NCBI GenBank assembly: GCA_034687125.1
Contig: JAQGBZ010000022.1
Location: forward strand, 124,001 to 188,000
DNA: 64,000 nt
Reading direction: 5' to 3'
Source of the DNA: Neelides folsomi
Lineage: Eukaryota; Arthropoda; Collembola; Neelipleona; Neelidae
This document shows, one piece after another, positions 1 through 64,000 of the stretch. The position numbers were made by a program, and so were the translations under genes. Below the pieces are notes generated by a model, which saw only the letters and a program-made list of their open reading frames with translations, had not been told where the DNA came from and did not search any database. Position 1 is the stretch's first letter, and the number at the start of each line of letters is the position of its first letter.

Positions 1-863
1 AGAAGAAAGCTTTGATAATAAATTGGCAAAATAATGTGAAACAAATAAAACAATCAAAGATTTTGCATTTTCAATGCATCTCATTTCATTCATCAATATG
101 GCAAATTTGAAAAGAAATTGAATTTTTGCACACTTTCAAATTATCATAATGAAAGTATGAACGATATGCCAATATTAATGTCAAATGTATTGAAATGTTT
201 GCAAAAATTAATAATTTTTGGCACACTGGAGCAATAAAATATTAAAAGTGCAATGTTTTCAAACGCCATTAATTTCGTTCATTGAATTTTATTAGAAAGG
301 GAGTTTGCCATTATTTGATTACTCACTTTAACATCGAATATTTAATAACACTTGAATATTTTGTAGTTTTAAGTGACATTGTGGGACAGAATTTAATAAA
401 AGAACTTTAACGTACACAATAGTATTTATTTATTATAATTATATGAAGTAGAGATACTGTGATTGGTATTTATTTATAGTGAAATTTAGGTTTAATCACG
501 CTTAATATCCGTTAGTTATACCATAGAGTATTGAATATCTCACAAGTATTTACTACAATATTGATATAATGGGTATATAACTAACTACAGATAAAATATT
601 TTTAGAATAAAACAAGGAATATTTGTTCGACATTATTTATTTATTCAAATTATTCTTTTATGAGTCAATCTGTATTCAGTTGGCGTTGTAAAAACACTTT
701 TCCCTCGTTTATAACTCGATCACTTTTGACTTCCATTTCATTTACTAAAACTTGACAGTTCCAAAATGAAGATCAGTTTTTAATCATCATTTTGAATAAT
801 TATTGTTTTAATTTTAATCCCGAGTTTTTTAACTTTAATTTTCCCCTTTTTAGTTTTTTTAAA
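1..863. other. AT-rich upstream region of first protease gene
   Basis: No coding exon was recognised. The stretch is strongly AT-rich with many A and T runs. TATA-like words occur near 573-580 and 708-715, but none sits clearly at the usual 30-bp distance from a transcription start, so no promoter is assigned. The first supported start codon downstream is at 864. Confidence 0.5.
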
Positions 864-3800
864 ATGCCACTCGAAAAAATAATAATTTTGTCTACAATTT
901 TAATTTTAAAAGTAAGTTTGAATAGATCAATTTTTCTTGTTCCGCTAATAATTCAAATGAGAGTTTTTTACAAGGTGTTTTAATTGTGAATTAGGTAGAA
1001 AGTCATTATTTTCCATTTGGAGTCCCACACGGGGGCCATCACTTCTTTGCTCATGAGTATCAAACAGTTTATCAAGAAAGCATCACCAATCCTCCAACTT
1101 CTTCCATCCCAATAACAAAGACGACAACGCAGGGTTTACCACCGTACATAAAGGTTCCAATGGAATTAAAACCGTCCATCACTGGCTGGGACACTCAATA
1201 CAGTAAGTGTGCAAACAGTCTCAAGGAGTTGGTGCGGAAAGATGGGCTTCAACGAACGTTAATTTGACTTGGATTTAATTGGTTTTGAATCCCCAGCCTC
1301 CACTTCGAGCACAACCTTCTCTTTTCTCCTCTTTAATACTTCAATTCCGTTTATTTGCACACACAAGCCCATTCAGTCCACTCACAATGTAATGAGGAAA
1401 TTACATAAATCCAATACGATGTTTTAGGTATTGATTCCAAATAAATGTTAAATCCACATAGTACGTTATACAAATATTATATGGTACAAATGTTAACATC
1501 CTAAAAATTGATATTAATAAAATGTTAATAAATACACTTAAGATGAGCTTTATAAATAAAATTTTTCCAAAGTTTTTTTATATTCAACATTAAGTTAATA
1601 AGTAAAGGTAATGTAAGTACTAGTAATAAAGTAGATCCTTATTTTTACAACGTGAAAACATAAAATACCGGATGTAATTTTAAGATGAAACATCCGATCC
1701 TCCAAAAGTCTTAAAATTGATCCTTTTTAAGATGTACCTTGCGGAATCTACAAAATCCATCCATTTGTGATTGCAAATCTCCGATACAGTTCAAGAGGCA
1801 CAGCTTCACGACCCTATTATCGAGGCAAAAGATCTCTATTCTTTCCTCCGATTCCGCCTTTACCCGAGTACAGCGTTTCCTCCACCTCTTGCACATGGCA
1901 ATTTAAGGTAATGATACTGCTTATTTCCTCCTAGATAAAGATTTACGAATCAGTAATAGAATATAAATACATTGAGCGTAATCCAAGGCTGGGATTTGAG
2001 TGTGAAAAGGAAGAAGATTCGTAATTGAGTCTCGGGAAGAAAAAGTTTCTCAACTCCGAGCTTCGTTAGCTTCCCTTCAAAGTTACGAGCACAAAGGTTG
2101 GGATGGAAGGTAGGCGGAGGATGAAAGAAGAAACTTAGTGTTATGCAACATTCCTTCAATGAGCTACGAGGAGAAAGGAGTTCCCGAAGGCAAATAATCT
2201 CAAATTTATTTATGTATGTTCCCCCCTTAATTCACTTACTTTTCTAAAGAGCTCACTTTCCTTCCAAGAAATCGAATAAAGATTCACGAAACGGAAATTC
2301 ATACTTTGTGTATGAATTTCTAAACATCAACTCGAGTTTTCAATGAAGCCATTCAATACTTCGTTTTCGCTCTTTAAACAAACATTGAAAAAGCTTGAGT
2401 TCCTTTGGGTGTATTTGATTTCAAAAGATTTCTTATTAGCACAAAAATCGAAACTTTATTCATTCAGATGGAACATTTTTGAGTGCCAATTAGGTAATTA
2501 TTAATAAATTTTTAATTTTATCGAAAATGGAACAAATTCCCATCTAATGGAAAAATCTTATAAGATCTAATTTATTACTTATATAAATAAATAACATTTA
2601 ACTTTAAAGAGTAAAAGTTAACTACAATATTATAGTGTATTGGAGTTAATTGAAATTCTACTTTCTAATATGATGCACATGTGTGTCCGGTTTGAAAATC
2701 AGACATTAAACTCATAAATTGATATTTGTATAGTGTATCAATAATAGAAGAAATAAAACGCTTTACATAAATCCAAATATAATCCAAAGTGAAAATCGTA
2801 CCAATGTCAATCCCACCAACAAGTACATTTATCTTTCCCAACTCACCTCAATTCAAGGTCCTTGGTTATGATATATGGATACGAATAGTCGGAAAAACTA
2901 TTAGTAAATGTATCAAATTTAAGCAGCAAGTTGAAATGGAAAAGGGCTCATAAACTTTCAAGTCTTTTTGAGGATATCGAATAATTTATGCTTCCCTTAT
3001 CTCAATGACTTCAAAGTGTTCAAGGTGTAATTTGAAAGAAAAGAAAGCTGAATTGAAAATAAACGGTTTAAACTTTCCGCTAGTAATTTAAGTTCTACTA
3101 CTCCTGGCACATCTCCATTTGATAAATGAAAAAATTGAAATAGCTTTTAGAAAGTTATTGACCACCGAGTGTAGAATTAAGATTTAATAAGTCCAATACA
3201 CAAGTGTGAGTGTGGGGATACATGGAAGTATGTAGGGATGGGTAAAGCGAGGTGTGGTCTTATTGTTCAAATGGTTAAGTGAAATAGAAAAATGGTAAAG
3301 GTAAATGTTTATTTCAGAAGAAAGCTCCCACACTAAAATATACAAGTTTGGGTTTAAATGGAGGCGACTCCCGTTAATAGCTCCCCGTCGAGTTCCCTTA
3401 AAATCCACACTAAATACAATATACGAGTAAATACCTACGTATACTTAAATACAATATAAATGAATTTATGCATCCGAGTCCTCATATGCTTTTTATGACC
3501 AAAGGTGAAACAAATTTATTCAACTTCTTTGAACTCCACTCAAGTAAATGAAGAAACAATCTCGCTTAATCTCCTTTTCTCTTCTCGTGGTCCGCGTAGA
3601 CTCGTCACACCTAAACTATCTTTTTCATCTACTAATGTTACAGTTATTCATTATGCATAAAAGGAATAATAAAATCTGGCTTTGATGACTTTTCCCTTTG
3701 TCTTCACAAGCTCAGCACTAATCTCATTTTAAATTAATTTGTAATTTTGAAACTAACACAATGAGTTATTTTCGTTAGCAAATAATGCAATTAGCAGATC

Positions 3801-6800
3801 CTTAATTAAGATATTAAAAATCATTGAATTTCGAGCTTATGCATATTTTAGGACTGCTAACTGTAATATTAATACATTCATAAATACATAATAATATCAG
3901 GACTTTAAAATTTCCTAAATTAAAATTTTTTTGCATGTCATTCATAATGAAGTGATTTTTGGCAAAAAATTAATAATTTCTCATTTACTTTTTTATTTAT
4001 GCTTAGGCCGTCGGTGAATGCAAGTTGAAATTTTCCTGTGAATGGTTTCAGCTCCCTGCACTCTTTCGCTGTAATGAAAATTATATGGAATTGACAGACT
4101 CGGATAATTTTAGTCACAAGTAACCACCAATATGTATTTCCAATATCTAATAATACAAGTACATATTGGTATTACAAATTACTGATATAATAAAATTGTC
4201 AATTTTAACAATGCCATCAATAAACTTTATAGATTTTGTGGGAATCGAAAACCTCGCGGAGCCTACGTGTCATCAACAGAAGAAATATCATTGAAATTTA
4301 AGTCTGAATCAGATTTGCTCCCAACGGTCTTTGACTGCTCTGTGGCTTGTGTGCTCGAAATGGCGACGAAATACAACTGTAATGATAATAATAATTTACC
4401 CCATCTCACACGTTTGACCCAAATTCGCTACGCATACGACGTACTTCCATATTCATGTTGTACACATCAGAAGATAACTTTCCACCTTCCTCTTCTAATA
4501 ACACACCTGAATTCATTATCCACGGTCTAGTAAATGCTTCACCTGGAATCATAAAAATTTACAGCAAAAGGGTCTTTTAAACTCCACAATAAAGTCCTTT
4601 GTGACGGTTTTTGAATGGAAACTCATTATGGAATTTCAACTAAAGTATTTCCCCTCTCTTTCCTTTCATTCTCCCAAAAGGAAATTCTTAAGACTTTTTA
4701 AAACTCGTAAAAATATTTTGCAATTTTATCTACGCTTTTACGTATCAGTAAACGTACTTATGAAAATGCTCCCGTCGTAAACTCAAAATCTATTCTGAAA
4801 TACATGAAGCCATAAAGTGAAATCGAAATTCATTTTTATAGGCGAAACAAAAGTGAACTGGTTTTTAAACACCTATATAGTTTAATATTCCAATAAATAT
4901 TCTTACTTTAAATATTAATATATAATATTTACGACTTCCATACTAATAGTTCAAAAATGTCTCGTTTACTTAATTATGTTTTTTGTATAACTTCTAACAA
5001 CTTAATTTCATAGTGTCTGCTGGAACAATTCCTGTGAAAACCAACATTGGAGTTTTGGCAAGTGAAATGGTCGAAGTTGTGGCTGAGAAAACGACAACTT
5101 CAACAACAATGGATTCGATTTCGTCTTTTTTGGTTCCACCTCCGATACTTCTGAAACAAGACGAGAATTGTCGTAAGGAAATCAACTTCATTCATTCTAT
5201 GAAAAAAAGGTATGGGAAACGGATGTTTGGAAAAGCCATATTGCAAGGAGTCGGACCGTGAGGAATCTGGGAAAATGGACAATACTTTCCAGCCTTTGAG
5301 CCGTGATGAATGAGAATGCATAAAGAGGGCTTCATTTATTATTACTATTGCTATACATTTAAGTTAAGTATATTCTCGAACGAGGACAAAATGCTATGTA
5401 CATAGGATGATAATCACCCTTCGTCCGTGACGAACAATCGCGGATGGAAATTGAATGGCCAAGGAGCTTAAGAGCAATAATGGGAAGAATAATATGATTT
5501 CCAAAGCCTATCTTGTTCTCTCATTCTTCACTTTTTGTTCCTTTTGCAGTGTGTGGGGTCGGAGTCGAGCCAGTGGGTCGAATTGTGGGAGGGCGGGAAG
5601 TTGAATTGTCTGAGTTCCCATGGGCGGCCGCCCTCGTGCGCTCCGGAAGCAACCGGCCTTTTTGCGGGGCGACGCTCATCAATGACTTATTCCTTGTAAC
5701 AGCTGCCCACTGCCTTCTTAAGTATTTTCATGTCTTTATTTCATGTTTATATTTTTGAATTACTTGTATATTATACGTGTAGTTTGAATCCAACTTTCTA
5801 GTCTCTTTCAAGTCTCCCGGAGTCAAAGGTGTGTTCCTTTGAGAGCATTAACAAACTTTCCACTGACATGATGGTTTATCCCTAATGTACCTATAATGCA
5901 CTTTTCCGACCAACGCAATATACAGTGGAATCCGTTTATAATGAATCTCAAGGGACCTTTTACGTTCATTATAACCGAATATTCATTATAGCCGAAGTTC
6001 ATTTAACATTGTTTGTATATGATTTTTCAAATGAAGGGACGAAATTTTTAATTCATTATATCAGGATATTCACTATAGACGGATTCATTATAACCGGATT
6101 TCGCTGTATTTATAAAGCTCCCTGTCAAGTTGTCATATATTCTTTTGTGCTCATGCAAAGTACGTTTTTAAGATTTAAAGACTTCCTTAAACTTTTGAAT
6201 CTGACTTCTCAGTCTTTTGATCCTTATTTATGGCGGATTTGGAATTTGGGTTTTTGATTAAAATGATGATGTATGTAATTATGTATAAATCCCTCCATGA
6301 TTCATGTAATTCTGTAATTCTGAGAACATTCAATTAACATAACTCAGACTGATTGAATTAAAGACAATGAGGAGTCTGATTTTGATAATCAATTAATTGA
6401 AAGTTGTCGGTATAGGAGACGGGTTGGAAGACATTTCGATGACGGGCCGTTCGAGGTCGTGTTGAATGAAATTGACTTTGATGGGAGAAACGAGGTTGAG
6501 AGCAGTAGGATGATGAGATATCGAGTGAGCAGAATAGAAATTCATCCCAAGTATGACAACGGGAGTTATGACTACGACATTGCTCTCTTGAGACTCGAGA
6601 ACCCAATCTCCCTCCAGCAACCCAACGTCTCGGCGAGTCGCATTCTCTCAAGAGTAAACAGAAAACGATAAATATACGGCCAAGATCCCCCGGATTCATT
6701 TTTATATATCATATATATTTATATATTATATTTTTATGGGAATGCGTGGAGCAGCAGAGCCGCCCCGTCCCCGTCGTCCCCATCTGCCTACCCAGCAGGA

Positions 6801-7785
6801 CTCAAAGGACCCTTTTTGACGGCGGACATGTGAATGCCGTGGTCGCAGGATGGGGCTTGACCAAAGAAGGTGACAAACTCCCACTACAAAATCCCTTCGT
6901 GCTCGCTCGATAAGGCGGACCTCCCCGTGTCCGGTCCATTTATACGAACCTTCTTTGTTTTCTACAGGAGGAGTCCCTTCGAGTAAGATGTTGAAGGCGG
7001 AAGTTCAGATTTTTAATGAGAGTCTATGCAGAGAATTTTACCACAATGGGCGAGACTTGATTACGGACCGAATGATTTGTGCCGGACATCAAACTGAAAT
7101 GATTGACTCCTGTGTTGTACGCCTTCCACTTATGATCATTTGAACCCTTTCACATTTAGGGATAACCTCTCACAAAAAATGTACCGTTCATTTCAGGGAG
7201 ACTCAGGCGGAGGACTCATTGTTAACCTCGGAGATCGTAATGTGTTGGCAGGTATTGTTTCATGGGGCAGAGGTTGCGGACGGCAAAACCTCCCAGGTGT
7301 CTACACGAAGATTTCAGGTACAGTATGATCTTGAGTTTGGACCTATGTATATTATTAAATCTTATATAAATACAAGCAATAAATGAATATATCTGTAATA
7401 AAAAGGTGCTTATTGATTATATTAAGTATGGATAGCATAGAATTTATAGATATTAGTATTATGTAGGATATGTATCTCTTGTTGAAAATCATTGTTTAAA
7501 TTATGTATTTATGTATAAGGTAGCAATATCATTATGATTCCTCTCTATAATTTGTTACAATGTGAGACAATGGTATTTTGCCTCCTGGTGTTATTTGTTT
7601 GTTTTGAGAGCTTCAGATCCGTATGTTATTATCGAGGTCCACGAGGCGATGAGCGTGGCTGAATGGGAGAGAAGTGAAATACGGAATGTCAGACTTCATC
7701 CTTTTCCTTTACAGGGCTCAATGAGTGGATTGTAGAGAAGAGCAACGAGGGAACGTGGTGCATGGGAAGCTCACGAGAAGTTTAA
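864..7785 (+). CDS. CUB-domain trypsin-like serine protease 1
   Basis: Secreted S1 endopeptidase with an N-terminal CUB domain. Exons: 864-911, 995-1202, 1732-1907, 4007-4119, 4233-4378, 5014-5172, 5550-5721, 6416-6653, 6755-6869, 6968-7116, 7197-7317, 7715-7785; phases agree throughout and give 571 aa. Residues 1-17 form a signal peptide. A Thr/Pro-rich segment follows, then a CUB domain (about 86-226) spread over three exons with the Cys pattern [30 protein letters not shown]. After a second Thr-rich linker comes the protease: cleavage site GR|IVGG (about 294), His in TAAHC (about 337), Asp in DYDIALL (about 395), Ser in GDSGG (about 511). Asp189 in DSCVGDSGG predicts cleavage after Arg/Lys. 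The CUB part probably stays attached through the chymotrypsin C1-C122 disulfide. Uncertain point: the end of exon 6416-6653. Using the good GTAAAC donor adds about 9 residues before the VPICLP motif; a weak alternative donor at 6627 would remove them. Substrate is unknown; digestive or immune roles are both possible. Confidence 0.85.
1908..4006 (+). other. Long intron of protease 1
   Basis: A 2.1-kb intron lies between the first and second CUB exons. No further in-frame exon is needed: the flanking exons join in phase 0 and the CUB Cys spacing is complete. A perfect 11-bp inverted repeat with a 5-nt loop is at 2294-2320; otherwise nothing beyond AT-rich sequence was seen. Confidence 0.6.
5923..6106. 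mobile_element. pogo/Tigger-like MITE in protease 1 intron
   Basis: A 184-bp non-coding element in the intron between the His and Asp exons. It is flanked by TA on both sides (5921-5922 and 6107-6108). Terminal inverted repeats of about 22 bp start CAGTGGAATCC at the left and, read inward, CAGCGAAATCC at the right. The word TTCATTATA recurs inside. TA duplication plus CAGT-type ends match the Tc1/mariner-pogo group, so it was probably mobilised in trans by a pogo-like transposase. It does not disturb the splice sites. Confidence 0.75.
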
Positions 7786-7975
7786 CACCGCAGAATCATT
7801 GTTTGTTTAACCCAGGAAGTCCCACTTTCTTATCGGGATTTTAGGTATACCAAGAGGAATCAACGTGTTGCTACAGATGGTCAACTTTCTTTTGATACTT
7901 TATTTCTTATCTAGCTTTGTGATACACAAAAGGATTTAAAGAATCAAGCACTATGTCGTAATTGGATTGTTCTTG

Positions 7976-7981
7976 AATAAA
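7976..7981 (+). terminator. Poly(A) signal of protease 1
   Basis: AATAAA about 190 bp after the protease 1 stop codon, followed by a T/G-rich stretch (ATTTTGTTGTAG). Position and context fit a cleavage and polyadenylation signal. Confidence 0.55.
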
Positions 7982-8432
7982 ATATTTTGTTGTAGACGCT
8001 ATTTTTTCCAATTGATCTAATGGGAATTGGGTAATTTAATCGCAATTCATTTAATCTCATTGAAAAAATATACGAAACTGGGAAATTGTACTACTAAACT
8101 TATCTATTGAATGTTGAATCTTATCAAATGTTTTTTATATAAAAATAGGAACAACTGAACAATTAATCGTTATTATAAATCTCTCAGACTTTTTTGTGGG
8201 CAATTAGTTGCGAGAAACTCCGGGAAATTGAGAGACTTCTGAGAGTCAAAGTTAATTACTTTGTCATTTATTTTACTATTACTACACTTTAATCTATCTT
8301 CAAAGGCTGAAAGATAAATAAAAGATCTGAACCATTTTAGAGAACTTCATTTCTCTTACTTTGATTTCCGTTTATAAGTAATAGCCTTCGCAATTAATAT
8401 TTAATAAGTAATCTTCCTATACGCATCACAGA

Positions 8433-8438
8433 TATAAA
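8433..8438 (+). promoter_or_regulatory. TATA box of protease 2
   Basis: TATAAA lies 75 bp before the protease 2 start codon. A start site about 30 bp downstream would leave a short 5' UTR of about 45 nt, as in the other genes of the array. Confidence 0.5.
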
Positions 8439-8507
8439 TTCTTTATTAGTTGTTAGACGCAAAATCATTTTGAGAAGTCGCTGCAAATAATAGCAAAGCC
8501 GTTAAAG

Positions 8508-11494
<2,987 letters not shown>

Positions 11495-12957
11495 GGCTGA
11501 CTGAACCGATAAACCAATAATGCAATAATTTAAATCCATTTATAGATAAAAACATAGGTATAATGAATACAAATACAGTTGAATTAAACTGACATCAGCC
11601 CAGTAGTAGTATTATTAAATTATAAATACCCAAATCAAATTGTCCAATCTCTACTTTAAGTTTTTAAGAGTGAGCAAAATGCATAAAAATATTTACTACA
11701 ATGTACATGGATATACAAAATACTTATAGTAAATGCATTGTGAGCTCTTAAGAATTCGAAAATATAAAACCTTAAGGCGATGAAAATTTAATAAATATTT
11801 TCCAAACTAAACCTCAGAGCAGACGAATCTCTGCTTATAAAGCAGTATATTAAAAAATTTTAGGTCGAACATCTTTTCAAATTCTTTCGAGCGAGCATTC
11901 ATGCAAGAGAAATTATATATCCATTGTTAAGATACTTTTGATTTTGAGGGAATATGTATGTAATGTATAGTATAAGTATTTACATATAGGAAATGAACAT
12001 TCAAAGTTTGATTCAAGAATTTAATTAATTTGTTAACTGAAAAGATTGAATAGCATTAGCATAATGTTAGGCCAAACATAGATGCATTTATTTATATAAG
12101 TTTAATGGCATGTATTACCATTTATGTATTAATTTATATTTATAAATATCTAATAACGTCTTTATGCGTTTTTATGTATAATTTTAAACTTAAAGATTAA
12201 AAACCCATTTTCATTTATAAGTAATTAAATTGTTAAAATTGAAGAGAACATTTATTTTTATTATTTATTTGCATGTTTATGAAATTTTATTCCAAAATAA
12301 ACAAAATAGCCATCTAAGAAATAAAGCATATACCAATTAGTTTTACTCATAGCCCCTAGATGTCAGGTAATAAAGTGCTATAATGCCCCAATTTATTAAC
12401 TCCATTCCAATTAATCAAATTAATCATGAATAAAATAATTATATATTTATTCTTATACCTTAGTAAATTATAAGTGCGACAATATAATAGATACATATTT
12501 TAATGTCCATACCAATATATTAGCTGTCATATTGCTACTTTGCCCATGCAAAAAAGGTCATTAGCCTACTTAAAGTTGGAATATTGACTCTTAATACATT
12601 CAAAACTGAAGAATAAAAATGGCTCCATGAAGGAAATAAATGAATGGGGTGTCATTTTGTCAATTGTTTAGAGAATTTGGTTCACTTGAGCCATTGACTT
12701 TCAATGAGATCCGAATGAACAAACCTATGTTTGCATATGCACGCCAAAAGAGGCATCTGCGATTCTCAACAATAGAATATTTCTAATTTAATAAACGAAT
12801 CCTAAAAACAAGTGAATATTCATAATAAACTACCAGAAGAATGGCGGTTTAGAAAGAGGAAAATTTGATCACCAAAATAATTCCAATTTTTTGAAATTAT
12901 AATTTTAAAAGAGCCATTCCCTTCATTTAGGTCTTTGTTTACAAACGGAAAGTGAAG
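11495..12957. other. AT-rich intergenic spacer between proteases 2 and 3
   Basis: About 1.46 kb of AT-rich DNA without a supported exon. TTTTAAAAG at about 12903 lies some 55 bp before the protease 3 start codon and could act as a weak TATA element. Confidence 0.5.
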
Positions 12958-15792
12958 ATGGGGAATTCAAAGAGGAAATATTTCTATTCAGTGCTACTGT
13001 TCCTCCTATTCATTGACTTCCCATCATCTAATTCATTTGGTCTAATGAACAGCTATTCAAATGTAAAGTTCCCAATTTACTAATAACTAATTAATTTAAT
13101 TTTAAAAATCATTATTAAATAATAATTATAAATTTTATCAGGCATTTAATCCTGGGAATCCTTTTATATACGAAGTTCCTCCCGTTGTTCAATTTGTCCT
13201 CAACATGGGGCTCAATAAAACCAAAACAATTTTAAATAACGTTTATGGATTTGAACCTCAATTTACTATTCAGGACAATAACTACTTATATGGTAAATAA
13301 AGAATATTTGAAGTTTTTTAAATTGTTAACTTTAACTTTTAACAAGTCTATTAAATATGAAAAAATTATAGCAAAATATTGCGGAGTTCATTTTATCAAC
13401 CCAGGAGAGGGGTATATAGTGACGGACAAAATGTTTGGAGAATCCTTCGGCCCTGTTCGATGCACAATCAGCTTCGTGGTGAATTTACCATATAAATAGG
13501 AAACGGCCAATTTGAACCAGAGAATGATGGAGATTTCCAATTAGGAATTTGTAGATAATTTACATTCTCAGATATTTAGTTTCTATTTAATAGGGAAGTC
13601 AATTTTGTACGCCGAGTGCCGACTGTCCCAAGTTCCGAGATCGGGGAAAGAAGGCCAACTGTCGATCAAACTACTTGCAAATTACAGATGCTGGAGAAAG
13701 TTTCCTTCTACAGTACGGTTCCTAATGAGGAGTCAAATGAATATTCATAAGGGTAGAAGGTTTGTTAATTCCTCCACAATTACTCTTTTCAGTTCCTGCA
13801 ACTCCACGAGGAGTGCAATCAAGACGAGAGAGTTTACCTCAGTCAGCGGACTCCTCGATCTCACCTATAGATACTCAAACAAGTTCTTCAAGCCCGAGTT
13901 TGAGTGCCGAGTTAAATGCGTTCCATATAAAGGTTAGCATAACTTTAGCCAGAACTTTGAGCCCAACTCGGCAAAAGGCTTTATTATCAGCATTATAATT
14001 AATAAGTCCTTTTCAAAACAACTTCCAAGTTTCAAATTTTAATAAATTCCTAATCAAAACTTTCCAGTTCAATTTGAAATTAAAAAGTCTGAGCGGAACA
14101 TGACAGAAGTGAAGGTTCTACTAGCAGAGCGACCTCAAAACCTAGAAAAAAATTTACCAAAGACGAAATATCTTCCAAAATGCAGTAAGTTTATAAACTA
14201 ATAAAAAGGAATTAACGTATTTAATAGGATGATATTCTAATAATAAAGTATGATATTTAACTAAACTAAAGTATTTATACTTACATTATGTAATTTTGCA
14301 ACGACATTGCCATTAATGGTTTATAAATTTGCAGAATGTGGAATTTCACCAAATGAAACCATCGTCAAAAAGAAAGAAGGAAGAATTCTCGGAGGGAAAG
14401 AAACGAAAGTTCATCAATATCCGTGGATGGTTGGGATTATTAACAAAGAAAGGGCGAGCACGAGCAATAATAGCAGATTACCTTTTTGTGGTGGGAGTCT
14501 CATTAACGATAGATATGTCCTCACTGCTGCTCATTGCCTTCTCGAGTACGTATTCATTTTTTGGCTCGCTATTTTAGCAATACTAATTAGTGGAAAAAAT
14601 CTATTCATTGAATACAAATAGATAGGTATTTGAAAAAGAACCTTCTTACAATTTATTATAAAAGTTATTTCAAAAGTATTAATTAAAATTTAAGTATCAC
14701 TCCAAATGTTCAAATTCTCATGTATGGGATCAATGGGACGTCATACACATACCCATACACATAATATGTATAATATATTATATATTTGGTGCATCACCAA
14801 TACACGTGATGGATGAAGATAAAATTGAATAGGTTGGAAAATCAGTGTGATTTCACGGATTCCAGGATGTTCGTGCTTGCATAACCGCAGTACAATTAGA
14901 TTCATTTTGAAAGATTCCCTTGTTCGTGGTTCTGAGCCTACTTCAACTCTCGAGTCTTCCAATTAGTTTTACTAATATACGGCCTCTTCCGATGTACTTA
15001 ATAAAAGGTCGTAAATTATAGTGAAGAGACTCGTGACTTGGTAGTCGTCCTTCGCGAACATGATTTCTTCAACGAGAGCGAAACAGACGGACCTGCCATT
15101 CGCGTCGACATCACGGAAATCATCCCTTATCATTATTATTTGGACAACACGTTCTATGGAGACTTGGCTTTGCTTCGTCTCGCCAAGCCGGTCGACATCA
15201 CAGATCCAAACTTAACCCCCATTTGTCTTCCTCATAACATGGAGGAAGATTTCGTTGGCGTGGAGGCCGTCGCAGCCGGTTGGGGCACCACCAAAGATGG
15301 CGGGGATAAAAGTCGGGTTTTAAGGGACGTCGTTCTGAAGATCATGGGCAATCCAGCGTGCAACGATTATCATTATTCAACCCCACCAGAACCGCTTCAA
15401 GTGACGGATAACATGCTCTGTGCTGGATATTCACAAGGAGGAAAAGATACTTGTTCAGTAATTGATTTTGTTTTAAACTTCCGTTTTAACACCTTAACTA
15501 TGATTTTAATTGGGAACTGTTAATGATAGGGAGATAGTGGAGGTTGGTTGGCGATTGTGAATAAAGGACGCTATACACAAATTGGAGTTACTTCGTGGGG
15601 ATATGGTTGTGGGATGCGGCTGAACCCTGGAGTTTTTGCTAGAGTCACAGGTATAAATATAAATCATAGCGTAGAATATATGAGATTCAAAAAGACATCC
15701 CAGATGATTCCATTAAAATATTTTCCTTTTCATCTCTAGCTTTTCTTTACTGGATTCGGATGAATACACTCGATGCCCACTGGTGTTCCTGA
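12958..15792 (+). CDS. CUB-domain trypsin-like serine protease 3
   Basis: Secreted S1 protease. Exons: 12958-13062, 13142-13292, 13372-13478, 13594-13712, 13793-13932, 14068-14184, 14335-14545, 15022-15457, 15530-15650, 15740-15792; phases agree, 519 aa. Signal peptide about 1-26, then an N-terminal segment without known fold. The CUB domain (about 88-208) runs from KYCGVHF through VRCTISF, NCRSNYLQITD and FECRVKCV. A basic linker leads to KKKEGR|ILGG (cleavage after Arg263). Triad: His313 (TAAHC), Asp364 (YGDLALL), Ser465 (GDSGG). DTCS gives Asp189 and SWGYGC with PGVF keeps the S1 pocket open. The donor at 13713 (GTACGG) is inferred because it is the one that keeps the CUB frame. Unlike its neighbours, the Asp exon is long (436 nt) and fused with the following segment, so one intron found in genes 1, 2, 4 and 5 is absent here. 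Confidence 0.86.
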
Positions 15793-16757
15793 AAATTTAA
15801 AACTTGGTGAAAAAGTTTGAACATCGTCATCCTTTTTTAATTAAATGAACATCAAAGACAAATCTTTTGCGTTCATTTGAAATTAAAATTTTCATAAACA
15901 ATTTCATATGATTTTTATTTATCTTGTGTAACTGATATTGTTATTATAATTATATATAATATGCTCTGTATAATGATTTGTAACAGTATAGCCCCATATC
16001 TTATGTTTTTATTTTTTACTGTTTTACTTGATTCAAAGCTTCAATCCCTTTGAGTAGTTTGAGAACTCATAATATTATTCTTCAAAAAGAACTTTTTATT
16101 AAACTTGTTCAAAAACAGTATACTTTATGGTACCTCTCCTGCTTCCTAATTTTACTTAATGTTAGAGTATAGATACATAATCATTCTAATTTTAGCAATA
16201 GAGCTATTACGCTATTACATGTAATAATAATTATTTTTATTTACTATAATTTTAATTAATTTTAACAATAACAATTAGTATAAGTACATTAGTTATGTAA
16301 AATGTTAAAAGAATATGTATCTACATTCTATACAAATATTTAAAGATTTTAGAAATCGGTAATTTCCTATTTTTCTACAAAGTGTTTAAAACATTGAAAA
16401 AGTGAACTAAATAATATATAAAAATAAAAATACATTAGGTGATTACAGATATATGTTACAATTATATTTATGTATATTATTATAATTAATAATGACCCCA
16501 GATGTACCAAGTTGGTTATAAATAAAATATACATATCAACATTTCGGCATTTCTTATAGTATTCTAATAATGCTTGTGATTTACGAGTATAGTATAAATA
16601 ATTTACGATGTCACCATATGCCATGTACATTTTCTAATGTTAACTATTTTGGAAAGAACTACCTAATATAAGTTTAGTACAAAATATATAAATACATATT
16701 ACTGTGTATGAATGATAGGTAAAAGCTTAAGTATAGGATTGGCCCAAAAGAGAAGTT
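15793..16757. other. AT-rich intergenic spacer between proteases 3 and 4
   Basis: About 1 kb of very AT-rich DNA with runs of alternating A/T. No exon or repeat boundary was recognised. Confidence 0.5.
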
Positions 16758-16781
16758 GGGAATCCTCTTATGGAAATCCCC
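16758..16781 (+). promoter_or_regulatory. Pair of NF-kappaB/Rel-like words upstream of protease 4
   Basis: GGGAATCCTC at 16758-16767 and GGAAATCCCC at 16772-16781 are close to the Rel consensus GGGRNYYYCC. They lie about 300 bp before the TATA box of protease 4. Two such words 4 bp apart in otherwise AT-rich DNA are suggestive only; binding is not shown. Confidence 0.3.
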
Positions 16782-17070
16782 CTTTCATTAATGAGAGCCG
16801 TCAAAGAAGCGTTAAATGAACAAATTTCTGAGAAGCAGAGATATGGAGTTCCCTGTCACTTCACATATGATGATGCTGTGCATTCACCTCATTGTTACCT
16901 GTCTCATTGTCTCCTTGTAAAGTGGAGTACATCTGGGGATGAAGCGTGCTTTCTCCGGAACATCATTGTGGCTCATCAGTGACCTCCATCCACAACGAGA
17001 CTTGGATTCTCATTACAAATCCATCGTCCAGACAAATCCAATCTGTGAACAAAGGAGGAATGCCGATATA

Positions 17071-17078
17071 TATAAAAG
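17071..17078 (+). promoter_or_regulatory. TATA box of protease 4
   Basis: TATAAAAG, within a longer TATATATAAAAG, lies 51 bp before the protease 4 start codon. The consensus is perfect and the distance leaves a 5' UTR of about 20 nt. Confidence 0.75.
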
Positions 17079-17121
17079 CTGGTTCGTAGCCTTGATTTTA
17101 AAATAACGGGATATTAAAAAT

Positions 17122-20100
17122 ATGGCATTTCGTCGAATGTGGCAAACTGGGAAAAGTTGTAAATGTGAACCGGCTGCTATTCAGTTATTTGTTGTATTTC
17201 TCTTATTTTATACTCCTGTGTTTTCAAAAACTACTGAACAGGTAAAACAATAAAACAAAAAATTTTTAACAATTTTAATGAAGGCAATTTTGAAACCATT
17301 TTAAAATTGTCAAAATTTTGATTGAAACACGTAAAGGTATATGGGGTATATCAAACTATAAAATTTAAAACCTTAGTTAAAATTATAAATAAAACTAAAA
17401 GTTTATTTTTTGATTCCGACTTTAATTTTTTAACTTAATTATTGTTCATTTTCGTGCATATCTAAAGATAATTGTATCATTATAGGAGCAATTTTTCCCA
17501 GACGATGACTCGGAATGGAGGGAAGAACGTTTACCAAATAAAAGTATTGACCATCAAATTGAATTAACTCTCCCATTACTATCCACTACATTTCACGTTT
17601 TCAACTAACTATCAAGTTTAAATTGAGTTTAACTTTAATAATTATTTATTTATTATACATGAACGTCTTTTGAGAATTTAGCTTATATTTCAATTTATTG
17701 GCAAATCATACACCAAAACCCCGTGAATATTGTATCTGTGAACTGTAAAGGAAATTGAACGAATCATTTGAAAATGAGTTTCTTTTATATTAAAGAATAT
17801 AAATAATAATCCCCATTCAACTGATCTTAAATAGAAAATGAAAAGGAGTTGAACCTTATTAAATTTTATTACGCAGCAAGAGAATATTGAATTTTCCATG
17901 AATTGAAATTGAAGAATTTTTAAATCTCAACTTTTCATCTTTTCACTGTATGACTAGTGGATTGGATTAAAGTCCTCTTTCCGACATGGAAAAGATGAAT
18001 AAATTTACTTGTAGTCATGTAGGAAGTTTGATAAGAATAGTTTTCCTTGAGGGAAAATACTTGAAAGCGGGTCGGAAGAAGAATGCCCAGAAATTCCTCC
18101 TTCTTCCCATCGGGGAAATGGAGAAAGTGATGGAATTTGACTTTTGATGGTATTTGGAGGGACAATAAAGCCTATCGGTGTATATAATAAATAATACATG
18201 GATCATCTGTGTATATTATCAAATAAGAATTGATTTTCCAGTTCTGCCTTGCGGGTCTGATGTGACTTTGGAGCTTAATGAAACTTTCACAATTGAAAGT
18301 CCAAATTTCTCTGACCGGACCAACTACCCAAACTCATTAAGATGCAAATGGCGTTTTCTTGTTCGTTCCCTTTTCACATTTATTTTTATTCTTTTCAATT
18401 TTTATTTATTTTCCTTCTATCTTTATTGTCCATATCCCATTAAATTTTGGTCTGAAGAATATTTCAGTTTAACAGTTGCTCACTCTCCATCTCCTGCCCT
18501 AACTTCCGGCTCAATGATTTCTTATGCTTCGATTATCTTGAAGTTCGGGACAAGCGAGGCGGCACAACGAGGTATGTGAAGGAAATATCTTGGCAAAAAT
18601 GCAATGCTTTCTTCAAATCTCATGTTGCTGACGGATGAGAGAAAGTGCGAATGACAGATGTTTATATAAAAAAGGGACAGGTTCTGTGGGACAAAAGGGC
18701 CGAAAAATCTGGTCGTCAGAGGGAATGAAGCCCAAGTGACATTCCGAACGAGCCCATTTTTCAATGCACTCGGATTCAGGTGCAATGTTGTTTGCGTTGA
18801 TGATGGAGGATCAGGTATTGTACATACAATTATTAGTAATTAGTCAATTAGTAATTATGTCTTTGTTACTCAAAATTCATGACAATCCAACTACAAGTTA
18901 ACTATTAAAATTAAATATTATTCTATATATATTTTAATTTTTAAATTTATATTTAAACAGCAGTAAATGTTGATTCAGAAATTTTACCACCGACTGTAAC
19001 AGCTAAGCCCAAAGATTGTAGTAAGTTTTAGTTAACTATTTGTAATTTAACAAATATGGGAATGGGAAATTATAATGGGAATACGGAATTCGCTCATTAA
19101 TTAAGGCCAATTCAAGGTTGCGGTTGGAGCAATGAAACTTTGAAAATTGTGAACGGGACGGAAACAAGAGTTGGAGAATTCCCATGGATGGTGGGTTTGG
19201 TACGGAAAGGGTCGAGAACGCCTTTCTGTGGAGGATCTCTCATTTCAAGTCTCCACGTTCTTACTGCAGCTCATTGTGTTAGCGGGTAACGTCACAATAT
19301 ATATTTATAGTGTACTAACATTAAGTACTCTATATTATGGTTATGGTAGATATATTTATTAACATTTTTCATTAATTACAATTTAAACAATTTTTATTTA
19401 CTAAAGTCGAACGCCATTCAATCTCGAGCTCCTCATCAGCGAGCACAACATTAAAATTGAGGAAGAGACTAACGTGTTAAGACAGCAGGTTGAGTTGATT
19501 CTCCAACACCGGAGCTACAACTCAAGGCTCGACTATGATGCTGCCATTATCAAAATGCGCTCTCCGGTCGACATTACCAAAATCAGTCCAGTTTGTATGC
19601 CCAAAGTGGAAGAGTCGTTTGAAGGAGCAAAGGCGACCGTGTCGGGCTGGGGAACCATTCAAGAAGGCATTTACACTCACATAGTTCAGAAAATCCCTAT
19701 GACTCTTATTCCTAAACAAAACTTTCTCCGTCTCTTTCGTACTCTTACACTTTAAGTCTCAACGTGATGGTAATTGTGCAATGTTTTATTTAAAATGGAA
19801 TATTTCATAAATATTTAGACGGATCATTGTCACCTTACTTGAGGAAAGTTGAAGTGAACGTGATGGAGTTCGAGCAGTGTCGGAAAGCATACGGAGACAT
19901 GATAACGGACAGGATGTTGTGTGCAGCAGCTCCTTATAAAGATTCATGTCAAGGGGACTCAGGAGGGTAAAGTTGATTAAAATCAAAATTATATTTAATT
20001 AATTTCCTTGCATTTCAAGCCCTCTCATGTTCGGCGAGAGAAATCCTGAAGAACCGAGTTACATCAAATATAGACAAATAGGAGTCGTTTCTTGGGGCCA

Positions 20101-20265
20101 TGGATGCGCTCGGCCAGATAAACCAGGAGTTTACTCAAGAGTCACAGGTAATATTTTAATTAGTCATTTAATAAGAAAATATCTAAGAGGCTTAAAATTA
20201 TTCTTTCAGCCTTTCATAATTGGATTAGCCGAAATACAGCAGAAGGAAGTTACTGTACAGATTAA
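17122..20265 (+). CDS. CUB-domain trypsin-like serine protease 4
   Basis: Secreted S1 protease. Exons: 17122-17241, 17486-17543, 18242-18360, 18468-18571, 18681-18814, 18961-19020, 19117-19285, 19407-19666, 19819-19966, 20020-20147, 20210-20265; phases agree, 451 aa. A Cys-containing N-terminus and hydrophobic leader (about 20-36) precede an acidic stretch. The CUB domain (about 63-176) is the most typical of the array: [36 protein letters not shown]. Cleavage is predicted at TLK208|IVNG. Triad: His251 (TAAHC), Asp299 (DYDAAI), Ser389 (GDSGG); DSCQ gives Asp189. The exon ending at 19666 is followed by GC, not GT, exactly where genes 1, 2 and 5 have a GT donor; the model needs a GC-AG intron (19667-19818). 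An intron follows GDSGG rather than preceding it. Strong TATA and poly(A) signals frame the gene. Confidence 0.86.
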
Positions 20266-20573
20266 TTTGTTCCATCATAACTTATTCTCAATCTCTCCAG
20301 ACTCTCCACAATACTTCAGAAGATTCATCTGATTAATAATGCAATGACGTCAATAAAATTTATTTATTTATTTCTTCCATCTTTACCTCAAGGATTGGGC
20401 CGAATCATATTTAAATAAATATTTAGCCACCATGCTGCATGTGGATGTAAATTAGGTACAAATGAATTCAAAGTACACATGAAGGCTCCCCATTGTTCCG
20501 ATATGAATTCATTGGGAGTGCAACGAACACCTGGTGAAGGAAATGAATATTTTTGCAATGAGAGGCCTTTGAA
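20266..20573. other. Spacer between proteases 4 and 5
   Basis: About 300 bp holding the protease 4 poly(A) signal at 20352 and then the proximal promoter region of protease 5. No exon was recognised. Confidence 0.5.
20352..20357 (+). terminator. Poly(A) signal of protease 4
   Basis: AATAAA 87 bp after the stop codon, followed by T-rich sequence. It is the first match downstream of the gene. Confidence 0.6.
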
Positions 20574-20581
20574 TATAAAAG
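20574..20581 (+). promoter_or_regulatory. TATA box of protease 5
   Basis: TATAAAAG lies 54 bp before the start codon of protease 5, the same word and nearly the same distance as at protease 4. This suggests a shared promoter design inherited by duplication. Confidence 0.7.
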
Positions 20582-20627
20582 ACACCAAATGTTCCTCACC
20601 CAGTTTTCTATATATTAGTTAAGAGAA

Positions 20628-21980
20628 ATGAACTCAACGTTGTGCCTCGTCCCACTTTCCATTCTCATAATCCTCATTTCCATCATAGGAAGTATTAATG
20701 GAAGGAAACTGGATACGTGCCGTAAGTTAATTCATCTCCACATATTTGCACCTCTAATTCTTCTTCATTTAATTAAAATTTTAAATTGAATTAGACTGTG
20801 GAGAAGCCCAGAGCGTCCCTGGCTCCATAGTCAACGGGACTGAGGCAAACATAGGAGAATTCCCATGGATGGTCGCATTGGTGAAAAAGGGATCGCAAAG
20901 AAGTTACTGTGGAGGTTCCCTCATTTCTGATCGACACATCATCACAGCCGCTCATTGCATTAGCAAGTGATATCAAATGGATAATTATTCAAAAGCTGAT
21001 GGATAAAATTTTATGTCATTTTATATTTAATATCATTTTTCTATTAATGCAGAATGAACAAGACCAATTTTGATATTCTGCTCAACGAACATAACTTGAA
21101 CGAGGATAGCGAAACGATTTTGCCAACTGTTCGAGCCCAAGTTGCCCATGTCCTCATTCATCCTGAACATAAGCGAGGGATTTACTACGACATTGCTCTC
21201 ATCACATTGACATCACCAGTGTCATTTTTCTCCTCTTTTACTCCCATTTGCCTTCCCAAAGATTTGTCAAGGAGCTACGGGGGAGAAACTGCGACTGTTA
21301 TTGGCTGGGGACTCACGTCTTCAGGTTATTAAATTCCTCCATTTGGAAGAAAATTTGGAACAAACAAGGGAAATGATGATGAATAAATACAGGAGGAGAG
21401 GAATCGAATGTTTTGAGGAAAGTCAATATTAGTGTGATCTCAAACGAGGAATGTGGAGAAAGATATCCGGCCGCAATTCTTCCATCAATGATTTGCGCTT
21501 CTTCACCATATAGAGATGCCTGCCAGGTAAAATTGATATTATAATAACTACTTACTTAATGAACTTGAAATGAAAAATATTATTGTAATAAAAAAGTTTA
21601 TTTTTAATAGGGAGATTCAGGAGGGTAAAACCAAACTTCCTTTTAACTCAAATCCTCACTTCTGATGATTCTGTTGATCTATTATATTTAAAAGTTAAAT
21701 GTTTTTAATATTAGTCAATAATAAAAATTTATCATACAGACCTTTAATGAATTATCAATCACTCGGTGGTCCTGGGTTTAAATACACACAAATCGGAGTA
21801 GTTTCTTGGGGAAAGGGTTGCGCTCTTCCTAAATATCCTGGAGTATATTCAAGAATTACGGGTAATTATCATAAATCAGAAAAAACACGTAATTTATTTA
21901 ATTTATGGCTTATAACACTTTTAGAAATGATGGACTGGATAATGTTGAATACCGAAGATGGAACATTTTGCAAATTCTAG
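20628..21980 (+). CDS. Trypsin-like serine protease 5 without CUB domain
   Basis: Secreted S1 protease. Exons: 20628-20721, 20795-20966, 21053-21324, 21393-21526, 21611-21624, 21740-21861, 21925-21980; phases agree, 287 aa. A strong signal peptide (about 1-25) is followed by a 17-residue propeptide and the catalytic domain; no CUB exon is present and the introns leave no room for one. The mature N-terminus IVNG at 43 is preceded by Ser42 (VPGS|IVNG), not Arg/Lys, so trypsin would not activate it. Triad: His85 (TAAHC), Asp135 (YYDIAL), Ser227 (GDSGG). RDACQ gives Asp189, so the mature enzyme should still be trypsin-like. The catalytic GDSGG is encoded by a 14-nt microexon. The C-terminus ends in the array's typical Cys tail (TFCKF). 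Confidence 0.87.
21611..21624 (+). other. 14-nt microexon encoding the catalytic GDSGG
   Basis: Flanked by an AG acceptor (TTTAATAG) and a GTAAAA donor, this exon encodes GDSGG up to the second base of the last Gly. Without it the enzyme would lack its nucleophile and shift frame (14 is not a multiple of 3). Both flanking introns are short and AT-rich. Confidence 0.85.
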
Positions 21981-22125
21981 TTAAAGATCCATTGAATGAA
22001 TTAAAATTTATGTTCATTAGGTATCCTTATTTTAACTACTGTAAATTATACAATAAAAATGACACGAATAATGACACTTTTAGTGAAAATAAAGTAAAAA
22101 CCACAAGTTCTCAAAATCTTTGTCA

Positions 22126-22131
22126 TTTATT
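22126..22131 (-). terminator. Poly(A) signal of HEATR3 homologue
   Basis: TTTATT on the + strand, that is AATAAA on the - strand, 71 bp past the HEATR3 stop. It lies inside the 3' UTR of protease 5. Confidence 0.5.
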
Positions 22132-22176
22132 CTTTGTAAGCTTTTTTGTTAATATAATAGAATAATAGTGAATTGC

Positions 22177-22182
22177 AATAAA
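22177..22182 (+). terminator. Poly(A) signal of protease 5
   Basis: AATAAA about 197 bp after the protease 5 stop codon and only 20 bp before the HEATR3 stop codon on the other strand. The two convergent transcripts are therefore predicted to overlap. Confidence 0.5.
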
Positions 22183-22201
22183 AAGAAACAGTTGCAGGGT
22201 T

Positions 22202-25200
22202 TTAGACGCATCCATGCTTCATCTTATATTCAATAAATCTTGGAAGATTCGATTTTGACGTTACAATCACAGCCTTATGTTCACCAAATTCTTTACGATG
22301 CATCTGACACTATTAAATAATTAAATATAAAACTAATTTAAAATTTTATTATATCTGTAATTTAGTAGAAATGATAGATAATATTTATAATAGTGTTATA
22401 ATAATATTAAATAATTATATATTGTAAATTGTAATGAGAGTAATTGACTATTATTTCTTACGGCTTTTTTGTATTGAGTTTGAAAATTCTTTAATTTTTC
22501 AATCAGCCTCAGTTGAGTCAAGACATGGTTGAATTCGTCATCAGAAAAAACGTCAAAAAGGGTATCTAAAATTTCTGCCTTCACCCATAGGTGTTCCTTA
22601 TCCAATGGCCCAGCAAGTGATGTAATAAGAAATTTCGCAACTTCTGATAAAAGTGGAGCAGCATCTCCTTTTGAATTAACTCCGAATCGGAAAATAGAAA
22701 CTCCCAAACCTCCAATGATCTTGACTACATTAGCTTGAATTTTTGGAACTTGAACTCCTTCATAAACTTCAAGAAATACCTAAAAATGAAAAAATGGTAT
22801 TAATACTTAATGCAATTTTTAATACAATAAATAAATTGATAATACTGAATATGATCTAGAATCATATGAAATAAAAATGTTAAATTTAAAAATTTACATT
22901 AAATTCGGACGGTGACATTGATTTGACGTAATCGTCACACTTAAAATCAATCCATTTTTGCATTATGGCTCGTAAGGCAGAGGAAGAAGCTTCAATAAGA
23001 TCAATATCTCGATCTAAATAAATAACAGATTAAAATTAATAATAGAAATTTAACTTAAATAAAATGAATTAACTATTTTTCATATTATAATATAGAATTC
23101 TTTAAATCTTCCACACACCTTCGCTAATGAGAAGATTTCCCAAAGAATCCCAAAGCTTCTTCGTATTTTCAAATCCTCCCAATTGCTCAAAATTTAAAAC
23201 GCTAATAAGATTTTGAAGGCAAAGAAGTGAAGTTCCACGAAGTTGTGTTAATGTGGCCAAAATCTTCATTCCGTATTCGTTTTCTTTTAAAATCTCAGTT
23301 ACATTAACTGGAGGCACTTGAAGCTTAGCCCAAATTTTTTCACTAAAATTTCCATCGACTATGGCTTGTTGAAGCTATAATGAAATAATCCAATATTACT
23401 TATAAAAATTTCACCAATTGATTATTTATCAAATATAAACAGCTATTATTAAATATAAAGTTAAAATTTTTTATACCTCTTGATTTGTATCAGACTCAAA
23501 TGTTTCCATATTCATTTCATCGTCATTTAAATATTCTGGATCTTCCCCACTTTCCGATTCCGACTCTTCTTCCCCATCCTCTTCGCAAAAAATTCCATTT
23601 GAAATGATTTGAAGTGCCAATGAAGTTGCGCTGAGCGCTCGTGAAAGTCTTTCAAAAGAATTAACCAAACTTTCATGACCAGAATCTTCCACTTCCATCT
23701 CAAGCTTGGCTTTTTCCTTATGGTTTGATTCTTTAGAAACTCCGTTGGTTTTTGATTCCTTCCTTTTGCTAATTGGTGAAGGGGGGGAGAGTGGAACTTC
23801 AGATGAAAATTTGTTAACATCCTTCATATAGTCAAAATCAAGAATATTTGATAAGATTGAAATTGAAGCTCCAAGACGATCAGGCGTAAAAGTCGAAATA
23901 TTTCCTTTATTTAAGTTGATCATAATTCCTACAAAAAATCCATGAAAATTTACTTTTAAAAATAAGGTTATATTAATAAACGAATTACTTTATTTTTTTA
24001 GAATAAATAACTTGTCATCATTTTTGTTCACATACCTAAGCATTGCGTCTGAAAAAATAGAAAATCTCTTTCTTTTTGTGGTAATTCGATACTTTCGATT
24101 TGTCTGCTTAATATTCCATCTAGCCTTGCTGTAAGATCAGTTTCAATTTTCAAACCTTTATCATTATCTTCAGTTACTGTGATTAAGCATTCAGCTATAA
24201 CAAAAAATGTTTAAAATATAGAATAACATTATTTAATTTTAAGTAGTAAAAATTTAATTGGAAAGTATTTTTATATGATGAGCTTACCAACTGGAAACAC
24301 AACTCTTATTCCATAAGTATCGAAATCCAAATGGGAAGCTAAAAATCCAAGAAGTCCTTCCCTATTGAATACATTTACACCCGTTCTGCTATTCTCACTA
24401 GAAAAAAACATTTAAAAGGCAAGATTAAACATTAATATAAACAACAATGATCGTTAATAAAATATATGATAACAATAACATAAGCAAATGACTAATTATT
24501 TTCAATGAATTAAAAATGACTAAACAATTAGTAGATTAGTACATTGGCCCAATTTAATGCGTCGTATTTCCTCAAAAACAAAAAATTCCAAGATGCATGT
24601 CGTAAAAAGAGATAAAAATATAACGTTTAACAATGAGATGACTAAAGGTGCGAATGATTCAAATTTCTCATGATAAAAAATGAGGTTAATGACAAAGACG
24701 AAATGGGTGAAAGTAGGTGAAGCTAATTTGATAATTAATACAATACTTTGAATCAGAATCCTTGGAACTTTTTCCTCTTATCTGATCAACTAATGGTATT
24801 TTGTTCTACGACGAAAAAATTATTTTAAGTATATATACATAGATGAAAAATGAGTAAAATTATCAGAGAAAGAATTCCTAAGTTTTCAATTAGATTTTTA
24901 ACTTGATTGCTAAAGATGACGAAACTCTTGCAAATTGTAAGTTTATTCACAAATCAAAACGAATCGGATCTTTGATTTATCTTTATAAATAGATTACTAG
25001 TTTTCTTGCTAGAATTTGACTAATTGTAATTGTAACTTAACTTATACATTTTAGATTTTTGTCCTGTGCGTGGTTTTGGTTGCCTCAATGGCGATACCAT
25101 TTCCGATTTTCGAAGATTATGACAGCCCAAGGTAAATTAAATATGGGCATATAAAATTTCATATCCAATATCCAATTATGTAATATGAAAATATTATGTA

Positions 25201-26341
25201 CTAATATTTTGTAATTTGTATAGGGAGGCTAGAATTTGGGCTCCCTGGACATATGCATCACCAGCATCAAGAGGCCGATTTAATGGATAAGTTTTAACTT
25301 GTTGTTAATCAGAATTTCAATAACCTAGTCAATCCTAACTTTCCTAGTCAATGTACATCAACACAGTCTAGTCATGTTTTTACAGTCTCGAATTTCTAAT
25401 TAGGATATATATTTTTGAAACAAACTTCATTGTAAAGTGTAGACGTAACACTGAATAAAAAATCTTTTAAATAAATATAAAAATGTATTAATTTCATACC
25501 ACAAGTTCCAGAGTAGATTTACAGATTCGATAAATGTTTCCGTATGGGTGTCAATTTTATCTTCCATTTGAGCTTTTGGTGTCCATGATTTACAATATTC
25601 CTAAAATCAAAAAATACTTATAAAAATGATTCATTAACTAACAAAAACGTTAGAATGAATATCTTTGACTTGATAAATAATGATAGAAATATTAGGATAA
25701 TTAATCTTTCAAAAAACTTCCATTCTATCATAGTTTTACTATTTGTATTTTGGTAAATTGAAAATAATGAAAATACAAATAACCTGTTTGAAGAGTGAAA
25801 CAAGAGGAGTTAAGACATCTTGAGAAATCATATGCTCACAGATCGTTGGTCCACTTGCGCTCATATTTCTACAAAGCATAATAATTTTATTATTTAAAGA
25901 TACGAAAAATATTGTTGTTTGATTTTAAAATATAACTCACCTAAGAGCACCAGCAGCTGAGTGTCTCACCATAGGACTTTTGTCAACCAAAAGTTGTCCT
26001 GCAACCTTGACCCCATCTTGAGCTAAAATCTTAATGAGGAACCCTTCATCTTGAGCAGCAACTGATAGAGAATTCAATCCACTGTCCCTCTCTTCGGCAA
26101 TGTGGCTTTGCATCTATAAAGAAATTTTTTTATTAATAAAAATGCATAGTAAAAATTTAAATAAAAAATTTAAATTTTATTTTGACAATTTTCATACCTG
26201 TTCCAGCATGTTGTCAATAAAAATATCCCTAGGACTCTTGTCACCCATTTCTTCTTCGGCTTCGGTCAAAGACGCAACGCTATCGAGAAGAATTGGATTA
26301 TTACGAGACGCTCCATTCTTTTTTCCTTTGATCTTCCCCAT
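22202..26341 (-). CDS. HEATR3: HEAT repeat-containing protein 3 (SYO1 homologue)
   Basis: Symportin-type adaptor. In the known family (Syo1 in yeast, HEATR3 in animals) it brings ribosomal proteins uL18 and uL5 into the nucleus for 5S RNP assembly. Exons, 5' to 3': 26341-26198, 26113-25941, 25868-25784, 25600-25500, 24397-24288, 24194-24036, 23928-23477, 23374-23119, 23013-22898, 22779-22462, 22303-22202; phases agree, 671 aa, close to the 680 aa of the human protein. The start GKIKGKKN resembles the family's basic N-terminus. Family-like segments are seen: VRHSAAGALRNMS, LTPLVSLFKQ, LLWNLCENS with NREG, LLCLQNLISVLN with EQLGG, and the ending near RFIEYK. A long acidic insert (GEEESESESGED with flanks, exon 23928-23477) matches the acidic loop of SYO1. 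Intron 24398-25499 contains a separate peptide gene on the + strand. Confidence 0.9.
24916..25290 (+). CDS. Nested small secreted peptide gene, family unknown
   Basis: Three exons, 24916-24936, 25055-25131 and 25224-25290, total exactly 165 nt and encode 54 aa. Donors are GTAAGT and GTAAAT; acceptors are TTTTAG and GTATAG. The gene lies wholly inside intron 4 of HEATR3, on the opposite strand. Residues 1-20 are a clear signal peptide (MTKLLQIIFVLCVVLVASMA). The mature part has about 33 residues without Cys: a proline/acidic start (PFPIFEDYDSP), a possible Arg site (PREAR), an aromatic segment IWAPWTY and the end SRGRFNG. A terminal Gly could be converted to an amide, as in neuropeptides; that is inference, and no dibasic site is present. 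TATATATA at about 24830 and AATAAA at 25454 fit a small transcription unit. It could also be an antimicrobial or cuticular peptide. I recognise no family. Confidence 0.75.
25454..25459 (+). terminator. Poly(A) signal of nested peptide gene
   Basis: AATAAA 164 bp after the peptide stop codon and 41 bp before the HEATR3 exon at 25500. The nested transcript can therefore end within the intron. Confidence 0.55.
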
Positions 26342-26791
26342 TTTCCCTTCTCAAATATCTAATGTAATGAGTATGTCAAAATCTCAATAGCACATTAAAT
26401 AAGATAACTGAACAAATATAAATCAGAAATGTGAACGCACACGCTGCATGCTTCGGAAGAATTGTGAGTGTGAGCAAGTTTCAGCAAGTTAAAACTGATC
26501 AGGAAGTAGCCTGTGGAACAATGCTTGTTTCAAAATGCCCATCAAGATTAAATTAAAAAGAATTTCCCCCATTTCTGTACCTTCTAGGTAAATAAATTGG
26601 TGAAATTAATTATTACTTATTTAATTTATAATGCTTAAAGAAAGAGCTATTATGTAATAATGAATTTCAGCAAGTATGATAATTTATTTGACATAATTGA
26701 TGACAGAATAATAAAAATATAAAACTCAATATATAAAATATTTTACCTACCTATTTACAATTTACATACATAAAAGAATCAACAACACAAT
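26342..26791. other. Spacer between HEATR3 and INTS13
   Basis: About 450 bp between the start of HEATR3 and the end of INTS13, both on the - strand. It must hold the HEATR3 promoter; a possible INTS13 poly(A) signal (AATAAA on the - strand) is at 26683-26688. No coding exon was seen. Confidence 0.5.
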
Positions 26792-29700
26792 TCATTTATT
26801 AATCTTTGTTGCCTTTTCTTGTTCCAAATCGGCATAAAGTTTCATTCCAAGCGGTAGAATTCTGTAATCCCGCTTTTCAGTTTTTGCTGTCCAAAGCGAA
26901 AGTAAACTTGTTTTTGTGTTAATTTCTTCTGAATCGGGATCATCTCTTGGTTTTTTCAAAGGAGGGGGCGACATTGGCGAGTCAGTCATTGGATTTGACA
27001 AGCTTGTAAAACATAACAACGTAATTAGTATTTTATAAAATATGTAATCTGTAGTTAAATTAAAGAATATATCAGAACTCTCATATTCAGAGAAGTAAAT
27101 GGAAATAAATCGATATTTCTCTTACTTTGCAACTTGTTTAGAGATCTCATATAAAATAGTTTCAGAAACCACATCTTTTCCTCTGAGCTTTTCTTCTTTT
27201 TTGATTGCGTCTTTGCTTGCATCTCTCTTACATTCTCTGAAACATTCCAAAATTTTCCGATGTTGCTCAGAATGCTGATTGGCTTCAATAAATGTCTCCA
27301 ATTCCATGTACACATTTCTCCATTGCTCATCTCTATTTTTTAAAGATTGGGAATCAATTTACTATTTATTTTATTTACACACGCTTCAAAATTGTGAATT
27401 ATTGAATAGAATACAATACTCAAAATTTATTTAAATCATATTTCACCTCTTATGCCCCTTTTTATGATGAGGTGAAGGAATCGGCGGAGGATCTCCCCTG
27501 GCTTCAATAGCCATTAAATTCCAAATTGTTTTATCGCAGTCATTTTTCTCCATATCAGTCATTTTATCATTTGGAAGTAATTTAAGAAGATTTTCAAGAT
27601 GCTGGAAAATGGTTCAATTTGTTGAAATTGAATAAACATTAAAATAGGAAAAATTCTTATAGTACTACTATTTATTTTATAAATTACATACCACGGCCAT
27701 GGGAAAAAGAAGTGAACCACTTATGGTCAGAGGCCAATATGCAGTTTTGGACTGAAGACGATTTTTAGCAAGTTCAATCGGCCTTTTCCAATCAGCAATA
27801 CTTTTTGTTTCTTCAAGACTACTTCTTCGACTCTGACTCTTTTCTCTTTTTGGCTTTACATGCGAATCTGGATATGGAGTCAACATGTTCAATTTCATGA
27901 AGTCGACAAAATCCTAATGAATGATTATATGAAATTAAAATAAAAATTTAAGCTTACAATTAGTTAGAGTGCCATTGAGAAACAACAATAACACGCCATA
28001 AAATCTTAAAAGTAAGGTAAAGTATTATCTTATTATATCATTTTTACTGGAATTCTGTAGTCTGTGACTCTGCCTCCAATTCCTTCAGAAATCGAGGGAG
28101 GATCTTCTAATATATTCCGAGCATTATAAATAATATGCATCCAAATCTCAGATCCATGGGCAGTCAAAACATGTGAAGTTGTTTTATCTTTAAATTAAAA
28201 CAGAAAAAAGTTTGGCTTAAAATCAAGTTGGATTACCACTTATTATTATTATTAAAGTATTTTGGGAATATACAGATACTTTTTTTGAGCATTTCTAGCC
28301 ACACGGATCTTCCATTAAGAACAAAATTGCTGAGACAAGTTGATGGACGGCTGATAAAAAATAAAACTTTATATCAAATTTAAATTTTATTAATACCTAT
28401 AGATTAGTTAGATTTTTTCATATGGTTATTACCTGTTAACTTCGACTGGTGTTATCCGACCTTACAAAAACAATATGAGTATTAGTTATTTAATTATTTA
28501 TAAAAAATTGTGAGACTGGCTTACATGCATTTATACAATGGTGAAGGGATCCGAGACCTGGACCTTTGGGAGTCGTGGGTGAAGACCATTTAAGAACCAT
28601 TGATTCTTTAGCTGTAATCAATATTTTAAAAATAAACGTAATGAAAGTTGAATACCTTTGAAATTAAAAGTAACAAAATAATAATGGAATAATGGATATA
28701 ATGTTACTTGAATTAGGAAGTCTTGGATGGAAAAGATTGACATCGTAATTGGAAGATGAAGTAGAATTCTGTTCTTCTTTCATTGGAATACCAGTAACGG
28801 TTGTGGTTACGAGATTATGATGCGAAATGCAGCTATATTATAATAGAAAAATTCAATTCATTATAAATTAAAATTCAATTTGTTACTGCTGTGTTATTTG
28901 TTATTTAAACTTACAGATCCATTAATTTACGATATAAGAAGTCTGCAGTTAAAACAATTGTCTCGGATCTTACTGTAGGAGATATCTACAAAGAAATTAT
29001 TTAAGAAATTAATTTTTTAATTAAAATTTATAAGTATAATAAATTACATCGTGAAGAGGCTTCGGTAAAACTCGTGCTAAATGATCTTTCCCAATAGGGT
29101 GAACGGAAATTATCACCAATTCCAATTCATGGATATGAATACTGTAAGATTAATAAAAGTGAAATTAATAAATAGAATCCAATATAAATTATCTTTACTT
29201 TTTTGAAGAGGTTGATCGATTCTGCTCCGATAAACAGTCGAGAAACATTTCTTCTAAATCTTGATCGACAATACTTGATGTAATACAAATGATTCTCCCT
29301 TTATTTCGGACCTAGTAAATAAACATTTGGTTTACTTTTGTCTTGTTTAATCTAAATATTTTACATTTAGTCGTATTTGTAATGAATAAATATTTGTAAT
29401 TAATATTTAATACTTTTGATAAAGAATTGAGTTGTGAAGGCGAAGGCTCAGATAAAGCTTCAACAGCAGCTTTAATTCCTATTTGAATTGATCCGTGAGA
29501 TTTTGCAGGAGGTCCAGTCATTGAAAAAGCTTCACATATCTTAAATAAAGAATAAAAATGATTATTATTCTCAGAGGCAAAATATTAAACAAATTGATTC
29601 ATTAATTTATATGTTAACATTTAATTATTACAAAGCTCATGTTTTGCTGGTTAGGATGCCAATTATTTAGAGAGTCATGAACTTGCGGATTGGAGATAAT

Positions 29701-29940
29701 AAATCGAATAGGCCTTTCTTCAGAAAATATGTCCCATGTAACTCTTGCATATTCAAGAGTGTTTTCAACAATCGTCGGCCAAAGAGGTTTTACTACTGGT
29801 GGTACATAACAATACCCGGGCATTTGTTGTTGTAACCGGGTTCTTCCACTTGACTCAATCTCCAATTGAATGCCGCTACTCTCCCTCATCACCAAACAGT
29901 GATCGAGTAAAAACACTGTTTTATGATATAGTTCACACAT
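26792..29940 (-). CDS. INTS13: Integrator complex subunit 13 (asunder homologue)
   Basis: Nuclear subunit of the Integrator complex, which cleaves snRNA and paused mRNA transcripts; the fly orthologue asunder also affects dynein localisation in spermatogenesis. Exons, 5' to 3': 29940-29632, 29539-29414, 29311-29199, 29141-29048, 28985-28915, 28832-28708, 28611-28525, 28460-28433, 28350-28280, 28187-28048, 27913-27692, 27601-27447, 27332-27126, 27002-26792; phases agree, 652 aa against 706 in human. Family segments: [10 protein letters not shown] at the N-terminus (VWA-like part), [18 protein letters not shown] with [32 protein letters not shown] with [21 protein letters not shown], and the C-terminal LLSLWTAK motif. 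A basic stretch [12 protein letters not shown] may be a nuclear signal. Exon 28460-28433 is a 28-nt microexon. Confidence 0.92.
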
Positions 29941-31180
29941 GGTGAATAATTAGGTAATTAGGATCAATTGATAAATAATAAACTTTAACAAACTATCTTA
30001 TTGTTAGTTTCAACTTTCAATGTTTCAATCGAAAAGACCAAAAGGCAAACAAAATGAAAATAGTTGATTTCGAATAAATCCCAAGATTCGCAACTTGTAG
30101 GGAGATATTAAATGCCATTCACAATTTTCACGCATTAAACGTTTCAGATTCTTTCACATCAACAATAATCATGAATTTTAGTAAATTATCGTTAACTTTA
30201 AGTTTATTAAGTTTCAAAATCTTTGATGAAGCCTTAATTTCATTAATAGTTTTCATCCCATATTGGTTGGAAAATTCTTATTTAAAGTCTTTCATTCCTA
30301 CTATTTAATTCGATGAAAACAAAGGCATTGTGAAGTAATGTGAAGCAGTTTCATTTCTGCCCAAAAAAGCAATAAAGATAATTCCAATGACTCGAGAACT
30401 CGAGATTCATTCATTCGAGTTCATGTAAGTTATGACACAATATCCTTGTTGATAAAAATGATCTCAAATTACATGCGCACAATTGAAATTATAAGACTTA
30501 TTACTAAATTACTTCAAATACAATACATAGTTATAATAATTATGTATTATAGCAAGTACTCATGGTTAGTTAATATGTTAATATGTAAGTAGTAATTACT
30601 TGCCATGTTATATATAAAATAATGCTTAAATTTCGCATATCGTGGGTGAGTAATAAATTGATGATCATTTCATGACTTATGATATTTTCAAAGAATCTAT
30701 AAACAGTGTAACCATTTTAACCAACAAGTAAATAATTGATAATCCTGAACTTTTCCCTTTGATGCGATAAGCACGAGATGAGGAATATGGGCAGGGATCC
30801 GCACTGATTACTACTTACGCGGGAAGGGATTCCGATGTGTGGAGCGCACAGGGTCAAGGGGTATTGATGGTTAAAGAGCATCACTAGAAACTATTTTACA
30901 AGTTAACTTTCGTCTGTAAATTCCAGAGGTTAATTAATTATTGAACAATTAAAATTCATTTTTTTACCTCTTGGTCCCCCAAGTTCATGGTTGAAAATCT
31001 TATGTTAAATCCCGTCTGATTTTTGACAAAATGAATCATGATTTTATATGGTTAACATACACACATTAAGAAGAATACCTAATAATTATATATAAACTTG
31101 GAATTTATTTCCAATTTACAAAATAGTTTTTACCTTATTATTATCAATATAACTCATTGCCAAAATGACGTTAAATATTA
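29941..31180. other. Intergenic region upstream of INTS13
   Basis: About 1.2 kb. The proximal part should hold the INTS13 promoter. A more GC-rich patch at about 30770-30880 stands out from the AT-rich surroundings but has no recognised content. No exon was seen. Confidence 0.5.
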
Positions 31181-31526
31181 GAGAGGTTCCTTTTTCAGGA
31201 TTGTAGAAAATCTGATTGTAAAACGGATTGTAGAGCCGGTAATGACGTCATTTCATGACGTCATTAGCATTTCTACAATACAAAACTTCAATATTCTAAA
31301 CATAACCCTTTCCCGGATTGTGATTGTAGTTTAAATTTCCCACTCAGATATCATCAATTATCATTTCACAGAGAGAACGATTTTCATAAAGTAATTCTTT
31401 CGCGCGAAAAATACAATCACAATCACAATCTCAAAAAATGAACCTCAGATTTTACAATCCGAAATTGTAGCTCAGATTGTAGCTACAGTCACAATCAGAA
31501 TCAGAATTCTAAAAAAGGAACCTCCC
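31181..31526. mobile_element. 346-bp MITE with GAGAGGTTCC ends
   Basis: Terminal inverted repeats begin GAGAGGTTCCTTTTT at the left and, read inward, GGGAGGTTCCTTTTT at the right. The flanks carry a 5-bp direct repeat TATTA at 31176-31180 and 31527-31531. Both subterminal parts are rich in GATTGT or ACAATC words. A perfect 27-bp palindrome at 31240-31266 holds two TGACGTCA sites. No open frame of note. Superfamily is not certain from these ends. Confidence 0.75.
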
Positions 31527-31530
31527 TATT

Positions 31531-32320
31531 ATGTCAATTTTAAATTTTATTATTGATAAAATAAAAGTCGAGTATAATGATTTGCCTACTGAACCTATTT
31601 CTAAAGAGGAAATCGATCTCGCAGAAGAAAATTACCCAATTTTAATTTGTGCTACGAAGGAAACAATGAAGAAACTCTGGAATTTAAAACGGGCAGTGAT
31701 TTTTTTGAATTTACATATGACGAAATTGATTGCGATATTGAATCTCAAGATAGCTGTTCACAAGAATGGGAAATGCTCGAAATCGAACGGAATACTTTCA
31801 CAGCAGAGCAAATAAAAAAGTATTAGGCTTTTATGACGGATGCAAATCAAACAAACTAAAGCAAACGGCAAAAAGGTATCCAAAAATCACTCTTTCAATG
31901 TACATTACCAGATTTCGTGAATATATAAAAAGCAATGGAACCAAAGTGGAAAAATTGGATCAAATTGAGGAAATGGTGAGAAAAAGTTCATTGAATGCAG
32001 GACTTTAAGATTAAATATTCATGACCGAGACTTGAGAAGATGGGGAAAATCGTATTCAAAGTAAATGGGTTTAAATGATTTCAATGCAAGTGAATTTTGG
32101 GTGGAATGTTTTAAAATCAAAAATCGAATTGTTTCTCGCAAAATCACGAAGTTCACGTCAACAAATGAAATACAAAATACAAATAATATTCAACGCACAG
32201 TTACGGAATTTGTAATTTCAACAAGAGAAAAGCTTCCTTTATACAAAAATTCTGTATTAATAACTGTAAATAATTACACTAAATTATTAGCGCTTTGAGT
32301 GAACAAGTGAGGGATGAGTC
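31531..32320 (+). pseudogene. Decayed CENPB-type (pogo/Tigger-like) transposase fragment
   Basis: Pieces in different frames read together as the N-terminal DNA-binding part of a common arthropod transposase family. Visible are an acidic start, FYDGCKSNKLKQTAKRYPK, then SMYITRFREYIKSNGT, KLDQIEEMVR, HDRDLRRWGKSYSK, a stop, FNASEFWVECFKIKNRIVSR and KITKFTS. At least two frameshifts and one in-frame stop are present and the DDE catalytic domain is missing, so it is dead. It lies directly beside the 346-bp MITE, but nothing shows that the two are one element. Confidence 0.65.
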
Positions 32321-33173
32321 ACTAGCACTGGTTGACACGACCGCCTCCCAGACAACTGAGGAGAGAGGACGTTGTGTGCTCTTTCCTTTGTTAGAGCTAA
32401 GGGTAAAGTCTATTGAGCGCCCTTCACCTTCTCTTGGTTGTTTGACTTATCCGAATCGTCCAATGAGTTTACATAATTTGAATGTTCTTGGTCCTTGAAT
32501 TCCTAATTGTTACTTCATTTGACTATTCATTATATTTTATTTTAATTTTTAAGATGAGAAGATAAAACTTACCATATTAAGCCAAAATTATGCATAGCTT
32601 AAAGCACCAATGAACATAATTTAATACTATCAATTTTTTACATATTTGCTTTCTAATTTAGGAATCAATAATTGTCCCTCCTGCTGAACATTACCTAATT
32701 CGCTTTATATGCCATAAGCAAGGATTATGAAATTAACATGCCATGATACGTGATTTTACCAATTTATCCATTGAAAATAATGATTAGGTAGTAAAGAAGT
32801 TTAGTTGTATTGTAATTTTTAGATTTTAATATTCAAATTGATGGCAAACATTCTCTTATACAATTATGAGCACGAAAGTCATTTTCATTATACAATTTTA
32901 TAACTATAAATATAATATTTAATTTACTATCTAAAATCATAAAAATATATAAATTACAATTGCTTTAAATGCATTATTATATCAAATGATCGGTGGAAAT
33001 GAGGTTTTTATCTAATGGTCCATAAATGCGCTTTGCAGGTTTTTGCTTCTTCAATTGATCAATTGTCTTTTATTTTATTCAATGCGTTGAAAGAGTTGGA
33101 TCTAATATAAATAATTACTTATGTTATAATATATAATAATTAGGCGTTTAAATTGTCTTTGATTGGTATAATA
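32321..33173. other. Intergenic region between transposon remnants
   Basis: About 850 bp. A short open stretch at 32295-32498 matches no family I recognise. The remainder is AT-rich without visible features. Confidence 0.4.
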
Positions 33174-33590
33174 CTACTTATGAGCACGGGAGTTGTCAAA
33201 ATCCCTTTTACGACTACCTTGCATTCTTTTCTCAAATTATTCAGTATATCACATTTTGCACTTTAATTAATCATTAGTTTATTCGAAAATATAATATAAA
33301 TTGAAATTAACAAAAGATTTTAAATGAAATTAAAACTTTAACTATAAGAAAAATCTAATACTTGGTAACGTCACCCCTAGCTTTAATTTGCTCACGGGTT
33401 CTCTGAGGTATAGAAGAGACCAATCTCTGACAAGTTTCATTTAAAATCTTTTGTTAATTTCAATTTATATTATATTTTCGAATAAGCTAATGATTAATTA
33501 AAGTGCAAAATGTGATATACTGAATAATTTGAGAAAAGAATGCAAGGTAATCGTAAAAGGGGTTTTGACAACTCCCGTGCTCACGAGTGG
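33174..33590 (-). mobile_element. Tc1-like deletion derivative with long inverted repeats
   Basis: A 417-bp element flanked by TA on both sides (33172-33173 and 33591-33592). Its two ends, 33174-33329 and 33435-33590, are nearly perfect inverted repeats of about 156 bp starting C(T/C)ACT. The 105-bp centre holds the last codons of a Tc1 transposase on the - strand. It is explained by internal deletion of a Tc1 element with long terminal repeats. RNA or single-stranded DNA from it would fold into a long hairpin. Confidence 0.85.
33355..33447 (-). pseudogene. C-terminal fragment of Tc1 transposase
   Basis: Thirty codons and a stop read ILNETCQRLVSSIPQRTREQ and IKARGDVTKY, the typical C-terminus of Tc1/mariner transposases (LV-SMP-R-----IKA-G--T-Y). 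The HTH and DDE parts are absent, so it cannot be active. Confidence 0.8.
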
Positions 33591-34577
33591 TAATGTGCAT
33601 AAAATAATTGAAATAATATGTTTCTATTTCTATAAATTATTTTACTACTCATGTGTAGAGTATACTTGTAGTATAACTATTTTAGTTACTTTATGTAATT
33701 ATTATGTATAGATATATGGTAAATAATAATGTAGATTGTTACATTTTTACTTAATTCTTGAACTATATTGTTTAATAACATTTTGTTATACATAATTAAT
33801 AAAATAAATACCTTACCAAACAAAATTAATTCTGGCATAGCCTATTATCACCTTTCTATTTATTTATAAACTGAACAAAGATTCTCAGTATGACTTGAAT
33901 GTTCCAAACCCAATAAGTACAATAGTAGATTTATAAATTACATATTACATTATATAGTTAATTATGATTACATGTAATATTATTTATGATAAATACTTAT
34001 TTAATTACAGGTATATGTAATTAGGTATTAATTAACAAGTATTTTATTTTAAATGCTTAAATAACGTTTCATCGAAGAATTACAATTTCAATAACTCCAC
34101 TAAATGCAAATTCAGCATTTTACACACAGTATATTTAACAATTTTTGTACGAGCATGCAAACATATCTCAGTTATGGTATGTATTCAGCGCAATGAGATG
34201 ATCAAATATATATATGTAATAACTTAATAATTTCTTATCATTAATACCGTTTGTTAAATTAGTTAATATTTAAGCCTACATATTTACAATACTTTAATGA
34301 GATGAATATTACATAATTATTCTCGAATAAGTACTTTTCATATAAATACTTACAAACATGTCTCAAAAAGACCTTAAACTCGTACCTTTAATTAATCCCT
34401 ATATCTAATTACTACCCATAAAAATAATAGGATTTCGTTTTATTATAATAGAAACTTTAACGGTGAGAATAAATAACATTTTGAATTGTAATTGATGGAA
34501 TTAGGTTCTCAGGAAGATGATTATGAGATTGTAGTCGGAGGGGAAAAGAAATGAAGGCATTAGGAATTAAGTTGAAT
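33591..34577. other. AT-rich region downstream of the zinc-finger gene
   Basis: About 1 kb of AT-rich DNA on the 3' side of the - strand zinc-finger gene; it should include its 3' UTR. No exon or repeat was recognised. Confidence 0.45.
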
Positions 34578-37500
34578 TCATTTCTGCTGTAGCATGTCGG
34601 GGCTCAGCTGTGAGCCATTGGGTTCATCAGGGGTGCCAAGGGAGTCTTCGGTGGATGACGGGTCGTCTGGTCCTTCCCTTGACGCACCATTCCCTTCCAA
34701 GTCACGCCTCGGAGAACCGCCAGTCTCACTCTTTCTCCGTCCACTCCGCCCCGAGCAGCTCTCTAATTCCTCGTCAGAGTCGTCTGATCGATAAAAGAAC
34801 TTCTTCCGCCTCCTTCCCTTCTCTTCACAAAGTGAGGAAGCCCCAGACGGCCCGAGTCCTCCCAACGGCCCTCCAACATTCAGCCCTGTCATCCCACCAG
34901 CCATGCCAGCCAGGGAGAGGAACTTTGACTTCAAATCCCCTGTGATTCCGCTCTCTAAAATGGCTTTCTTCATCTCCTCATGGCTCACAAGGTGATTGTC
35001 GAGCTCGGCCCGGAAGAAAAACTTGAGATGACACAAATGGCAGTCGTAGGGCTTAGACTGAAGCCCGTGTTCGAGCATGTGTTGGTGCAAACCCGCAGCG
35101 GCTGTAAACACCGTTGAGCACATATAGCAAGTGAAGGAGGAACAGCCTTCGAACGTGTGCTCGATGAGATGACATTGTAATTTAAACGGAGATTCAAATG
35201 AGGATGAGCATAAACCGCATTCATGAGAACTTCCTTCCGTGAGGAGATGGGACGCGACGTGAGATTGAACTTCCGCTTCCGACCCGAAACTCATTTGACA
35301 TTTAATGCATTGGTACGTGCGAGGGTCGCTCCTATAATCTCGATCTTGTTCCATTCGTTCTTGGCGTTCGGATCGTTCAGGACGTTCTTCTTTGATAATC
35401 GACGCTAGTTTCCCCAATGGACTTGAATGAGCCGCACTGTAGCAATTGGAACATAAGTAAGTGGAGGAACTTCCAGTGATCAGTCCGTTCAAATAGAACT
35501 TTTTGTCTCCATCGTCATCTCGTAAACAAACGCAACATTGGGCTGGTGCTTTCCCATTCCGTTGGCCAGGAGAATCATATTGTTTCGTATGGAACCGTGC
35601 ATGGATTTGGACTTCAATGTCAGTAATGAGGGTTTGTCTGCATATGACGCAAGGTACGGGTGGGTTGCCAGGGCTCAAGTGCTGTTTAAGATGACTGTAG
35701 TAAGACTCCTCTGAAATGATGTTCTGCTTACACCCCGTGCAGACGCTCCCACTCACTACCTTGCAATGGGTGAGTTTATGCTCTGCCAAAAGCGTAGCGG
35801 TGGGACACACTTCGTCACAAATGTTACACTTGTGCTTCCCAGAAGCCACGATCTGATGACTTTTCATGTGATTCTCCAATTCTGAACGGCTCTTACAATT
35901 CTCACTGCAATATGCACAATGGAGACTCACCGATGACCCGCTCGATCCGCTTTTGAGTCCCGGAGCAGTTTGAATCGGCCCATTGCCCTTCATCCCGTCA
36001 CGGGAATTGGAAATGTGATGGACGGCCTTTCGATGAGACAAAAGATCCGACTCACTTGACAGGTACTTGTCACAAATATCGCATTTGAATTCATTCGCAG
36101 CCCTTTTCCGCTCTTTTCGCCCATGGTCGTTCTTCATCTTCGGCGGCGGAGATTTGGATTGGGAGCCGTTGAGAGCTGTGGAGTGTGCCGTCTGCATGTG
36201 TTTATCAAGGAGGAATTCAACATGGAAGGCCTCGTCACACATTTTACATCGGAATTGTTTCTGGTGGGTGCTGAGGTGGAACTGGAGGTCGAGTTCGGAT
36301 GGAAAGCTGGCACTGCAGAGAAGACATCGATATGGAGACACTTTTCGCAAATGGGCCATCTTCACATGGACCTAAAAGAGAACCCTTTTGTCAGTTTGAA
36401 CCCTTCAACTTCTCCGCTCATTAAGCCCCCATTCACACGCCCACGAGGAGATTCAGAAGGGAGACTGACGACTTGACATCTACCACTCGGCCTTTCTCAC
36501 TCCCACATTACTCCTTTTCATTCCAAGTCTCCCTTCGATTCCCCACTGTTTTTCTAACTCACCCTAACCATTTTTCACTACATCGACCTGTAACCCCTTC
36601 ACAACATCGACCCCTCACATCTGTTCTATCTTATTATAACTATATTTAATATACCGAGCAGAAAATATTAAACACCCCCCATTGAAAATCTACTAACTTT
36701 TTTCTAAATTTTAATTCTTATTTAATCACATTCCCAATTTTTTGCTCAAAATCCCCTTTGGAATAAAATCAAAAATGTTAACAAACCTGAAATTCAATTT
36801 CCGAACGGAATATGGTAGTGCAGGAGGTGCAGCGATAAAGTTTGCACTCGTTTGAATGCTTCACGGCAAAATGAACTTGGATAGACACCTTGGAATCGAA
36901 CATCTCTTTGCATAAGCTGCAACGGAAGAGGTGATGAGCGTGAATATCGATAAGGTGCTTCTGAAGTTCGTCCGGCTTGCAGAAGAGCTTGAGGCAACTT
37001 TGACATCCATATTCCGTAGTCGTGGCAAGGTAGTGACCAAGGGCATGAGCCTCAAGCTCCTCTTCCGATCCAAACTCGCTCTCGCAGTCGTCACAGGCAA
37101 ACTTTTGAACAACTTCTTCTAAATGGGATTTGAGGTGAGCTCGGAAGGATTCAAAATCAGAGAATCCCGCATTGCATTGATTACAAAGAAGACTGTGCTT
37201 TCGCTTTTCTTCTCCCTCATCTCGTCTTGAACGCTTTGAAGCTGGCTCTCCCTTCTTCTTGCTCAAATCCGTCGGTCTGACTTGAGGAGGCTCCGGAGAA
37301 CACACCTGTTGAACCAAACACTTTTAGCATACTTTATCAACAGTTTGCTATTAAAAAAACTTTCAATGCAGCTACGCAAGAGCTATTGTTTTACCAATTA
37401 TTTCAAATATTTTTCGTAAATAAGGATTTAATTGGTATACTTTTGTGGTAGTTAAATAAAATATAAAAGAAAAGGATCATTGAAAATGATCAAAAAATGC

Positions 37501-40500
37501 TAATAGAGCAAAATGAGATTAAAAGGAGAATTAGGTAGATTTTTTACCTGCACTGACGGTTTCCTGAGATGTGGGCCTGTGTGGAAAATGAGGAAATGTT
37601 CGGCATAGGCCATACTATTTGGAAATGCAATCGCACATTGAGCACAAAAGGCGTTTTCCTTCGCTTTCGCCTGAAGATATCCACTGAGACTATGGACGCT
37701 CATTGCATGTTTGTGGAGGCTGCTTAAACTTGAAAACTTCATCGTACACAAGGTACAAGTGAGTGGTGACTGAGAAGCGGAAATAGCTGCAGCCGCAGCC
37801 GCTGCCGCCGCTGCGGAAATACACTGGGATGCAGTTACAGGAGTTCCACCAATTGGGGAAAGGTGAAGAGAACTGTCGCTTAAATCTCCATTTAAAAGGG
37901 ATCCTGAAATAATAAAATTATTTTTTGATTTAATTATGATTCACAATGTTGGTCAATTCTAAACCTATTTTGTTAATTTAAATTAATTTTAAATTTTCAG
38001 ATAGTCATTAGCATTGTAAGGACTCAAGACTATTTGCAAAATAGAAAAATTATCAACAACAACAAATGGGTAATTAAATTTAAAAGTCTTTGGTCTTTGG
38101 TACAACACAATTTGTACTAGTTAAAATGAACGAGTTGTATTTGAGTAATAGGTCTGTGAAATACAAATTTAGCCCATTTGTCATTTCTTGCCTCCATTAA
38201 TTTGAGAAGAAGATAATGTGGATTTGGGAGTGTGGGGAAGATGAATGGGATGGCCTTAAGTTAAATATAATTGTTTTCCAATGAGAGAGTCGTTATACAG
38301 GGCGAGAGTTAATGAAGGTAATGAGGTAGTTGTAAATTGGACCGAGGATCCCGAATGAATTATGGGGCAGAATAACCGGTGTGGGAGAACGCTCACCATG
38401 CATTGCTTGGACATGAAGCTGGAGGCTCTCGAGGGATGGGAACGAGTCTTTGGTGCAGTAGATGCAGGCGAGCTTGGGAAGAGAAAACGGGAGCATCATG
38501 CGGGCCGCCGTCTCTCCTGCTTCCCGAATGCGGGACGATGGAGAGGATGTTCTTGGTGACGACGAGTGGCGTTTTCCTTCATCGGAGGGCGACGAACTGT
38601 TCGGAGGATGGTGGATTGACACGTGGGCCTACAAAAATTAAAATTGAATTTTGTTTAAAAGACAAAAACAGTATAAGTAATGAATGAATATTTGAAGTCG
38701 GTTATAATTTAAAGAATAAAAGCATATTTAAAAAAACAGCAATTTTTCATTAGCTTATTGTTGATTGGTAATCATTCTAATCATTATTGCTTGAATGCAA
38801 TATTCAAATATATTTTTACTAAAATTCTCCAATTGGACCAATTTACCTGTAAATCTTCTCCTGTATGGAAGGTCCCTGTACATTGAAGACATCGAAACGG
38901 GCCTGGACTAGGCGTGCTGGTGATTGACTCTTTCTTGTGATTTTGCATATGGGAAGTAAGCGCGGCAGCCGTGTTGTACCCACGATTGCAAATCACACAT
39001 TGGTACGGCTTCTGATGATCATGAGTTTTCATGTGTATCTTCAAATGATCGCTGTAACAATTCCATTATTCACCCATTAAATAAACTTTATTCATTCATG
39101 GAGCTTTTAAAATGATATTGTTGCCATTGTTGGCTGAACACTCTAACCTCACATGTGGTTAGTGGAAAATCTCCATTACATAAAGCCAAAATTGCCTGGT
39201 GTATCAAAAACTTCGCATATTTACTACTAAGCATTGCTTACTCATATATAACTAACTACATCATTATTGTTATATCGTGCCCCTTGTCTCCCCCATGCAG
39301 AATAGTTCTCAATCTTCAAACCACGAAATGTCACAATTATTAGGTCTAAAGGACTATACAATCAGCAATATAGGAATTTTAAAACCCTACGCTGTCATTT
39401 CACACTTCACCCCTTGTTGATTATAATGTAGGGTTAAGTGAAGTTTTTATGATGGCACTACATACATAATCTCATTAATCATTTACTGGTGGTAAAGTAG
39501 GAGGTCATGCACATGAAGTCTATTGGCTTGTTAGGAGAAAACAGTCACAGGAGATGTTTACGACTCAAGTGACACGAGGATCCAAGGGGGAAGATAAATT
39601 TTATTGAAAATTAACAAAGCCTCACGGATGGACCATCAAAAGCTAACGAATTTCGTCAAGAAAATGGGCGAAGGAAAAAGAGAAATGTTTACCTCCTGGA
39701 GAATGCGGATTCGCAGTGTGGGCACCGATACTTTTTGTCCCCAGTGTGGAGCTTCACATGCCGGTCACGACTCCGCTTGTGCTTGAACAGCCGTTGACAA
39801 AAGTCACACTTGAACGGCATTTGGTCGCTGTGGCTCTGGAAGGAAAACATTTCGTTACAATTCGCCCCAAAAACCTTTACAGGAGAAGATTCGTATTCAA
39901 ATTCAATGCGAGTCAACGAGTAATAAACAACCCCTGAACTCCCTTTGCATGTCATATCCCATACATTTGGCCTATCATTGAGTCAATGCCATTCAATCAC
40001 TCTGATTCTTCTAACTTGAAAGCCCCAGAAAAATTTCCTCAAAGTGGTCAGACTGTGAGTCTTATCATTTTTCTCTATCATCCTGAATGATGATTAGTAA
40101 GGGTCTGTGTGGTTCATTGAAAGGCTCCTCGGCTCCTCCGTCTATCAGGGAGGCTCAATTGGCTTTTGGGTGAAAATAAGTTTATCTTCGAGGTTCGGCG
40201 GAAGACGAGAAGAGCTCTCGGCGAGTCATAATACACACAAGAGGCTCTTTAAGCTTTCATAAACTCATAGATGGATGGGAGACAGTGGTTGAGTCAGGGA
40301 ATGATAAATCATTTTTCCTTTGGATTGGGGACCCTTGACGAAGTCCTATCTACAAAGGGATCGTCGAAGAATGAAGGGCACGGCCTGACTCCTTCTCAAA
40401 ACTTACATATGAGGGAAAATGAGGGTAAATCATAAGGAGGTTTCAAAATTCCGCCCTGATGGACTTTTGGTGAGTCAGAGTCCGTCAGGAAAGTGACACT

Positions 40501-41917
40501 TCCCCATTTGTCTCTCCTTCTTGGAGCCAGGAGCCAATAACAACATTGGCACTTTTCACAACTCTGGAGCCTCACCAATTATAACTCACTTCAAGTTATA
40601 AATGAAAGGAGATGCTGTCAAAATCCCCACTGAAATCTGATCCCACCAAATAGCGTTCAAATTATCTAAATATTCCAACTTCAATGCCCATTACCCAATA
40701 TGACTCAATTTAACTGAATATGCACATAAAATTATTGCTTATCTCATTCAAAATCCTCTCATGGGGATCATTAACTTTAACTCATTAATGAAACCAATAA
40801 CAATTTAAATCTTTGACCTTTCCCTTATGTGGTCATTATCGATCTATCAATCTATCAAGAATCGTTTAAAACAAACAAGTGGTGATTGAAAGTAAATAAA
40901 AGGAAAATATGAAAAAATTGACTTTACCTGTTCGTGTTTCTTGAGATAGGAGAGTCGAGGAAATGCTTTGTCGCAGAATTGGCAAGCGTAGGGCGTTGAT
41001 TCCGTTGGGCCGATAGTAAAGTTGACCTCTTGATCATTCCCTTCGGTCGTGGCGGAGTTTGGGGTAGCGCAGGAGCTAGGCGAGAGGGACACCAATTCCT
41101 CGTCTGCCGTCTCCGAGTTCCAAGAGAGGCTTGGGTCAGTACCCAGGGTATCTGCCAATACAATCAATCATTTCCGCTCTGAGGAGTTTATCAACCGCCC
41201 TTCCGCCGATTCCTCAACCATTTGTACTTATTAATCCACACATTTACTCCCCACAAACGCTAACCATGAAACACGCAAGAACTCTAAAGTAAACCTTATG
41301 GAGTAATCCCCAACTTATCAAAAATGAGTTTCAGCTCCCTGAGTTGACACTCCCACAGTTTCTTGAAAAACATTGTGATTAAACACCACAAAGTTATCTT
41401 TTTCTCAAGAACCCTCCGCTGACAAATTCTGAAAGCAAAACGAGCTGATGTAAAGAAACAACGCGGCCAAAATGTGCGATTCTCTATGGTCATCCCTCTT
41501 ACAAACTTATGTTAGTAAATAATGTGGATTTGTAAGAGAAGAAAGTAAAACAATTTGCGATTACACCTTTTGATGATTCCTCTTAATTGTAAAAGTTAAA
41601 CAAATACACGCAGAGTAATTAATAACTTTCAGCATGAGGTGATTGCGAAAGGGAAAGAACCGCTTTGCTTTTAATTGAAAAATCTTTCGCTCTATAAAAG
41701 TCTGAACGAAGGCTGATGAGAAACGAGCTCTACTTTTCTTTCATTTTTTAACTTCACCTCTTAGCTCTCAATTCACGCAGACTTTAAAGATCCTCTCCAC
41801 ATCTAAGGCCTGAATGCGAAATGAGTATTGTTTGGATATCGGAGTCGAAAATTTACCTGTAGTTTCTTTGTTCGCTTGAATCTTTTCAATAAGAAGCTCT
41901 AGTTTGCTTGAGTTCCC
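34578..41917 (-). CDS. ZNF423/ZNF521 (OAZ) homologue, 5' end not found
   Basis: Multi-C2H2 transcription factor. In animals this family partners EBF/Olf proteins and, for ZNF423, SMADs. Exons, 5' to 3': 41917-41857, 41151-40928, 39835-39693, 39051-38847, 38628-38397, 37903-37548, 37305-36787, 36371-34578; phases agree, about 1177 codons with the stop. About 24 fingers are seen. Diagnostic runs: [20 protein letters not shown] joined to [47 protein letters not shown] with [62 protein letters not shown]. Finger order matches vertebrate ZNF423, but the block around exons 38628-37548 has about half the fingers I recall there. One Cys-rich unit (CCVCL ... YLCSNC) is degenerate, as in vertebrates. 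A basic stretch [13 protein letters not shown] may be the nuclear signal. The C-terminal tail of about 120 residues is Gly/Ser-rich then acidic. The N-terminal exon with the family's MSRRKQ motif was not found. Confidence 0.9.
37785..37814 (-). repeat. Ten-alanine tract in the zinc-finger gene
   Basis: Ten consecutive GCN codons using GCA, GCG and GCT encode poly-Ala between the exon start and the finger [10 protein letters not shown]. The mixed codons argue against a recent slippage expansion. Confidence 0.85.
39836..40927 (-). other. Intron of the zinc-finger gene
   Basis: A 1.1-kb intron separating the finger ending in HEQ from the one starting at SHSDQ, in phase 0. Base composition is more balanced than in the protease array. 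No internal exon was seen. Confidence 0.6.
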
Positions 41918-44374
41918 CTTGAACAACATAATTAATTGGAGGGAGAGCCTCCACCGCGTTCTTCCATCTTCCTCCACTCCACTAACACATCTACTTATCA
42001 ATCTCAATCAGTTGTCAGCTTCTAGCTCGAATTACACTTAATATCCATCACTCACTTTAAAGACAAATTATGTGTTGTAATGCGTACACCGAACCGCACA
42101 AGTCCCAATGTGAAATTCAATGTTTTTGATACGTATCTCTCCAACTGGGACTCGATCGGGAAAACGAGTTGAATTGGAATATATTAAATGATCAACTCTC
42201 AATTGCGTATTTATCTCTGAAGGATCTGAAGTATGTATAGGGACTATGGAAGCTGAGCGACTCCCGCTCTACGCCCGCAAAGATAAAATTCCAAGAACGT
42301 GTATGTGTGGGAGTTTGGTGGTGGAAGAACCACTTGTTGTTCCACGTCGGGAGTTCGTGTGCGGCGAGGGCCCTTGCTCAATTCCGAATGATGAAGAAGT
42401 CAAGCGAAGGGAGGCTGGGTGGTTGACAGGGTGGGAGCGGGGCTGGGGAGGTCAATCGATCAACCTCAGAGGGAGAGTGAGTGAGTCAGAGTCCTTGGAA
42501 GATAAGATGCCCCACTGTGCCTTACTACTCGGACTCAAGAGACGAGGAGGAGCGGAGGGAGCCGGCTGAGAGGAGAACCCACACTGGGACAAAACCTTTT
42601 CGCCCGACCTCCCTTCCACTCAATCCTCTCCCACCCACCGGCCCCGTCCCTCTAAGGACCAACTCCCCGGGCGCCCCGACCCGCCCCGGGTCACCCAGCC
42701 CACCACATTACACCCTCCTAAGACAATGGCTCCAGGTGCTGGAATCAGCCCTTTATCCAATACTATATATTAAATTGCCCGTAATCTCACAACCTCCACT
42801 CACATCTCATCCTCTTCTTTCAATTACTGAAAAAGCCAAATGCCAAATTGACATCCTTTTCCAGTAAAGCACAATTATGACTTCGTCCTTATTTCCTTTT
42901 TATTCTAACAACGTCATCTGCTCTTTTTCACTTCACAACCTCTCTGTCAGATATTGTCATACCTGCCACCACATACGGGGAAGAAAGGTTAAGCTATGAC
43001 AAGAGGAATATTATTGAATGGGATAATTTATTTGAATGATTTACATGATTGGTTCCTGATGCTGCACAAAATTCGAGGCTACCAAATGAGAGGTAATTAA
43101 ACGTGAATAGTAAAAGTTGATCAGAGATGTGTCACCAGATAGGTAAGTGCTTCGGCATGGTCCATACACCAGAGGAATGGCTGATTGGGAGCAAAGGGAG
43201 TCTGTTTATTCTAGTGGGAGGAAGGATGGTTAAAAAGGGTGGGCGCCGAGGACGTGTACGGCGGCATGAGAGGAATAGCACACCTGAATAATCATCATCA
43301 TTAATCGAGGGATGATGGGTTGGAATATGAGTCCTATTTATTTAAGAGTCTCCGTCGCCAACGGGAGGGACAAAGGGCAGGATGTGGAGAAGTTCATAGG
43401 TGAGCAGGTGGTCACTGTCACTCGACCGACACAATGCCTTGTCTCCCCGTCCAAGGGAAAAGCTCATCATCATCATCATTATAACGAGAGGGAGATTATT
43501 CAATTGTGAGCTCCCGATGAGGAAATGGGGAATAAATGATGGGTCCTAATAACTACCCCGCCATTTTAATCACGATCCTCAATTCCAGCCAAACAAGGTT
43601 TCAAATTCCCTATGCCTTCACTCATTTCAAGAAAATAATGGGATATCTCCATTCACCTTCCATTACTTTGTTGTCCTATCGGGATGTTATGTAGGTATTG
43701 ATACAATTCACAAAAGGTCTTCCTAACAAGAACATTGTTGTGCAGACATTCCCTGCTATAAATACAAAACTTAATTAATTGGAAACGGTATACTTCTACC
43801 AATTTTGACTCAATTTTTAATAAAAAAATCAAAATAATATAACATTTCATGATTTCACTTCATATCACCTTAAATACCAATATAGGTATTATAAAATCAA
43901 TCTGCAAATACTGAATTATATCATGCAGTTAATACTGGAGTGATATACTCGCAATTGTGAAGTTATATAACAATTTATATATTTTATAGTCTTTTTCGAA
44001 AATTTGGAAATGTTCAAGTTTAAAGCTTGTGAAATTAGCCCGAATGTGCTCAATTCCTCAACAATTGAATGGGTAATTTTGGACCCAAGTTTGTCAATTG
44101 GAATACGGAGTAGGATTGACAACCGTTCACAAGTACAGAGCCTTTTCCTTCTATCTGTATACGACTAATGTACATAAGTAGCATTTATGCACAAAATGAA
44201 AATAATAGAAAAGGAATTTGCGATTCATGACTCGGTTGGAAATTGGCAAGCCTCCGACCCAGAATGAGTCTCTGAATGGGGAGCCTCAAAGCGAGTGAGC
44301 ATCGAGGAACGTGATGGAAATAAAGGGCGTGAAATGGGAGGTAAAAGTGTGAATGGACTCGCTTTGTTCCCCAC
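41918..44374 (-). other. Probable intron upstream of the zinc-finger exons
   Basis: If the tentative exon at 44375-44521 is real, this 2.46-kb stretch is an intron. It has a GC-rich part at about 42240-42700 with C-runs and open but unrecognised frames, and a short CAT repeat at about 43467-43480. Confidence 0.4.
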
Positions 44375-44521
44375 TTGACTGAACGGTCCGGGTCGACTCC
44401 GAGCCATTCGGAGTGTAAAGTCAATGATGTCGTTCCTCAAGGGTTCATCATTGTCATCGTCAACCGGAGAGTCACCAGGTTGGATTGAGGAGAGTTGAGA
44501 CCAAGTAGCGGTTTCCTTCAC
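44375..44521 (-). CDS. Tentative upstream exon of the ZNF423/521 homologue
   Basis: An open 147-nt block with an acceptor (GCGTAG) and a plausible donor (CAA|GTGGGG) encodes 49 residues, phase 0 at both ends, and so joins the exon at 41917 without a shift. The product is acidic and polar: SSIQPGDSPVDDDNDEPLRN, then IIDFTLRMARSRPGPFSQ. Vertebrate members also have an acidic segment before their first CQFC finger, but I see no residue-level homology. It could be a chance open frame. Confidence 0.4.
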
Positions 44522-47500
44522 CTACGCACACATTCACATTGCCACCACTGTCACAGAAGTCACATTCTCCTTCTTCCTTAATCAAACTGCAGTTTCATCG
44601 TGAGAGAGAATCAACTTTCTTTCCACACTGACGACGACCTGACGATCCCACAATCCCCCTTTTCAAACTCTTGGTATTATGTGCAAGCGAGGGCTCCGAT
44701 CTGCCCGACCTACCAGACCTCTCTATGAAAATGAATCCCATCCACACATTATAAACACATCAAAACAGTGTCTCTTAATTGAGCTTATCTCTCATATCAT
44801 GCAAAGATATCCCTCAAACCCAATGTGATGATGGTGAAGTTGAATGGACGTTCTTGGAGAAGGAAAAGCCCCTCAGAGGAACTTGCCAATTGTTGGAAAT
44901 TACTTTGTATAGGGGTTGAATGAAGCTTCTGTAGGAGCTACTTACGCCAACAATGATGTAGGAAGATCTTCGTGGAGCGATTGAAGCCTCCCTCGTATCT
45001 CCCAATTAAACCTGGCTGGGCTTCCTCAATGGGTCTCGATGCATGTAGGTGGTGTGTGTAAATTATAATGTTGTTCCTGAGCCATTGAAGCCGAAGTAAT
45101 TGAATTGGCCCATTCACTCCTCCTCAGAGTGAATAGGAGACGACCCAAACACGCGATACGGGCAAACCTTCATTAAGTGTATTTATACACACTCTCAGAG
45201 GGAAGGATTATTTACACATGCACTCGAACTCATTTTCAACACCTTATTAAGGTTCAGTTGAAGACTATTCCTCATCCAACTTCATCCTGATTGATATGCA
45301 CATAAGAGCTGAAAGGTCCTTCGGCCCTAAGCATTTATCGCCTCTATTACCTTACTATTTACCACTAATGCAGTCTGCATTGACAATTGAGGAATAATGC
45401 TCCATTCATTTGGTAAATACGCAATCAATATTTTAGCTCATTTTTGTATTCAGACATCTGAAGCGTCTGGGTGCTGAGCATACGATAAATAATCCACACA
45501 ATGAATGCCGTCCCTTGTTAAACTTTGAACTTAAGAAATAAAAATAGTACACCCATTGTACGCATAATGATAATACCCTATTCATTTTCTCATTCAACAC
45601 TAATAATTGCATTCATAATGACCCTCACTGTGAGCGACACAATGGAAACACTTGAGCACAGAAGTTGCCTAGAATAAACGGCAGTTAAAAAATAAATACA
45701 TATATGGTTGACCATAGCATGGAAATGAACATGAAAACTCCCTACCATTCATTTTCAACTTTTTCAATGTGTATTAAATATTCAAAGATACTCGTTAACA
45801 GTTTAAATGCTGACACATGATTCAAATTCAAATTGATTTGTTTTGAATTAAAAAATAGTTTAAATGCCGATAAAGGGTTTATAAAACGAGAAACGAGTTG
45901 TTGGTATTAGTCAAAAGGACAAAAGCATTATTACCAAATCCCTCAAACTGCCCTCAATGCCTCAAGGGAGGAAAGGAAGGTTATGAGAAGGAACCAGCGG
46001 TGAGCGGATTAAGACATTGGCGAGATAAACTCAACTTTCAACATCCCATAATTCCAAAGTAATCACCTGAATTGGGCATAAGTCTCCTTTAACCTCAACA
46101 TTCTGAAGGGTGGGGGAGCGAGGCGGTTGAATGGGCTACGAGGTGTGCGAGCATGTGAGTCGCTGATTGACACGAGCGTCTCCGCCAGCAGATCCGGCCC
46201 ACCTCCAAGGAACAAGCAGCTCCGCCACAAAACCTCCATTACCTTTTGCAATATACCAATTCATAAGGATAATGGTTATTGGGTGTAGAGGAATGTGGAG
46301 GAAGAGACTCGGACATATTTTAAGAGCGGCCCCAAGCTCCAACAACGCGAGAGCAATTGGGGATGGGACTGTTAATGACGGAACTCGCATATATCCAACT
46401 CCACTCGCATGATTTCAGGTAATTCAAAATGGAATTAAGGGGAGAAATGAGGTTTGAGAAAAACAAAGTGGTTTGGAAGGAATGAAGTCTCGCCTTTTCC
46501 CTCATCCCCAACAGATATCACACACAATTTTGTTAATTTCTTTACATGCCAATGAACGCAAAAATGCCAATTGAGAGGTTGCCCAAAGTTTGTGTATACC
46601 TTGGTCTATTGGGCAGATTAACCTCTTTACTCCTCATTCCAATCCGTTTAAACTCGACACGAAGGCTCAAAGACCATTGATAGAAAATAATTACTTTTGA
46701 CTGGTTCAGATATTACTAATCAATTCAGGATATGAACGAGAGCTTCTTTTAATATGGAGGAAATGTTCAAACAATCGAATTAAAGGGTCAGAAAAAGTTA
46801 AAGTTCCCATTACTTGAAATTCATACCTTCTCAATTAGCGCGGGCTAGGTGTGATTTATGAAGGGAAAACAGGAGATGAAGGAGAATAATGACAATAATG
46901 TGGAAACTTGCAATTATCTGCCTTTGAGAATGCATTGAACAAAGTATCAAATCCCGTCTTAAACCCAAGTTAATCCAATTGGAATTGGAGAGAAATGAAG
47001 GGAGGCGAGAGCACGATTTTGGTCTAGCGGTAAAACGATACTTTGAGTCCCCCATTACACCTCAATTGCGAGTAAGGACATTTTAAAAATTCGAGATGGT
47101 GGATGGCCATTGGCACTTTGAAGCAAGAGTGAGACAAATGACCAACCACGCCCTCCGTCCGCACTTTTTCTCCTTAAAGGAGAAAGAATAAGCGATCCGG
47201 ATCAGACTCAGCTCATCAAGTCGACCAGCAATTACACCAACATATCGCCAAGTTCGTTGAACGGAGACCCGAAATCCACCAGCGGTGGTGGAAAAGTTGA
47301 TGATGACGAACCCAACGTGTCCCGCTCGTCCCATGTCCCCGCCTTCCTCGTTTCTTGTCTCAATGGTCGTCACAGCGTTCAATTCCTCCTCAAAAAGCGG
47401 AAGAAAAAGCGGAGTGTTGGATAGTTTAAGAGTAAAAATGGTTCAAGAGGTATTTACTGCCCATTGGTGAATTTGTGATTGGCGATACATGGGGGATTTG

Positions 47501-50500
47501 GTGGAGTAAAAAAAGGAGTCCTATCCACATGTCCTCGTTGAAAATGGGTATTAAAAATCGAACACTTGGTCCGCTTGTAAAGGAAAGGGAGGAGTGAAGG
47601 GAAACGATCCGGAAAATTATCCGCGATGAATTCCACTTTGAATAGGGGAGCCCCACATTGTCACTCCGCGGCGTAGAAGAAAGAGAGTTGGAATGTGAAG
47701 GAGGCGGCCGAAGGATGACAAAGGCAATTAGAGATACATGGAACCGATAGCCGGCCATTAAGTTCTTCCCTTGTAAAATCAATCTACCTTATGAATCTTG
47801 AACAGGCCTCGAGGGGCGAATGGGAGAACGCCCGAGATTTCAACTGCCCACCGCCAAAGACTTGGGCCGGCATAGGCGCTAATGACTCCTTTCAACAGGT
47901 TATGTTTAGCACGCGTGGTTAGCGGCGGGGTTTCAGCTCCCTTTGACTTCGCACATTACAATGGAGGGCCTTTACAAGAAATCTAAATTTATGAAATTAT
48001 TCAGTGAAGGGCATATGTGAAAAGGGCTCAGGGCAAGCCCTGACTCCTAAATCGATCGCACATCTTTTCTTCTCTTCAATTTGGGTGTGAACACTTGGGT
48101 CCCGAAGACACTTGGGAGCTAAGGAGAAGACAGAGGTTCTGTGAGTGAGACAAGGGTTCTCGGGCCCCTCACGACCTCATGGATTATTTTGCTCAGCCAG
48201 ACCCTCGGAATTTGAGCATTATTTTTTAGGGGAAGCTCAACAGAGTGTGATGAATTAGAATCTGGTTACGCCATTGGGATGCAGGTAGCCGGGATTGATG
48301 GGAGTGGAGTGAAGGGGAAAAAGTCCTTTTTAAGGACAAGAGTGATGAAATAGGCTCGTTGGAGGAGGAGGAAATTTTTTAACTTTCTGCTCCTCTACTT
48401 GGGAAAGTGGAGTGGCCGAGATGGAGGAGATAGATAATTGTGGAAGGTATGGGCGAGTGAGCTAATCCATCAATGGCCAAGTCACCGGAGACTCCCGAAC
48501 AATGTGGGGAGGATTCGTAGGATCAGATGTGGAGCCTCCTCCATCACTCACAAAACACCCAAAGTCATAAGATCTCATATTCGAGCAAGTCTGACCTCCG
48601 CTGACTCCGCAGTTCCCCATCAAAAGCCTCAACTCTCAAGGGATTAACTCAAAGGTCAAGATGAGATGTGAAAAATTCCTACCGAAAACTGATATTTTCT
48701 CCTCCTTATAAGCCCTAAGTATAAACGCTCCCTTTCCGAGCCTCGCTCACAAAGTTGTCCATGAGAGGCTGAACAACTCCTTCACCCCTCTTTTATTCCT
48801 TAAACCAACGTAATTGTAATACGAGCTCCCAAAGTCCCATTTTTAGATGAAAAGTACCCATCCATTATGTATCTGTTGATAATACGGTTGAAATCTGAAT
48901 AGAAAACCTGAGGTGGGATAACGAGACTGTGAAATGATCCATGAACACTCTCCATACATAAAAAAGAATTGATGAAGGTGGTGTGGTGGTCGACGTGGCT
49001 TCCCCCTTCATCCTCTTGGATAGGACCAGGATGAGGTGGCTTCAAGCAGAGGGTTGATTGCTGGGGCCGGGTGAGATGGCAAGTGTGACTTGTCACTCTG
49101 TTATTTCTTGGAACGGCAAACCGCAGTGGTTGAGACTTTTGTAAGCCCGAGGATAAGGAAGGCTCCTTCATCCAGAACAAAATTGGTCGGTCGACTCGAC
49201 ACCCAGAGAATAAGTCCAATAATTCCCCCACTTCCCACTCACGATTCCTCATCCCAATGATACACCAAACAGACTCCATGAGCTATTACGATCGTGTTCT
49301 GGACCATGAAAACGCTACACGTGTGAACTGTACCACTCCATGTATGTAATTCAAAATGATTCTGCACCTCGACAAGGAGTGAAATTTGTGTAGCGGAGCC
49401 GCCCTTTGCTCCCTCACTTTCCTAATGGGCCCAAGATGAGTGATTAGAGTTAATGGTAGGTTTCATCTCCCTCTTTCCTCCACCGGAGCCCAATCCTCCT
49501 ACAATGATACCTTGGAGCCAAATCCCACTGTCAGCAACCACCATTTTTATGTCTCTATTAAATTTTTGGAATATGGAGGAGAGATGAGAATGAATCCCTC
49601 GGAGCTCCACTCAGTCTGACCCACATTATCTCAGAGGGGTATGGGAAGCTGCATGGGAAACTGAGGAGTTGGGACGAAGAGGAGTAATGGATTTCTATTC
49701 TTGGGAGAAAAGGTCGTGATATACCCGTACCGATTTGATTGGGCTCAAATTAAGGAAGAACAAAGGAGCAAAGTTCGTGGGTCTTCTGTTGAGAAATTTC
49801 TTTTTCATCCCATTCCTTCAAAATGAGTTCACGATTGGATTGACTCCGCGCTTCCCGGCTCCTTCCAAACTCCTATCAACCCCATCAGCATACTCTTTTA
49901 TCTGGAGGAAATTAGCTCAAAAAAGACAATGGAGACTTGATCCACATCTACGGCGGAAGAGCTTAAAGAAAATTCGAAGATCTCGTGAACCCACCTTCCC
50001 CAACTTTCCTCTTGATTCCACAATTAGCCAATCTTAAGCCCAATGAAAGGAATTCTCCTCAAGATGACTTTGGGAAATTTAGAATCCTCTTGAGAGCTTT
50101 TGCCTTGGCTCTCTTGGGTCATCAATGCAGAGAAGGAAACGAGATATTTCACATTCACATGGTCCTCAATCTTCCACCTGTCAATGGGAGAATTGTTCAT
50201 TTTCTCCCTGGTTCAAGTGGAGTTAAGAAGTCAGGTCGGGTGAGGGAAGAGAGTCATTTGAAAAAGAGACATTCCACACCTTGAGACCAGCGAGCCCAAT
50301 TTACCTCCTTGGAGTCCGTGTGAGCTCCCATTGTGAGTTCTGGGTAAGAGGTGCCCCTGTCCCTCCACCGGGTCTCATAATTCATTGGTGAAAGGGAATT
50401 TGGACATGTTGGGCAGAGAGGAGGATTGAGGACTCCCAAAGAGCCTTGCGTGGGTGGCGAGGAAGAATAGGACCCGAGACCCTGGGTGTCAAGAGTAAGT

Positions 50501-53500
50501 CAAACAGAGAGAGGAAGAGGTTTATCAGATCGACTCCTCCACCTCCACCATTGAAGGCGAAGCAAACAACACACCCTCCCATTGAGGAGCCCCCTCCGAA
50601 TCTGTAACATCTTCTTCCACTTATTATTCGGAGCCTTCTCGGGGTGGTTGGTGGGGCCCAGGTGGGATCTCGGCGCTCGAACCCCCTCTGAGCCATTCTC
50701 ACTCCCCTTAACCCCGGATTCCTCAAACTGGCTTCTCCAGTTCCACAATTGAGCCATCTCACTCTCTCGACCCTCGTTGTAAATCCTTCCTCCACAATTT
50801 GCATGTTGTAAAAGATGAGGAAATTTGCAAAGGCTTTTAAACACTTTCAAAGTGTGCCAAACACCATAAAGGCCAAATCCCATTCTCTTGATCCATACAA
50901 TTTCTTCTACCAGCTCAGTTGGGAATCACAGGAGCAAAAAGTACTGTAAAGCAGTGAAATTTCGGCCCTAAAATTCCATAAACTCTTATTTAACTTCACA
51001 AGTGGAAGTTCTATTGAGTTAGTGCTTTAAAGTAATTCGAGCTATTTGTCGCCCCACGCGACGCCACACGTTCGTCATCCGCTTATAAGATATCTGTACA
51101 TGAACTGATAGGGAAGCACGAAGTTCTGCTTAGGTACGTATGGTATATTGGAGAAAATGAATGGGGGAAGTTGGAAGTGAGGAATTGTCTTAGGAATTTG
51201 CCCAATCTCAACGAAGAATGGGGAAAAGGCGAGCAATAAACTCAGATTCGCTCATCGTGTCTTACACGAAGGATGGCTTCAACTGGGGGTTTTACGAGCG
51301 GAGATCCGCTTCCCCATGTTTCCCCAAGGTTTCCCAGAGTGTTCCAGTGGATTTTCCAAGAAATCGGACAGGGACTTCCAACCCTACCCGATCCTCACGC
51401 CACTAACATCCCTAATCCAACCCTATTTATCTCAGGGGTCTGTATACAAACAAAGAGGTTGTGAAATAAAAAAACCAACCATGGGGAGTTCATTACTTGA
51501 TATTTCTTAAACTTCCCTTCCTGAGATGAGAATCAAGACATCAAGAGATGAGAGGGCGATTGAAGGGAGAAATGAAGATATTATAATTGCGTGATACTTG
51601 CTCATCAATTGAGTTAAACCTTCACCCTTATCAAAATTTGGGAGGCGACCGAAAAGCGTATATTGGAGCGCTTTCCATGTAAAACTACTTATAAAGGTTA
51701 TAGAGAAAGGGACACGGAGGAACTGCCTAATGATTTTTTCCGGGAGCGGTGGGATAAAAAAGTGACAAATCTCTTCCTGCCATGGGCATATTGGCCCTGT
51801 CATTCATTTCCCTCATTCACCGGCTTTTCAAATTCAATGAATTTCTGTGTGCCACCCTTGGATATACACGGAACCCTTTGCGGCCTTCCCATACTCATTT
51901 CTCAGAAACTGGAACCCATATGTGTAGTACACATACATGCGAGTACTTACAACCATAAAACATACATGGATCCTCTCGTAAACATAACAAGTTTATTAGA
52001 AGGCCCCGCTTCTCCGACCTGACGAAGTTACAAAGCCCACGGGCGGCACTCCACTTTTTCTCCCTCCGCTTAACTAGAATTTTACTATTATTAGTATGGA
52101 TGTACACTCGCCCGAGTACAAAGAGTTGGAATGAGGAGAGTAATGGAAATATTATTACTTAATGTACTACAACTGCTTATAGGTGAATTCTTGCATTTGA
52201 ATGAGGGACGGATGATGAAGATGAAGTAATTCGTGGGTATAGGTGAAAGGATTGGGAGCTTGAGAGGGTTCCGACTGCTCCCTTGGAATTTGGATGATGG
52301 ATTCGAGCCGGATGAGAAGATGAAATGACAAGTTGAGGCAAAGGAGTCCATTCCGACTCATCCACTCTCTCATCCTCAACAACTCTGAAATTCCCATTAG
52401 GTCTCCCTCGCCGGTGCCCTGGAGGAGGAAAGGTAATAAAAGACATTTTAGCAGACTCAATAAGTCACTTCAGGATCCACACTGAGGGAAACATTGATTT
52501 TTAAAATGTCGAGTGGGCGATTATTGTGTCAAAGTAAGATGGTATCTGGCAGCTCCTCCTTCCTCAGTGCTTATGAAGTTCCACCGTTCCGCAGATGATG
52601 CCTTTATGTGTGAATTCCCTTGCATAACCTCATTGTTCTCCAAAGGCCTGTCTCCTCAGTGACAGGCTAATGGAAGTGACCAAGAGATTCGAGACAGCCG
52701 CTGCCTCCGCCCAAGGAACCTTCCACAAGACTCGACCATTTGGGCCCCTGGGAGTCGGAGAGGAGGGAGAGCCGCCCGCTAATGGCTTTCGAATGTCAAA
52801 GGTGTTAATGGGTCCATAATTTTAATCGTATCGCATGTCCGTTCCCTCTTCCCTCATCCCAAGTGAATGAAGACCTCGAGCCCCACCTGACTCGCCCGAT
52901 GAAAGGAATGAAAGGTGAGAGAGGAGGGACGTCCTTAAAATCCTAAAGGTGAGGGTGAGCTCCTAAATGCTCTCCAACCTTTTCTCTCCCTCCTATTTGG
53001 ACATCTCGTCGTCCTTCCATATCTTCATCTCTCGTTGGGTAAGGTCCTGGCTTTTGTACTTAAAAAGAGCACTCGAGGAAACACATGGCCACTTGACAAA
53101 TTCGTCAAGGATAATGGCTCAATCCCCCGAACAGCTCCGAGTCACTCCCAAACCAATTTTAACCCTTAAGTCTTCACTCGAGAGGCCTCGTAGAATATAA
53201 GGTGAAGCTTGACATTTCTCTTTCTCTCCCTAACTACGTTGGTTGGAGAAGGCGTGTGCTTCCAGCACAATGCTCAAGATTCTCCCATTTCCCATTATCG
53301 CCACGGCTCTCGGCTTGACCTTATTCTTTGGCATTTTGAGAGTGATGGTTCGCGAGGGAGTTGGCAGTTCCCTCCGCTTCGTCCGACCCACGAAGGAAGC
53401 ACTTAGCTGGGTCCAAAGTTCACCGTGAGAACTCGGGGCGAATCTGCTGCAGAGGTGGATAGAGGTGGCGGCGGAGCTTGGGGAATTTATGGAGTTAGGG

Positions 53501-54000
53501 AAAATGAGGAGTTGAGGATGCTCCGGGAAATAATTGCAAGTTTGGTAAGGCGAGAGCAGGTGGATGGAATAGAAGGATTAAATGTATTCCGTGCTCTACT
53601 TGAGTGTAATATATGATTCCATATTTCATGGCGGGGAGGGAGGCGGTGAATCCCGGCGGATTACGTAGTGGAAATAAATGTGTGAGGGAGTTGGGCAGCC
53701 CAGTGGAGGAGATTATCTTCTTCCTCCCGCCTCCTCTCGCCCCACCTCCACTCAGAAGACATTGAATATTTCATACAGGTGAAATCCACTCTGTCCAACT
53801 CCTCCCGGACGCGAGGCTCGGCATACTCCATCATAACTGGGCGGCATGAGGAGATAAGAGCGACACTTGGCCGCTGGTCCCACGGGACGAGGACCAGAGA
53901 CTGGTGCTTCTTCCAATTTCACTACGTTTTAATGAATTATGAACCCGGGTTTTATGAGGAGATCAATATCCATCCTCTGCTCCCGCACTCACACGTCCCT
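44522..54000. other. Gene-poor, GC-raised region, left part
   Basis: No supportable gene. Several frames above 100 codons exist (for example 48800-49279 and 50382-50883, both - strand), but they match no family, are Pro/Arg/Ser-rich and overlap open frames on the other strand. Visually the DNA has fewer long A/T runs and more G/A- and C/T-rich blocks than 1-34 kb. If the zinc-finger gene starts beyond the window, this is intron. Confidence 0.45.
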
Positions 54001-57000
54001 ACTTATGATTTACATGTAGAGGTATTCCCTCGTCTCCGGCTGTCTTCCAGCTCGGAAGGAGGCCATTAGGCGGACAGACTCCCCCATTATTCCTCCTCTC
54101 CCTCCCTATTAGTCAATCCGTCCATTAAGCATAAGTGAATATGGGATTCCCTCGACAACACAAGTCTAATCCTCAGAGTTCAAAAGTCACTCACACTCAA
54201 AACAATAGAAGCACTGCTTGGAACTCATATGCATTTATTATACATGTTTAGTCACATTTCGGTTTTCCCGAGCTTAAAAATTTCCAAAATCCCTTCCCCT
54301 TAATTTTTCTATGATGAATGGGAGAACATTTCCATTTCCTTCCACTCAAAATATTAACAAACCGGAGGGACGGGCATTAGGAATTTAATATTAAACACAA
54401 AGGGTATTATTCCTAAATTGAAGATGTCAAAGTTATTCAAATCGATTAAATATTCACATTTTGAGATCGGGTAAGAGCAATTGCAAAAAACCATATGAAT
54501 GGGGAGATTACAAACCAGGGAACTCGAACGATGAAAACTTCCCCACAAGTCCTCCGAATTAGAAGGATGTTAAGAGCCCTTTGCTATTTACAAAAGCTGT
54601 TTCATAAAAGTGAGTATCTCATATGTAAAACTCCAAACCCGCCAATTTGGTTCGTAAATGCAACTTGACGGTGGTTGCGAATGGAAAAGTCAAAGAGTTT
54701 CCAACAACTCGACGCCTCTTGAGTCGGCACACTCATGGGGCCCATTTGTCCCATTAAAGGTCGACGTTGGGTTGAAGGGCTCTTTATGAGCTCGAAACCT
54801 CCGTTGAGGCTTGGGGCTAAGGACCCACACTTTATGCGAGGGAGGGGAGACGAAATGACGGGAGACGGAGGTCGGCCAGTTTTTAATAACTCCACTGCAA
54901 GTGTGAATTAGTCAAAGAGTCCCTACAACTTTGAAGGAGGCCGACGGTTGGTATAATTTATGTGGGCATTGAATCCATCCCTATAGTCAACCTCAAGCCC
55001 TCGAGATCCAACACACCGAAAACAGAATAAAATAAAATACCTGAATATTTTATTTTACTTTAGTACCTCTCCCTCGTAAACTGGTATTTCATTGGTTAAA
55101 TTCACTTTCTTTTTCTGCACATCTGCCTACTGTTGGAACAATGAATGATAATGTTGTTGTAAATAGACACAACCAATAATATAAAGCTCCAAATAAAATT
55201 TGTAGCCATTTCAGTTCTCGAGAGCTATAGGCAAGGATGAGAGCCAAAAGAGAGCTGATAATGAGAAAGGAATCATAATGAAGAAAGAGAATTATTTTCG
55301 ATTCAAGAACCTTAGGAGAAGTGAAACAGATCTTTAACATGTTGGTGAAGTTAAACAAAAGAGTGACACAGCAGATTAGCGGAAAGGTTCAAATCAACTC
55401 TGAAAAACTGAGAGCCTGCCCAGCTCGTGTCAAATTATAGCTTAAGGTTAAAGAAGGACTTCTTGGATTTTTATTACTTTGAATCTTTGTAATGATTCGG
55501 CTCTTTCGCTCCCCGAGCTAATGAACCCAACAATGAAAATAAAGGGGTATTCAGCATAATAACAACAATGGCCATGGAGGCTGGCTGGTCCCGTAGTGAA
55601 GCCGACGGAGCACGCCGCTCCAAATTCAGATAAAACTCCTTCTCTTGTTCAAGTTTAATGAGGAGCACGCTGAGGATAGGGAGGATTTCGATCTACTCTA
55701 CATCACTTCACGTCTTATTATTGTTATTAAGGACCGGCTGGGTCCAAAGCCCCGTTACATTTAGGACGCGGATCATTTGATATCATTTGGTATCATTTCG
55801 CAATAATTCCTACTTCTATCTAATGTCTTCCTTACAGGGATCTCGAGATCCCTATTCTGTTATAGGCTAGATCTCCAAAGGTGAAGTTGAAGTTATGGTG
55901 GAGAGGAGATTGCGAATTGTCAGTTTATGAATGTAATGTCATGAAGAAGGTGTAATTGAGAATCGTGAAAAATAAAATAATTGCACTTTGATTATAATTA
56001 CAAGTTGACCGTTCCCAACTCCTCACCTCAACAATCATCACATAAATCAAGAAGCTCACGAGTTTACGATGCAAAGTCTACTGATACGACTGTGAGGAAA
56101 ATATGACTATTTTTGATTGGCGAAAAGCCGTCTAAACTAACGGGTTTCTTCTCCCATGATGCCACACCCATCGCTCATCGTCCACCCATTACAAACGATA
56201 CTCCTTGCCCATTTGACCGAATAAAATAGGAAAAAAAGTATTGAGCTCTTCAGCCCCAGCAATGATATATTAGATGATCTAATTAGTATTAGAATCAGTG
56301 TGAAGGCAACCTGTTGTTGCTAGTTATGTATATAGGCTATAGAAAATGTAAATTACACGCTTCAACCTCGAATTATATAAGTTGTACAAAAGGGATAACA
56401 TGGCTTGAGTGAAGTAGTGGATTGAATTCAAGATGTGTGTATGTTTTTTTATCAAAGGAGCTCACAGCATGAAACGTCTAAGAGATGATGGATCTTGTAG
56501 CCGTAACTTCTCACGGAGATCGGCATCAGCCCTTTAAGGAGTAAACCCGTCCTCGCTTGCTGAAGACTCCCTCAATTACACTACCTGCCCAATATGTCAA
56601 AGTGGAAGGCGAAGGGATTATTTGTTGCCTCATACGCTCCCATGTACCTCGGCTTGATCACTTCCATTTCAATTACGTATTACTCGACAAATTCTCAACA
56701 TTTCTCTCATGCCTTACGCACGCTAGAGTTTTACGACTATGGTGAGACCATGGAGGGTTTCGTAGTAGAAAAGGGACATGTCGGCGCTGTCCTTGTCTTC
56801 AACCATTTTTTGCTAAGGCGAGTGCGATTAATTGTCAATTGTCATATGCCATCAGGAGAGTATTAAATTGTAAATCGAACTGACAACAAACATTATATTT
56901 TCTATTGTTTATTTTACTTCCTCTTATTCAAATTCATATTAACAGGCGTTGAATCAATCTTATAACTTTTACAACAATAACATAACGTACTTGTACTTTT

Positions 57001-60000
57001 ATTACTCGACGTCGGCATCATGTTCGAACAATTATTTATAAATTCTATTAGGGCTTAAAATGTCTTTTATGACAAGATAATTAATATATGAATACCAATA
57101 CAATTCCAATACTCATACAATCACTGATACATTTAATACCTAATACATATTATTATTAAAACTTATGATTATGTAATAACTGTTAAATGATGAAATTAAT
57201 ACGTAAACATTTAGTACAAATAAATGACAACATCCTAAAGTATTATTGTATCTACCATATAAAAGAAGAAGCAGGGCATTTTCTATTGAATTATGCATTC
57301 AATAACACTGAGAGTTAGTCTCTGGTTCCTCGTAGCGCAATTAAGGTAGAAATGCAATAATTCCATCTGTCTCCGACTGATTGGAGAGATATAAACGAGG
57401 GAGAAAGACCAGGTAGTAATTACGGAACGGGGGGAAAAGACCCGTAAATCAAGAGGCTCCGGCTCATCATCATACAATGGTAGATAAGGCTGGGTGAGAT
57501 ATGAATTTGGCACTGGCAGCCCGCACCCTCCATGCGGATGGAGTTACGGTGGCACTCCTCCCTGACTCTATTCATTAGGTCGGGCCACTGCTTATTTATG
57601 GGGGACCTCTGGGACAATGCTGGGCTAGGAGACAGGTGGCAAATGAAGAGGAGCCTCCGTGGAGGCGGAGGAGCCTTACGATCATCCTGCCAGGAGCCGA
57701 ACCACTTCCTCAATCCCTCACTGCTCCTCTCCGAAGAAGGCACATCCAACACCCATTGTTCAACTTTGTTAGGAAGACCAGGGAAGTGGCTTAAATTCTC
57801 CTTTTGCCTTCCTCCTATGAACTACACGACTCTTACTCCTTATAGCCATACATAAAAATACACATATGAAGCGAGTTGAAATGGTAATGGTGAAATTGGC
57901 GTAGGGGAGAAGGAAGGTGCGATGTGGTTAATTGCACCATTTTTCACCTGTCATTTCTCATCTCGTCCTTTGTTTATACTTCCACATCCCATATCCTCCT
58001 CGCGCCCCTACCCTCATTATCCCCATTCTCCACAATTCAAATAAGCAGTACACTCCTATGACTCATCTCTTTTGGACCCGGTACGACACCGAAACTCATT
58101 CTCACGCTTTCACCCCCAACTCATTCAAATCCAATTGTTTACTATTTACAAGCGTATGCAGCCTATATGCACTTTATTGCTAAACTTATGATGAGCTATG
58201 CACATATCATGGAATTTGGAAGTTTAATAGCGTTAATAGCGTTTAGTCAGAAAAAGATATTTGTTTTACCCAGGGATTAAATTCGAACTTGAGAAAGAAT
58301 AATACTTACTTTTGTTTCAACAAGAAAATTGTAAGATTTGTCTAAATAAAAATAAAAGCGAATCCGGGCGGTAAATGAAGAGATTCCAAATGTATTATTA
58401 GGTAATCTGTGGTGAGATGTAAAAGGAAGTGACGGAAAAAGAGAGATGAGTCAATCAGTAATATTTTTACGATTCTTGATGATTATGGGAGTGTAATGGG
58501 TGGAATTGGCGGTGCTGAGAGATGATGGTCATGGAGCGAGTAATGAGGGGGCATGCTTCCAAAACCCAACTACGTATATTTCCATCGGAACGTTTGGACC
58601 CTTGGGTAATTGTAGAGATTTTCTTCCGAGCAGAGGCCCATTTACTCGATCTAGATTGAAGGATTCAGGGAAAGATAGACGTGTTCTCCCACAACTTCCT
58701 GTGTGAAAATGATAGGCTGACATGAAGCAGGAGCTACAATTTCCCCGTCTCCACTCCCTATTCCCTTTCTTCCCGCATCCGAGGTTAGACATTATGGGTC
58801 TGGTCTGGGTGCTTAAGGTCTAATTGTAAAGTAAACTTAGAGGTCCGGAGGGCCCACCGCAGTGGCCCATTGTGAGAAGGGAAAGGGTCGCCAGGCGGGA
58901 GTGAATATTATAAGGGCGGCTCTTGTATTTCTCCGAAGTCTCCCTTTCCTAGCTCGGAGGCAAGAGTCATTTTGTCCATAAAAACCTGAGTTGAGCTCTT
59001 CATTAATCCGTCCGTATGGGATCATGGGTGGAAGGAGCGGAATGTAGAGGTGAGGTTTCTTCAACAGAGGCAGATAAAGGAGTCATGGAGAAGAAGCATT
59101 GGGATTCAGGCGATGGCGGAGACTGACGTCTTAATGGAGTATGGGAGAAGAGGTCGAGAGCTGAGTGACATCAAAGGGATCACGATAACAAGATTGCTGA
59201 CGAGAGACTTAAATGAGGACCGCCTTCCTTTATATGCATCCGTGGTCATTCCTCTGCCTGCCCTCTCTTTGATTTATGTCCCACGGAGATGATCTCCGGC
59301 CGGCGGCGGGGCCGATGGACGACGTGGACAAACTGAGCCGTTGAGGACTCCTCCAGGAGCAAATCCATCTTATGTCTAATTAATTACTTGCTTCAACTCT
59401 CACTCTCGTGAGGAATCCTCCACAACAAGGAGAGTAGCCCCAACCGCCCCGACTCAACTATTCCTTTTCCCAAGGAGTGACAGCCGCAAAAATAAAACTC
59501 TCTCGCTCCCTGCTTTGCATAAGTGTAGTATCATAATTCCTGACTGAACCTCTGCGTCCGCCTCGCAGCGGCCAACTACATACGCCGGCCGTGTATGAGA
59601 AATGCGGAGGAAAACGAGTTGGCCTGACTGCCTAATAACTTTCATCCCACCCAGCAGAGATGGCTTGAGGACTGCTGGAGAGTTGCGGATTGGGAAGTGA
59701 GACGTTGGAGATTCTTTGGCCGCATCTGCTGGCGTCTCCCTTCCACGACACCCCATCCGGGACAATGGTGGAGTGCGAGGCTCTCCTCCTTTTTTCCCTC
59801 GACTTTTTTGGCACTCATGGCCACAAAATCTCGGCAGGGGGGAAAGTCGGAGGGGGGCCTACGAACTGAGATCGAGGCAGGGGGCCGAAGGGACCCCACC
59901 ATAACTTCTAATCCGCCGGACCTCCTCGCTAACGACCCGCCGTCCCTCCGCCCCAACGACTCTATTTATCCAAACTCCTCTCCTTCTCGACAATCAATTC

Positions 60001-63000
60001 CGTCCGATTTAATTTGCCTGGGACCCCTCATGGCCCTCTAATGAGTAATTCATTCCCAATCACCCTACACTACACTCCCACATTACATGCTTAAATCCTT
60101 ATTCACAACTCAAGTGTGGAATCCTCTTCCGATACCGAAACGTCTCTGGGGATCTGGAAAAGTGAGAGCGACTCCCAATGCAGAATTCTTAATTGCTTCT
60201 CGAATGATCAGGCACGTAATACATGGGAGGTGTATAGCAATTGTCACATAGCTTTGAGCAAGGAGAAACCCAATGAACTTCCCAATCTCGAATTAACTCC
60301 AAAATGGATCGTATGCATTGTACACTCACTCCTCCACTCAACTTACTCCCATGGAGGGCCACAGAGAAACAAAAGGGACTCAGGGGATTTGAACGTGGTT
60401 CATCTCTCATTCCTCCGAGCCCATCGATCTAAGTTATGGATCAAATTTTCCGTAATTAGTAACCGGAGTATCACTTCTGCATAATTGTGAATTGCGAGAA
60501 TGACGACAACCACACGAGACTCTTGTAAATAAATATATAAACTAACTTTTCTCCTAGCTATAACTCAAAGCACTCAGGAGGGAAAGACATTTAACTCATG
60601 TGCTTAAAGGGATATTAAATACACAACAGATACTTTGTTTCGATTCCAAGCTCCTTTTTACATGCATCGATCTAATACCCATAAAATCTTCCCAACGGAG
60701 AAATAGATAATTGTGCATTAAATTTCTATTTTTTCATTTAACGTGTCGAATTGAATTTAAAACCTTTTCGTCCATACATCAATGTCTGAAGGGTCTTTTG
60801 AATACATAATATGTTATAAGTATATGTAATATATTCATGTATGAACTACGGATAAATTATCCACTCTTAATTCCATGAAGAGTCAATTTGAAAATATTGT
60901 CGAAAATCCATGAGAGAGTTTATTTAAAAAGGATTTTGTGCGGAAGTTGGTATAGCTCCTTCAATTCAATGCTGGTACTCATATCAGGCATAAAATCTCG
61001 TTATAAAAATTCGATATTCCACCATAGATTGAATAGGAAGGTATGGAAAAAGCCGGCTGGATTTTAATGGTCTGAAGAGGGGAGGCATAAAGACACAACA
61101 AGCTCATTTGACTCCCATAGACTCGCCAAGATTATTGTCAGCATTTTACGACGAGGGCAAAAGAAAGGTTCAATGATTTTTCCACATCCATTATGTAGTG
61201 TAAATAGGGAGAATAATTCCTATCTCCGGCTCCATTGAGAAGGAAAGGGAGCCAAATGAAATTATAGGTCTGCCGATGGATGAAGTGATAATAATCCACA
61301 GAGGCTCAAGGATGTAAACTACATCTCTCTCGACTCTGAAAGTCGAAGGGACTCGAAAACTCTCCTTTGTCGCCAGAATGGTTGTAATGAGTGATATATT
61401 CTGCAGTGTCTTGGGGAGGGGAGGAGGAGGGTGAGGTGCCCTGCCGGGCTCGCCGTATACAGAGCCATATTCTCCTATTGCGAACGGATGGATGGTGGAT
61501 TGGTGGGCCCTGTGTCCGTCTCCCGGTGTGAGACGTCTCAATTGTACAATCTCCAGGGAATCTCCATTTGAGAGGGAATGGTAGTGAGACATGGAGAGAT
61601 ACTCTCTTGATGAGATACTCCTCTGCCAACCTCCTCCCGACGGAGGACCACGCATCGGAATTCACTGTGGACCTGTGTGGGAGTCAACTCGCATTCACTC
61701 TCTTGCCCTCGTTGATCCCAATCAGGACAATGAGGAGCAGGAGACAAACAGAGAGAGGTCACAATTGAGGATAAACTCAATTACAGATGACGAATCTTCA
61801 GTTTAGGCATGGAAATGCAGAGACAACACAATTGAGGAGGACGAATACATTGACACAATGAAGTAAATCAGTTGACTCGAACTGAGGCGCACATGAATCT
61901 CCTACTGTCTTTACCCCTATCTCTCTCACTTGTACGGAGATGTAGAAGAAAAGGAGTGTCTCAATACTCCATTGACTCCATACATAAATAACATCCTCGC
62001 CGAGAGTTCGGCGATTGAATAGGGAAAGAAGGAGTGTCAGAGTGTCACATATTGTCCCATTGAGAAACGAACGGGACTCAGGAGAGAGAGAACGAGAGAG
62101 AACGTTGAAAATGTAATGATGAGACTCTGATGAGGATTTTATTAGGAGCCTTCTTCTAATGGGAATTGAAGCCAAATGAGCAAATACTCATTGTGCGGCC
62201 CATCACCATAACACTCATATAGTACTAAAGTTCAATTCTATTCTGAGATAATGAGGGAAGAAATTAGTTGACTTCGCAATTGAGGAAAACGGGGAAGGGT
62301 TTAGAATCTATGCCAGGTGATCTCTTGATTCAAAGTGGAGCTAATGTATGTGAATGAAGAGCGAAGGATGATTTGTGTTCGGCCCAGGTGTTGTAACACC
62401 TCACTCATTATCTCTCCCTTGAGCCGGCCCCTTCACGAATTACAGCTACCGATTTCACCATTGCATTTACTAATGATTTAATGGATGAAAGTTTCTTAAT
62501 AACTCATCCCGAAACCTCCTTGACTCGCCTGACACGAGGACCTTCCTGCGTGCATCTTTCCCTCCAATTTCACCTTTATTATCACTTAACGCCTTCATTC
62601 TTCTAAATAGCAGATTAAGAGGTTCGAAATAAGAACATTAGTGCAAAGAACTTATTTTTCCAACAGACATGAGGAGATTGTACAATGCTGCTGATTATGT
62701 ATGAAGCCATCAATAAAGGCCCTCCGCCTACCCGCTGCATGGGAACACTCAATTAAGATCCACATATGCTCTCTGAGCAATTAATCTTACTATCTCAATT
62801 ATTATACGCTCACAGCCGGGCGCAGCTACCGAATTCTTAATTTCATCTTCCCCTTGCACCTTCCAATAACGCTGCCCTGGTCGAGTCCTGATGAATAAAT
62901 TCCTTTCTTGATTCAGAAATACAGCTCTGAATAACAAAACTATAATGAACCTCTTGCCTCGATTTGTCTTGGCTTTGCTTTCTTATATGTTTTTATTTGG

Positions 63001-64000
63001 GCCGGTTTATAATGATTTTCATTATTATGGTGTAGGGATATTAATTTTACGTAGTTAGATTGAGTATGCATATGTTGTTTAAAAATATGTATTCGAATAT
63101 CCATACTGGTTTGATGACATTAAGTATTCGTTAGCACCATGACAGAATGAACATAAGGTCTTTTTCCTGACAGACCTCTGCGACACCAAATGAATTGCAT
63201 CTTCCATTGTTTCCACGTGGGGATTCTAAGGTCATTCTAATTAATTTAGGTTTAGTCACAAGTTTCCTCCATTTCCCCTTCTAATTTCCTGACCATTTTA
63301 TGGGAGATGAGCTGATGAGCCGACCAACTGACTCGTACAACCCAACTTTACCTCGTAAATAAGGCAATTTAAATTAAAGAGGAGGACGCGAGAATATTCG
63401 CTCATGAAAATCGTTATGACCTCGTAAAACGGCGTATAAGTGCCAAAAGTTTCAGGCCATCAGCGTCTGTTGGGAACTTGAATTTTGCAAATACGCGACT
63501 AATAGTGAATAAACTTGAAGACGATTTTATATACCTATTATAGGGTACATGGTAGTTATAATTTATTTGTGAAATATTATTTAAATAAAATATAAATATT
63601 TACTCTGGTGTGTATCTAGTGTAGTACAGAGACAAACAGATACAGATCAGTATATTTATTATTAGTATTGCCCATTTAGACCTTTCGTTCTCGTTTCTTG
63701 TACTATGTATTAGAAATTTCTAGGCTAAATTTTTGTAATTAGCTTTCTGAACCAAATGTTAGTAAAATAATCCAAAGAGTAATAATATGGGATTTAACAG
63801 AATGTAAAACTCTGATTCGGAGAATAATTTTATTTTAATCGTTTCTAGAGATTCAAATTATTTTTTTAATTATCATGCGCTTTATTAAAATGTTAAAAAG
63901 AGAGTAGAGCAATTAAAATTTGAATTAAGACATGCAATTACATTAAATTGTTAAAATGAAACTATTTTTTATTGAAAGCATCATACAACCCGGGATCTAA
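54001..64000. other. Gene-poor region, right part
   Basis: No supportable gene, RNA gene or transposon end was recognised. Composition resembles 44.5-54 kb down to about 62.9 kb, with an AT-richer interval at about 56.9-57.3 kb; the last kilobase returns to the AT-rich style of the left half. Open frames such as 59642-59956 and 61191-61655 (- strand) look like chance frames. Confidence 0.45.

Follow-up and report, generated by a model that had tools for sequence, protein, structure and literature searches.

The question raised by this locus is whether a long intron of a HEATR3 gene in Neelides folsomi, within the window analysed (the whole stretch of 64,000 nucleotides, to which the coordinates refer), contains a second and much smaller gene, read in the opposite direction and encoding a secreted peptide, or contains no gene and only appears to do so. 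Genes that are short, split into small exons and placed antisense within introns are easily overlooked by annotation. Expression of the candidate would mean a further orphan secreted peptide, and perhaps a further orphan ligand, for a small genome; one could then ask whether transcription of a housekeeping host and of the peptide gene nested in it is shared or mutually exclusive. If it is not a gene, it illustrates how readily exon chains that arise by chance in AT-rich introns can convince.

The host is HEATR3/SYO1, encoded on the minus strand. Ten hand-joined exons give a protein of 638 amino acids with no stop, which matches the Pfam family TPR_SYO1 (2.9e-50, residues 408-636); the joined protein had no match among PDB chains at E up to 0.001. 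The intron of interest is as follows.

24398 to 25499, minus strand: host intron of 1102 bases between exons 25500-25600 and 24288-24397, with hand-read GT...TAG borders (donor 6.5 bits, acceptor 5.4 bits) and a continuous host frame.

These borders are our own reading, based on the splice sites together with the uninterrupted host frame. The strict gene finder described below left out two host exons, 25500-25600 and 24036-24194, and set a border at 24393 rather than 24397. The eight other host introns measured are 84, 72, 183, 93, 107, 102, 105 and 118 bases long, so that the 1102-base intron is the sole length outlier among the nine. The coding sequence of the candidate lies wholly within this single intron and runs in the opposite direction to the host, in agreement with a first-pass annotation, which had proposed a gene nested antisense inside one 1.1-kb HEATR3 intron. 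Its exons are as follows.

24916 to 24936, plus strand: exon 1, comprising the ATG and residues MTKLLQI, with a phase 0 donor, GTAAGT.
25055 to 25131, plus strand: exon 2, the end of the signal peptide (probable cut following ...ASMA), then IPFPIFEDYDSP; acceptor 6.2 bits, donor 7.6 bits, G+C 0.44, with composition favouring the exon's own frame or giving a tie.
25224 to 25290, plus strand: exon 3, REARIWAPWTYASPASRGRFNG and then the stop TAA; TAG acceptor of 4.0 bits, the first AG from 25170 on, G+C 0.48.

When joined in silico, these three small exons, which are those previously proposed, make a 165-nt frame encoding 54 residues, MTKLLQIIFVLCVVLVASMAIPFPIFEDYDSPREARIWAPWTYASPASRGRFNG, followed by the stop. 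The splice sites had been described as good, and their scores (donors 6.2 and 7.6 bits, acceptors 6.2 and 4.0 bits) do lie within what the host's sites reach by the same method, i.e. 3.4-11.2 bits for the donors of HEATR3 exons (n = 9) and 2.1-9.8 bits for the acceptors, the start-codon exon being omitted from the latter. The candidate uses TAG at both of its acceptors, and the host does so at 9/9. Exact closure of the frame had also been cited in favour of the gene; the frame does close, but this is weak evidence because all 16 AGs inspected from 25170 onwards, among them the one used by the candidate, lead to a stop. That observation fits the alternative in which there is no gene, and T-rich stretches of an AT-rich intron, which read as hydrophobic, happen to be joined by GT/AG pairs. 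We consider such a chance chain unlikely overall, and the outlier length of the intron is one argument against it.

Base composition is another. Exon 2 is bordered by 40-base flanks with a G+C content of 0.20 and 0.20 and exon 3 by flanks of 0.15 and 0.28, and both thus stand out as islands of exon-like composition; exon 1, of 21 bases and G+C 0.33, forms no island. The host shows a like contrast, its exons ranging from 0.32 to 0.46 and its introns from 0.11 to 0.28. The candidate exons overall have a G+C content of 0.44, compared with 0.25 in the remaining intron, and when the exon mask was moved in a circle through the intron, 8 of the 1102 positions gave a value as high. Outside 24901-25300, the host intron offers 627 windows of 77 nt, none of which has a G+C content of at least 0.44.

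The N terminus of the conceptual product strongly resembles a signal peptide, as had been claimed for it. The signal core comprises 12 residues with a mean hydropathy of 3.31, and small residues occupy the cleavage position, as judged by a home-made score and not by SignalP; the segment spans the first splice junction, its end falling between SMA and IPF. The plain reading is that the product is likely a secreted peptide of about 34 residues. When no splice site below 3.9 bits was allowed, a threshold close to the candidate's weakest site, 4/4000 dinucleotide shuffles of the intron matched the hydrophobic-core score, which argues against a chance chain. With the same splice filter, 0/4000 shuffles also reached the candidate's coding score, although the cut-offs in these tests were placed at the candidate's own values after its selection, and the filter of coding 2.1 bits or more was based on a weaker, ORF-trained coding model. 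Real sequence is more favourable to the chance alternative, in that, among 451 tiles of matching size, overlapping by half and taken from the candidate's own genome, 5 reached the signal-peptide mark and 4 of these the coding mark as well. Among those listed, the marked tiles fall in three places, two of which (L013 and L021) start with leucine runs, while the third (L005) looks like a membrane protease. There are thus about three comparable places in the 264 kb of this genome that were covered.

Gene prediction gave less encouraging results. A first version of the self-trained gene finder over-predicted wildly and was not used; a strict version recovered 8/10 host exons, 7 of them exactly, and, in line with the tendency of such genes to be overlooked, likewise passed over the nested candidate. 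The candidate scored -17.07 under the strict model, and in 1000/1000 shuffles the best chain was equal or better. Both outcomes are as expected if the exon chain arose by chance. The strict model, however, applies a heavy penalty per splice site and rewards tiny frames, and what the test chiefly reveals is therefore that a gene of this size lies below the model's reach. The strict version had been seeded from 41 unchecked long ORFs; when 30 long ORFs were checked afterwards, 6 reached the Pfam cut-off and 9 had a match at E up to 0.001, and the coding model was therefore rebuilt from nine Pfam-supported stretches totalling 8870 nt.

Under the rebuilt model at order 1, the candidate scores 12.1 nats, which is close to the 25th percentile of left-out coding pieces (11.9 nats, n = 48) and above the 95th percentile of noncoding pieces (8.0 nats, n = 32); the latter contrast is flattered in that the noncoding set contains parts of the same intron and doubled as the scored set. 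For unselected genomic pieces (n = 180), which may include real exons, the 95th percentile is 13.9 nats, i.e. above the candidate. Three-phase scores were 13.1/14.6/11.9, 12.1/14.6/12.5 and 7.4/6.0/15.8 nats at orders 0, 1 and 2, respectively, the candidate's own phase being best of three at none of these orders, whereas the true phase was best in 35/48 known coding pieces of the candidate's length. This shortfall is a further point for a chance origin. The moderate coding score is also compatible with a HEATR3-locus transcript that is spliced but non-coding, or antisense and regulatory, and in which the frame is incidental. The antisense position within the host intron would suit a transcript of this type, yet the proposed exons and the AATAAA hexamers described below are all intronic and have no overlap with host exons, the G+C content of exons 2 and 3 is like that of coding exons, and the signal peptide is assembled exactly over the first splice junction; we regard a non-coding transcript as highly improbable.

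The composition of exon 2 favours its own frame or ties with it, and the phase shortfall comes mainly from exon 3, for which the candidate frame scores 4.4 nats compared with 10.4 nats for the competing frame at order 1. It may be that the gene is real but that its third exon uses a different frame or a different acceptor, e.g. 25228, giving ...SPRLEFGLPGHMHHQHQEADLMDKF, in which case the amidated peptide considered below would not exist. The composition of exon 3 supports the 25228 reading under the strict model as well (+4.07 vs -1.56 nats), and its product scores 15.1 nats at order 1 under the rebuilt model, its own phase outscoring the other two at each of orders 0, 1 and 2. The same acceptor was picked by a gene finder lacking a signal-peptide term, whose best chain (-7.69, reached by 32/1000 shuffles) begins at an ATG within exon 2. 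As a splice site, by contrast, 25228 is poor: it is a GAG of -0.27 bits, compared with 3.97 bits for the TAG at 25224, and the host uses TAG at 9/9 acceptors. Furthermore, the frame test is weak at this length, the true frame winning for 89/129 known coding pieces of 66 nt. On account of the poor GAG site and the modest success of the frame test, the 25224 frame of exon 3 was kept, perhaps with good odds, and an alternative reading of exon 3 is judged improbable.

Elements resembling a promoter and polyadenylation signals lie on either side of the exons.

24830 to 24869, plus strand: possible core promoter, TATATATA at 24830 with a TCAG initiator whose A is at 24865.
25454 to 25475, plus strand: two AATAAA polyadenylation-like hexamers, at 25454 and 25470, just before the host donor.

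TATATATA lies 35 nt upstream of the initiator A in TATCAGAG, and the TCAG is itself 51 bases upstream of the candidate ATG. A TATA-Inr pair with a spacing of 28-36 bases was found in 50/5000 shuffles of the upstream 518 bases, a test devised after the pair had been noticed; the pair argues against a chance chain. An AATAAA was present in 2200/5000 shuffles and is not significant alone. The TATA-like and AATAAA elements reported earlier are thus both present, but the latter carry little weight.

On balance, the candidate is best explained as a real, single-copy three-exon gene, lying antisense in the HEATR3 intron and making a short precursor for the secretory pathway; our estimate of the probability is about 0.6. 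The sequence itself displays the exon chain, the N terminus resembling a signal peptide, the exon-like composition of exons 2 and 3 and the nesting; transcription and secretion are inferred. The joint proposition that the gene is real and its product secreted is likely. The interpretation first suggested, that of a small antisense gene nested in the intron and encoding a secreted product, is upheld by the G+C islands, the shuffles, the splice quality and the outlier intron. The accompanying suggestion of a hormone or neuropeptide, possibly with an amidated C terminus, lacks direct support, since the precursor has no dibasic site and its C terminus hinges on the exon 3 acceptor.

The features of the precursor that bear on its processing are few. 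It had been described as having no cysteine; this is correct for the region after the signal peptide, but the 54 residues do include one, inside the signal peptide. Dibasic sites (KR, RR, KK, RK) are absent from the 54 residues, and a single RxxR site, REAR, precedes IWAPWTYASPASRGRFNG. A glycine is the last residue before the stop if exon 3 opens at 25224, and is lost with the acceptor at 25228. In the preferred reading of exon 3, signal peptidase would cut near the junction of SMA and IPF to leave about 34 residues with no cysteine, a furin-like protease may cut between REAR and the following I, and the terminal Gly may be converted to an Asn-amide, so that an 18-residue product (17 residues post amidation) might act as an extracellular signal. 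The furin-like cut and amidation together would yield IWAPWTYASPASRGRFN-amide. Cutting at the RxxR site, amidation and a signalling role are all speculative, and we rate an amidated signalling peptide or hormone as possible but doubtful. Given a single-copy gene and a product open to amidation, a signalling role is our leading guess, with a linear defence peptide only slightly behind it in likelihood. It is improbable that the candidate is the first example of an arthropod peptide-hormone family not yet on record, with a product cut between REAR and I to give the amide and with timing perhaps set by the housekeeping host.

Defence peptides often occur in families, and in this respect the single copy found here is not what a secreted defence or surface-active peptide would lead one to expect. 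The suggestion of such a peptide, antimicrobial or antioxidant and not a receptor ligand, comes from a pro-part, IPFPIFEDYDSPREAR, with a net charge of about -2 and a C-terminal part, IWAPWTYASPASRGRFNG, with a net charge of about +2 and two Trp, an arrangement of acidic pro-segment and Trp/Arg cationic C terminus in a linear, cysteine-free chain. The charge is small, however, the whole 34-mer being neutral, and no Pfam model matches; a defence function for a real gene is likewise doubtful, slightly the more so of the two functions considered.

The candidate was said to belong to no known family, and this holds across the collections searched. Pfam, at E up to 10, gave 0 families for the 54-mer, the 34-mer and the 25228 variant; PDB sequences, viral contigs and prokaryote genome contigs contained no relative of the peptide; and the full-text literature, searched with substrings of the peptide, yielded one peptide with a shared segment, the IWAPW-containing OA-GI13 considered below. 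The only animal genome covered was the candidate's own (75.1 Mb, 840 contigs), in which the candidate matches itself only, both as protein and as DNA, and is single-copy. A decapod-type pigment-dispersing-hormone query, run without a positive control, gave no match.

The searches of this genome yielded some separate observations. Part of the mitochondrial contig (L026) carries ND2-COI-COII with a short COI-COII gap, the start of which is trnL(UUR)-like by eye, an arrangement known from crustaceans and insects; ARAGORN with bacterial settings found no tRNA in this region. For 7tm_6, the insect odorant-receptor family, there were three matches over the cut-off, all weak (best 8.0e-8), which we read as no insect co-receptor. 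On these grounds the animal would be a pancrustacean other than an insect.

Among known arthropod peptides, corazonin, which is also small and amidated, invites comparison in that its SRGWTNG and the candidate's SRGRFNG agree at 5/7 positions by eye. By contrast, the candidate lacks the QTFQY start straight after the signal peptide (QTFQYSRGWTN is absent at this position) and the GKR processing site. The exact corazonin motif, QTFQYSRGWTNG, occurs in a separate gene of the same genome (G000, contig C11, 4390-4424); the idea of a diverged corazonin was rejected given this canonical gene, and the likeness is probably accidental.

Other single-copy orphan secreted precursors of arthropods, of the neuropeptide-like type, combine a signal peptide, short length, an amidatable terminal Gly and an RxxR site. 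The candidate differs from these in having no dibasic site, no repeated peptides and no relative found. Linear defence peptides containing Pro and Trp, such as abaecin, broadly resemble the candidate in having about 34 residues with no cysteine, and with aromatic and proline residues; the candidate differs in that it is neutral overall, has few prolines and has no Pfam match.

The frog-skin antioxidant peptide OA-GI13, GIWAPWPPRAGLC, contains IWAPW (PMC11851847), which would be in keeping with a defence function. The two peptides share these five residues and are both short, linear and secreted (the candidate by prediction), but OA-GI13 is a vertebrate peptide of 13 residues and contains Cys, and otherwise nothing is alike; the shared IWAPW is probably an accident.

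The arrangement of the candidate has a closer parallel. In Drosophila, nested genes make up about 6% of genes and are frequently opposite in direction to their hosts, and 2mit is nested in an intron of timeless2 on the opposite strand (PMC3786989). In both that case and the present one, if the candidate is a gene, a protein gene lies entirely within the intron of an unrelated host and on the opposite strand; the difference is that the host here is HEATR3 and the predicted product a 54-residue secreted precursor. The candidate's sequence is an orphan within the searches made, whereas small genes nested antisense in introns are of a kind already known.

Within exon 3 of the candidate peptide gene, a CAG acceptor at 25265 on the + strand scores higher (5.57 bits) than the TAG acceptor at 25224 with which the exon begins (3.97 bits), and splicing to it is predicted to yield a 38-residue product with the C-terminal end SPSIKRPI. 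All nine HEATR3 acceptors examined (window 22462-26341, - strand) are TAG and none is CAG; a preference for TAG acceptors is possibly a genome-wide habit.

The neighbouring features are as follows, in window coordinates.

6357-19755, + strand, series of exons for trypsin-type serine proteases (Pfam Trypsin)
29617-29949, - strand, Mat89Bb gene, one exon (Pfam, 8.6e-21)
34578-37323, - strand, large C2H2 zinc-finger gene

The Pfam Trypsin matches fall in five + strand open frames, at 6357, 10600, 14265, 15005 and 19405, and suggest a tandem protease cluster beyond HEATR3. At 34 kb the window's G+C content increases, from 0.27 to 0.43.

Elsewhere in the genome, the canonical corazonin motif QTFQYSRGWTNG occurs at G000:C11:4390-4424 (L025), the sole match when the whole of G000 was searched with up to 2 mismatches permitted. 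The mitochondrial contig, G000:C742 (L026; 15157 bases), carries COI, as translated with the invertebrate code, and shares the gene order ND2-COI-COII with crustaceans and insects.
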